Assembly: GCA_036874045.1 (NCBI GenBank)
Contig: CM072339.1
Coordinates: forward strand, 16,251,501 to 16,315,500
Direction of reading: 5' to 3'
DNA from: Cymodocea nodosa
Taxonomy: Eukaryota > Streptophyta > Magnoliopsida > Alismatales > Cymodoceaceae
Length of the DNA stretch: 64,000 bases
Shown: in pieces, positions 1 through 64,000 of the stretch
Layout: each line of letters begins with the position of its first letter
Position numbering within the stretch: position 1 is the stretch's first letter
Position numbers and translations under genes: made by a program
Notes under the pieces: generated by a model
Seen by the model: only the letters and a program-made list of their open reading frames with translations
The model's database searches: none
Told to the model about the DNA's origin: nothing

Positions 1-1282
1 ATTGAATCTAATAAAAATGTCTAATTATTCATTGATTTAATTTTTTGAAAATCTTAACATTATTATAATTTTTTAATTGTTCGTTGACATGCAATTTGCA
101 TGTTTCTTTCTCTACTATTGAATGGATGGGATATTGTTTATACGTGGTTTGATATAGATGTACCTCATTTACATTCTGTCGACTTGTTTGTACAACTCAA
201 TAGATAGATAAACTCATGGAGGGAGGGCTGACATTCATTGCCAAGTGCCAAACCTCCCAACATATATAGCACTGACCCTGCCAAGATCCAAGATCGATGT
301 CAAGGGGGGAATATGTGGCTATAGGTTGTCACTTTGGCATCAGGTGGCTGAACTCTTAATTAAGGTGAAGTGTATGACTACCATTGTAGCCGTCGTACCA
401 ACGTAAGTCAATGGGGAATGATTTGACGACAATTTGTTTGTTGTCTGTGAAGACGAGCCTCTCATGGCATTCTGACCATCATATATTATTGAAAGGTTTC
501 AATCTTTACTGTAGTGAGATTTATGAGGTAATTACATCACTTACCACTATAAACAAGCATAGACCCTTAAGTAAAATCTTTTTAATCAGTCATCCTCTAA
601 GAATCCGTTATAGTGTTCGTATGTTGTTGTATTGTAATGTATTATATGGACTCGGATCCTCCGTTAATCTAGATTGAAGTAATTGTAAACATATATACTT
701 GTGTTTACAAGAGTCTGACGTGACGAATAAACATTGAACATTTTGTTTTTCGTTTGTTTAGGATTCTTCGTGTGGTGTATTTGTTCGTGAGCTAAAGATT
801 ACCATTTTGAGTGAAAGGAAAGCATTAGCAACTGTTGAGGGAAGAAGAAAAGGGATAGACAAAGAGTGGATGTAAAAAAAATAAAAAAAAATGAATGAAA
901 ATGAAGTGTTGAGAGTAGAAAAAAAAATTTGGGTGTGTTGTCGTGCAACTCTCCCCGCCATGCTGTTGCTCCGTCGGCTTCGGACATCATTCCTCCTCCC
1001 ATGATCATGCGACCCACAATCTCCTCTCTAGAAGCTTCACACGTTGCAGCGAACTCATGATGCATACGATCTCATGATTTCCGCAAACCTGTCTCTTCAC
1101 TCTTTTCCCACTGTGGCGCTTGGGCAAAGTCTTGTAAAGGGGATTCGGCAAACACAAAACAAAACTCTTGACTAGTTGAAAAAGAAGGTAGAAGACCACG
1201 TCCTTTGGAGATCAGAGAACGTCAATGCTTGTACGAAGCGATGGAGACCTTCTTTCTCCATGCGTTTTGACCAATTGCAACA
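1..1282. other. Unassigned AT-rich DNA
   Basis: I recognise no gene, RNA or mobile element here. Short open frames exist on both strands (for example 411-677 plus and 799-1065 minus), but their translations show no domain and no repeated or conserved structure. A/T homopolymer runs occur near 870-890 and 920. It may be very old repeat debris or plain intergenic DNA. Confidence 0.5.
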
Positions 1283-1309
1283 AAAGAAGAAGAAGAAGAA
1301 GAAGAAGAA
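1283..1309. repeat. (AAG)n microsatellite
   Basis: About nine AAG/GAA units in a row, directly abutting the left edge of the copia remnant. Confidence 0.9.
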
Positions 1310-2970
1310 CTAGTGTACTTGATGACATCGAGTTATTGTATGATAGATTAGGTCATCCTTTAGCCAAGAAGCATTAGATTTTATATAGCAATATTAGAGA
1401 CATCCCTGTTAATGAAAATTGTAATGAAGAAATTTGTGAAAGTTGTATGAAATCTAAATATACTAGGAGTTCATTTTCTATAAGTCATATTACAACCAAT
1501 AGTATTTTTGAACTCATCCATATTGATATTTGGGGAAAGTTACTTCTTTTACTAATTTTGGTGCTTGCTATTTTCTGTTATTGTTGATGATTTTAGTAGA
1601 TGTTGGACTTTTCTTATAAGATGTAAAGATGAAACTACTGCTATAATAATAAAAAAATTGTTTTCATCTTTACTCAATTTAATTGTCATATTAAGCAAGT
1701 TAGGAATGATAATGGAAGGAAATTCTTTTCTAATGACGTTAAAAATTATTTTCATGAAAAAGGTGTTTTGCATCAATATAGTTGTATTTGCACTCCACAA
1801 TAGAATGACGTTGTCAAGAGGAAACATAAATATCTTATTTAGGTTACCAAATCTATTATGATTCATTCCAATCTTATTAAGTTCTAGGGCTGAAGTTTTT
1901 TAACTGCCAATCATATAATAAATAAAATATGTAGCAAAATTCTAGGATTTAAGTCCAACCTTTTGAAGTTTTACTTAAGAAACCACTCGAATATAGGCAC
2001 TTTAAGAGCTTTTGGATGCCTTTGTTATCATAAGATTCTTACGCCTCAACTTTAATTAGATTAGAAGTCACAAAGGAATATTTCTAGGATATCCTATTGG
2101 TCAAAAGGCCTACAAAATTTATGATTTAGAGGAAAACAAATCTGTCACAAGTAGAGACATTTTTTTTATGAAAATGGTTTTCCTTTTTTGCAATAAGGTC
2201 ATGATGATTATATTGATTTAGTTTCACCTAAGTGTTCCTGAAAATGATCCTAGTAATGATATGCATGCTCTTCCAAATAATGAAGAGAGGATAACTGTCA
2301 TGTCCCTTCCGAAGTTGTTCTGAATAATAATGAAAATGTTATTAGAAGGTCTAGTAGAATGCATAAAAGACCTAGGTACCTTTATGATTATTTTTGTTCC
2401 AGCACGCAAGACACTCATGGTACAAATAAATTCTGCAGTAGAAGTCCCGTATAGAATTATAATTCTGATTAAAGACTCTCCTCACAACATAACATCTTTA
2501 TGGCCTGATTGATTAAAAGTGATGAGCCAAATACTTATCAAGAGGTGATTGGTGATGAAAGATGGAGATAAGCTATGAAGAGGGAAATCACTGTATTAAT
2601 TAGAAGTAAATGATAGTTAGGATTTATTTGACACTCCCAAAGATAGAGGTATTATAGGTTCAAAATGAATTTATAAAATTAAGTACAAGTTTAATCGCGA
2701 AACAGAAAATTTTAAGACTAAATTAGTAGTCAAAGGATATAAGCAAATTCATGATCACAATTTTTATGAAATTTTTGCACCTATTGCAAGGTTAACTGGT
2801 TTCAAAATTATTTTAGCTTTGGTTGCTAAGAATAATTGACATTTACATCAACATAATGTTGATAATGACTTGCTTGATGGAAATTTAGAAGAAGACGTGT
2901 ACATAGAAGCTCTTTTAGGATATATTAAAGAAACCTATAAAGTTTGTAAATTTAAAAAAAATATTTATAA
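1310..2970 (+). mobile_element. Old Ty1/copia pol remnant
   Basis: The plus strand reads as a decayed copia polyprotein. In order there is a pre-integrase segment (LYDRLGHPLAKK), the zinc-binding C-x2-C type motif (CESCMKSKYTRSSF), integrase core pieces (IDIWGK and VDDFSR-like, then RNDNGR) and finally reverse-transcriptase pieces (KGYKQIHDHNFYEIFAPIAR and DNDLLDGNLEEDVYIEA). This is the usual copia order GAG_pre-integrase, IN, RT. No LTRs were found, gag and most of RT/RNase H are absent, and the coding frame is broken many times. It is an old fossil. Family assignment comes from well-known copia motifs; the edges are approximate. Confidence 0.85.
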
Positions 2971-2998
2971 AGAGAGAGAGAGAGAGGGAGAGAAAGGA
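2971..2998. repeat. (GA)n microsatellite
   Basis: A purine run made mostly of GA dinucleotides at the right edge of the copia remnant. Confidence 0.85.
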
Positions 2999-3059
2999 AG
3001 GGTGTGTGAGAGATGACCGGATATTATAAGTTAAGAAGAATTTATTTTTAATACTAATT

Positions 3060-3760
3060 TATAACTTATTTTTTAACCAGTAGTCCAACAGTTATTGCAC
3101 CTGCGTCGGCTGATCTGCACATCGTCTGTCTGATAAATGTACGAGGGAGTTGGAGCTTTTTCGTGTCGTCGGAATCACAACCGAAGCGGCGGGAACAAAA
3201 TGTGTATGCATATGCATACATACATCTTTTTCTTCTAAGTTCTTTGGCGATTTTCAAATTAGTAGTTCAAATTTACGCGATCAAAGACGTCATAAGACAT
3301 TCCGATACACAGGTACGTGCGTGCACCTACTCGAAGGAAAAGCATATCTTGTTTAACGGCAGTTGCACCAACGGCGTCCTCCACCGCGCATCCATGGAAG
3401 GAAACAAGCGCGGCAACTTGGCAATAACAACACAGGCCGGGGACAAATTAAAGTCCGGCCGTCACGTGCAGCGGCATGAAGTCACAGTTTCGGCGAAGAA
3501 TCGGACGAGAGTCCCACCGTCTCTCGGCGGAGCGAACAATCCCCTGTGGACTGTTCCCGTCTTGGCAGACACCTCGCAATATTGCTGGTGGCCTACAGAT
3601 ATCACAACCCTTCCCGTCCATCATCCACTTCTTTCCGACATGACAAAACCCAACTTAACATCGGTATGCCGAGTAGATTGCCACCAAATCCATTGCAGAT
3701 CCATTTTAAATATATTAGATTATCTGTTTGCGAATTTAAATAAATCGTTTTGAGAGATAC
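3060..3760. other. GC-richer island, function unknown
   Basis: Base composition here is clearly less AT-rich than the flanks, and an open frame of 196 codons runs at 3163-3753 plus. The translation shows no domain I recognise and has the look of a chance frame: many polar residues, no hydrophobic core pattern, no clear homology. A CACGTG palindrome lies near 3463. Possible readings are a decayed exon, a promoter or CpG-type island, or a piece of an unrelated transposon. I cannot choose among these. Confidence 0.3.
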
Positions 3761-5514
3761 GATTGAAAGAATAAGATTTGATCAGAAAATAAAAGTAAGG
3801 ATTACATAGGAGAGAATATCATCAGTGTTACGATTTAAGAGAACCTACAGCAACAAGAATGCACTTAAATAATCAGCATCAATCCTATCGTACTTTTTAA
3901 AGAATAACTTATTTTAGATGTTTTGGTGCCTCTTGGTCGTCCTTTTGAAGGAGTGGACCCTTAAGTGACCTATTCTATATCATTTAGTCACCACTTCGGC
4001 TCTTAAGTTGTTTCTTTTGATACTTGACTACTCAGATCGTATTGATTCTACTCAAATCGTACTAGTTCTGATACTACTTATTATAGTCTATGAGAACTTA
4101 CCTTAAATGACCAACAAAGAAGAGAACCTATTCTATATCAAGCCACATTTGTGTCTCATATCATTCATGTGGAATTATTTCTTCTCATACCTAAATAGTT
4201 TATAACAACTAAGATACCATGATTTGATGCCACTTTCTCTCTACCAGATTCGTCATTTCACTTACCTTCACTACCTTAGTGATTTAGAGTTGCTTTTATA
4301 CGCTGGTAAATTTTGGAATTGAATTTTAACATTTCTAGATACATAAACCTACAAAAAATATTAGAATTAAATTCTGACCATTTTCTTTTTGATATTGTCT
4401 ATGCTCAAATAGAACCTTTGTCAAATTTATTTAGGATTTAAGGTTTAAACCATGATATCTAGCTACAAAGTGTCGTGAAAACTTTCATACATTTTTTAAA
4501 AGATTTAAACACTTTTACATGTTGTGTGTATTTTACCATCTTCCAAAACCTTCGACGTTCTCCACCTTTCAAAAAGAGGAATTAAATATTTTTATTACTT
4601 TTTGTGCATTGTTTTCTCCTGAAGAATCTTACGGTTTTCAAATCTTCATTTTCAAAGTACTTGAACTTGTGATTAAAAAAAATGGTAGAAGAACTTTTAA
4701 CAATCCTCATATATGGATACGACTTACTTTTTTTATAAGATTATTTTCATCCTTTTTCTTGAAAAATGTTACAGTTCAATTAATTGCATTTCGATAGCTA
4801 AGTGTGCTCATACACATGTTTTGGTAAAAAATACATTTTTGAAAAACAGACGATGAAGTCATGCCCCATTTAAAATTCATTTACGCATATCCAATAATAG
4901 GGCAGATGCAGATATTGATTTCATACCCATTTACTCCTGCAAATTTATTTAAACCAAAATTTTTTTAACGAAGAAAACGAAAGGCCAGGCACAATTCTCG
5001 TACCTGTTCAAACTGATCATTTAATCTGTTTATAAACAAGTTGGGTTTGGTAAAAACTTGTGTTCATATGACTTGAGTATGGGTTAGATATTTTCCACCA
5101 ATCCCAACAAATTAAATTTAAAAATAAGTTTGATCGTAAGGGAAAGGTCATTGGATTTATAACCAACCATATATTACGAGTATCTAGCTGTTACTGGAAT
5201 TAAGCTGGTATTTGATATCTTAGGCTTTTTTATATCATAGTTACATGAACATATTTTGTAAACTTTTTGTAGATCGATTCAGCTTATTGTCATGTATAAC
5301 AAGCGAAGGCAGGTCATAGGACCAGCCTTTTTTGTGAATTTTAAAATGTCCTTATGTTTATAATTAAAGGAAGCGTTTGGCAACGTGACAAGCCGCAACT
5401 GTCACCATTGGGCACACCCCAATTCGCCTCCACGCATCATATGGAACAACAGCGTCACACTGTGCAAGGTGAAGACACTCTGAACCCCTTACTATATATT
5501 AATCCAAATATTTT
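3761..5514. other. Unassigned AT-rich DNA
   Basis: Nothing recognisable on either strand. The longest open frame (92 codons, 4519-4797 plus) has no domain and a composition set by the AT-rich DNA. A GC-richer patch lies at about 5370-5460. Confidence 0.5.
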
Positions 5515-5821
5515 TTGACATGTTTGAGGAGCGTCCTTTCTTTCGATCACCACGAGAGCACTATTGTCCCTCTACTTACCTTCCTATTTTGCTCACATGA
5601 ACTCAAGCTCGTTGCGCCCATCGCTGGCAGGAACCCCTCCACTCGCTGCTCACCTCGTTGTTCTCCCCATACAAACCCCTCCGATCGTTGCATTGCATTC
5701 TATTCCACCCATGCAAACCCCTCCACCTGCGATGCTCACCTTCTACGGGAACACCTCCACTCGTTGTGCTACGTTTTGCTCACACGAACCCACTCTGACA
5801 GTGCTCACCTTTTGTAGGTAA
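5515..5821. repeat. Degenerate minisatellite-like repeat
   Basis: The phrase ACCCCTCCAC followed by a CTCACCT/GTTGC-type tail recurs about five times in imperfect form between roughly 5630 and 5810. Two overlapping open frames (5515-5817 and 5564-5821 plus) exist only because the repeat has no stops in those frames; their His/Pro/Thr/Ser-rich translations are repetitive. I do not think it is a gene. Confidence 0.5.
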
Positions 5822-5874
5822 ATCAAATTGTGTTTCAATGTAAAGCCATTGTTTAGGATTTAATATTTTACTAT

Positions 5875-7310
5875 TTGAGGGTGTTTACGTATGTCAAAAA
5901 GTTAAACAAAAGAAATAGAAAGTTTAAATTTTTGTAAATTAAAAAGTCTAAATTCTTAAGAAAATCAAGGTTGTTTGTGTACATTTCAAAAAGTTAAGAA
6001 AGTTAAAATTTTCATAAGAAGATTTGTGATAGATGAAATGTTCAAAATTGAAATATACTTTTTTAATCAAAATATTTTAATAATTAATTTTAATTTACTC
6101 TATTTCTTTACTTCATAATACTTATATTTTAAGAAAAAATATCAACACTTCTTATTTTTATTTATTAATAATATCAAAAATAAATTAAACAGAAGTTGTG
6201 CTATGTATTAACTATTTGAACATAACATATCACAAATAAAAAATACATCATTGAAATATGAATGACAAGGACTTTGTTTAAATAACAACATCAATCATTA
6301 ATTTAAAAAATAAATTAATTAATATTTATTCAATGATAACATGTATTAAAAATAGATAAGAATGTATAACTTAAATAAGTTACTATTCATTCATAACACA
6401 TGAAACGACACACCTAAGAATTTCATACTTCTTTTTGGTAAACCTCAACATGGAATTTTGAAACTACTTTGTGAATGCTTAAGTTGGGGATAATAACATA
6501 ATTTTTATACAATGCTGTGAAGATACTGCCACTTAAGCATCATTGTGATGGGGTTCCTAAATGAGGTGATGGGGTTCCAAGACGACTTACCCTTAGAACT
6601 CCCCATCATCATCGAACAACTCCTTGAGAACGAAGAATGGGACCTGGTTCTCCAACAGGAGAATGTCATGCCTTATCCACGACAACCCCCAACTGTCGTA
6701 ATGCTATCAGGGGCATTTCTTCTAAACCCCTCTATTACATCACTCACTCCTCGATGTATTGCCACAAATAGATGGAGTAGGACAAGAAAAGTGGTGATGA
6801 AATATTATACCTCACAGAGTAGCCATAGAGGCAACGGAGGGCGAAGGAAGGAGAAATCCAAGGGAACTGTGTCACCACAGTGGAGTCTCACAACGTGTTG
6901 CTTTCGTAGGTGTCCTCGATGGAGAAGGTCCTAAGAGGTGGGGGCTGTCGTCGGAGATTACTGGATACCTCTAGAAGAAACGAGGGTTTTTTTGGAGACT
7001 ACAATGCTGGTGAATGTCGAGCGAGTTTCGTTAAGTTTGAGCGAGGACAGATGTCGAGCAGATGTTGAACTTGGGCGGATGTTACAAGGACTTCGTCAAG
7101 GTGGATTTATGAGATTTCGAATGAGTTGATTTTAAAATCAAGGAAATTTTTTTCTTTTATACCTAGGAAAGTTAAACTTTCCTAAGTTGATACAAACACC
7201 TATAAAATTTTTTAGACTTTCTTTTTTTCTTTTTTTTAAATTTCTTAACATCGTTTCTTTATTTTCTAGAATTTCTTAACAGGTACAACCCTCACCCCCT
7301 CTCTTTAAGG
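5875..7310. mobile_element. Possible DNA transposon with long imperfect TIRs
   Basis: The left edge (about 5875-6020) and the inverted right edge (about 7150-7310) share, in the same order, a GAGGGT start, AAGTCTAAA, a GGTG/TTGTTTGT stretch and an AGGAAAGTT/AAGAAAGTT stretch. This resembles the long degenerate terminal inverted repeats of Mutator-like elements. I could not find a clean target duplication. Inside is a GC-richer core with an open frame of 129 codons at 6545-6934 plus, which has no transposase signature I recognise; a non-autonomous or gene-fragment-carrying element would fit. The inverted-repeat call is by eye and weak because both arms are AT-rich. Confidence 0.3.
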
Positions 7311-7895
7311 TTTAACAAAACAATTGTCTCGTTCTAATTCCTAGATTTGGTTCCAAAATACTTGATGTGGGTATTTTTGCTACCATGATGTTGATATTTC
7401 CTTATTACTTGTTAATGATAGAATGGGTTAAGAATGATGATGATTGATGCATGTTCTTTACTTTTATGGATTGGAACTAATATTGACTTGTATGTCCAAA
7501 CTTCTTGACGTAGGACTAGCAAAGGAAGATAATATCGTAAGACCAATAGAGGAAAGTAAATCTAACAATTAATGACAAGAAATCACAATTAATACAGAAG
7601 GTGAGGAGTTAGCAACATGGATGGTGGACGCAATTTCCTATTAGTAGTAAATTTCTTAATTTAGTGTTGTTTCTCTTTTCCTTTATAAAAAGAAACATAG
7701 TTGTACCTTGCAAGCGAGCACTTCTTCTTGAATTAATCAAACTTCACTTTTTTTTCATCGCCTTGCGTTGGTGCGCATCATCTTCCTTTTCAATGGATTT
7801 TAAGATCCTCCATCCTTTACATCTTAGTAGATTCTGAGAGTAACCTCCTTACCACCACAACCATCTCCTCATGTATCTCTTGCTACTGCATCATC
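7311..7895. other. Probable 5' LTR region of element G
   Basis: This stretch lies just upstream of a clear primer site and ends in CT-rich and CCATCTCC-type sequence, as 5' LTR/leader ends often do. The matching 3' LTR is not in the window, so the LTR start cannot be fixed. No genes are seen. Confidence 0.4.
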
Positions 7896-7907
7896 TGGCA
7901 TCAAAGC
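7896..7907 (+). other. Primer binding site of element G
   Basis: TGGCATCAAAGC closely resembles TGGTATCAGAGC, the initiator-Met tRNA primer site used by many plant copia and chromovirus-type gypsy elements. The gag start follows at once (ATG at 7908). Confidence 0.6.
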
Positions 7908-9971
7908 ATGGCTAACCCAATCACCTATGTCGAGCTCAAAGAGCTTTGCAATACTTTGAAAAGATTGACGACGATGATGAAACAACTAGTGGTGGGAGAA
8001 GACCCTCCTCCCCCTCAGCACCATTTCACACCCCCATCAATGGTTTGTCAAGTGATGAAGTTCAAGATCGGTAAGGGTCAAGTGATGAAGTTCAAGATCG
8101 GTAAGGACTTCACACACAACCAACTATGAGGAAACGAGCCAACTTGAGGCTTCAATAGGTAGTTGCACATCAAAGACTTCCTTGATTGGATCACAAAAGT
8201 CAAACATTTTTTTGACTATATGGAAATTCTTGATGATCGTAAGGTAAAACTAGTGGCTTATGGTCTCAAAGGAGGAGCGTTGACATGGTGGGATCAAATA
8301 TTAATGAACAAGGTCTAGCAATGAAAACAACCTATGCACACCTAGGACAAAATGTAGAAGTTATGTGCACAATTCTTGTCAATTGATTATGAGTAAACTT
8401 TGTTTACACAGTACTAACACTACCAACAAGGGATAGGATCAGTAGTTGAATACACTTAAGAATTCTATCGCTTGGCCTCATGTAACAACCTAAGCAAAAT
8501 TGAACCAAAATAGATCTCACATTTCGTTGGAGGCTTAAAACTTACCATCCAAGACCAGATTTCTTTACAAAGTTCCTACACCTAGGTTGACAACATTAGT
8601 CTTGTCAAGAAGATTGAATGACAACTAGCACGAGGTCCTTAAACAAACACCAGCACCTCATGCAAAAGTACATCAAGGTTTAACTCCAAGCCCCTCAACA
8701 GTTCAAAGTTGAATCACCCAAAGGTAGGAATGTTAAACAACCCTCCACTAACTAATCCATATTCCAAACCTGAGCCACTTAAATGCTACTACTACCAACA
8801 ACTAGGCTAGAAGTCTAATCAATGCTTGAAGAGGAGTATGGTACATATGGCAACTAGAGCTATCAATGCCAAATGTGCCAAGGAGATAGAACAAGAAGAG
8901 GCTTCATCAAATTGTGACAAGGAAGAGGAACAATATGTCTATGAAGGTGAACACTTATCATGTATCATGCATCAAGTCTTGTTGTCATTGAAAGTTGATG
9001 GTAATACTTAGCACCATAACATTTTTTGCACTAGATATACCGTTTGAGGGAAGATTTACGATGTTATTATCAATGATAGAAGCATTGATAATCTTGTCTT
9101 GAGGAAGGTGGTCATCAAGCTCCACCTCAAAACCAAGCCCCATCCACAACCTTATCAAATAGGGTGGATCCGTAAAGGGGATGTCATCAATGTTACAAAA
9201 GTGTGCAATCTTCTACTCTCCAGTGGGCAATGTTACACGCTGAAGTTGCTTGCAACATGATGGATATGGATGCATCTCATATCATCCCAGGGAGACCTTG
9301 GCAATCCAATGTGGATGTGTGTTTAGAATGAAAAAATGCATAATATTAACGGTTAAATGATGATTAATTGCATAATATTTAGCTTATTATATGAGAATTA
9401 AGTCATTATGTTATAATTGCACTGTTATATGCTTTAATGAAAGAATTTGCATAATTCCAAGGAATTAATGTTAATTTAGTACATTTCTGAACTGTCGATA
9501 AATTACAGGCTGCGAAATTCTTAAGTATCCGAATTTTCTGTTATTTCGGACAGTTATGTTTAACGTACCGAACATGTACCGAAGAGTTATGTTTAAATTG
9601 CTGAACAATTATGTTTTAAAAGAATATTTTATTATTTCCTGAAGTACACGTGTCGAAACCATAATGCATGACTTAAGTGAACTTTCGGTGAGTTATCTAT
9701 AACTATTCGAAATTGCAGCTGAGCATCGGATAGTTGTATGTGTAACTCTCCGAAATCTCCTTTTATTATAAAATAGTTGTTGACACGTGTCATGTTCTAG
9801 GAGAATGACTTAAGTGGATTTTCAATGAGTTATCTCTAACTATCTGAAATGCATTTGGGCATCGGAAAGTTAGACTTGTAACTCTTCGAAATATTTCTTT
9901 ATTATAAAACTGCTGATGACACGTGTCGTAATCTGGAAGATTGACTTAAGTTATATATTGGTGAGTTATCT

Positions 9972-10139
9972 GTAACTATCCAAAATGCATCTGAGCATCG
10001 GATAGTTAAGTCTATAACTATCTGAAATGCATCTAAGCATCGGATAGTTAAGTCTAAAACTATCTGAAATGCATCTAAGCATCGGATAGTTAAGTTTGTA
10101 AGTATCCGAAATGCACCTGAGCATCGGATAGTTAAATTT
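9972..10139. repeat. 42-bp tandem hairpin array in LTR1
   Basis: Four successive units of 42 bp, each able to fold: TAACTATCCGA, then AATGC-ATCTGA-GCA, then TCGGATAGTTA. The inner ATGC/GCAT pair extends the stem. Because 42 is a multiple of three, the minus strand encodes a repeated 14-residue phrase (LNYPMLRCISDSYR). Other LTR1 copies have one to three units, so the array has changed in number. It lies about 230-400 bp upstream of the candidate TATA box, that is, in the presumed U3. Confidence 0.9.
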
Positions 10140-10366
10140 ATGCACGTGTTTTATAGTTAAATCAATAAAGCAAGTCTGTTGAGTTATTTGTAACTCCACA
10201 GACCATTTATTTTCTAATATGCCACTATAGAGGTTGCAAAAGCAGGATAGTTGGAAGAAAAAACCACGATCGCAAGTATCACGTAAGGAGAAGAAATCAT
10301 CGTCGTTGATATAAATGAAGGAAATCAAACTGACCATTCAAGCAGAAGTAGTTACCACTGAAGAAA

Positions 10367-10374
10367 TATAAAAG
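10367..10374 (+). promoter_or_regulatory. Candidate TATA box of LTR1
   Basis: ATATAAAA in the context GAAGAAATATAAAAGAA, about 1050 bp into the LTR. The same context is kept in every LTR1 copy that covers this part. ACACGTGT palindromes lie upstream at 9646, 9783 and 9919. Confidence 0.55.
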
Positions 10375-11187
10375 AAAAAAAGAAAAAGAAGTTTGTGTGA
10401 TCGATGGGTGTGGCTAGTGTGTGTAGAGGAGGATCACCGTTGGCAATTCTCTGAAGTACCACACCAACCATCATCACCACCACCATAATCACCAACCATC
10501 GGAGGTCTGTGAGGATACTTTCCTAATGTCAGGTCGATTCTGAGCTAAACATAGTGCCTGACAACCACTGTAAGGAGTGTTCGCGTCACGGGAAGGGAAG
10601 TCATTTTCACCAAGTGCCGACTCATATCTCAGGAGATCATAAAGCTTCTAGCCTTGACTTCGAGTTGATACCTATATGTTGAAGAGGAGATCATTTTGCA
10701 ATTCTGGACTCGCGATTCTATAGGAAGAGGAGACAGAATTATAAGTGGTTTAATTTTCAGTGGTGTAATCGCGTCGCATGTAGTGACGGAAGTATTTACT
10801 GTCGACTGAGATTACTTTACATTTCACCTTTCGCCCATTTCCATGCTCATATCAAAACAAAAATACCAAAAATAACTTATCTGTGTTTATATTTTGTATT
10901 TGAGTGTTGTATTGTTTATTTTGTATCATGATTAATGTTATCTTTGTCAGTGTTGTGATTGTTTTATGTTTGTTTTAGTTTTATAGTTTACTGAAATTGG
11001 TTCGTTCAAAAGACTTAAAGATTTTAATGGTTATTGTTTGAATTATTTGAATATTAGTATTGCCTAATGATAAATCCAATGTTTACTAACATTAAAGAGC
11101 TTAAATTGATGTTATTTACAATCTGTGGAACCGCCCAATGGTTGGCTAAATTCCTCTGTAAATAGCAGTATTAAATAGGAAAGGCAG

Positions 11188-11281
11188 ACTCGTGGAGTTA
11201 ACTTAAGTCCACGAGGTTAGTCCGTTGAGTTAGCCATAACTCAACGAACTTAGTCCGTTGAGTTAACTGTAACTCAACGGA
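11188..11281. repeat. Three hairpins at 33-bp spacing in LTR1
   Basis: Three 28-nt near-palindromes begin at 11188, 11221 and 11254. The third is TCCGTTGAGTTA-ACTG-TAACTCAACGGA, a perfect 12-bp stem; the first two are variants (one with CTCGTGGAGTTA). The spacing is exactly 33 bp. They lie downstream of the TATA box, in presumed R/U5. Matching hairpins occur in the other LTR1 copies. Confidence 0.85.
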
Positions 11282-13714
11282 GAGCTTATTGAATATATAA
11301 ATTTGATTGTTAAAAACGGAACAATTTGCAATTCTTAAGCAATTCCTTGTGGGATCGACCTGTACTTGCACACTAATACAATAGACACTGTGCACTTGTA
11401 GTTAAAATACAAATTAGAATTAATATCTAATTTGTGTGAAAGGTTGTTTATTTACTTCTAAAAAGGAATTCAGTGATATAAGCATAAAGATAAATTAACT
11501 AAGTAAAAACAGAAGTTAACAAATCCAAGTTTTTCTAGCGTGTTGCTAGAGATCCAAACAAGTTTTCTGGTGCCGTGCTGGAGATCCAAACAATGTGTTG
11601 CATAGAAGGCATGGTAATGTTTATGTCATATGCATGGGAACCCAACACATTCGGTAGATGTTGTTACCTCTAGAAGACTGAGCAACTAAAGACATCAAGT
11701 ATAACTTCTTGTTGATGGACCAATCTACCTTCATTCAAGAGCTTAAGCAAGCACCAAAGGCTTACATGTTGGTCACAACCATACAAAAAGAGGAAAGCCC
11801 TGACGTCATTCCTCCACAAGTACAACTACCTTTAAAAGATTTTGACTCTATTTTGTCACGTAATATTCCATAGGATCTCCCTCTAGTTCAAGACGTCTGG
11901 CATCAAATTGATCTATCTAAGGGTCATCGCTCCCCAACCTACCTTACTATAAGATGAGTCCCAAGGAGGCCATTATCCTATAGGAACAAGTGGAGTTAAT
12001 CCAATGTAGTCACATTCACCCAAGTTTGAGTCCATGTATTGTTCTTGCACTACTCATTTTGAAGAAAGGTAGGGAGTGGCAGATGTGTGTCGATAGCTAC
12101 ATCATCAATAGAATCACTATCAAGTATAGATTCCCAATTCCATGGGTGGATGATATGCTAGACATGCTCACTAATGCACAAGTCTTCTCCAAGTTAGACT
12201 TATGTGCTAGTTATCACTAGATTCGAATATGAGAAGGCGATGAATGGAAAACTACCTTCAAAGCTAAAGAATGATTGTATGAATGACTGTTTAGAATGAA
12301 AAAATGCATAATATTAACAGTTAAATGATGGTTAATTACATAATATTTAACTTATCATATGAGAATTAAGCTATTATGTTATAATTGCACTGTTATATGT
12401 TTTAATGAAAGAATCTACATAATTTCAAGGAATTAACGTTAATTAAGTACATTTCTGAACTATCAGTGAATTATAGGCTTTTTAATTTTTAAGTATCCAA
12501 ATTTTCTATTATTTCGGAGAGTTATATTTCATGTACTAGACAGTTATGTTTTAAACGCTTAAAGAATATTTTATTATTTCCTGAAGTACACGTGTTGAAA
12601 CCTTAATGCATAACTTAAGTGAATGTTCAATAAGTTACCTATTAACTATCTGAAATGCATTTGAGCATTGGATAGTTAGGTGTGTATGTATCCGAAATAT
12701 CTGAACTCGTTAAGTTAGAATTATGCACGTGTTGAAATTAAATGTTTTATTATGTCACGTGAGCTGCACATGTTTAACTCGTTAAGTTAGCTTAACTATA
12801 CGCATTGAGTTACATGAATATATACTAAGGTAACGTGTTGTGTTAGTGTTATAAGCTTATAAGTTATTTCTTTATTGAACGTGTTTTATAGTTAAATCAA
12901 TGAAGTAAGTCCGTTGAGTTAACCGTAACTCCATGGACCATTTATTTGCTAACATGCCACTATAGCAGTTGCAGAAATAGGAAATTCAAAGAAAAACCAT
13001 GATTGCATGTATCACGCAGGAATTCACTCATGGAATGAAGAATAAATCACCATCGTTGATATGAATGAAGGAAATTCAATCGATCATTTAAGCAGAAACA
13101 ATTACTACTAAAAGAAATATAAAAGAAGAGAAGAAAGATGAAAAAAGGTGTGTGGGAGAGAGGTGGAGAACCACGCTAACTGTAGAAAGTGTCGGAAGTT
13201 CCCTAAAGCTCCACACCACACCACCAAAATCACCAACCATCGAAGGACTATGAGGATACTTTCTAAATGTTGTATCGATTTCGAGCCAAACACAGTGACT
13301 AACAACCATTGTGAGGAGTGATCGCATCGCAGGAAGGGAGGCCATTTTCACTAAGCATTGACTCATATCTCAAGAGATCGTAAAGCTTCTAGCCTTGGTT
13401 TCGGGTTGATGCTAGTATGTTGAAGAGGAGATCATATTACAATTCTTGGTTTGCGATTCTATAGGGAGAGAAGGCAAGATTGTAAGTGATTAAGTTTTCA
13501 GTGGTGTAATCGCGTCGCATGTAGTGAAAGAAGTTTTTACTGTCAATAGAGATTTTTACATTTCACCTTTCACTCATTTTCAAGAACATATAAAAACAAA
13601 AATGCCAAAAATAATTAATTATTTGTGTTTACATTTAGTATTAAAGTGTTGTATTGTTTGTTTTGTATCATGACTAATGTTATCATTGTTAGTATTGTGA
13701 ATGTTTTATGTTTG

Positions 13715-15457
13715 TGTAGGATCGTATGGCTACACAAGAGAGGGGTGAATTGGGTATTTTTAATATTTTCTGAAATATAATTGAAACTTCAAAATTCAAA
13801 AACAAGTCGAGACAATGTTTTCATAAAATCATTTTTATTCAAGGTTTCAATTACAATATACAATTCAATTCTCCTCAGAAATTGTAGATGCAATTATATT
13901 TCAATACCATGTATCATCTAAACAATTTCATAACTACAAATAGAGAAAACTAATTTGCAGAATTTAAAACTTTTCTCCCCGTTTGAGATCTTTCTTCTTC
14001 TTCTTTTTCTTCTTTAGCAATTCTTCAGTGACGAATATCTTGTCTTTTCATGCTTCACCGAATTTGCTTTCTTTTGATACTTCAAATCATCAGTGATGAA
14101 AATCTTACCTTTTTATGTTTCACTGAATTTGCTTTCTTCTGATACTTCAAATCTTTAGTGACGAAAATCTTACCTTTTTATGCTTCACTGAATTTGCTTT
14201 CTTCTGATACTTCAAATCTTTAGTGACGAAAATCTTACCTTTTTATGCTTCACTGAACTTTCTTCCACTTGAGAGATTTTCCCCGAGAAGGTATTTTTGA
14301 TCCTTGAAAAAGATTTTTCTTTTGGTGTGCAGGGATGGTTTGATCCTTGAAAAGATTTTTCTTTTTATGTGCAAGGATAAATTGATCAACGAGAATTCTA
14401 TGCCTTTTATATTGTATATTGATTTCATGCATATCCTTCACGTTTAACCACCACCAGTTTTCCACTTCTCCACGTCTTTTCTTTTTCCTTCATCGAAACA
14501 CACACGTTCTAACCCACATTTATATTTCGAATTTTCTTTCATCATCAGTCCTGGATCTCTGAAAAATTACCTGCAAAATAAACTTTCTCGTTCAAAAGTT
14601 TTTCATCAGTGTAATAAGAAGTCGTTACTTTAATGTTAACTAAACAAGTAACACAAGTATATATATAACTTAACATTTCTAACTTAACAAGTTCTTCATG
14701 TGCCATTTCACGTGACAAGTATTGTAGCTAACTCAACGAACTAAGTTCGTGGTGTTATGCTAATTCAACGAACCATCTCTGTTGTGTTATGATAACTCAA
14801 CGAACCATCTCCGTTGTTTTATGATAACTCAACGAACCAGTAATAAACAAATGTTTTTATAATAAGAATTTTACCACGTGCAAAAATAACAACTTAAGTT
14901 TATAACACTAACCTAACACGTTGCCTTAGTGTTCAATATAGCAACTCAACGCGTTTAGTTATGTTAACTTAACGAGTTAAACATGTGCACCTCACGTGAT
15001 ACAATACAACATTCGTAACTTATAATTTCACCACGTGTATAACACTAACTTAACGAGTTCGTCTCTTCTTTTACTCACTAACTTAACGAGTTATCACGTG
15101 ACCTATTTTAACCTTTAAGCCTCTAACTTAACGAGTTCTCACGTGACCTCTATACAAACAAAACTCTAACTTAACGAGTTGTCTAAACGTGCACTGTTCA
15201 TGATACAGAAGATATAACATTAAAACATATCATGCTTTTCAATAAAAACACACGTTAACTTAACGTTTAGCTAAATGAGAAATTAATGCACCGAAACGAC
15301 TAGTTATTAACTTCAGATCCAATACAGACAAGTATTTATATCAGTAAGCTTTTTCTGTATTAATTGATGATTTTAATTTCTTTTCACAAGCAATAGTAAT
15401 TGAGCAAATATGATTATTTTCATTCAGCACACATCATCAAAACAAAAATACTCAACA
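13715..15457 (+). mobile_element. Solo LTR of a second family (LTR2)
   Basis: A 1743-bp unit starts TGTAGGATCGTATGG and ends CTCAACA, flanked by the 5-bp direct repeat GTTTG (13710-13714 and 15458-15462). LTR1 sequence is continuous across it. No internal region is present, so it is a solo LTR of an unidentified LTR retrotransposon. Its right third holds GAGTTA/TAACTC and TTAACGAGTT palindromes with ACGTG motifs, resembling in inverse orientation a block found in LTR1. Confidence 0.88.
14024..14265. repeat. 65-bp tandem repeat in LTR2
   Basis: Nearly four units with a 65-bp period, marked by TTTAGTGACGAAAATCTTAC and TGCTTCACTGAATTTGC. The last two full units are almost identical, so the array expanded recently relative to the rest of the LTR. 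Confidence 0.85.
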
Positions 15458-16035
15458 GTTTGTTTGATTTAGAAAAGAGAAAATAGTTTTATTGTTTACT
15501 AAAATTGATTCGTCCGAGATACTTAAAGATTTTAATGGTTACTGTTTGAAATATCTAAATGTCAATGTTGCTTAATGACAAATTTAATATTAACTAACAT
15601 TAAAGAGCTTAATTGATGTTATTTACATTCTATGGAACCGTTCAATGGTTAGCTGAATTCCTTTGTAAATAACAGTACTTAACTGGAAGGGTAGACTCAT
15701 GGAGTTAACTTAAGTCCACGAGGTTAGTCCTTTGAGTTAACCATAACTCCACGAACTAAGTCTGTTGAGTTAACTATAACTCAACAGAGTGCTTAACTAA
15801 ACACATATAAACTCTAATATAAAAATTGAAATAGTACACAATTCTTGCCCAATCTCTATGGAATCGACTTGTACTTACATACAAATACAATATACATTGT
15901 GCACTTGTAGTTAAAATATGAATTGGACTTAATATCTAATTGGTGTGAAAGATTGTTTGTTTACTTCTAAAAGAATTTATTAATATAAGCATAAAAACAA
16001 CTAAAGAAGTTTTCACAAACCATAACAAGTTTTTC

Positions 16036-16053
16036 TAACATTGTTGCCGAGGA
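16036..16053 (+). other. Decayed primer-site-like sequence of F
   Basis: TAACATTGTTGCCGAGGA aligns with the Asp-type primer site seen in A and B (TGGCGCCGTTGCCGGGG), with several mismatches, and is placed 8 bp after the LTR end as in those elements. Confidence 0.55.
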
Positions 16054-16129
16054 TTGAGATGCTAAGAAACTATAAGTGCTATTTTGTTTAATATCAAAAC
16101 GAGTGTTGTGTGCTTTATTTTATAATTGA

Positions 16130-16785
16130 GAATATGGCATATGCTTATGCTCAAAGATTTTTGAAACCTGTAGTTAGCATATGTGAATTCTGTAATTTGG
16201 AAGGTCCTAACATCTTTGATTAATTGAAACTGAGACGATTGCAGATGGTTAGATCACATGAACAACAAATGAATTATATTCAACATAATAGAGTTGAGTA
16301 TGAGAATCCTATAGTTTACCCAACTAATGGTCAGTTTAGAATGTGTAATATGTTAAGAGACAAGGAAGTTTGAGATAGGTATGACAGATTAGAGCATAGT
16401 TTAAAGCAAAACATGGAAAAACTGGAATAATACATGTGTCAGCAACAAGAAGACAACCAATTAAATTATAGGGAAGAATATTTAGAACCTAAAATTGATA
16501 TCATATACAAAACTAAAAAAACCATAATAGAAATAGATCAAAAATTGAATGCAATGAGATTAGATGATCTTGAAAGAAAGCTAAAAGTATTGGATGAATT
16601 AACAATGAAATTTCAAGTTATGCAACAGGAAAACACAAATGAAAACTTTAATGTTGAAGATTTGCATAATTTGCAAGACATAGAAAAAAGAAAATACCAA
16701 TAGAATAGAATTTAAAGAATGTAATTTAAGACTGAAAACAATTGAAGATCAAAATCAAGAAAATGAAATACAAGAGCAACATGAA
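16130..16785 (+). pseudogene. CCHC/coiled-coil segment of F, decayed
   Basis: This matches the segment at 40159-40659 of element A on the other strand: a start like MAYAYAQRFLKP, a partial zinc knuckle (CEFCNLEG), then a charged, coiled-coil-like stretch ending LDDLERKLKVLDELTMKFQ and further acidic linker. It follows the primer site directly. It is a broken fossil, cut at about 16785 where element A sequence begins on the opposite strand. Confidence 0.7.
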
Positions 16786-18346
16786 AGACTTAGAATATAT
16801 GTAAATTACATACAAAATATATCAGCATCACATAGGTGTTAATTATATTATCGTTTGTTCTTCTTTTCAGCATCTGTCATCCTGAATTTTCCAATATGAT
16901 TTCCAGAATAAATTTCAAGTACATACGAATAAAAACACAATCTAATTCAATATGATTAAGACAAGTAGAATAAAGAATTGTATCTCAAATAAACAACTTC
17001 AAAAGTCTATTCTAGATTCATACTTCAACAATTTTAGATAACAGAACATATACTCGATTCAAAAGATATCTATATTTCACAAAACACTTGTATCTTTTCA
17101 AAATAGTATATACATATTTGTACTTTAAAAGTTAATTTAACAAGCTTGAATCATACAAGAGCTTTCTAGTGTACCCATGTATCGAGCTTTCAGTCAACAA
17201 TCCCAAATCTGATCAAGATCTTAGGTTGCCAGATTTAAAGAGTCCTTTTTCAGGTCAACAATCCTTACATACCTATCTGCTTAAGTACAAAAGGCTCATG
17301 ATCAAACAAGTCAATAAACTCTCAAAGTTTTTTTTTTTACTAATACTAACAATCTATTTATGTATTTCATTAATACAGATGCAATAAAACACAAATCTCA
17401 TATAGTTCTGCTTCTATTATTTACTAAAAATATGAATCCATGTCAATAAGCTCATACTTTTTTTGTAGTTTAATAAGCTCTACACATAAATCATTCTACA
17501 AGTTTAATCAATCAAATTAAATGTATCCTTGATCATATGTATTTCATTTAATCCAAAAATCAACATTTCAGCTCTTTCAGGATCTCAGATAATTACTGAG
17601 TTTCAATTAAGCATTCTGATTTCATTTTAAAATCGTGAAATTGTTAAACTCATAAAATTTAGCAACAACATAAGATATTATATCTAGATTTGTATGAATA
17701 ATAAAATTTGTAGCATCTTATATAAGATTATAAATATAACATTCAAGTAGTCACAATTCTTAAAAATTTTACAGTTTCAAATATTGAATAGATACAGCAA
17801 ATTCTTATTCAAAAAAAAAAAATTCACTTTCCACATATAGAACTTTTGCAATATCATTCTAATTCCTCTAATTAACAAAATTACATGGCTGTTACTTTAA
17901 TTACCTCCCCCCCATACCTACATTTTGCATTGTCCTCAATGTAAAAGATTTTACAATAAATATAGTAATTATAGCGGGCACAAATATTGTTTCGTTGACT
18001 TAGCATCTAACTTAACGAACTTAGTTGAAATGTAAATTCAGGATAAGTAATCAATTACATACCTCGTCCTTTTGTATCTCCTTCAATATCTTCTGATTTT
18101 TTATTCTGAAAAACTTTTCATTCACATAAAAGCAATATAACAACATAACAATTTAACTTGTTAAATCAATGTCTTATGTGGAACCTAGGCTCCTATGCCT
18201 TTAGTAGCTTACAAGCAAGCTAGTTGGTTTCCTAGAACAGATACCAACAAACTAGATTGATATTTTGTTCTTTTTTTCTTTTAGAATAAAACTAAATTTA
18301 AGAAAAATACAGAATACACACAAAATTAAAAGCATAGAATCATAGT
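16786..18346 (-). other. 3' non-coding region of element A
   Basis: About 1.56 kb of AT-rich sequence downstream of the F-box copy, collinear with 21540-23143 in element B. It holds a conserved block at 18180-18262 and a PPT-like motif at 17904-17944. No coding frame is convincing. Small frames such as 17169-17387 plus recur in B (21941-22132), but only because the DNA is homologous. Confidence 0.75.
17904..17944 (-). other. Internal PPT-like motif of element A
   Basis: On the minus strand CATTGAGGACAATGCAAAA is followed by TAGGTATGGGGGGGAGG. The ATTGAGGACAATG plus G-run combination is a known hallmark of Athila/Tat elements near their polypurine tracts. Here it lies about 400 bp past the F-box stop and far from any LTR edge. 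The same motif occurs in B at 22694-22734. Confidence 0.7.
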
Positions 18347-19484
18347 TTAAAAACATGATTGAAAAGTAGTAACAAATGGAATAAATGTGTCAGTCCATGC
18401 AAACTTTTTAGGTATACTTCTTCTTGCTATTAATTCTATGTTAATGCAATTTGCTTTCCTTTTTAGCTTGTAAACTTACAATATGTTATCAATATTAAAT
18501 ATAAGTGTATTACCATTAATGAAATGAAATACACAAAGGGATCCCCTTATGTTCCAAGATAATGTAGCTATTTCTATTTCTATGTCTATTTCAATATATT
18601 CTTCTTCCCACTTCCATTCATTTAAGTCTTTCATAATCCATATTTGAAATTTCTTCAATTCATCCCACCATCTTATCAGACATAAAGTAGCATCATCATA
18701 TTCATTATACCACATTCCCAATTGAATTTGATTGTATACTAAAGTTAGTGGTTTAGCTATATCACTCGATATAGGTAATATTTCTATAAAACCATCATAA
18801 CTGTCTATGCTTACTATGTATAAATCAGATCTAAATGCAACTAATATATTTGTGACTAGATATATATATATCCATCAAGTATGACATGCATGCTGTTAAT
18901 TAATGATTTATATCCTAGATATCTCATAGTATTTTCAGTCTAAGATCTATTCAGAAAATTATACAACTTAAGCATAAATCTTCATCTCAATTTCCAGTTG
19001 GTCTCCAATAATATAATTTTTCAGGAATGGTCGAATTTTTATCAGAAAATGTTAAAGCTGACCCACAATTTTCAGTTGGTACTTCATGTTTATTAAGTCT
19101 TCCTATACTCCATTCTTCTCTTGTTATAGGATTTCTAATCAAAATGTCAGGTAACAGAATTGCATACCTTGGTTTGGTTCTATATATAATTAATCATTCA
19201 TCCATCCCCATAATATGATCTATTCCTTTTAATGCATTAGGTGGAATTCCAGCAGTTTCTTCTATATTCAGATATTCATAGCAGATTGAACTACGATTAA
19301 ATGACTTCCATAAAAATCCATCTCTAATCTTAGTCATTTTTGCAGCTTGTAGTCCATGAAAATATTTTTCTATGACATAGTCTTTGATTTCCTTTGATAC
19401 ACAACACAATCTGCATAGATCTTTAGCTGACAAGTTACTTAGTACTTCCTTTAGTGCATCTAGTGATAATTTCATCAATTCCAT
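18347..19484 (-). pseudogene. F-box gene copy in element A, decayed
   Basis: The N-terminus reads MELMKLSLDALKEVLSNLSA and KDLCRLCCVSKEIKD, a clear F-box, and the C-terminal part matches the F-box-associated region of the intact copy in B (EWKWEEEYIEIDIEIE, KKFAWTD). Length is about the same as B's 1140 bp, and position in the element is identical: after gag, before the 3' non-coding region. It is broken in several places. A splice-acceptor-like TTATACAG lies 11 nt upstream of the ATG (minus strand), as in the other two copies. It shares roughly 80% residues with the B copy over the first 95, by eye. Confidence 0.85.
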
Positions 19485-19689
19485 CTGTTGTGATTCTGTA
19501 TAACATAAACAAAAATTAACAGAGACAAAATTAACATAGCTATTTCACACCCTTGTGGAGTTAGGTCATAACTCAATGGACTAAGTTCATTGAGTTAAGT
19601 AATAACTCTACGATACTACTAACTATAATTAAACTTACATTTTTTTTCTTTTTATATTCTTATGTTTTTCTACTCACTATATTATACAT

Positions 19690-20223
19690 AATTACTTCAG
19701 TTATACTGTTTCATTCAGCTACCCTCCCAAAGGAGGTATCAATTTCATTAACAGTTTTGTTGATAGGATTAGGTATTGCTTGCATTGGCAATCCTCTAGT
19801 AGATCTAACTTCCATTAATTCTTTCTGTCTAGGGGGTATATTTCTACTTATATTTTGATTTTGAATTGCAACATTTCTAAATACAAGATCCAAACGATTG
19901 TTTAATTGTTGGATTATCTTTTCGAATTTCTCTATTCTAGATCCTTGTTCAATTAAAGCTTCATAACTTATATTTTTGTCATTTATATTTTCTCCTCCCT
20001 GAAAATTGTTGTTTCTCCAAGATAAATTCGGGTGATTTCTCTAATTAGGGTTATAAGAATTTCCAAAGTTATCTTTCTGGTTTCTAGCATAAATAATATC
20101 TAAAACATTAACGTTTGCATTCTTTTCTACTAGCTTTTGATTTAATAATAACTCTTCTATTTTCTTTGTTAATTCAGTTAATTTAACTTCAAGCATAGTA
20201 CTTGAATCTATTTCATGCATTCC
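19690..20223 (-). pseudogene. C-terminal gag part of element A
   Basis: This is collinear with 24480-24990 in B, including LVEKNANVNVLDIIYARN and SYNPN-type phrases (the Athila gag tail WRNH-SWRNN) and a proline-free acidic end with EIDTSFGRV. It is separated from the rest of A's gag (29190-30030) by element B. Broken fossil. Confidence 0.75.
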
Positions 20224-21421
20224 TGTTTAGGTTTTCCCAACACTACACTAGAAAAACTTGGATTTGTTACTTCTATTTTTACTTAGTTAATTTATCTTTA
20301 TGTCTATTCTTTCTTTTAGAAGTAAACAAACAACCTTTAATACAATTTAGATATTAATTCCAATTTGTACTTTAACTGCAAGTGCACAATGTCTATTATA
20401 TCAGTGTGCAAGTACAGGTCGATCCCTTAGGGAATTGCTGACGAATTTAAGAAATGTTTGATTGTGAACAATTCAAATTTATATTCAATAAGCACTCTGT
20501 TGAGTTACAGTTAACTCAACGGACTATCCTCGTGGACTTAAGTTAACTCCACGAACCTGTCTCTTCTTTATAATACTGCTATTTACAAAGGAATTCGGCC
20601 AACCATTAGGCGATTCCACAGATTGTAAATAACATCAATTAAGCTTTTTAATGCTAGTTAACATTGGATTTATCATTAAGCAATACTAACATTCAGATGA
20701 TTCAAACAGTCACCATTAAAATCTTTAAGTTTTTTGTACGAACCAATTGTAGTAAACTGTAAAATTAAAACTAACATAAAACAATCGTAAAATTGATACA
20801 GATAACATTAATCACGATACAACACAAACAATACAACACTCAAATACAACATACAAACAAAGATAAATTGTTTTCGGTATTTTTGTTTTTTGATGTGATG
20901 GGCGAAAGGTGAAATGTAAAGTAATCTCACTTGACAGTAAATACTTCCGACACTACTTGCAACGCGATTACACCACTGAAAATTAAACCACTTACAATTC
21001 TATCTCCTCTCCCTATAGAATCGCAAGTCCAGAATTGCAAGATGATCTCCTCTTCAGTATACAAGCATCAACTCGAAGCCAAAGCTAAAAGCTTTATGGT
21101 CTCTTGAAATATGAGTCGGCGCTTGGTGAAAATGGTTTCCCTTCCCGCGACGCGATCACTCCTCACAGTGGTTGTTAGGTACTGTGTTTGGCTCGAAATT
21201 GACCCGACATCAGGCAAGTATCCTCACAGACCTCTGATGATTGGTGATTATGGTGGTGATACGATGGTTGGTGTGATACTTCAGAGAATCGCCGATACTG
21301 TCTGCAGAAAGCTCGGTGCTCCTCCTCTATATACACTGGCCGTCCATCGATCACACACACTTCTTTTTTTCTTCTTTTCTTTTATATTTCTTCAGTAGTA
21401 ATTGTTTCTGCTTGAATGGTC
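20224..21421 (-). mobile_element. Partial 3' LTR of element B
   Basis: The downstream 1.2 kb of LTR1 (starting TGTTTAGG on the plus strand next to the ATTCC repeat) joins internal sequence at about 21421. It holds hairpin units at about 20490-20560. A plus-strand frame (21111-21398) is antisense to the element and recurs in other LTR1 copies. Confidence 0.85.
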
Positions 21422-23143
21422 CCTTAGCAAACTAAGATCTAATTAATTGGTCTTTCAAAAAGTGCTAGAATTAATTCGTCCCGTTTTGTTTTTTTCTTCT
21501 GTTTAGCATAAACATATATTCTATATGTTTTAGTAATCAACCTGCAAAGATATTTAGAATATATGTAAATTACATACAAAGTATATCATCTTCATATAGG
21601 TGTTAATTATATTATCGTTTGTTCTTCTTTTCATCATCTGTAATCTTGAATTTTCCAATAAGTTTTCTAGAAGAAATTTCAACAACATACGAATCAAAGT
21701 ACAATCCAATTCAATCTGATTAAGACAAGTAGAATAAAGAATTGTATTTCCATTAAACAACTTCAAAAGTCAATTCCAGATTCATATTTCAGCAATTCTA
21801 AATAACAGAAAATATACTCAATTCATAAGATATCTGTATTTCAGAAAACACTTGTATCTTTTCAAAATAGTATATGTTTTTTTTTTTTTTTGTACTTTAA
21901 AAGTTAATTTGATAAGCTTGAATCATACAAGAGCTTTCTAATGTACTCATGTAACGAGCTTTCAGTCAACAATCCCAGATCTGATCAGGATCTTACGTTG
22001 CCAGATTTTCAAAGTCCTTTTTCAGGTCAACAATCCTTACATACCTATCTGCTCAAGTACAAGAGGCTCATGATCAAACAAGTCAATAAACTCTCAAAGT
22101 TTTTTTTTCTCTTTTTTTTCTTTTTTTCATAATAAATGCACACACAAAACAAAGCATTAATCACATACTGTATATGCACGTATTTCATTAATACAGATGT
22201 AGTAAAACACCAATCTCATATAATTCTGCTTCTATCATTTACTAAAAATATGAATCCATAACAATAAGCTCATACTTTATCTGTAGTTTAATAAGATCTA
22301 CACATAAATCATTCTACAAGTTCAATCAATCAAAGTAAATGTATCTTTCATCATATGTGTTTCATTTAATCTAGAATTCACATCTCATCTCCTTCAAGAC
22401 TCATATGTGATTAAGCATTAAATATTTTGATTTCATTTTAAAATCGTGAAACTGTTAAACTCATGAAATTTAGAAAAATCATAAGATACTATATCTAGAT
22501 TTACATAAATAATAAATTCTATAGCATCTTCTATAACCTTCTAAATATAACATTCAAGTAGTTTATAAAAATTTTACAATCTCAATTATCGGATAGTTAC
22601 AGCAAGTTCATAAAAATTTTCAATTTTCTCAAAACATTGCAGTACCATTTTAATTCCTTTAATTAACAAACTTACATGGCTATTACTTTAATTACCTCCC
22701 CCCCATACCTACATTTTGCATTGTCCTCAATGTAAAAGATTTGACAATAAGTACAGTAATTGTAGCAGACATGAATAAAGTTTTGTTTGATTTAAAATTT
22801 AGGATAAGTAATTGGTTACATACCTTGTTCCATTTGTATCTCTTTTCGCATATTCCGATTTTTGATTCTGAAAAACTTTTCATTCCCAGATAAACACAGA
22901 ATATAAAACAAAATAACATTTAACAGATATTAATAAATTAGTGTATTGTGTGAAACCCAGGCTCCTATGCCTTTGGTGGCTCACAAGCAAGCCAGTTGGT
23001 TTCCCAGAACAGATACCAACAAACTGGATTGATATTTTGTTTTTTTTTTTTTTTATAAAATGAACATGAAAAACTTCAAAATACTTTTTTTTTTTCTAAA
23101 AATAAATGTAGAATACACAACATTAAACACACAAAATCACAGC
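21422..23143 (-). other. 3' non-coding region of element B
   Basis: About 1.7 kb between the F-box stop and the 3' LTR. It contains the conserved block at 22952-23035 and the PPT-like motif at 22694-22734 (ATTGAGGACAATG, then a seven-G run). T-rich runs are frequent. No coding frame is supported. Confidence 0.75.
22694..22734 (-). other. Internal PPT-like motif of element B
   Basis: Same motif as in A: CATTGAGGACAATG followed within about 20 nt by GGTATGGGGGGGAGG on the minus strand. It lies about 410 bp downstream of the F-box stop. Confidence 0.7.
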
Positions 23144-24283
23144 TTAAGAACATGATTGAAAAGTAGAAATAAATGGAATAAATGTATCAGTCCAAGCAAA
23201 CTTTTTAGGCATAGTTCTTCTTGCTATTAATTCTGTTTTAATGTAGTTCTTGTTCCTTTTTAATTTGTAAACATGCAATATATTATAAATTCCAAATACG
23301 AGTGTATTACCATTAATGATATGTAATGCAGAAAGAGATCCTTTTTGGTTCCAGGGTAATGTAGTAGTTTCTATTTCTACATCTATTTCAATATACTCCT
23401 CTTCCCACTTCCATTCATTCATGTCTTCCATAATCCATATTTGAAATTTCATTAGTTCATCCCACCATCTTATCAGACATAAAGTAGGATCATCTTCTTC
23501 ATTATACCACATTCCTATTTGAATTTTATTAAATTCTGCATATGGTGGTTTAGCTATTTCACTCAGTACAGGTAAAATTTCTATATAATCATCATAACTG
23601 TCTACGCTCACTATGTATAAATCAGATCCATATGCTAATGATATCTTCGTGACTGAATAGATATATCCATCAAGTATGACATTTGTTTGGTTAATTACTG
23701 ATTTCTGTCCTAGATATATCATAATGTTTTCATTCCAAGATCTATTTAGAAAATTATACACACTTAAGCGTAAATCTTCACCCCAATTTCCTGTAAGTCT
23801 CCAATAATATAATTTTTCAGGAATTGCAGAATTTTTATCAGAAAATATTAAAGCTGACCCACAATTTACAGTTGGTGCTTCAAATCTATTAGGTCTTCTT
23901 ATATTCCATTCTTCTCCTGTTATAGGATTTCTTATCAAAATATCAGGTAATGATAAACTTGCATACCTTGGTCTTGTCTTGTATATGATTAATCCTTCAT
24001 CTATCCCCATAATATGACTCATTCCTTCTAATGCATTGGGTGGAATTCTAGTAGTTTCTTCTATAGCTAGATATTCATGGGTATTTGAACTATGATTAAA
24101 TGACCTCCATATGAATCCATCTCTAATCTTAGTCATTTTTGCAGCTTGTAGTCCTTGAAAATTTTTTTCTTCAATACAGTCTTTAATTTCCTTTGATACA
24201 CAACACAACCTGCATAGATCTTTAGCTGACAAGTTACTTAATACTTCCCTTAGTGCATCCAACGGTAATTGCATTAATTCCAT
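23144..24283 (-). CDS. F-box protein carried by retroelement B (intact frame)
   Basis: A single uninterrupted frame of 379 residues from ATG at 24283. Residues about 3-45 form an F-box (MELMQLPLDALREVLSNLSA, KDLCRLCCVSKEIKD), the segment that binds SKP1 in SCF ubiquitin ligases. The rest resembles the F-box-associated region of plant F-box proteins: NPITGEEWNI near residue 115, DLYIVSVDSYDDYIEILP in the middle, RWWDELMKFQIWIMEDMNEW and EWKWEEEYIEIDVEIE later, ending ISTFQSCS. No signal peptide or membrane segment is seen. The frame is open 93 codons' worth of bases further upstream, but I chose this ATG because all three copies start here and a splice-acceptor-like site lies just before it. 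Inferred role: substrate receptor of a ubiquitin ligase; the target is unknown. Confidence 0.85.
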   Translation of the reverse strand: MELMQLPLDALREVLSNLSAKDLCRLCCVSKEIKDCIEEKNFQGLQAAKMTKIRDGFIWRSFNHSSNTHEYLAIEETTRIPPNALEGMSHIMGIDEGLIIYKTRPRYASLSLPDILIRNPITGEEWNIRRPNRFEAPTVNCGSALIFSDKNSAIPEKLYYWRLTGNWGEDLRLSVYNFLNRSWNENIMIYLGQKSVINQTNVILDGYIYSVTKISLAYGSDLYIVSVDSYDDYIEILPVLSEIAKPPYAEFNKIQIGMWYNEEDDPTLCLIRWWDELMKFQIWIMEDMNEWKWEEEYIEIDVEIETTTLPWNQKGSLSALHIINGNTLVFGIYNILHVYKLKRNKNYIKTELIARRTMPKKFAWTDTFIPFISTFQSCS

Positions 24284-24292
24284 TTGTCGATT

Positions 24293-24340
24293 CTGTAAAA
24301 TAAAAAACAAAAATTTAGTAGAGACAAAAATTAACATAAC
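24293..24340 (-). promoter_or_regulatory. Splice-acceptor-like site before the F-box ATG
   Basis: On the minus strand a T-rich tract ending TTTTATTTTACAG lies 9 nt upstream of the ATG. Copies A (AG at 19495-19496) and F (AG at 50841-50842) have TTATGTTATACAG at the same place. The three tracts also share TCTCT-TAATTTTTGTTT just upstream. This suggests the F-box is translated from a spliced subgenomic RNA, as proposed for env-position genes of other plant LTR elements. The donor was not identified. Confidence 0.5.
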
Positions 24341-24479
24341 TACTACACACCCTCGTGGAGTTAAGGCATAACTCAACAGACTAAGTTCATTGAGTTAAAA
24401 ATTAACTCTACGATACTATTAACTAAAAATAAAACATATATACATACAGATAGTTGCTTCAGATATGTTGCTTCATTCA

Positions 24480-25749
24480 ACTGCCCTCCTAGAAGAGGTA
24501 TCAATTTCATTAACCGTTCTATTGACAGGATTAGGTATAGCTTGTATTAGCAATCCTCTAGTAGGTTTAACTTCCATTGGTTCCTTCTGTCTAAGTGATA
24601 TATTTCTATTCTGATTTTGATTTGCAACATTTCCAAATATAAATTCTAGATGATTGTTTACTTGTTGGATTATCTTTTCTAATTTCTCTATTCTAGCTCC
24701 TTGTTCAATTAATACTTCATAACTTATTTTTTCTCATTTATATTTTCTCCTCCCTGGAAATTGTTGTTTCTCCAAGATAAATTCGAGTGATTTCTCCAAT
24801 TAGGATTATAAGAATTTCCCAAGTCATCTCTCTGGTTTCTAGCATAAATAATATCTAAGTCATTTATGTTTGTATTCTTTTCTGCTAGCTTTTGATTTAA
24901 TGGTAACTCTTCTATTTTCTTTGTTAATTCATTTAATTTCACCTCAAGCATAGTATTGGAATCTATTTCATGCATTCCTCTTGGCAATAATTTTTTATCT
25001 GCAATAGCTTCAACCGAATTTTCCCATTGTGTAGTTCTTTTTACAAAATTTTCTAAATATGCCCATCCTTCTTCACTTCATAATTTTAAAAATCCATTTT
25101 GACAAGTAGATTCTAATAAAGATTTCGTTGAAACATCTATGCCTTCATAAATTATACCTATTAATTGTGCTTTACTCATTGCATGATGTGGACATTGAGT
25201 TAGTAAATCTTTAAATCTTTCAAAATATTTCCAAAATGATTCACCCTGTTTCTGGCTACACATTAATATTTCTTCCTTCTTTTTAATCGTTTGATGTGTT
25301 GGATAGTATTTTTCCATAAAAACAGAGCAAAATTCAGTCCATGTAGAAATTGAATCAAGCGACAAAGTATATAACCATCTCTTAGCTGTATCTTTTAAAG
25401 CAAAAGGTATATATCTATGTTTAATAGCATCTATACTCATGTTCGGCATTCTCATCATTTGACAAACTTCGTTAAATTCTCTAAGGAAATAATAGGCATC
25501 CTCTCTTTCTAATCCATGAAAATGTAGCAATTGACTAATATAATTAGATTTCAGTTCAAACCTATCTCCCTTAAAGTTTGGCAATCGAATACATGAAGGT
25601 TCATCAATTAATTCAAGATACAAAATCTCTCCTAATGATTTTTCTACTGGAGCAGCCATCTCTACGTTCTCTTTTAAAGAAAGGTTAGCTACACCCCAAA
25701 GAATTTCGTTAAAGTTCAGTTTAGAAAATTTTTCAGTACTCCTCTGCAA
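24480..25749 (-). pseudogene. Athila-type gag of element B
   Basis: Capsid-type gag. Residues near the start read FSKLNFNEILWGVANLSL. The core has IRLPNFKGDRFELKSNYISQ and FLREFNEVCQMMRMPNMSID, then the retrotransposon-gag motif with RYIPFALKDTAKRWLYTL and FMEKYYPTHQTIKKKEEIL. The tail carries SYNPNWRNHSNLSWRNNN, typical of Athila gag. No CCHC knuckle is present in this block; that motif lies elsewhere in the family, after the primer site. The frame is open over most of its length with a few breaks. It should form the particle in which the RNA is packaged. The F-box gene follows about 200 bp downstream. Confidence 0.82.
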
Positions 25750-25783
25750 TGAAAATTCCTAGGTAGGTGTTCTTACTAATCGT

Positions 25784-25969
25784 TTAGTGCTTAGAGAACG
25801 AGTCCATGTGCTTATAAATAAATAGCAGAAGATTAATTACATACCAGTCTGAAGCTTTCCATTCTATAAATATTTGTTGTCGGATAAAGGTTGAATCAGC
25901 TGCTTTTCCTTCCAGTTCCTCCAACGCTTTCTCCTTTCTCTTAAAAGTGCTGGTACTCGTAAACAACAT
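25784..25969 (-). CDS. Small leader frame upstream of gag in B
   Basis: A 61-codon frame (KRKEKALEELEGKAADSTFI, then RQQIFIEWKASDW) immediately upstream of gag. Related sequence occurs at the same place in A (about 30060-30190) and F (about 47800-47950), where it is not fully open. It could be an upstream ORF, an N-terminal gag exon or chance. I cannot tell which. Confidence 0.3.
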   Translation of the reverse strand: MLFTSTSTFKRKEKALEELEGKAADSTFIRQQIFIEWKASDWYVINLLLFIYKHMDSFSKH

Positions 25970-27380
25970 TTTGTTTCATATATATACTACGCATCCATAA
26001 AGTGAATAAATCTCGTTGCAAGAACGTGGCTTGCAATGTGCATCGTGGTTCCTATTTTTATGGGTACGTGTACCACTACTAATTTCAAATTTTGGTAACC
26101 GTTAAATCGACGAAGTTTTGTTTGTGGTTAAAAGAATAATTGTTCTGCTTAATCCATGAACTAACATCGTTGAGTTACAGATTACTCAAGAGAACACAGT
26201 CGGTTACTGTTGCTAACTCCACGGACTAACTTCGTTGAGTTATAGATAGCTCAACGGAGTGACCTTATATTATATTACTGACCTCGTAGAGTTACGGTTA
26301 ACTCAACGGACATACTTCGTTGAGTTAACACTGGCAACTTCTAAGTTTCACTCTCGTAAGTTTTCTATTCTGTTTTTTTTTCTTTGTCATTCTGCTAACT
26401 GTAATAAAGTTAAATCTATGTCATTAATGCTTCATTTTGATTAAAATATATTTAAATCTGAACATTATATAAAGATTTAACTTGCAGGTCATTTTATGTC
26501 ATGCAGAATTTACATTTTACCTTATAACATGTAGAAATTTTTAAGCAATTATCCTGTCATTCAGCAAATTGTAAATCTATTACATATTCATAAAGTTCCA
26601 TAAATTACATAATATTCAATAAATTCCATTCATTTCACATCCAAATACGTATGAAAATTGCATCTGAAAAATTATATTCATTAATATGAATCAATTACAT
26701 TACAAGTACACAATACAATTTCATACAATTTTACACAAGTAGACGAACAATACAATTTAATCTCTATGCCAAAATTCATCTACTTCCTTCTGGAGTTTTT
26801 CTAATTTTAGATCTTAGCTACAGTACTCCGTTGAGTTACAGTTAACTCAATTGAATAAGCTCGTTGACTAACTCAAGACTCAACGGAGTCAGCTCGTTGA
26901 GTTAAGCGTAACTCAACGGACTCCCCATACAAGCAATTATAATAATAAAAATATTACAGAGAATAGTTTTTCTATTTTTTACAGGTTTAACTGATACTAT
27001 GCTTCGGTCAGACCTAAATATTTTTTATTTTTTTATTTTTCTTTCGGTTGAACCAATACTATGTTTCGATAAAACCAATATTTTTTTCTGAAAATTAATA
27101 TACAACTTTTTTTCCAGTTTAACTGATACTATGCTTCGGTCAGAACTAAATATTTTTTATTTATTATTATTATTTTTTCTTTCAATTAGACCGATACTAT
27201 GTTTCGGTAAAACTAATATTTTTTTTGAAAATTAATATACAATTTTTTTTTTTTAATGTTCCAGTATTGCCGACAGTTCTAGTCGGTTGAATCGCAACTA
27301 TTTTTATATTATATATATATTTTTAATGTTTTACTCAATTCAATCCAATTCAATTCACTTTGACTCAATTCAATTCAATT
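25970..27380 (-). other. Leader of element B with hairpin repeats
   Basis: About 1.4 kb between the primer site and gag. At 26160-26340 and 26820-26930 it holds GTTGAGTTA/TAACTCAAC hairpins. At about 26760-26815 there is a short stretch matching the end of the accessory gene (compare 31000-31060 in A), showing that B derives from a longer element of the A type. The part at 26940-27300 holds CGGTTGAACCG-type motifs. No gene. Confidence 0.75.
26985..27255. repeat. Tandem duplication of about 135 bp in the B leader
   Basis: Two direct copies, each with TTTAACTGATACTATGCTTC and GGTCAGA, a T-rich run, then ACTATGTTTCG, and ending in GAAAATTAATATACAA. Each holds half-palindromes related to CGGTTGAACCGATAC. 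Related sequence lies in the spacers of A (35690-35950) and F (43990-44340). Confidence 0.8.
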
Positions 27381-27397
27381 CCCCGGCAACGGCGCCA
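27381..27397 (-). other. Primer binding site of element B
   Basis: On the minus strand TGGCGCCGTTGCCGGGG, the Asp-tRNA-type primer site characteristic of Athila elements, lies 7 bp after the LTR end (CCCAAACA). Confidence 0.9.
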
Positions 27398-27404
27398 TAA
27401 AACT

Positions 27405-29189
27405 TGTTTGGGTTTTACTAGCACTACACTAGAAAAACTTGGATTTGTTACTTCTATTTTTACTTAGTTAATTTATCTTTATGCCTATTCTTTCTTTTAG
27501 AAGTAAACAAACAACATTTAATACAATTTAGATATTAATTCCAATTTGTACTTTAACTGCAAGTGTACAGTGTCTATTATATAAATGTGCAAGTACAAGT
27601 CGATCCCTCAGGGAATTGATGACGAATTTAAGAAATGTTTGATTGTGAACAATTTAAATTTATATTCAATAAGCACTCCGTTGAGTTACAATTAACTCAA
27701 CGGACTATGTTCGTTTAATTATGGCTAACTCAACGGACTATCCTCGTGGACTTAAGTTAACTCAACGAGCCTGTCTCTTCTTTATAATACTGCTAATTAC
27801 AGAGGAATTCGGCCAACCATTTGGCGATTCCACAGATTGTAAATAACATCAATTAAGCTTTTTAATGCTAGTTAACATTGGATTTATCATTAAGCAATAC
27901 TAACATTCAGATGATTCAAACAGTCACCATTAAAATCTTTAAGTTTTTTGTACGAACCAATTGCAGTAAACTGTAAAATTAAAACTAACATAAAACAATC
28001 ATAAAACTAATACAGATAACATTAATCACGATACAACACTCAAATACAACATACAAACAAAGATAAATTGTTTTTGGTATTTTTGTTTTTTGATGTGATG
28101 GGCGAAAGGTGAAATGTAAAGTAATCTCACTTGACAGTAAATACTTCCGACACTACTTGCAACTCGATTACACCACTGAAAATTAAACCACTTACAATTA
28201 TGTCTCCTCTCCCAATAGAATCGCGAGTCTAGAATTGCAAGATGATCTCCTCTTCAGCATATAGGCATCAACCTGAAGCCAAGGCTAAAAGCTTTACGAT
28301 CTCCTGAAATATGAGTCGGCGCTTGGTGAAAATGGCTTCCCTTCCCGCGACACGATCACTCCTTATAGTGGTTGTTAGGCACTGTGTTTGGCTCGGAATC
28401 GACCCAACATCAGGCAAGTATCCTCACAGACCTCCGATGATTGGTGATTATGGTGGTGATACAATGGTTGGTGTGATACTTCGGAGAATCACCGATACTA
28501 TCTGCAGAAAGTTCGGTGCTCCTCCTCTATATACACTGGCCATCCATCGATCACACACACTTCTTCTTTTTTTCTTCTTTTCTTTTATATTTCTTCAGTA
28601 GTAACTGTTTCTGCTTGAATGGTCGGTTGGATTTCCTTCCTTCAGATCAACGGGGATGATTTCTTTCTCCCTACGCGATTGAATTCCTGCGTGATACGTG
28701 TAAACGTGGTTTTTCCTTCCAACTATCTTTTCCTACAACCGCTACAGTGGCATTTTGGAAAATAACTATAAAATACATGCAATAAAGAAATAAGCTGCTA
28801 ACCTAACGCGTTACCTTAGTGTATATTCATGTAACTCAACGCGTACAGTTTTGCTAACTTAACAAGTTATAACTTAAGTAAATCTACCAGATCTCGACAC
28901 GTGTCAGTAATAGTTTAAACATAAAAAGAGATTTCAGAGAGTTACAAGTCTAACTATCCAATGCTCAGATGCATTTTCAGATACTTAAGAATTTCACAAC
29001 CTACAACTTACCGACAGTTCATAAATGTACTAAATTAACATTAATTCCCCAAAATTAAGCAGATTCTTCAATTAAAGTATATAATAGTGCAATTATAACA
29101 TAATGGCTTAATTCTCATATGATAAGCTAAATATTATGCAATTAACCATCATTTAACTGTTAATAATATGCACTTTTTCATTCTAAACA
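27405..29189 (-). mobile_element. 5' LTR of element B
   Basis: A 1785-bp LTR1 with intact termini (TGTTTAGAATG on the minus strand at 29189; end CAAACA at 27405), next to the ATTCC target repeat. It is shorter than the 2273-bp reference because the hairpin-rich U3 part is reduced. Hairpins lie at about 27670-27770. A plus-strand antisense frame at 28311-28601 recurs in other copies. Confidence 0.9.
28583..28590 (-). promoter_or_regulatory. Candidate TATA box, B 5' LTR
   Basis: ATATAAAA on the minus strand in the same context as other LTR1 copies (GAAGAAATATAAAAGAA). It would drive the RNA of element B leftward. Confidence 0.55.
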
Positions 29190-30030
29190 ATTCCCCTTAG
29201 CAATATTCTTTTATTTACAATAGCTTTAGTTGAATTTTCCCACTATGCAGTTCTTTTGCAAAGTTTTCTAAATATGCCCATGCTTCTTCACGACACAATT
29301 TTAAAAATCCATTCTAACAAGTAGATTCTAATAAAGATTTCGTTGAAACATCTATGCCTTCATAAATTATACCTATTAATTGTGTTTTACTCATTGCATG
29401 ATGTGGACATTGAGTTAGTAAATCTTTAAATCTTTCAAAATATTTCTAGAATGATTCTCCCTATTTTTGGCTACACATTAAGATTTCTTTCTTCTTTTTA
29501 ATCGTTTGATGTGTTGGATAATATTTTTCTAGAAAAACAGAGAAAAATTCAGTCTATGTAGAAATTGAATCAGGCGATAGAGTATATAACCATCTCTTAG
29601 CTGTGTCTTTTAAAGAAAAAAGGATATATCTAAGTTTAATAGTATCTATACTCATGTTCGGCATTTTCATCATTTGACAAACTTCGTTAAATTCTCTAAG
29701 GAAATAATAGGCATCCTCTCTTTCTAATCTATGAAAATGTGGCAATTGACTAATATAATTAGGTTTCAGTTCAAACCTATCTCCCTTAAAGTTTGGTAAT
29801 CGAATACATAAAGGTTCATCAACTAATTCAGGATATAGAATTTCCCCTAATGGTTTCTCTACTGGAGAAGTCATATCTTTGTTCTCTTTTAAAGAAAGGT
29901 TAGCTACACCCCTTAGGATTTTATTAAAGTCTAATTTAGAAAATATTTTAGTTCGTCTCTGTGTTGAAGAATCTTGTATAGGTGTTCTTACTAATCTTTT
30001 AGTGCTAGGAGAACGAATCCATGTGCTCAT
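29190..30030 (-). pseudogene. N-terminal and core gag of element A
   Basis: Homologous to the B gag: FSKLDFNKILRGVANLSLKE, IRLPNFKGDRFELKPNYISQ, FLREFNEVCQMMKMPNMSID. The rest of this gag lies at 19690-20218, across element B. It sits downstream of the accessory gene and integrase of A, an unusual place for gag. Broken fossil. Confidence 0.8.
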
Positions 30031-30997
30031 AAACTCTTAACATGAAGTAAAATAACAGAAGATTAATTGCATACCAATCTAAAACTTTATACTCAATAAA
30101 TAATTGTTGACGAACGAAGTTGAATCAACTGCTTCTCCTTCTAGTTCCTCAACGAAGTTCCTTTTCTTTCAAAAGTGCTGGTAACTCATGAATAACATTC
30201 TGTTCTATATTTATAATGCACGTCCATAAAGCAAATGAATCTCAATACAAGAATGTGTCTTGTAACGTGCAATGCGGTTCCTATTTTTATGGGTACGTGT
30301 GTTACTTCTTATTTCAAGTTTTAATAACCGCTAGATCTACAAAGTTTTGTTCGTGGCTAAAAGAATAATCGTTTAGCTAAATCCACAAACTAACTTCGTT
30401 GAGTTATAGTTAACTCAACGGACAAGCTTCAGTTACTGTTGCTAACTCCACGGACTAACTTCGTTGAGTTATAGATAACTTAACGGAGTTACCTATATTA
30501 TATTATTGACCTTGTGGAGTTAAGGTTAACTCAACAAACTTACTTTGTTGAGTTAACACTTAGCAACCTTTAAGTTTACTCCTCATATTAACTTCTATAT
30601 TTTTCTTCTCTCTTGCATTCTGTTAACTTAAATCAAGTTAAATACATGTCATTAAACTCATTTGAATCTGATCATTATATAAATATTTAACTTACAATTC
30701 ATTTCATATTATGTAGAATTTATATTTTACTCCACAGCATACAGATATTTTCAGCATTAACTAGTTATCGTGCATTTAATCTTGTTATTTATAAAATTTA
30801 TAAATCTTTTAAATAGTTTTGCACAATGTTCAACAATTATATAATATTCAAGATAATTCATCTATTACATCATTCTCCAATATTAATACAAAAACATCTA
30901 AAAAACAAACATTCATTTATATGAATAATTTTCATTACAATTAGTTAGATATTTTTCATACAATTATATGCACGTACACGTAGACGAACAATACAAT
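30031..30997 (-). other. Leader between accessory gene and gag in A
   Basis: AT-rich, collinear with 46911-47960 in F. At 30390-30560 there are four or more GTTGAGTTA/TAACTCAAC hairpin units. No coding frame is supported. Confidence 0.7.
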
Positions 30998-33900
30998 TTA
31001 ATCCTTCCTCCTAAGTTCATCTACTTCCTTTTGTAGTTTTTCTACTTGTTGCTTTAATTGATTAATCCTTTCTACAGCTACTATAACTCCTCTAGAAGAT
31101 TCAACTATCTCTACAACCACATAATTTCTGTACTCTTTCACTGAAATGGTTCCAGATCTTATCCTTTTGGATGTCCATTTAGTGTAATCGATACAGTCCA
31201 CCATCAACAGTGGAATCAGATCTCCATAAAATAATTTCTTCTTCACTATTCTCAACTTGGAGATAAAAATTGCAAACCAATTTATCTGAATTCTATTTAC
31301 AACTGCATATGTGGCCCATTTGACAAATTGACTCAGTTCTATGTCATGGCCTTGTCGTTGGTAGACATTCTTAATCAAAATATTAGCTATCATGTGTGCT
31401 TTACCATTTAGGTGCTTCAATCTATTTAATAATGGCACACCAGGATTGAGGCTAAACAATCCTTTATGGTCTGTTCTATCGACTCGACTGTAGTGTGCTT
31501 TCCATAATTGCTAGTCCTTCATTCTTCAATCCTAAAATGTTGTGGAGAAGCTCTGGTGCTATTTGTACATAAGCTTGCTCCACGTTGGAAATTAATCCTC
31601 TTTCTCCTTCTCTTAAGTTTGCATAAAAGCAGGGCACTAGATTTTCATATACTACATGCCCTCTTCCTTGAGAAATAAACTGCAGTAGACCTTGGAACTC
31701 AAATAAATCTTTGACTTCTTGCATTCCATCTCAATTTACTAGTCTACTGTAAATGATATCAAAATCCCTTATCTTTTGGTATTTATTATAAGCTTCCTAA
31801 CTCCAAAAGTGTACTTCATTTAAAACTGTTGTCTCAGTTAGGTCAGGAATGTGAATTTGTTGCTCTAGAGGGGTTTGTTCTTGAACTTCCGCTTCCATAA
31901 GCTGAACTTGAACTTGCTGAAAATGCTCCACAGATTTCGGCATTTTTGTTCTACTTTTGTCTATGGTAGTGAGTCGGTAGAACTCTCCACTCTATCTTGA
32001 ATATTGTCCAAAATTTGCTGAAGAGTTCTTTGCTCTTCAGTGGAATCTGTCGAGTCATCTCTTTCCATTTGTAATTATTCAGCTTCTTATTCATTTTCTT
32101 CTTTTTCTTCTTCCTCCTGACTACCAATCTGCAATGTCATTGTTCTTTCTGATTCTGTGGTAGATTGGGATGGAGTTACAGGCAAATCAGCTTCTGCCCT
32201 AATTTCTATTTCTTCTTCTTGTACAAGCTGTAGACTAGTTTCAACTTGATTTTCCTCTTCTCTTTGCTCTTGCTGCTGCTGCTCCTCCTCCTCCTCTTCA
32301 GAATCTGATAGCAGGTTTACAAAAATCGGCTCTACAAACCCTATTGATCTTGGTATTTCAAATTTAATCTCCTCTTGATGTTCAAGCACTATATCTTTTC
32401 CTTTCATTCTTTTAATTAATTGTGTCTAGTCTTCCTCTTCTTCATCTGAGATTAAATCTACAAAAATGGGCTCTGCGCCCTTGAGCCATAAGTACTAGCT
32501 CTTCTTATTTAACTCTTCCCATAATTACTAGTCTCGAAGGACCAACTTCATCTCCTTTTGTAGCAAGTTTGGCAATAGCTTCATGTTTAGAATGAAAAAG
32601 TGTATATTATTAACGGTTAAATGATGGTTAATTGCATAATATTTAGCTTATCATATAAGAATTAAGCCATTATGTTATAATTGCACTGTTATATGCTTTA
32701 ATTGAAGAATCTGCTTAATTTTGGGGAATTAATGTCAATTTAGTATATTTCTGAACTATCGATAAGTTGCAGGCTATGAAATTCTTAAGTATTCGAATTT
32801 TCTGATAATTCGGACAGTTATGTTTAATAGATCGAACATGTATCAGATAGTTATATTTAAATTGCCGAACAGTTATGTTTAGACAGAATATTTTATTATT
32901 TCCTGAAGTACACGTATTGAAGCCATAATGCATGACTTAAGTGAACTTTCGATGAGTTATCTATAACTATCCGAAATTGCAACTAGGCATCGGACAGTTA
33001 TCTGTGTAACTCTCCGAAATCTCTTTTTATTTATAAAATAGCTGTGGACATGTGTCATGTTCTGGGAAAGTGACTTAAGTGGATTTTCGGTGAGTTATCT
33101 CTAACTATCAGAAATGCATCTGAGCATCGGATAGTTAGCTCTGTAACTCTCTGAAATGTTATTTTATGATTAAAATGCTGCTGACGCATGTCGAGATCTG
33201 GTAGCTTTACTTAAGTTATATATCGGTGAGTTATTTGTAACTATCCAAAATGCATCTAAGCATCGGATAGTTAAGTTTATAAGTATCTGAAATGTACTTG
33301 AGCATCGGATAGTTAAATTTATGCACGTGTTTTATAGTTAAATCAATGAAGAAAGTCTGTTGAGTTATCTGTAACTCCACGGACTATTTATTTTCTAATA
33401 TACCACATAGCGGTTGTAGAAACAAGACAGTTGGAAGAAAAACCACGACTGCACGTATCGCGTAGGGAGAAGAAAGCATCGCCGTTGATATGAATGAAGG
33501 AAATCCAACCGACCATTCAAGCAGAAGTAGTTACTACTGAAGAAATATAAAAGAAAAGAAGAAAAAGAAGAAATGTGTCTGATCGATGGACGGCCAGTGT
33601 ATACAGAGGAGGAGCACCGAGCTTTCTGTAGGTAGTATCGGTGATTCTCCGAAGTATCACACCAACCATCGTTACCACCACCACAATCACCAACCATCGA
33701 AGGTCTGTGAGAATACTTTCTTGATGTCGGGTCGATTCCAAGCCAAACACAGTGCTTGACAACCACTGTGAGGAGTGATCACGTCGTGGGAAGGGAAACC
33801 ATTTTCACCAAGCACTAACTCATATTTCAAGAGATCGTAAAGCTTTTAGCCTTGGCTTCAGGTTGATGCCTGTATGCTGAAGAGGAGATTATCTTGCAAT

Positions 33901-35518
33901 TCTGGACTCGCGATTCTATAGGGAGAGGAGACAGAATTGTAAGTGGTTTAATTTTCAGTGGTGTAATCGCGTTGCAAGTAGTGTTGGAAGTATTTACTGT
34001 CGAGTGAGATTACTTTACATTTCACCTTTCGCCCATTTCCATGTTCATATTAAAACAAAAATACTAAAAACAATTTATCTATATTTGTATATTGTATTTG
34101 AGTGTATTGTTTGTGTTGTGTCGTGATTAATGTTATCTTTGTCAGTGTTGTGATTGTTTTATATTGTTTTAGTTTTACAGTTTACTGAAATTGGTTCGTT
34201 CAAAAGACTTAAAGATTTTAATGGTTACTGCTTGAATTATCTGAATGTTAGTATTGTTTAATGATAAATCTAATGTTAACTAACATTAAAGAGCTTAATT
34301 GATGTTATTTACAATCTGTGGAATCACCAAATGGTTGGCCGAATTCCTCTGTAAATAGCAATATTAAAAAGAAAAAGACAGGTTCGTGGAGTTAACTTAA
34401 GTCCACGAGGTTAGTCCGTTGAGTTAGCCATAACTCAACGAACTTTGTCCGTTCAGTTAACTGTAATTCAACGGAGAGCTTATTGAATATATAAATTTGA
34501 TTGTTAACAAACGAACAGTTCTCAAGTTCTTCAGCAATTCCCTGTGGGATCGACCATTACTTGCACACTGATATAATAGACACTATGCACTTGTAGTTAA
34601 AGTACAAATTGGAATTAATATCTAAATTGTATTAAAGGTTGTTTGTTTACTTCTAAAAGAGAGAATAGGCATAAACACAAAAACTTCACGATGTTGTTCC
34701 CCTTTGATTTTATATTGGGCTTTTAACTTTTCTTTAGCCCTCTTTTTGCACTATGCATCAAACACTAGATGTGCTATAGCTACTGCCAATTCTTCGATTC
34801 TCCTTGGTCTTTTCCTATTTGTATCAGTTCTTGAAATTCTCTTCTTTCTTCTTCAGTAGAAGGCCCCAAAATTGCTGCTCGTTCCAACAGCCTTGGTGGT
34901 GGAACTGAAGGTCTTGGCTGCTGTTCCTTAGGAACAGGTCTTTCAGCAGTCGGTTCCTCTTGTTCTTCAGTTGCCTTCCTTTGTTGCTCCCAGATCGCCC
35001 ATTAAGCTTGTCTACCTATGCGTCTTTTGAAGTAGAGCCAGGACTTACGTTGGATTAGTTCTAGGGCAACTTCATTATTTGACCTGATTTTCTTTCTTTA
35101 CTTACAGCAATTTTCGAAGCAACTTTGATTCTAGTTTCCATTATCTGAGGAATTTGTATAACCAAATCTACTAACATTTTCCTCCAATAGAAAAGGTCAA
35201 ATTCTACCTTTAGTAGCTCTTTTTCCTTCATCGTATTCCTGATTTTCTACCTCGTGTGCCATTCCTTTATATCTTTGAGAAATTCTGACATATCAACTTC
35301 ATTTTCCCATAACTCAAGTGTCATCTTCCTCATCGTGGAGTTACACAATGGAACGGAATCACTCTGATCTTTACTATTCTAAGTTCTAAATAATTCTGTG
35401 GATAATGCCTCCAAACCCTAAGTTTAGTATAAATAACCCCTAAATTTAGGCAAGTAATCGGGTCACTTCCCATGCAAAACTCTCGCTCTCCCATCCGTGG
35501 AATTACGATTAACTCCAC
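30998..35518 (-). pseudogene. Accessory (env-position) gene of A, split by a solo LTR
   Basis: Read right to left on the minus strand. Near 35330-35518 there is a short N-terminal frame. Then comes a highly charged linker with an acidic run (DSEEEEEEQQQQEQREEE near 32300), then a folded part (FEFQGLLQFISQGRGH, LVPCFYANLREGERG, ELLHNILGLKNEG, LNRLKHLNGKAHMIANILI, ELSQFVKWATYAVVNRIQIN). The end is a coiled coil (VERINQLKQQVEKLQKEVDE, LRRKD). The folded part resembles a domain common in plant transposon-encoded proteins of unknown function (I think Pfam's putative plant transposon protein family, Transposase_32; not checked). The gene is broken, including a solo LTR at 32584-34684. Function unknown; it occupies the place of the env-like gene of Athila elements. 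Confidence 0.7.
32584..34684 (+). mobile_element. Solo LTR (LTR1 type) in the accessory gene of A
   Basis: Starts TGTTTAGAATG at 32584 and runs about 2.1 kb in the orientation opposite to A. The 5-bp repeat CTTCA flanks it (32579-32583 and 34685-34689), and the accessory gene is continuous across it when compared with F (45290-45340). The right end stops a little short of the usual CAAACA terminus. Hairpins lie at 33240-33320 and 34385-34480. Confidence 0.88.
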
Positions 35519-36070
35519 GGACTTAGTCCGTGGACTTAACTATAGTACTCCGTTGAGTTAGAGTTAACTCAACAGGGTAAATTTGTTAACTTATCCTAGA
35601 CTCAACGGAGTAAGTTCGTTGAGTTATGGGTAACTCAACAAACTTTTCGTAAAGTAATATCTAATAAAAATGCATATAATAATAATTTTTTACTTCGATC
35701 AATATCAAAGAATTTTCGGTTTAGCCGATCTTACTTTTTCTACATTTTAAAATTTTCCAGTCAAACCGTTATATTCCTCGATTGAACCTAAATTACAAAT
35801 ATATATATATATATTTTCTTTTCTATCGGTTGAACCGATACTGTACTCCGGTAACACCGACATTAAACTAAATATAATATAAATATCCTTTTTTTTATAT
35901 TTTTGTGTTTCGGTCAGACTGATGGATCTTGTTGGTTAAATCGCAACAAAAAAATTTCTCTTTTTTTAAAAAAATATATTTCGATAAATTTCTTACTAAG
36001 TGAAGCTCGAGTAATCCTCTACTTTTACTTCTTCTATAATTCAAAAGGAACTTTTTGGTATTTTTAAAGT
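35519..36070 (-). other. Hairpin-rich spacer of A between IN and accessory gene
   Basis: Non-coding. GTTGAGTTA/TAACTCAAC units lie at about 35500-35645 and CGGTTGAACCG-type units at 35690-35950. It is collinear with 43971-44600 in F. Confidence 0.7.
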
Positions 36071-39000
36071 AGGCTTAAGTCTTTGTCCATTTACTTTAAA
36101 TATATTCTGATTCTTAGAATTTCAATTTCTATAACTCCATAGGGATAAATATTGCGAACTATGTAAGGTCCTGCCCATCTAGATCTTAATTTTCCTAGAT
36201 GGTTATGGAGTCTAGTCATGTAAAGATATAGTTCTTGTCTTATTTCAAAGGTTTTTGGAATAATTTTCCTATAATGCCAAAACTTCATTTTCTCTTATAG
36301 TTTTTGAATAAGCTTCATTCCTAAATTCTTCTAATTCAATCAATTGTATTTTCCTATTTTCAGTAGCTTGATTTAAATTAGTGTTGAGAATTTTTAGTAC
36401 CCAATAAGCTTTATGTTCAATTTCTATTGGTAAATGACAATTTTTTCCATATACTAGCCTAAAGGGCGACATACCTAAGCTTGTCTTATAAACAGTTTTG
36501 TAAGCCCAAAGTGCATCTATCAATCTATTAGCCCAATCTATTCTAGTAGGATTTACTACTTTTTCTAAGATTAACTTAATTTATTTGTTTGCACTTTCTA
36601 CTTGTCCATTAGTTTGCAGATGATATGATGTTGCAATTTTGTGGTTTACTCTATATTTCTTTATTAAGGCTTTAAAACTTCTATTACAGAAATGAGTTCC
36701 TCTATCATTGATAATAGCTTTAGGTATCCCAAATCTGGCAATTATATTGGTTCTTATAAATTGTATTACTACTTTGTTGTCATTAGTTTTTGTAGGAATA
36801 GCTTCTATCCATTTAGATACATAATCCACCTCCAACAATATATAATTAAATTGATTAGACGTAGGAAATGGACCCATAAAATCTATTCCCCACACATCAA
36901 AGATTTCAACCTCAACAATAGGATTAAGATGTAGCATATTCCTCTTTGATATTCTTCCTATTTGTTGACATTTTAAACAGCTTAAGCAATATTTATGAGC
37001 ATCTTTGAATAGTGTTGGCCAATAAAATCCATATTGCAGAATTTTAGCAACAATTTTCCCTGAACCAAAATGCCCTCTACATGCTTGGTCATGGTAGAAA
37101 GACAATATGCTCTGATATTCAGTTTCTAGAACACACCTCCTTAAAACCAGATTAGGACATTTCTTAAATAAGTATGAGTCTTCCCAATAGTAATATTTTA
37201 CTCTTGAAAAGAACAATTTCTTATCTTGTCTATTCCAATCTTTAGGTGTTAAACCAGTAACTAAGTAATTAACTATGTCTGCATACCAAGGCATTATGTT
37301 GATGGTCATTAATTGTTCATCAGGAAAATTATCATTAATTTCAATATTTGATTTTTCTATTTGTAATCTTGATAAATGATCTACTACTACATTCTCACAA
37401 CCTTTCTTATCTTTAATTTCTAGATTAAATTCTTGTAATAATAATATCCACCAGATCAATCTCGGTTTGGTCTCTTTTTTTGCTATTAGGTGTTTTAAAG
37501 TTGAATGATCCGTGTATACTATCACTTTAACTCCAATCAGATATGATCTAAACTTTTCTAAGGCAAACACAACAGCTAACAATTCTTTTTCAGTAGTTGT
37601 ATAATTAACTTGAGCATCATTTAAGGTTTAGCTTGCATAATGAATCACTCTAGGAGATTTTTCTATCTTCTGTCCCAACACTACTCCTATAGTAAAATCA
37701 GATGCATCATACATTAATTCAAATGGATGGCTTCAATTAGGTGCTTGAATTATAGGAGTTGAAATTAAGCTAGTTTTAAGCTTGAAAAATGCTTCTTTGT
37801 AATTTTTATCAAAATTGAGTGGGACATCTTTTAATAGATTGGTTAAAGGTCTAGCTATTTTGCTAAAATCTTTAATAAATCTTCTATAAAATCCAGCATG
37901 TCCTAGAAATGATCTAATATCTTTTACTGATTTAGGTTCTGGTAGATTAGAAATTACTTCTATTTTAGCCTTATCTACTTCTAACCCTTTCTTTGAAACA
38001 ACATGTCCTAAGACTATTCCTTGTTAACCATGAAGTGACATCTTTCCCAATTTAGAACCAGACTTTTTTCCACACAACGTTTTAATACCTGGTCAAAATT
38101 GTTTATACACACTTCATATGAAGTTCCATAAATAGTAAAATCATCCATAAATATTTCTAAAAAATCTTCAATCATTTCAGTGAATATGCCTTGCATACAC
38201 ATTTGAAAGGTGGCTGATGCATTACATAGTTTGAATGACATTCTCTTAAAAGCATAAGTTCTATTAGGACAAGTGAAAGTTGTTTTCTCTTGATCCTCTA
38301 ATGCTATTGGGACTTGGTTATATCCTGAATACCTGTCTAGAAAACAAAAATATTCTTGTCCTACTAATTTTTCTAGCATTTGATCTATGAAAGGTAAGGG
38401 AAAATGATCTTTCCTAGTCACTGCATTCATCTTTCTATAATCTATACACACTCTCCAACCTGATTGAATTCTAGTAGGTATCAAGTCTTGACTTTCATTC
38501 TTAATAACTATTAATCCTAATTTCTTGGGAATTACATGGATTGGGCTAACCCATGAGCTATTAGAAATCAGATAAATTATGTCATTATCTAAGCATTTAA
38601 CTATTTCCTTCCTAACTACTTCTTTAAGGTTTGAATTTAATCTTCTCTTAGGAATTCTAACAGGTTTAGCATTCTCTTCTAAATATATGTGGTGACAGCA
38701 TAAAGTTGCACTTAACCCTTTTATATCAGTCATAGTCCATCCTATTGCTTCTTTATAAGTTTTGACTACATCTTTTAATTTAGCAATTTGATCTTGTTTT
38801 AAATCTGAAGCAATAATGATTGGACAAGTTCGTTTTTCTTCCAGAAATATATAGGTTAATTTAGGAGGTAAAGGTTTTAATTCTAATTGCTGCCCATTAG
38901 AAGCTAGAGCTCCTAATTGAACATCATCATTTTCTAAATTATTTTCTTTCTGATCTCCTTCTATATTTATGCTTTCACTTTCTTCTAAAGTTTCAGAATT

Positions 39001-39660
39001 GAGTTGCTTATTTAATTCTTCTTGAATCACATCATCTAGCATATCTCTTTCATCCTCTAAAAGGTCTATAGTATGTAAGGACATTTCTAACTCCTCAAAC
39101 TTTTCTAGTTTGAAAATATTTAGTTGAGTATCCTCATTACCATATGTTAACTTCATTACTCCAGTTTTACAATTTATAACAACTCCTGATGTTGCTAAAA
39201 ATGGTCTTCCCAAAATTAAAGATGGATCACTATTTTTATGCTTAATTTGTTGGGAATCCAAAATTACTATATCAATAGGATATATGAAGTTTTTGATTTT
39301 AATTAAGACATCCTCTATTTTTCCTCTAGGGTATCTTATACTTCTATCAGCTAATTGAATAACAATCCTAGTAGGGATTAAGCCTTCTAATCCTAAGGAT
39401 GCAAATATATCACTTAGCATAACATTTATACATGCACCTAAGTCTATTAAGGTTCTTTCTAGAATGATATTTCCTATGGTGCATGATATAACAAGGATTC
39501 CAGTATCAGATAACTTTTTAGGAATTTGTGGTAGAAATAGGGAACTACTTTGCTTAGCTAAAAAGACTTTCCTTAAAACTTTTCGCTCTCTTTTCTTAGT
39601 ACACCAATCCTTAAGAAATTTAGCACAATGTGTCATTTTTTGCAATAAATCTAACAAATG
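36071..39660 (-). pseudogene. pol of element A (PR, RT, RNase H, IN)
   Basis: Gypsy pol order on the minus strand. The protease is near 39250-39660 (LPQIPKKLSDTGILVISC; active-site block ERTLIDLGA; LADRSIRYPRGKIEDVLIKI; LILGRPFLATSGVVINCKTG). RT is near 37850-38750 (GWRVCIDYRKMNAVTRKDHF; EIFMDDFTIYG). RNase H is near 37380-37800 ([18 protein letters not shown]). Integrase is near 36071-37330, with the HHCC zinc part ([23 protein letters not shown]), core ([35 protein letters not shown]) and a C-terminal part (GKLRSRWAGPYIVRNIYPYG). All match Athila-lineage pol. Long stretches are open, but a few breaks separate the domains, so it is not one gene now. Confidence 0.88.
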
Positions 39661-40158
39661 AATGTTAACTTGTACTTTTTCAAAAATTTCTCTAATTTTT
39701 TCTTATTTTTCAGGAAATGTTTGTTGTAATCATTCAAGATAGGGTGCTAATAATTGTGATTTAAAAGATTCTTTTTCTTTCATTTGATTTGTTTAATCAT
39801 TTCTAGTCTCATTTGTAGATTAGGATTTTTCTCCATTGATTTCTATATTTTCAGATATTACATTTTCATTATCATTTTGGTTTTTGTTCTTATCCACCTT
39901 CATATTATTTTCGTTTTGAATTCTTTATGGTATATCAATTCTAGATCTTAATGTTATACATACATCTTCCAGATTTTCGTTACTTTCTTGATGATCTTGT
40001 ATATCATTTTCGTGATTATGATCTTCAACTGCTTTTAGTCTTAAATTACACTCTTTAAATTCTCTTGCATTGATATTTTCTTTTGTTTGTATGTCTTATA
40101 AATTATGCAAATCTATAACATTAGAATTTTCATTTATGTTGTCTTGTTGCATAACTTG
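39661..40158 (-). pseudogene. Linker between CCHC segment and protease in A
   Basis: AT-rich sequence that continues the CCHC segment toward pol. It is acidic and Asn/Lys-rich in translation and matches the linker after the CCHC segment in F (16690-16785). Decayed coding sequence. Confidence 0.5.
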
Positions 40159-40659
40159 TTATTTCATTGTATATTTGTCCAATGCTTTTAGTTTTCTTTC
40201 TAGATCATCTAATCCCATTGTATTCAATTTTTGATCAATTTTCATTATGGTTTTTTCAATTTCGTAAATGATATCAATTTTGAGTTCTAAATATGTTTCC
40301 TTATAGTTTAATTCGTTGACTTCTTGTTGCTGACACATAAATTGTTTCAGTTTGTCCATGTTTTTCTCTATGCTATGCTCCAGTCTATCATACCTATCCC
40401 AAATTTCATTGTCTCTCAACATATTACACATTCTAAGCTGACCATTAGTTGGGTAAACCATAGAATTCTCATACTCAGATCTATTATAGTGAAGATAATT
40501 CATTTGTTGTTCATGTGATCTAACCATCTGCAATTGTTTCAGTTTTAAACAATTAGAAATGTCGTGACCTTCCAAATTGCAGAATTCACACATGCTAACT
40601 ATAGGTTTTAGAAATCTTTGAGCATAAGCATATACCATATTCTCTATAGAAGTAAACAC
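40159..40659 (-). CDS. CCHC zinc-knuckle / coiled-coil segment of A
   Basis: An open frame of 166 codons. Near residues 20-36 it has CEFCNLEGHDISNC, a C-x2-C-x4-H-x4-C zinc knuckle like the nucleocapsid part of gag. A Met/Asn-rich stretch follows, then a predicted coiled coil (IDIIYEIEKTIMKIDQKLNT and LDDLERKLKALDKYTMK). In typical Athila elements this knuckle is inside gag, after the capsid part. Here it lies alone about 60 bp after the primer site, with the capsid-type gag thousands of bases downstream. It would bind the element RNA if made. The same arrangement is seen in F (16130-16785). Confidence 0.7.
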   Translation of the reverse strand: MFTSIENMVYAYAQRFLKPIVSMCEFCNLEGHDISNCLKLKQLQMVRSHEQQMNYLHYNRSEYENSMVYPTNGQLRMCNMLRDNEIWDRYDRLEHSIEKNMDKLKQFMCQQQEVNELNYKETYLELKIDIIYEIEKTIMKIDQKLNTMGLDDLERKLKALDKYTMK

Positions 40660-40715
40660 ACAACACTTTTGCTATTAAAACAAAACAGCACTTACAGTTG
40701 CTTAGCTTCTTAATT

Positions 40716-40733
40716 TCCCTGGCAACGGCGCTA
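40716..40733 (-). other. Primer binding site of element A
   Basis: TAGCGCCGTTGCCAGGGA on the minus strand, 7 bp after the LTR end. It differs at one or two bases from the Asp-type Athila primer site. Confidence 0.88.
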
Positions 40734-40740
40734 GAAAACT

Positions 40741-42818
40741 TGTTCAGGTTGCTTTAGGTGGCACTAGAGAACTTGTATTGGTTCCCAGGTAACAACGCTA
40801 AATAACTTGTATTTGTTAACTTCTGTTTTTAACTTAGTTAATTTGTCTTTATGCTTATCAGTAATTCCTTTTTAGAAGTAAACAAACAAGCTTTCACATA
40901 AATTAGATATTAATTCTAATTTGTATTTTAACTATAAGTGCACAGTGTATATTGTATTTGTGTGCAAGTACAGGTCGATCCCATAGAGAAATTGAGTAAA
41001 AATTGTGTACTGTTCCATTTTTTATAATATACTTAATGTATTCAGTAATCCCTCCGTTGAGTTACAATTAACACAACAGACTAATCTCATGGACTTAATT
41101 TAACTCCATGAGCCTATCTTTTCAATTTAATACTGCTATTTACAAAGGCTATTTACAAAGGAATTCAGCCAACCATTGGGCGGTTCCACAGATTGTAAAT
41201 AACATCAATTGAGCTCTTTAATGCTAGTGAATATTAGATTTATCATTAAGCAACACTAACATTCAAATATTTCAAACAGTAACCATTAAAATCTTTAAGT
41301 ATCTAGAACAATCGATTTCAGTAAACTGTAATGCTATTTTTTATTTTCTGAATCAAACAAACACAAAACATTCACAATACTAATAATAATAACTTTACAT
41401 CACAATACAACACTTAAATACTAAATATAAATTTAGATAAGTTGTTGTTTTTGGTATTTTTGTTTTAAGATGTTCATGAAAATGGACGAACGGTGACATG
41501 TAAAAATCTCTATCGATAGTATATACTTCTATCACTACATGCTACGCGATTACACTACTAAAAACTTAATCACTTACAATTTTGCCTCCTCTTCCTATAG
41601 AATCGCGAGTCTAGAATTGCAAGATGATCTCCTCTTCAGTATACTAGTATCAACCCAAAACCAAGGCTAGAAGCTTTACAATCTCTTGAGATATGAGTTG
41701 GTGCTTGGTGAAAATGGCTTTCCTTCCCATGATGCGATCACTCCTCACAGTGATTGTCAAGCACCGTGTTTGGCTCGGAATCGACCCGACATCAGGAAAG
41801 TATCCTCACAGACCTCCGATGGTTGGTGATTATGGTAATGCTGGTGATGTTGGTGAATTGTTGGTGATGGTGTGGATGATTCAGTGAACTTCCGACACTG
41901 CTTGCAGTTAGCGCGATCCTCCACCTTTACACACACTACCACACACCGCCAACCACACCTTCTTTGTTTTTTCTCCTCTTCTTTTATATTTCTTCAATAG
42001 TAACTGCTTCTGCTTTAAATGATCGGTTGGATTTCCTTCATTCAGATCAACAATGGTGATTTTTTCTCCCTTCCACGAGTGAATTCTTACGTGATATGTG
42101 CAATCGTGGCTTCCCTTTGAATGTCTTATTTCTATAACCGCTACAATGGCATATTAGAAAATAAATGGTTCGTGGAGTTACAGATAACTCAATGGACTTA
42201 CTTCCTTGATTTAACTATAAAACACGTGCAATAAAGAAATAAGCTGCTAACATAATGCATTACCTTAGTGTGTATTCATGTAACTCAACGCGTTTAGTTA
42301 TGCTAACTTAACGAGTTAAACATGTGCATCTCACGTGACATAATAAAGTATTTTAAATTCAACACATGCATCATTCTAACTTAAAGAGTTCAAATATATA
42401 ACTTACGATTTTCACTCACTAACTCAACGAGTTCTCACGTGATCTTTTTATACCTTTAAACCTGTAACTCAACGAGTTGGCACGTGATCTTTTAACAAAA
42501 AGAACACTAACTCAACTAGTTGATACTGTTTACTTAAATATTCTTTTAGCATTTAAAACATAACTGTCTAGTACATGCAATATAACTCTCCGAAATAACC
42601 GAAAATTCAGATACTAAAGAATTAAAAACCAGCAACTTACTGATAGTTCAGAAATATACTAAATTAACATTAATTCCCTGAAATTATGTAGATTCTTTCA
42701 TTAAAACATATAACAGTGCAATTATAACATAATAGCTTAATTCTCATATGATAAGCTAAATATTATGTAATTAACCATCATTTAACTGTTAATATTATGC
42801 ACTTTTTCATTCTAAACA
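40741..42818 (-). mobile_element. 5' LTR of element A
   Basis: A 2078-bp LTR1 with both ends recognisable (TGTTTAGAATG at 42818 on the minus strand, CTGAACA at 40741). It interrupts the integrase of F. Its U3 holds TTAACGAGTT palindromes and ACGTG motifs at 42230-42550, the block that resembles LTR2. The antisense frame common to LTR1 is at 41693-41887 plus. Confidence 0.88.
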
Positions 42819-43970
42819 AGGTGTGTTCTAGAAATTGAATATTAGAATATATTATCTTTCTGCCATGATCAAGCATGTGGAGGGCATTTTGGTTCAGAGA
42901 AAACTGCTGCCAAAATTCTACAATGTAGCTTTTATTGGCCAACAATATTCAAAGATGCTCATAAATACTGCTTAAGTTGTTTAAAATGTCAACAAATAGG
43001 ACGAATATCAAAGAGGAATATGATGCCTCTCAATCCAATTATTGAGGTTGAAATCTTTGATGTATGGGGAATAGATTTTATGGGTCCATTTCCTATGTCT
43101 AATCAATTTAATTATATATTGTTGGGGGTGGATTATGTATCTAAATGGATAGAAGTTATTCCTACAAAAACTAATAACAACAAAGTGGTAATACGGTTTA
43201 TAAGAACTAATATAATTATCAGATTTAGAATACCTAATGTTATTATCAATGATATAGGAACTCATTTCTGTAATAGAAGTTTTGAAGCCTTAATGAAGAA
43301 ATATGGAGTAAATCACAAAATTGTAATATCATATCATCCGCAAACAAGTAGACAAGTAGAAAGTGCAAACAAACAAATTAAGTTAATCTTAGAAAAAGTA
43401 GTAAATCCTACTAGAAAAGATTGGGCTAATAGATTAATAGATGCACTTTGGACTTATAGAACTACTTATAAGGCAAGCTTAGGTATGTCACCTTTTAGGC
43501 TAGTATATGGAAAAAATTATCATTTACCAGCTGAAATTGAACATAAAGCTTATTGGGCATTAAAAACTCTAAACACTAATTTAAATCAAGCTGCTAAAAA
43601 TAAGAAAATACAATTGATTGAATTAGAAGAATTTAGGAATGAAGCTTATGCGAAAATTGTAAGAGAAAAAGAGAAAATAAAGTTCTGACATGACAAGAAA
43701 ATTATTCTAAAAACCTTTGAAATAGGACAAGAAGTATATCTTTATATGAATAGACTCCATAACCATCCAGGAAAATTAAGATCTAGATGGGCAAGACCTT
43801 ATATAATTCGAAATATTTATTCCTATGGAGCTATTGAAATTGAAAATTCTAAAAATCAAAATATATTTAAAGTAAATGGACAAAGACTTAGACCTATTCT
43901 AAAGATTCCAAAAAGTTCCTTTACAATTATAGAAGAAAGAGTAGAGGACTACTCAAGCTTTACTTAGTAA
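42819..43970 (+). pseudogene. Integrase of element F
   Basis: The plus strand reads the same integrase as A: zinc part ([30 protein letters not shown]), core ([33 protein letters not shown]) and C-terminal part (GKLRSRWARPYIIRNIYSYG, VNGQRLRPIL). The invariant Asp of the second core motif lies in an altered context. Everything N-terminal of the zinc part lies beyond the A insertion or is missing. A few breaks. Confidence 0.85.
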
Positions 43971-44600
43971 GAAATTATCTAAATAGCAAAAAAAAAAAAC
44001 CTTATTTAAACATAGTCACAATTCAACTGAAAGAAATTATCAATTTTATCGAAACATATATTAAAAGAAAAAATTGTTGTGGTTCAACTGACAGGATCCA
44101 TCTGTCTGATCGAAATATAAAAACATAAAAAATATAAAAAAATCTATATATTTAATAAGTAAAAATGTTGATTTTATCGAAACATAGTATCGGTTCAACT
44201 GGAAGAAAAATAAAAGAGAGTATTTAATTTTTGTTCAACCGAGGAATATAACGGTTTGACCAAAATTTTAAAATGTTAAAAAGTTAAGAGCTGATTAGAC
44301 CAAAAATTCTTTGGTCTTGACCGAAGTAAAAATTATTATTATAAGTATTTTTATTAGTTATAAATTTACGTGAAGTCCATTGAGTTACACTTAACTCAAC
44401 AAACTTACTCCCTTGAGTCTAGGATAAACTTACCCTGTTGAGTTAACTATAACCCAATGGAGTACGATAATTAAGTCCACAGACTTAGTCCGTGGAGTTA
44501 ACTGTAACTCCATAGAGAGGTAAGTGAGAGAGCGAAAGTTTACGCAGGAAAATGACTCAATTACCCGCTAAAACTTAGGATTTGGGGGCATTATTCGCAA
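43971..44600 (+). other. Hairpin-rich spacer of F
   Basis: Non-coding. CGGTTCAACTG/CGAAACATAGTATCGG units lie at about 44000-44340 and GTTGAGTTA/TAACTC units at 44375-44520. A GTAAGT donor-like site lies at 44520 but is not kept in A. Confidence 0.65.
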
Positions 44601-46910
44601 AATCATTTAGAACTTAGCATAATAAAGATCAGAGCGATTCCATTCCATTCCGTCACACCACGAAGACAAGATGACGCTAGAGTTCTGGGAGGAGATAGAC
44701 ACCACTAGATTTCTTAGAGAGTTAGAAGAATGGCATACGTGACAAAAGATCAAGAACATGACTAGGGAGAAAGAACTCCAAAAGGTAGAATCTAACATCT
44801 TCTACTAGAGGAAAGTCTTGGTAGATTTGCATATTACTATACCTAAGATTGTGGAGACAAGGATTAAGGTAGCAACGGAAGTTGCAGTCAACAAAGAAGG
44901 AAGAATCAGGCCAAACAACGAAGTTGCCCTAGAATTGATTCGATGCAAGTCCTGGTTATGGTTTGTAAGACGTATTGGTGGACATGCCCGGTGGGCAATC
45001 TAGGAGCAATAGAGGAAGGTAGTTGAAGAACCTACATCAACAAAGCCAACTGCTGAAAGACTAGTTACTGAGGAACAACAGCTAGGATCATTCATTCCAC
45101 TACCAAGGCCGATAGAAAGAGCAGCATTTTTGGGGCCATCGATGCTAGAGAAATGGAAAGAATTTATAGAGCTTGTCAAAGTTGCCAAGAGCTAAGAAAA
45201 TTCTAAGGATATGGTTGTGGCAAAATCGTATTTGCTATATAATGCACTCTACAAATAAAGGGCTGTAGAAAAGTTGAAGGCCCAGTATAAAATTAAAGTC
45301 GAGCAGCATCAGGAAGCAGCTAGATCAATGGCTACAAGAGAAGTTGAAGCTAGTCCTTCGAGACTAGCAATTATAGAAAAAGTTAAACAAGAAGAGCTAG
45401 TACCTATGGCTCGAGGGCCTATAGAGCCCATTTTAGTAGATTTAATCTTAGAGGAGGAAGAGTTAGACTAGACATAGTTAATTAGAAGAAGGAAAGGAAA
45501 AGAGATAGTGTTTGAACCTCAAGAAGAGATTAAATTTGAGATGCAAATATTAGTAGGGCCTGTAGAGTCGATTTTTGTAGACCTGCTATCCGAATCTGAA
45601 GATGAGTAGGAGCAGCAACAACAAGAGCAAAGAGAAGAAGAAAAATAAGCTAAAATTAGTCTATAGCCTGTACAAAGAGAAGAAACTGAAATTAGAGTAG
45701 AAGCTGATTTGCTCATGACTCCATCCCAATTTGCCATAGAATCAGAAAAAACAGTGACAATGTAGATTAGTAGTCAAGAGGAAGAAGAAAGAATAGAAAC
45801 TGAACAAGAAGCTGAACAAGTATATATTGAATAAGAAAGGAATGACTCGACAGATTCCACTGAAGAAGGAGAAACTCTTCAGCAAATTTTAGAGAGGATT
45901 CAAGAAAGAAGAGTGGAGAGTTCTACCAGCTCTCCAACACAAACAAAAGTAGAAGCAAAAATACAGGAATCTGTTGAGCATTTTCAGCCAATTCAAGTTC
46001 AGCATGAGGAAGAAGAAATTCAAGAACAAACCCCTCTAGAGCAACAAATGCAAATTCCTAACCCGGCTAAAGCTACTATTCTAAATGAAGTACACTTTTG
46101 GAGTCAAGAAGCTTATAATAAATATCAAGAGATAAAGGGGTATGATATTATTTACAATAGGCTAATAAACTAGGACAGTATGTAGGAAATTAAGGATTTA
46201 TTTGAGTTCTAGGGTCTATTGACATTTATTTCTCAGTAGAGAGGGCATGCAGTATATGAGAATCTAGTGCCCTGCTTCTATGCCAATTCTAAAGAAGAAG
46301 GAAGTAGATTAATTTCCAACGTGGAGCAAGCTAATGTACAAATAACACCAGAGCTTCTCTACAATATTTTCGGATTGAGAAATGAAGGAATAGAAATTCT
46401 GGAAAGCACAACTGCAGTCGAGTGGACAGAACAAGTAATAAAGGACTATTTAGCTATCAATCTTGGTGTGTCATTATTAAATAGATTGAAGCACTTAAAT
46501 GGTAAAGCACACATGGTAGCTAACATTTTGATTAAAAATGTCTATCAAAGACAAGGCCACAACATTGAACTTAGTCAATTTGTCAAGTGGGCCACATATG
46601 CAGTTGTGAATAGAATTCAGGTTAATTGGTACAAAGCATTTATCTCCAAATTGAGAGTAGTAAAGAAGAAATTATTTTATGGAGATCTGATTTCACTACT
46701 GATGGTGGATAGTATTGATTTCACGAAATGGGCATCCAAAAGGATTAGATCAAAAACCATTTCAGTGAAAGAATATAGAAATTATACTACTACTGAGATT
46801 GTTGAACCTTCTAGAAGCATTACAAGAGCTGTAGAGAGGATAAATCAATTAGAGCAACAATTAGAAAAACTCTAGAAGGAAGTAGATGAACTTAGGAAGA
46901 AAAATTAAAA
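44601..46910 (+). pseudogene. Accessory (env-position) gene of F
   Basis: Collinear with the A accessory gene, on the plus strand: N-terminal charged part (near 44640-45200, with EVAVNKEGRIRPNNEVALEL), Glu/Gln-rich acidic linker, then the folded part (LVPCFYAN, ELLYNIFGLRNEG, LNRLKHLNGKAHMVANILI, ELSQFVKWATYAVVNRIQVN, KKLFYGDLISLLM). The final coiled coil begins VERINQLEQQLEKL. Broken at several places. Best-preserved block: 46267-46875. Confidence 0.75.
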
Positions 46911-47299
46911 TGTATTGTTCATCTACTTGTATTAAAAAATGTCTAATTGCTTATACTGTAAAACAATATTTATATAAATGAAAGTTTTTTAGATGTTTTT
47001 GCATTTATGTTTAAGAATGAATGATATAATTGATGAATTGTATTGAATATTATATAATTGTTTAAAGACGTGCAAGACTGTTTAAAAGGTTTACAAGTTT
47101 TATGAATGATTAAATGCACGATAATTGGTTAATGTCTAAATATATCTACATGCTAAAAAGTAAAATGTAAATTTTGCACAACAAGAAATGAACTATAAGT
47201 TAAATATGCATATAATGTTCAGATTTAAATAAGTTAAATTAAAACACTGCATTAATGACATGTATTTAACTTTATTTAAGTTGCCAAAATGCAAGACAG

Positions 47300-47328
<29 letters not shown>
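47300..47328. repeat. Poly(A) run
   Basis: An uninterrupted run of about 29 A. The equivalent place in A and B is only moderately T/C-rich on the other strand, so this is a local slippage expansion. Confidence 0.9.
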
Positions 47329-47334
<6 letters not shown>

Positions 47335-47356
47335 CGATGAGTAAGTTTTAGAAAAT

Positions 47357-47640
47357 TTGCTAAGTGTTAACTCAACGAAGTAAGTCCGTTGAGTTAACCT
47401 TAACTCCACGAGGTCAATAATAAAATATAAGGTCACTCCATTGAGTTATCTGTAACTCAACGAAGTTAGTCCTTGGAGTTAGCAAATAGGTGATGAAGCT
47501 AGTCTGTTGAGTTAACTATAACTCAATGAGGTTAGTTCATTGAGTTAGAAACAATAACCGAAGCTAGTCCGTTAAGTTAACTGTAACTCAACAAGGTTAG
47601 TTCGTGGATTAAGCTGAATGGTTATTCTTTCAGCCACGAA
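47357..47640. repeat. GTTGAGTTA/TAACTCAAC hairpin array in the F leader
   Basis: About four tandem units of roughly 65 bp. Each has GTCCGTTGAGTTAAC followed by TAACTCAACGAGG, with further half-sites between. The same array, with fewer units, lies in B (26160-26340) and A (30390-30560). Confidence 0.8.
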
Positions 47641-47960
47641 CGAAACTTCGTGGGTTCAACGGTTACTTAAATTTGAAATTAAAAGTAGAACACATACCCA
47701 TAAAAATAGGAACCTTATTGCACGTTATAAGACACGTTCTTGCAATGAGATTCATTTGCTTTATAGATGTGCATTATAAATAGAGAATAGAATGTTATTT
47801 ATGAATTACCAGTACGTTTGAAAGAAAAGAAAATTTGTTGGGGAACTGGAAGGAGAAGTAGCTGATTCAACTTCATCTGTCAACAACTATTTACTGGAAA
47901 CAAAGCTTCAAACTGGTATTTAATTAATCTTCTACTATTTTACTTTATGTTAAGAGTTTA

Positions 47961-49295
47961 TGAGCGCATGGATTCATTCTCCTAGCACTAAATGATTAGT
48001 AAGAACACCTACACAGGATTGTTCAACACAAAGGAGTATTGAAATATTTTCTGAATTAGACTTTAACGAAATCCTTAAGGGTGTAGCTAACCTTTCTTTA
48101 AAGGAGAATGAAGATATGACTACTTTAGTAGAAAAACCATTAGGGGAAATTCTGTATCCTGAACTAGTTGATGAACTTTCATATATTCGATTGCCAAACT
48201 TTGAGGGAGATAGGTTTGAATTGAAATCTAATTATATTAGTCAATTGCCACACTTTCATGGATTAGAAAGAGAAGATGGCTAGTATTTCCTTAGAGAATT
48301 TAACGAAGTTTGTCAAATGATGAAAATGCCAAACATGAGTATTGATGCTATTAAATTTAGATATATTCTTTTTGCTTTAAAAGACACGGCTAAGAGATGG
48401 TTATATACTCTGTCGCCTAATTCAATTTCTACATGGACTGAATTTTACTCTGTTTTTTTGGAAAAATATTATCCAACACATCAAACGATTAAAAGAAAAA
48501 AGAAATATTAATGTGTAGCCAAAAATAGAGAGAATCATTCTGGAAATATTTTGAAAGATTTAAAGATTTACTAACGCAATGTCCACATCATACAATGAGT
48601 AAAGCACAATTAATAGGTATAATTTATGAAGGCATAGATGTTTCAACAAAATCTTTATTAGAATCTACTTGTTAGAATAGATTTTTAAAATTGTGTAGTG
48701 AGGAAGTATGAGCATACTTAGAAAACTTTGCAAAAAGAACTACACAGTGGGAAAACTTAGTTGAAGCTATTACAAATAAAAGAATATTGCCAAGGGGAAT
48801 GCATGAAATAGATTCAAGCACTATGCTTAAAGTTAAATTAACTGAGTTAACAAAGAAAATAGAAGAGTTATCATTAAATCAAAAACTAGTAGAAAAAAAT
48901 GCAAACATTAATGATTTAGATATTATTTATGCTAGAAACCAGAAAGATAACTTTGGAAATTCTTATAACCCTAATTGGAGAAATCACTCGAACCTATCTT
49001 GGAGAAATAATAATTTTCAGGGAGGAGAAAATATAAATGACAAAAATATAAGTTATGAAGCATTAATTGAATAAGGATCTAGAATAGAGAAGTTAGAGAA
49101 GATAATTCAACAATTAAACAATCATCTGATCATGTATTTAGAAATGTTGCCATTCAAAATCAAAATATGAATATAAATATACCCCTTAGATAGAAGGAAT
49201 CAATAGAAGTTAGACCTACTGGAGGATTGCCAATGCAAGCAATACCTAACCTTGTAAATAGAATTGTTAATGAAATTGATACCTCCTATGGGAGG
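47961..49295 (+). pseudogene. Athila-type gag of element F
   Basis: The plus strand matches B and A gag: GVANLSLKENEDM, IRLPNFEGDRFELKSNYIS, MMKMPNMSIDAIKFRYILFA, LKDTAKRWLYTLSPNSIST, and the tail SYNPNWRNHSNLSWRNNN. It lies downstream of integrase and accessory gene, as in A. Several breaks. The last part is separated from the F-box by a solo LTR at 49296-50651. Confidence 0.8.
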
Positions 49296-50651
49296 TGTTT
49301 GTGTTTTCCCAACACTACACTAGAAAAGCTTGGATTTGTTACTTCTGTTTTTACTTAGCTAATTTATCTTTATGCCTATTCTCTCTTTTAGAAGTAAACA
49401 AACAACCTTTAATACAATTTAGATATTAATTCCAATTTGTACTTTAACTACAAGTGCACAGTGTCTATTGTATCAGTGTGCAAGTAGAGGTCGATCCCAT
49501 AGGGAATTGCTGAAGAACTTGAGAACTGTTCGTTTGAGAACTTTTCTTCTTTTTCTTCTTTTCTTTTATATTTCTTCAGTAGTAACTGCTTCTGCTTGAA
49601 TGGTCGGTTGGATTTCCTTCATTCATATCAACGACAATGCTTTCTTCTCCCTACGACGAGTGAATTCCTGCGTGATACGTGCAAATGTGGTTTTTCTTCC
49701 AACTGTTTGTTCCTGCAACTGCTATAGTGGCATATTAGAAAATGTAAAGAAATAAGCTGCTAACATAACGCGTTACCTTAGTGTATATTCATGTAACTCA
49801 ACGTGTATAGTTATGCTAACTTAACGAGTTAAACATGTGCATCTCACGTAATATACTAAAGCATTTAAATTCAACACGTGCATAAATTTAACTATCTGAT
49901 GCTCAGGTGCATTTTGAATACTTAAAAACTTAACTATCCGATGCTCAGATACATTTCGGATAGTTACAAATAACTCACCGATATATAACTTAAGTAAATC
50001 TACCAGATCTCGACACATATCAACAATAGTTTAATCATAAAATAACATTTCAGAGAGTTACAGGTCTAACTATCTGATGCTTAGATGCATTTCGGATAGT
50101 TAGAGATAACTCATCGAAAATCCACTTAAGTCAATTTCCCAGAACATGACACGTGTCATCAGTAGTTTTATAATAAAAGGAGATTTTGGAGAGTTATAGA
50201 GATAACTATCCGATGCCCAACTGCAATTTCAGATAGTTATAGATAACTCACCGAAAGTTCACTTAAGTCATGCATTATGGTTTCGACACGTGTACTTCAG
50301 GAAATAATAAAATATTCTCTCAAAACATAACTGTTCGACAATTTAAACATAACTATCTAATACATGTTCGGTCTGTTAAACATAACTGTCCGAATATGTT
50401 CGGTATGTTAAACAAAACTGTTCGAAATATCAGAATATTCGGATACTTAAGAATTTCACAGCCTGCAACTTAACGATAGTTCAGAAATATACTAAATTAA
50501 CATTAATTCCCCAAAATTAAGCAAATTCTTCAATTAAAGCATATAACAGTGCAATTATAACATAATGGCTTAATTCTTATATGATAAGCTAAATATTATG
50601 CAATTAACCATCATTTAACCGTTAATAATATGCACTTTTTCATTTTAAACA
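49296..50651 (-). mobile_element. Solo LTR (LTR1 type) between gag and F-box of F
   Basis: Minus-strand LTR1, 1356 bp, with recognisable ends and the 5-bp direct repeat GGAGG on both sides (49291-49295 and 50652-50656). Element F is continuous across it when compared with B (24480-24520). Its middle part is shortened. Hairpin units of the TAACTATCCGA type lie at about 49885-50260. Confidence 0.9.
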
Positions 50652-50853
50652 GGAGGGAAATTGAATGAAGTAGTATAACTAAAGCAACTTTGTATAATAT
50701 AGTAAGTAGAAAAATATAAAAAGAAAAAATTTTAAGTTTAATTATAGTAAGTAATATCGTAGAGTTATTACTTAACTCCACGAAGGTATATAAGTAACTA
50801 TATTAATTTTATCTCTACTAAATTTTTGTTTATGTTATACAGAATCACAACAG

Positions 50854-51993
50854 ATGGAATTAATGAAATTACCACTAGATGCACTAAGGGAAGTACTGAG
50901 TAACTTATCAGCTAAAGATCTATGTAGATTGTGTTGTGTGTCAAAAGAAATTAAAGATTGTGTCAAAGAAAAATATTTTCATAGACTACAAGCTACAAAA
51001 ATGACTAAGATTAGAGATAGATTTTTGTGGAAGTCATTTAATCGTAGTTCAATTAGCTATGAATATCTAAATATGGAAGAAAGTACTCGTATTCCACCCA
51101 ATACATTAGAAGAAATAGATCATATTATGGGGATAGATGAAGGATTAATTATTTACAGAACCAAACCAATGTATGCAATTCTATTACCTGATATTTTGAT
51201 TAGAAATTTTATCACTAGAGAAGAATGGAATATAGGAAGGCCTAATAAATTTGAAGTACCAACTGAAAATTATGGGTCATCTTTAACATTTTTTGATAAA
51301 AATTCGACCATTCCTGAAAAATTGTATTATTGGAGACCAACTGGAAATTAGGATGAAGATTTATGTTTAAGTGTGTATAATTTTCTGAATAGATCTTGGA
51401 CTAAAAATACTATGATATATCTAGGATATAAAACATTAATTAACAACATACATGTTATACTTGATGGATATATATATTTAGTGTTAGATATATCAGTTGC
51501 ATTTAGATCTGATTTATACATAGTAAGCATAGACAGTTATGATGATGACTTTATAGAAATACTACCTATACCTAGTGATATAGCTAAACCACTATCTATA
51601 GAACATGATAAAATTCAATTAGGAATATAGTATAATGAATACGATGATCCTACTTTATGTCTGATATGATGATGAGATGAAATGATGAAATTTCAAATAT
51701 GGATTATAAAAGACCTAAATGAATGGAAGTGGGAAGAAGAATATATTGAAATATATGTAGAAATAGAAGCAACTACATTATCTTGGAACAAAAAAGGAAC
51801 CCTTTCTGCATTTCAATTCATTAATGGAAATACATTTATATTTAGTATTGATAACATACTACAAGTTTACAAGTTAAAAAGGAAAGCGGACTGCATTAAA
51901 ACAGAATTAATAGCAAGACGAATTATGCCTAAAAAGTTTGCTTGGACTAACACGTTTATTCCATTTATCACTACTTTTCAATCATGTTCTTAA
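50854..51993 (+). pseudogene. F-box gene copy in element F, decayed
   Basis: Exactly 1140 bp from ATG to stop, the same as the intact B copy. The N-terminus is MELMKLPLDALREVLSNLSA with KDLCRLCCVSKEIKD, a clear F-box. Later phrases are DLYIVSIDSYDD, NEWKWEEEYIEIYVEIE and AWTNTFIPFITTFQSCS. It has a few breaks but is almost collinear. A TTATACAG acceptor-like site ends at 50842, 11 nt before the ATG. Confidence 0.85.
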
Positions 51994-52730
51994 ACTGTGA
52001 TTTTGTACTTTTAATGTTGTGTGTAATCTACATTTATTTTTAGAAAAGAAAGAAAATTTTTATTTTATAAAAAGAAAGAAAAGAAAAACAAAATATCAAT
52101 CCAGTTTGTTGATATTTGTTTTAGGAAACCAATTGGCTTGCTTGTGAGCCACCAAAGGCATAGGAGCCTAGGTTCCACACATGGGTACATTAGAATGCTC
52201 CTATATGATTCAAGCTTGTCAAATTAATTTTTAAATTACAAAAAAAAAATACATATACTGTTTTGAAAAGATACAAGTGTTTTGTGAAATACAGATATCT
52301 TATGAATCGAGTATATTTTCTATTATCTAAAATTGCTGAAATATGAATCTAGAATTGACTTTTGAAGTTATTTAATGGAGATACAATTCTTTATTCTACT
52401 TGTCTTAATCATATTGAATTGGATTGTACTTTCATTAGTATGTTGTTGAAATTTCTTCTAGAAATCTAATTGGAAAATTCAAGATGGCAGATGATGAAAA
52501 GAAGAAAAAACGATAATATAATTAACACTTATGTGATGATGATATACTTTGTATGTAATTTACATATATTCTAAGTATATTTGCAGGTTGATTACTGAAA
52601 CATACAGAATATCTATATAATAATATTATATGCTAAATAGAAGAAAAAAGGGGGAAGAATTAATTCTAGCACTTTTAGAAAGACCCATTAATTAGATCTT
52701 AGTTTGCTAAGGGACTAGCAAAATTTAGGT
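51994..52730 (+). other. 3' non-coding region of F
   Basis: Shorter than in A and B. It keeps the conserved block just after the F-box (about 52097-52180) and, at its right end, sequence matching 21430-21900 of B. The internal TTGAGGACAATG motif is not present. Confidence 0.75.
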
Positions 52731-52740
52731 ATGGGGGAAG
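52731..52740 (+). other. Polypurine tract of element F
   Basis: ATGGGGGAAG lies directly before the 3' LTR start TGTTTAGAATG, as expected for the plus-strand primer of an LTR element. Confidence 0.85.
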
Positions 52741-54956
52741 TGTTTAGAATGAAAAAGTGTATATTATTAACAATTAAATGATGGTTAATTGCATAATATT
52801 TAGCTTATCATATGAGAATTAAGCCATTATGTTATAATTGTACTGTTATAAGCTTTAATTAAAGAATCTGCTTAATTTGGGGGAATTAATGTTAATTTAG
52901 TATATTTCTGAACTGTCGATAAGCTGTAGGCTGTGAAATCCTAAAGTATCCGAATTTTCTGATATTTCAGACAGTTATGTTTAACATACCGAACATATTT
53001 CGGACAGTTATGTTTAACATACCGAACATGTATCGAATAGTTATGTTTAAATTGCCGAACAGTTATGTTTTAAAAGAATATTTTATTATTTCCTAAAATA
53101 CACGTGTCGAAACCATAATGCATGACTTAAGTGAACTTTCGGTGAGTTATCTATAACTATCCGAAATTGTAGCTAGGCATTGGATAGTTATATGTGTAAC
53201 TCTCTGAAATCTCCTTTTATTTATAAAATAGTTGTGGACACGTGTCATGTTCTAGGAAAGTGACTTAAGTAGATTTTTGGTGAGTTATCTCTAACTATCC
53301 GAAATGTATCTAAGCATCGGATATTTAGACCTGTAACTCTTCGAAATGTTTCTTTTATTATTAAACTACTGCTGACATGTGTCAAGATCTGGTAGATTTA
53401 CTTAAGTTAAATATCGGTGAGTTATTTATAAGTATCCGAAATACACCTGAGCATCAGATAGTTAAATTTATGCATGTGTTTTATAGTTAAATCAACGAAG
53501 CAAGTACGTTGAGTTATCTGTAACTCCACAGACTATTTATTTTCTAATATACCACTGTAACGGTTGCAGAAACAGGACAGTTGGAAGAAAAACCATGATT
53601 GCACGTATCGCGCAGGGAGAAGAAAGCATCGTCGTTGATATGAATGAAGAAAATCTAACCGACCATTCAAGCAAAAGTAGTTACCATTGAAGAAATATAA
53701 AAGAAAAGAAGAAAAAGAAGTAAAATGTGTGTGATCGATGGGTATGGCTAATGTGTACAAAGGAGGAGCACCGAGCTTTCTACAAACAGTATCGGCAATT
53801 CTCTGAAGTACCACACCAACCATCATTACCACCACCATAATCACCAACCATTGGGGGTCTGTGAGGATACTTTCCTAATGTCGGGTCAATTCCGAGCCAA
53901 ACACAATGTCTAACAACCACTGTGAGGAGTGATCACGTCGCGAGAAGGGAAACCATTTTCACCAAGCGCCGACTCATATTTCAGGAGATCGTAAAGCTTC
54001 TAGCCTCGGTTTCGGGTTGATGCCTGTATGCTGAAGAGGAGATCATCTTGCAATTCTAGACTCGTGATTTTATAGGGAGAGGAGACAGAATTGTAAGTGG
54101 TTTAATTTTCAGTGGTGTAATCGTGTCGCATGTAGTGACGGAAGTATTTACTATCGATTGAGATTAGTATACATTTCACCTTTCGCCCATTTTCATGTTC
54201 ATATTAAAACAAAAATACCAAAAACAACTTATCTGTGTTTGTATTTTGTATTTGAGTGTTGTATTGTTTGTGTTGTATCGTGATTAATGTTATCTTTGCT
54301 AGAGTTGTGATTGTTTTATGTTTGTTTTAGTTTTACAGTTTACTGAAATTGGTTCGTTCAAAAGACTTAAAGATTTTAATGGTTACTGTTTGAATTAACT
54401 AAATGTTAGTATGCTTAATGATAAATCCAGTGTTTACTAACATTAAAGAGCTTAATTGATGTTATTTACAATCTGTGGAATCGCCCAATGGTTGGCCAAA
54501 TTCCTTTGTAAATAGTAGTATTAAAAAGAAAAGGCAGGCTCGTGGAGTTAATTTAAATCCACAAGATTAGTCCGTTGAGTTAACCATAACTCAACGAACT
54601 TTATCCGTTGAGTTAACTATAACTCTTAAACAAACGGAACAGTTCTCAATAGAGGGCTTATTGAAGATATAAATTTGATTATTAACAAACGGAACAGTTC
54701 TCAATTCTTAAACAATTCTCTATGGGATCGACCTGTACTTGTACACTAATACAATAGACATTGTGCACTTGCAGTTAAAATACAAATTAGAATTAATATC
54801 TAAATTGTATTAAAGGTTGTTTGTTTACTTCTAAAAAAAAGAATAGGCATAAAGATAAATTAACTAAGTAAAAACAAAAGTTAACAAATCCAAGTTTTTC
54901 TGATGCGTTGTTGGAGATCCAATCAGGTTTTCTGGTGTTGTGCTGGGTAATCAAAT
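52741..54956 (+). mobile_element. 3' LTR of element F
   Basis: Full-length LTR1 of about 2.2 kb starting TGTTTAGAATG next to the PPT. It carries the TAACTATCCGA hairpins (53150-53320), TATA context near 53693 and the GTTGAGTTA hairpins (54540-54620). It runs into a further LTR fragment at about 54957. No match to a target repeat of the 5' LTR was found. Confidence 0.88.
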
Positions 54957-55430
54957 AGTTACTATTTGAAATATCTGAATGTTAGTGTTGCTTAATGATA
55001 AATCTAATATTAACTAACATTGAAGAGCTTCATTGATGTTATTTACATTCTATGGAACTTCCCAATGGCTGGCCAAATTCCTTTATAAATAGTAACATTT
55101 AATTGGAAAGGTAGGCTCATAGAGTTAACTTAAGTCCACGAGATTAGTTTGTTGAGTTAACCATAACTCCATGAATTGAGTCTGTTGGGTTAACTGTAAC
55201 TCAACGGAGTGCTTAACTAAATACATATAAACTCCAATATAAAAATCGAAACAATACATAATTCTTACTCAATCTCTATGGGATCAACCTGTACTTGCAC
55301 ACAAATATAATATACACTGTGCACTTGTAGTTAAAATACAAATTGGATTTAATATCTAATTTGTGTGAAAGGTTGTTTGCTTACTTCTAAAAGAATTTAT
55401 TGATATAAGCATAAAAACAAATTAAACAAG
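54957..55430 (+). mobile_element. LTR1-type fragment (3' part)
   Basis: The R/U5 end of an LTR1 relative, with the triple hairpins near 55115-55205, abutting the F 3' LTR. A short unassigned stretch (55431-55470) follows. Confidence 0.75.
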
Positions 55431-55470
55431 TTTATGATTTAACTTTTCACACCAAACACCATTGTTGATA

Positions 55471-56655
55471 AAAAATCACCATCGTTGATATGAATGAAGG
55501 AAATTTAACCAATCATTTAAGCAGAAGTAGTTACTACTAAAAGAAATATAAAAGAAGAGGAGAAAGAAGAAGAAAAAGGTGTGTGCGTATGTGAAGGTGG
55601 AGGACCACGCTAATTGTAGGAAGCGTCGAAAGTTCCCTGAAGCTCCACAACACCACCATCACCAACCATTGGAGGTCTGTGAAGATATTTTCTAGATGTC
55701 AGGTCGATTTTGAGCCAAACATGGTGATTGACAACCACTATGAGGAGTGATCGCGTCATAGGAAGGGAAGCCATTTTCACTAAGCACCGACTCATATATC
55801 AAGAGATCGTAAAGCTTTTAGCCTTGGTTTCAGGTTGATGCCAATATATTGAAGAGGAGAACAATTTACAAGCCTTTGTTCATGATTCTATAGGGAGAGG
55901 AGGTGAGACTATAAGTGATTACGTTTTCAATGGTGTAATCGTGTTGCATGTAGTGACATAAGTTTTACTATCAATAGAGAAATTTTACATTTCACCTTTC
56001 ATTCATCTTTAAGAACATATCAAAACAAAAATACCAAAAAACTAATTATCTGTGTTTACATTTAGTATTTATGTGTTATATTGTTTGTTTGTATCGTGAT
56101 TAATGTTTCATATTTATTTGATTTAGTAAATAGAAAACAGTTTTATAGATTATTAGAATTGATTCATACAAAATACTAAAAAAATCTTAATGGTTACTAT
56201 TCGAAATATCTGAATGTTAGTATTGATTAATGATAAATCTCAAATTAACTAACATTAAAAAGCTTAATTGATGTTATTTGCATTCTATGGAACCACCCAA
56301 TGGATGGCTGAATTCTTCTATGAATAGCAACATTTAACTAGAAGTTACTAGGTAGACTTGTGGAATTAACTTAAGTCCACGAGGATAATCTTTTGAGTTA
56401 GCTGTAACTTCATGAACTAAGTCCGTTGAGTTAACTATAAATCAACAGAGAGCTTAATTGAACACATATAAAGTCTAATATAAAAATCAAACTAATACAT
56501 AATTCTTACTCAATCTCTATGAGATCGACCTATACTTACACACAAATATAATAGACACTATGCACTTGCAGTTAAAAATACAAATTAGACTTAATATCTA
56601 ATTTGTGTGAAAAGTTGTTTGTTTACCTTAAAAGAATTTATTGATATATACATAA
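55471..56655 (+). mobile_element. LTR1-type fragment (3' half)
   Basis: Starts within the U3/TATA part (ATCACCATCGTTGATATGAATG) and runs to an LTR end at about 56655. It is more diverged from the reference than the A, B and F copies and closer to the copies at 57371 and 62222, suggesting an LTR1 subfamily. Confidence 0.75.
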
Positions 56656-57370
56656 AAACAAACACAAGACAAGGTTCAATCAAAGAAATCTATTGAAATC
56701 CCTTCAAATGAATACTTTTTCAAATGAACTTCAACTAGGGATTTATTTTCTAATAAATATAAGAAGATGACCATTGCCTACTACAAACTTGTTGATTTTA
56801 AGGGAATGAAAATCATTCATAGTTTGCTTAAATTTCAAGGACTTTTAGGTCTTGTACCTACAACCTCTAGATTGTCAGTTTTTTAAGACCTAATTCCTCT
56901 ATTTTATACTAATCTTGATATTTATCCAAACTTTCTCCAATTATACTTGGAAAATCAAATCATTAGAATTGATGAAATAGTTCTACAGAGATTGTTTGGA
57001 TTGTCATGCACTAGAATTGATGTCTTACTTTCCACTTCAGAATTAGGATGGAAAGAGAGACATAAATCAACTTATTGGCAAATCTCAAGATAAAAAGTTC
57101 AAATGGGTTAAGCAAGTTGATCTACATGGTCTGGCTAGGCTGATAGCCACTATTTTAACTTGCTCAATTTTTCATAAGAAGAGACATGCAGATGAAAAAA
57201 TCTACCATGCCACTTATGTTGTGATGGTTAGTATTAAAATTAACTAGCCAAAAGTGGTGATTGCTTAGATTGCTCATTTGTAGAGTTTTATGTTCTATGG
57301 AGATTTAATTTTTAATCTAATAGCTAGATACTTTGATTTGTTTGGAAAGGCTCTCAAATTTGTAAGGACC

Positions 57371-59343
57371 TGTTTAGAATGAAAAAATGCATAATATTAA
57401 TGGTTAAATAATGATTAATTGCATTATATTTAGCTTATTATATGAGAATTAAGTCATTATGTTATAATTACACTATTATATGCTTTAATGAAAGAATCTG
57501 CATAATTTCAAGGAATTAGTGTTAATTAAGTATATTTTTGCACTGTCGGTGAGTTACAGGCTTTGTAATTCTTAAGTATCCAAAATGTCTATTATTTCAG
57601 AGAGTTACATTTTATGTACTAGATAGTTATGTTTTGAATGCTTAAAAAATACTTTATTATTTCCTAAAGAACACGTATTGTAATCTTAATATATGACTTA
57701 AGTTATCTTTCAAAAGGTTAGGTACTAACTATTTGAAAAGCATGTAAGTTTCGGATACTTATAGTTGTAAGTATCCGAAATATCCTTTTTATTCATAAAG
57801 TAGAATTATGCATGTGTAAATTTAAATGTTTTATTATGTCACGTGAACTGCACATGTTTAACTTGTTAAGTTAGCATAACTATACGCGTTAAGTTACTTG
57901 AATATACACTAAGGTAATGCGTTTCGTTAGTGTTATAAGCTTATAAGTTATTTCTTTACTATATGTGTTTTATAGTTAAGCCAACGAAGTAAGTTCGTTG
58001 AGTTACACTAACTCCATAAACTAGTTATTTTCTAACATATCACTGTAGTAATTGCAGAAACAGGAAATATGAAGGAAAACCACAATTGTACATATCAGGT
58101 AAGAATTAACTCATGGAATGAAGAAGAAATCACGATCATTGATACAAATGAAGGAAATCCAACTGATCATATAGGTAGAAGTAATTACTACTAAAAGAAA
58201 TATAAAATAAGAGGAGAAAAACGAAGAAAGGGTGTGAAGTGTGTGTGAAGGTGGAAGACCGTGCTAACTGTAGGAAGCGTCGGAAGTTCCCTGAAGCTCT
58301 ACAACATCACTAAAATCACCAACTATCGAAGGTCTATGAGGATACTTTTTGGATGTCGAGTCAATTCCAAGCCAAACACGGTGATTGATAACCATTATGA
58401 GGAGTGATTGCATTGCAAGGAGGGAAGCCATTTTCACCAAGCACTGACTCATATCTCAAGAGATCGTAAAGCTTCTAGCCTTGGTTTTGGGTTGATGCTA
58501 ATATACTAAAGAGGAGATCAACTTACAAGTCTTGGTTCATGATTCTATAGGGAGAGGAGGTAAGATTGTAAGTGGTTAAGTTTTCAATAGTGTAATCGTG
58601 TCGCATGTAGTGATGGAAGTTCTTACTATCGAGTGAGATATTTACATTTCACCTTTCGCTCATCTTCAGGAACATATCAAAACAAAAATACTAAAAAAAC
58701 TAATTATCCATGTTTACATTTAGTATTAATGAGTTGTATTGTTTGTTTTGTATCGTGATTAATGTTATTAGTGTTAGTATTGTAAATGTTTTATGTTTGT
58801 TTGATTCATAAAATAAAAAGTAGTTTTATTGTTTATTGAAATTGATCCATATAGAAAACTAAAGATCTTAATGGTTACTATTGAAATATCTGAATGTTAG
58901 TGTTGATTAATGACAAATCTCAGATTAACTAACATTAAAAAGCTTAATTGATGTTATTTACATTCTGTGGAACTACCTAATGGATGGCCGAATTCCTTTG
59001 TGAATAGTAGTATTTAATTAGAAAGGTAGGCTTGTGGAGTTAACTTAAGTCCATAAGGTTAATCTGTTGAGTTAGTTGTAACTCCACAAACTAAGTCTGT
59101 TGAGTTAACAGTAACTCAACAAAGTGCTTAATTGAACACATATAAACTCTCGCATAAAAATTAAAATAGTGCACAATTCTTACTCAATCTTTGTGGGATT
59201 GACCTGTACTTACACACAAGTACAATATACACTATGCATTTGCAGTTAAAAATAATTTTGATTTAATATCTAATTTATAGAAATTGTTTGTTTACAACTA
59301 AATGGGAATTTACACATAAAAAGTAAACAAAACAAATCAAATA
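57371..59343 (+). mobile_element. Solo LTR (LTR1 type) in the third element
   Basis: Starts TGTTTAGAATG. The flanks GGACC (57366-57370) and AGACC (59344-59348) look like a diverged target repeat, and the host reading continues across. Length is about 1.97 kb. It carries TTAACTTGTTAAGTTAG and ACGTG motifs near 57840 and the TATA context near 58200. Confidence 0.8.
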
Positions 59344-59812
59344 AGACCAAATACTTGAAATTAAAAGATCTTCAAAGAATGTCCTTAACAGATCCTATAG
59401 AAGTCCCTAAGCCTATTCCACTTGTTGAGCCTTAGATTCCTCCTATTGTTAAGTCATCTAACCTAGCAAAGGATTCTGCTTTTCAATCAATTGATAATTC
59501 AATTACTCTCTTACATCAGAATGAGCTTCTACTTCAACATAATAAAATGTTATTGGAATAGGTTGCTCATTTGAAACAAAATTTAAGAGAGAAAGATGTC
59601 ATTATTCAAGATCTATTGAATCGACTATCTTCTAATAAATAGTTTCTTATAAAATTGTTTGAATTTATGACATTTCATACAAAATATACAAATTTATTTC
59701 TATTGAAATAAAATGTTGGTTTTACACTGCTTTGATTGTTTTCCACCTTGCTATACACTTTTTAATTATGACAAAGGGGGAGAATACATATATTGAATGT
59801 TTTGTCATTATC

Positions 59813-59825
59813 AAAAAGGGGGAGA
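59813..59825 (+). other. Polypurine tract of the third element
   Basis: AAAAAGGGGGAGA immediately before TGTTAG. A second, similar run (ACAAAGGGGGAGAA) lies about 40 bp upstream. This form is common in copia elements. Confidence 0.75.
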
Positions 59826-59826
59826 T

Positions 59827-60410
59827 TGTTAGTTTATTATGTACAAGTTTAATTTTGATGATGAAAAATTGAGTGCTTAATATTAGATCAAATGTTTTTA
59901 GCATTTATTTTAATTTATTTGTGATTGTCTAACTGATTTTATTCAATAAACCTTCAAAAATAGTTTTTAAAAGGTTTCAATTATTATTAGGTACATTATC
60001 GAAGAGTTTCACTAAAAATCTAAGTAAATTGGACAGTTTCACTTTTACATTATGTTTTCGGAGAGTTTCATATGAAAGTATCCAAAAATCTTTTAACTAT
60101 CAATGAGTTTCAAATTTACTCATTCGAAATGTTTTAAGTTTTGAAAGTATCCAAAATGTGGTCTATTTCGAAAGGTTTCATTTTATGTACTAGATGGTTT
60201 CATTTTAAATGCTTTAAAGAGTATTTTATTTACTATTTCTAGAAGGACACATGTCTTGATCTTAATACATAACTTAAGTTGTCTTTCGAAAGGTTTCAAT
60301 GAAAGTATCCAAAATGCTTTTAAGCATCGAAAGGTTTCATTCTAAAAGTATCTAAAATACCATTTTACTATCAGATAGTTTTATTTTAAAGGCTTATTAA
60401 ATATTTTCTT
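59827..60410 (+). mobile_element. LTR of the third element, partial (LTR3)
   Basis: Starts TGTTAGTTTATTATG after the PPT and continues with ATTTTGATGATGAAAAATTG, as in many copia LTRs. It contains GAAAGTATCCAAAATGC and GCATCGAAAGGTTTCA, a variant of the LTR1 hairpin. It is cut at about 60410 by, or joined to, an Athila pol fragment. Confidence 0.65.
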
Positions 60411-60875
60411 CTACTATACCTACATACAAAAACATTATTTTTATTGCCATTAATTTTTCATCAGGAAAGTGATCCTTAATATCAATTTTAGATTTTTCTA
60501 TTTGTAACATTGATAAGTGATCAATTACTACATTCTCACATCTCTTTTTATCTTTAATTTCTAAATTAAATTCTTGCAATAATAAGATCCACCAAATCAG
60601 TCTATGCTTAATTTCTTTTTTTGCTATCAAATGCTTTAAAACTGAATGATCCATGTATACTATTACTTTAGCTCCAATCAAATATGATATAAATTTTTCT
60701 AAGGCAAACACAACAACTAGTAATTCTTTTTCAATAGTTGTGTAAATTACCTAAGCTTCATTTAAAGTTTTTCTTACATAATGAATTACTCTAGGAGATT
60801 TTTCTATTTTCTGTCTTAGCACAACTCCTATAGCAAAATCAAATGCATCACACATTAACTCAAATGGATGATTCC
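60411..60875 (-). pseudogene. Athila RNase H fragment
   Basis: The minus strand reads [32 protein letters not shown] and [17 protein letters not shown], matching the RNase H of element A (37380-37640), and its tail continues as in A. No LTR, primer site or other domain is attached. Short fossil piece. Confidence 0.85.
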
Positions 60876-61071
60876 ATTCCAATATTCAAAGTGTTTTCCA
60901 TTAAATAAAGGAGGATGGTTAAGATTCTAGTCTTTATATAAAGAAAAGTTACCATTTCCAATAGCCATCTAACCTTAGATTTTTCAACCTATGAAATTTT
61001 AAACAAATAAACTTACGATATTAGTTTAGCCTAAAATCAATAAAGTTAAAACCTATGCCTTATTACCAATT
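60876..61071. other. Unassigned spacer
   Basis: About 200 bp of AT-rich DNA between the RNase H fragment and LTR2. Nothing recognised. Confidence 0.5.
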
Positions 61072-62221
61072 TGTAGAAGATTGAAAGGTTACACAAGAGG
61101 AGGGTGAAATGTATTTTTCAACAATTCAAATATAATCAAACCTTCAAAATTAAAATAATTTGAGACAATGTTTTATTCGATACTATATATTCAAGGTTTC
61201 AATTATAATTTAAAATTCAACTCTCCTCAAAAATTTCTAATGCAATGATATAACGATACAATGCTTCATCTAATCAATTTCATAATTACAAATAGAGAAA
61301 ACTAAATTGCAGAATTAAAAACATTTCTCCTTGTTTAAGAGTTTCATTTTCTTTTTCTTCTGTAGATCTTCAATGGCAAATATCTAACATTTTACTCTTC
61401 ATCGAAGTTGTTGAATTTTCTTTCTTCTAAGAGTTTTCTTCTGAGAGGTGTATCCCTATAAGTGTATTTCTATAAGATGTATAGAGTGTTTTTGACTAAC
61501 AAGAATTCTATACCTTATATAAGCAATTTCTATTGCATGCATATCTTCTACGTTTATCTACGATGAATATCCACTCTTCATGTCTTCTATTTTACTTTCA
61601 AATTTAAATTCTAAAATGCACATGTTCTAATCTATGTTTTCCTCTCGAATTTTGTTGAACCATCTTCAATCATCAATCTTAGATCCTTTAAAAAATCTAC
61701 AAAATAAACTTTTTCATCCAAAATTTTTCATTAAGTGAAATAACAAGACGTTATATTAATACTAACTAAACCCATAAAATAGAATACACTTATAACTCAA
61801 TGTGCCTAACTTAACGAGTTCAGCATGTGACATACATGTGATATGTTCATTTGGCAATGTAATAACCAATAGAGTAAGTTTGTTGATTATTGAGTTAACC
61901 AATAGATGTATATTAAATGTTTAATCGATAAATAATTTTATCATGAGCAAAAATTATAACTTTATAAGTTTATAACGCTAACCTAATGTGTTACCTTAGT
62001 ATTCAATTAAGTAACTCAACACGTGCAATTATGTTAACTTAACAAGTTAAACATGTGCAATTCACGTGATACAATATAACATTCGTAAACTTTAAATTTT
62101 AACATGTGCATATTGCTAACTTAACGAGTTTAAATATACAACTTAATGTTTTGTTTGCTAACTCAATGAGTTCTTACATGACCTTATTTAACCTTTAAAC
62201 CTATAACTCAATGAGTTCTTG
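61072..62221 (+). mobile_element. LTR2-type LTR, interrupted
   Basis: Starts TGTAGAAGATTGAAAGG and continues with TTACACAAGAGG, matching the start of the solo LTR2 at 13715, and follows it to the TTAACGAGTT/ACGTG block. It is interrupted at 62222 by an LTR1. Considerably diverged from the 13715 copy. Confidence 0.75.
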
Positions 62222-64000
62222 TGTTAGGATGAAAAAATGCATAATGTTAACGGTTAAATAATGGTTAATTGCATAATATTTAGCTTATCATATGAGAATT
62301 AAGTCATTATGTTATAATTGCACTATTATATGACTTAATGAAAGAATCTGCATAATTTTAGGGAATTAGTGTTAATTAATTATATTTTTGAACTATCGAA
62401 GAGTTATAGGCTTTGTAATTCTTAAGTATCCAAAATGTTTGTTATTTCAAAGAGTTACATTTCATGTATCGGACAGTTATGTTTTGAACACTTAAAGAAT
62501 ACTTTATTATTTCATGAAGAACACATGTTGTATTCTTAATACATGATTTAAATGGATTTTCGGTAAGTTAGATGATAACTATCTAAAATGTGTCTAAGCA
62601 TCAGATAGTTAGATTTACAAGTATCCAAAATACTTTTTTTATCATAAGAATTACTGAGGACATGTGCTATGATCTAGAGACTTAATTTAAGTTATCTTTT
62701 AGAAGGTTAAGTGCTAACTATCTAAAATGCATATAAGTTTTTGGATACTTATAGTTTGTAACTATCTGAAATATCTGAACTCGTTAAGTTAGAATTATGC
62801 ACGTGTTGAATTTAAATGTTTTATTATGTCACGTGAGCTACACATGTTTAACTCGTTAAGTTAGCATAACTATACATGTAGAGTTACTTGAATATACACT
62901 AAGGTAACGCGTTGTGTTAGTGTTATAAGCTTATAAGTTATTTCTTTATTATACGTGTTTTATAGTTAAGTCAACGAAATAAGTTTGTTGAGTTATACTA
63001 ACTCCATGGATCAGTTATTTTCTAACATGTCACTATAACAGTTGCAGAAACAGAAAATTTGAAGGAAAACCACAATTGCACATATCACGCAAGAATTAAC
63101 TCATGGAATGAAGAAGAAATCACCATCATTAATACGAATAAAGGAAATCCAACCGATCATATAGGTAGAAGCAATTACTATTGAAAGAAATATAAAAGAA
63201 GAGGAGAAAGATAAAGAAAAGTGTGTGTGAAGGTGGAAAACCACGCTAACTGTAGGAAGCATTGGAAGTTCCCTGAAGCTCCACAACACCACCAAAATCA
63301 CTAACCATCAGAGATTTGTGATAATACTTTCTAGATGTCAGGTCGATTCTAAGTCAAACACAGTGACTAACAACCACTATGAGGAGTAATCACATCATAG
63401 GAAGGGAAGTCATTTTCACCAAGCACTAACTCATATCTTAGGAGATTGTAAAGTTTTTAGCTTTGGTTTTGAGTTGATGCTAGTATACTAAAGAGGAGGT
63501 CAACTTACAAGTCTTGGTTCGCAATTCTATAGGGAGAGAAGGCAAGATTGTAAGTGATTAAGTTTTCAGTAGTGTAATCACGTCACATGTAGCGACAAAA
63601 GTTCTTACTATCAATAGAAGTTTTACATTTCACCTTTCGTTCATCTTCAGGAACATATCAAAACAAAAATACCAAAAAACTAATTATCTGTGTTTACATT
63701 TAGTATTAATATGTTGTATTGTTTATTTTGTATCGTGATTAATGTTATCATTGTCAATATTATGAATGTTTTATGTTTAGTTGATTCAGAAAATAGAAAA
63801 TAATTTTATAGATTACTGAAATTGATTCGTACAGAATATTGAAAAATCTTAATGGTTACTGTTCGAAATATCTGAATGTTAGTATTGATTAATGATAAAT
63901 CTCAAATTAACTAACATTAAAAAGCTTAATTGATGTTATTTATATTCTATGGAACTACCCAATAGATGGCCGAATTCCTCTGTGAATAACAGCATTTAAC
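62222..64000 (+). mobile_element. LTR1-type LTR, running off the window
   Basis: Starts TGTTAGGATGAAAAAATGC inside LTR2 and carries the expected U3 hairpins, TATA context (near 63190) and downstream sequence up to the window edge. It is closest to the copy at 57371. A minus-strand frame at 63101-63301 is a variant of the recurring antisense frame. Confidence 0.85.

Follow-up and report, generated by a model that had tools for sequence, protein, structure and literature searches.

The presence of an intact F-box gene inside a long terminal repeat (LTR) retrotransposon raises the question of whether such a gene belongs to the element and serves it, is carried along without benefit, or has come to lie beside the element by accident. 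The window, that is, the whole 64-kb stretch of DNA that was analysed, contains three copies of the gene in elements designated A, B, and F, and is part of a plant genome of 374.6 Mb in 28 contigs. In the copies described below, the gene stands at a constant position ahead of the 3′ LTR, travels with the element, is spliced, and is constrained between subfamilies; its open reading frame (ORF) is accordingly regarded here, with high confidence, as an accessory gene of the element.

The F-box gene and the elements that carry it

The copy in element B is read on the minus strand from an ATG at 24283 to a TAA that ends at 23144, the plus strand of the same interval containing 36 stops. Two further copies are found in the window by tblastn:

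23144..24283, minus strand: F-box ORF of element B, 1140 bp, 379 aa plus stop, open
18347..19484, minus strand: F-box copy of element A, 1138 bp, 2 frameshifts and 4 stops in the frame of B
50854..51993, plus strand: F-box copy of element F, 1140 bp, frame kept, 5 stops

Residues 4–42 of the B protein match the Pfam F-box family PF00646 (1.9e-10), with a domain score of 40.7 bits that is above the curated cut-off of 20.5, and the C-terminal part of the protein has no Pfam match. DNA identity over the ORF is ~85% between B and either A or F, and 89% between A and F. All three copies lie 3′ of gag capsid sequence, and in B and F LTR sequence then follows; since A breaks off ~165 bp short of where its 3′ LTR belongs, the placement between gag and the 3′ LTR is directly seen in B and F only. 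The preliminary description had reported a gene of 1138–1140 bp at this same internal place in all three elements, with the B copy fully open; the ORF listing, Pfam, and tblastn confirm the gene and its lengths, and the placement stands for B and F and is cut short in A.

Element B is an LTR element at 20224–29189 (minus strand) with TGTTTAG...CTAAACA ends, which sits inside the gag of A and is flanked on both sides by the 5-bp target duplication GGAAT. The features of the three elements are as follows:

20219..20223, minus strand: target site duplication GGAAT, 3′ side of B
29190..29194, minus strand: target site duplication GGAAT, 5′ side of B, in gag of A
27405..29189, minus strand: 5′ LTR of B, TGTTTAG...CCCAAACA
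20224..21421, minus strand: 3′ LTR of B, its first ~625 bases missing by comparison with the genomic copy L014
27380..27397, minus strand: primer binding site of B, starting 7 bases behind the LTR
26813..27254, minus strand: noncoding stretch of B, found after the integrase in A and close behind the 5′ end in B
25750..26806, minus strand: tail of ORF3 (the post-pol ORF) of B and untranslated leader of capsid and F-box
24485..25749, minus strand: gag capsid region of B (PF03732), with one TGA and one 1-bp deletion relative to F
29296..29961, minus strand: gag capsid of A, beyond the B insertion
48029..48693, plus strand: gag capsid of F
36581..37582, minus strand: RNase H/integrase ORF of A, preceding capsid and F-box
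38014..39657, minus strand: protease/reverse transcriptase ORF of A
40159..40659/40733, minus strand: zinc-knuckle (CX2CX4HX4C) ORF of A, near the primer site, motif read by eye
46267..46875, plus strand: ORF3 of F, between integrase and capsid
52741..54946, plus strand: 3′ LTR of F

Taken together, A and F give a composite full-length order of LTR, primer site, zinc-knuckle ORF, protease/reverse transcriptase, RNase H/integrase, ORF3, gag capsid, F-box, and LTR. Element B is without pol and most of ORF3, and because its 5′ end joins the post-integrase stretch of A (B 26813..27254 against A 35965–35535, 65% over 453 bp, E 1e-36, with pol deleted in B) and then the ORF3 tail, it is best read as a deletion derivative of the A/F type in which capsid and F-box have been retained. 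Two breaks are found in the gag of B and none in its F-box, its LTR pair diverges by K2P 0.055 (63/1,193 sites), and a TATA-like site stands in its leader at 25986 (minus strand). Element A in turn seems to interrupt F, with further LTRs within both; in F, a later LTR insertion at 49296–50651 (minus strand; target duplication GGAGG) separates gag and F-box. This LTR and another in A (32584–34681, plus strand) lack an internal part and are probably solo LTRs of the same family.

The reverse transcriptase encoded in A (PF00078, 1.4e-22) is of the plant Ty3/gypsy type; 5,346 of 7,985 scored proteins are related to it at E ≤ 0.001, and the organism-named proteins among the 120 matches listed are all from plants. 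The F-box-bearing elements form a high-copy Ty3/gypsy family, probably of the Athila lineage to judge by motifs, the primer site, and ORF3; the primer binding site of B is presumably of the tRNA-Asp type. Athila-lineage elements are described as having a tRNA-Asp primer site close behind the LTR and, in their canonical form, a single gag-pol ORF with the capsid in front (PMC1142308); in A and F, the capsid lies instead behind integrase and ORF3.

Several minor observations concern this architecture. The gag of A and F is split (40159–40733, minus strand; 29296–29961, minus strand; 16113–16610, plus strand; 48029–48693, plus strand), the zinc knuckle lying near the primer site with no capsid ahead of it in A, and the capsid ORF, which by eye contains no zinc knuckle, lying behind integrase and ORF3. 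Inverted GAGTTA...TAACTC copies (CCGTTGAGTTAA/TTAACTCAACGG) recur many times across the element, in its LTR, leader, and spacer, and could form RNA hairpins:

27780–27660, 26930–26820, 26340–26160, 24420–24355, 20580–20490, and 35640–35520: GAGTTA...TAACTC inverted copies

Matches between the capsid leader and the LTRs, which bear on the idea of a relic LTR, fall largely on this repeated stretch. An identical polypurine-like stretch, GGACAATGCAAAATGTAGGTATGGGGGGGAGG, occurs at 22726 in B and 17935 in A (minus strand), well ahead of the 3′ LTR, and a tract resembling it adjoins the 3′ LTR in L014. No tRNA or Rfam family was found in the window at the gathering cut-off.

Copies in the genome and the capsid intron

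A search of the genome with the B protein as query gave 7,027 candidates, of which the best 108 were scored; all of these span practically the whole F-box protein, and 37 of these best-scoring copies are free of stops (manual table count). A 34-base F-box signature, allowing at most 3 mismatches, has 1,575 + 1,542 = 3,117 matches in the genome, each being a match to that stretch and not to a full-length gene, against 0 + 0 for the reversed signature; F-box copies or remnants are hence present at about three thousand places, and these counts, together with the identity of 85–89% among the window copies, exclude chance likeness. As a side observation, eleven exact signatures on one contig (G000 C2, about 8972844–9714421), all on the minus strand and ~59–119 kb apart, often near 60 kb, look like a large tandem array with one F-box copy per unit.

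Twenty loci of 10 kb, representing ranks 2 to 21 of the protein-ranked list, were fetched, and in every one the F-box is followed by the 3′ noncoding stretch of the element and then by LTR sequence. The first bases of the LTR were located in 19 of the 20, the exception being L023, where, as in L012, the start region of the LTR has been hit by a later insertion. For B and four of these loci both outer ends are visible, and all five copies are flanked by perfect 5-bp target duplications that differ from one another (GGAAT, TCTAC, GTGAA, GAGAC, and TGGTT), for which reason the copies are independent insertions by retrotransposition; the eight comparable LTR pairs diverge by K2P 0.023–0.066 over the last 434–700 bases. 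The earlier proposal that the gene is part of the element and has been multiplied by it is borne out by these loci, duplications, and signature matches.

The route by which the F-box RNA is reached is indicated by an intron of B:

24293..25844, minus strand: GT-AG intron of B enclosing the whole gag capsid ORF

In B, the donor reads GACTG/GTATGT and the acceptor TTTTACAG/AATCGACAA-ATG (the slash marks the splice site), so that the intron ends 9 bases ahead of the F-box ATG. Among the 20 loci, the capsid match is full in ten, each with at least one stop or frameshift, partial in four, and not usable in six. In five of these six (L011, L016, L019, L022, and L025), exactly the GT...AG intron is absent: capsid-bearing copies read GCTTCAGACTG/GTATGT ... 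TTTTACAG/AATCGACAAATG, and capsid-less copies read GCTTCAGACTG/AATCGACAAATG, with one point change beside the joint in L019 and L025. A sixth spliced copy, L070, comes from a 10-copy sample that was not picked by the F-box, and the spliced copy L011 has its own target duplication. Because the GT-AG intron has been removed exactly in five of the 20 loci, the F-box RNA has been transcribed, spliced, reverse transcribed, and re-inserted, the simplest account being that element RNA is spliced to place the F-box ORF behind a leader exon and is then packaged, reverse transcribed, and inserted. A, B, and F all retain the acceptor AG, as do 12 of 13 printed unspliced loci, the exception being L026 with AT. 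The gene is, in these terms, a sense ORF between pol and the 3′ LTR that is reached by splicing.

L019 groups with the capsid-bearing copies B and L013 in the F-box tree (support 88 and 78), and the noncoding tree unites B and L013 at 81 with L019 joining at 49; the other spliced copies stand elsewhere in the trees, with low support. More than one splicing-insertion event is therefore likely, although not proven. Pol is present, with stops, in the spliced copies L016, L019, and L022.

A second intron was considered as an explanation for the missing ORF3 of B, L014, and L023 and rejected, there being no GT upstream of the joint, which looks like a short-homology deletion. Behind the F-box, a splice-like motif pair, TTTTTCAG followed ~43 bases on by G/GTATGTA, is conserved in B and A, where a small exon is possible:

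22866–22823 in B and about 18105–18060 in A, minus strand: splice-like motif pair

Constraint on the protein and loss of the gene

Selection was estimated by codon maximum likelihood with stops counted as non-synonymous states. For A, B, and F, omega is 0.505 (2dlnL 18.7 against 1), compared with 0.65–1.49 in five control frames, of which the lowest (2dlnL 7.5) shares third positions with the gene. NG86 estimates of 0.40–0.52 for the same copies lie below all but 0–1 of 300 neutral simulations per pair, these simulations having a transition bias lower than that later fitted, and two control frames come near frame 0. The gag capsid of the three elements has an omega of 0.369 (controls 0.65–2.36).

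A tree of 63 copies was then composed of B, the 20 loci of ranks 2–21, 20 of the next 22, 20 from further down chosen in favour of open copies, and A and F. Omega is 0.544 on the stem, 0.544 on A/F, 0.535 on other internal branches, and 0.746 on terminal branches, the control frames giving 0.63–1.99 (stem), 0.69–1.56 (other internal), and 0.65–1.14 (terminal); the terminal branches are uninformative, as their value lies within the control range. The stem alone yields a 2dlnL of 5.2, with three control frames at 4.4–5.9 in the opposite direction. In the pooled tree, frame 0 has an omega of 0.68, and of the three control frames run, two give values under 1 as well (0.71, 2dlnL 30; 0.78, 2dlnL 16), so that only the deeper branches carry the argument for constraint.

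The two subfamilies are about 14% apart, and open ORFs are found in both. L081, an open copy of the A/F subfamily (378 aa), gives a median omega of 0.423 (0.365–0.485) against 32 open B-type copies, with controls, run on 8 of the 32, at 0.67–1.77; B and L081 differ by indels of 3 bp only. Among six segments of the protein, residues 1–45 have the lowest amino-acid-changing divergence (pN 0.066 and pS 0.470 against F; pN 0.091 and pS 0.309 against A). The protein has accordingly been constrained between subfamilies, on the deeper branches, at an omega of 0.42–0.54, and since both subfamilies carry the gene in the same place, this constraint postdates the capture.

Recent changes, in contrast to these deeper ones, look neutral. 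Variants were counted within 60 B-type copies (one near-duplicate left out), a sample that leans to better copies: singletons not of the deamination type have a non-synonymous to synonymous ratio of 2.64 against 2.68 expected, and those of the deamination type show an excess (8.3 against 3.7). Among deamination-type variants common to at least 4 copies, one stop is found against ~12 expected from the synonymous count, a depletion that is absent in the five control frames; some control frames reach a non-synonymous to synonymous ratio as low as that of the shared variants. A neutral model derived from the LTRs of B gives its ORF a probability of 0.02–0.04 of staying open, which is weak evidence given the many copies. 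Separately, stops recur at codons 43, 59, 97, 167, 193, 311, and 313 in copies that for the most part are not near one another in the tree, which suggests mutation hot spots; that these reflect a C-to-T change at methylated positions is a guess.

Loss of the gene was assessed in a sample drawn independently of it: a search with the 3′ noncoding stretch of B gave 5,851 candidates, and 10 of the best 40, spread down the list, were fetched. The F-box is full-length in five of the ten and open in none, the five having 1, 5, 2, and 2 stops and, in one case, frameshifts with 3 stops. In one of the remaining copies the LTR starts within the F-box, in three only 77, 389, and 310 of 1,137 F-box bases are left, and in one there is no F-box match. 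There are, therefore, derivatives that lack the F-box, and the element can do without the gene in cis; it is common without being in every copy, as would be the case for a gene acting in trans or for one of no importance.

The preliminary description had placed the capture before the divergence of A, B, and F and had held that the gene was kept during the spread. The gene was indeed already present before these copies diverged; its being kept agrees with the constraint on the deep branches and has to be qualified by the many copies that lost or broke it. A dN/dS near 1 throughout the history of the family without expression, which was named there as a contrary outcome, is not what was found, expression being evident through the spliced copies only.

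Function, origin, and known systems

Retroviruses and some plant viruses redirect host ubiquitin ligases against host defences. The F-box protein, translated from an RNA reached by splicing out the capsid-containing intron, would join the host SKP1-CUL1 ubiquitin ligase through its F-box; its divergent C-terminal half would recruit a host protein (or one of the element's own), and removal of that protein would help the element. Taken as a whole, the reading of a spliced, mobile, and constrained accessory gene, acting as a putative SCF adaptor that aids the element, is the one favoured on balance, and the narrower proposition that the adaptor acts on a host protein is about evenly poised; a silencing or restriction factor would be the likeliest, and still putative, class of target. 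Should the element make use of the gene as an adaptor, the substrate would lead to a plant factor that restrains retrotransposons. The family offers two natural experiments as well: spliced RNA that has been integrated as new copies, and a capsid gene positioned after pol and within an intron. A more elaborate version, considered rather unlikely, would see a divided population of pol-keeping, capsid-less spliced copies (as in L016, L019, and L022) and pol-less, capsid-keeping copies of the B type, both carrying an SCF adaptor that splicing would yield in place of capsid and that would remove a restraining host factor.

The alternative that survives best, although it is judged unlikely, is a passenger gene, captured once from the host and amplified in a successful element without benefit to it. 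Half of the F-box-independent sample without a full-length gene and none of it open, singletons at a neutral-looking ratio, and a terminal omega within the control range are all compatible with a passenger, whereas the omega between subfamilies, the open ORFs in both, the F-box domain as the most conserved part, and the acceptor AG kept in A, B, F, and 12 of 13 printed unspliced loci tell against one.

Less probable again is that the F-box motif only stabilises the protein or acts on the element's own proteins, for instance in capsid turnover. The capsid does lie inside the intron that is removed for the F-box RNA, and among poleroviruses, whose silencing suppressor P0 carries an F-box-like motif, the P0 of Brassica yellows virus is reported to be stabilised by SKP1 contact that is not directly required for suppression (PMC6593998). 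P0 and the element protein share an F-box-like motif; no relation between them is suggested, and silencing activity of the kind proposed in the preliminary description is speculative here.

Co-option of copies by the host for its own use of the F-box protein is very improbable: 37 open copies among the best 108 of the protein-ranked list could be read in this way, but the tree is star-like with long tips, recent changes look neutral, and all 20 fetched loci are ordinary element copies. Independent host F-box genes lying beside LTR elements by accident, an outcome that the earlier account had itself named as contrary to capture, are rejected for the copies examined by the 20 of 20 loci within the same LTR element, the five of five duplications, the 3,117 signature matches, and the unrelatedness of the sole host-type F-box gene fetched.

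Capture of the accessory gene from a host F-box gene is suggested by its domain. The donor search with the B protein that had been proposed returned no relative at E ≤ 0.001 among 1,679 word-sharing candidates, and an alignment of F-box copy pieces had none at E ≤ 10 among 7,992 candidates, in the same protein database that holds the 5,346 reverse transcriptase relatives. A PF00646 search of the genome, in which the best 150 of 4,217 candidates were scored and three fetched, returned two copies of the A/F-type element and one host-type F-box gene (L079) that is unrelated to the element F-box (E 0.27); the donor may be too diverged or may lie outside the best-scored candidates. No relatives of the protein were found among viral contigs, a PDB sequence search gave nothing with the protein and one meaningless match (E 1.4) with the alignment as query, and structure prediction was useless at pLDDT 39.

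Titles, abstract openings, and term counts from an open-access library showed no plant LTR retrotransposon with a family-wide F-box gene. A close parallel is offered by Ty3/gypsy elements of the orchid Phalaenopsis, in which a 2-ODD (m6A demethylase-like) ORF is likewise an extra enzyme-type ORF kept through copying; they differ in domain and are of the Ogre/Tat rather than the Athila type. In the accompanying screen, 15 extra domains are reported from 121 angiosperm genomes, and the main text does not contain the term "F-box" (PMC9289625). Maize Bs1 and other transducing LTR elements also contain host-type coding sequence, but the Bs1 segments are described as not being full-length ORFs, whereas the F-box signature occurs here in 3,117 places (PMC13317346, PMC7264820). 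In Thlaspi arvense, the F-box "LTR-gene" TaChr6G576 is similarly LTR-linked, yet is presented as a host gene of an expanded family rather than as one shared by an entire family of elements (PMC8764390).

The additional or env-like 3′ ORFs of Athila and Bagy2 occupy the same place between pol and the 3′ LTR in the sense orientation, and expression by splicing has been reported for that of Bagy2 (PMC7264820, PMC11728184); the present ORF differs from them in encoding an F-box protein and in having an intron that holds the gag capsid. In Diaspora, an envelope-less Athila relative of soybean and probably of the same lineage type as the F-box element, packaging of a spliced subgenomic RNA was proposed as a one-step gene deletion (PMC1142308). 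Canonical elements have one gag-pol ORF (PMC1142308), unlike the F-box element with its capsid behind pol, and the step proposed for Diaspora is visible here with the capsid removed rather than env.
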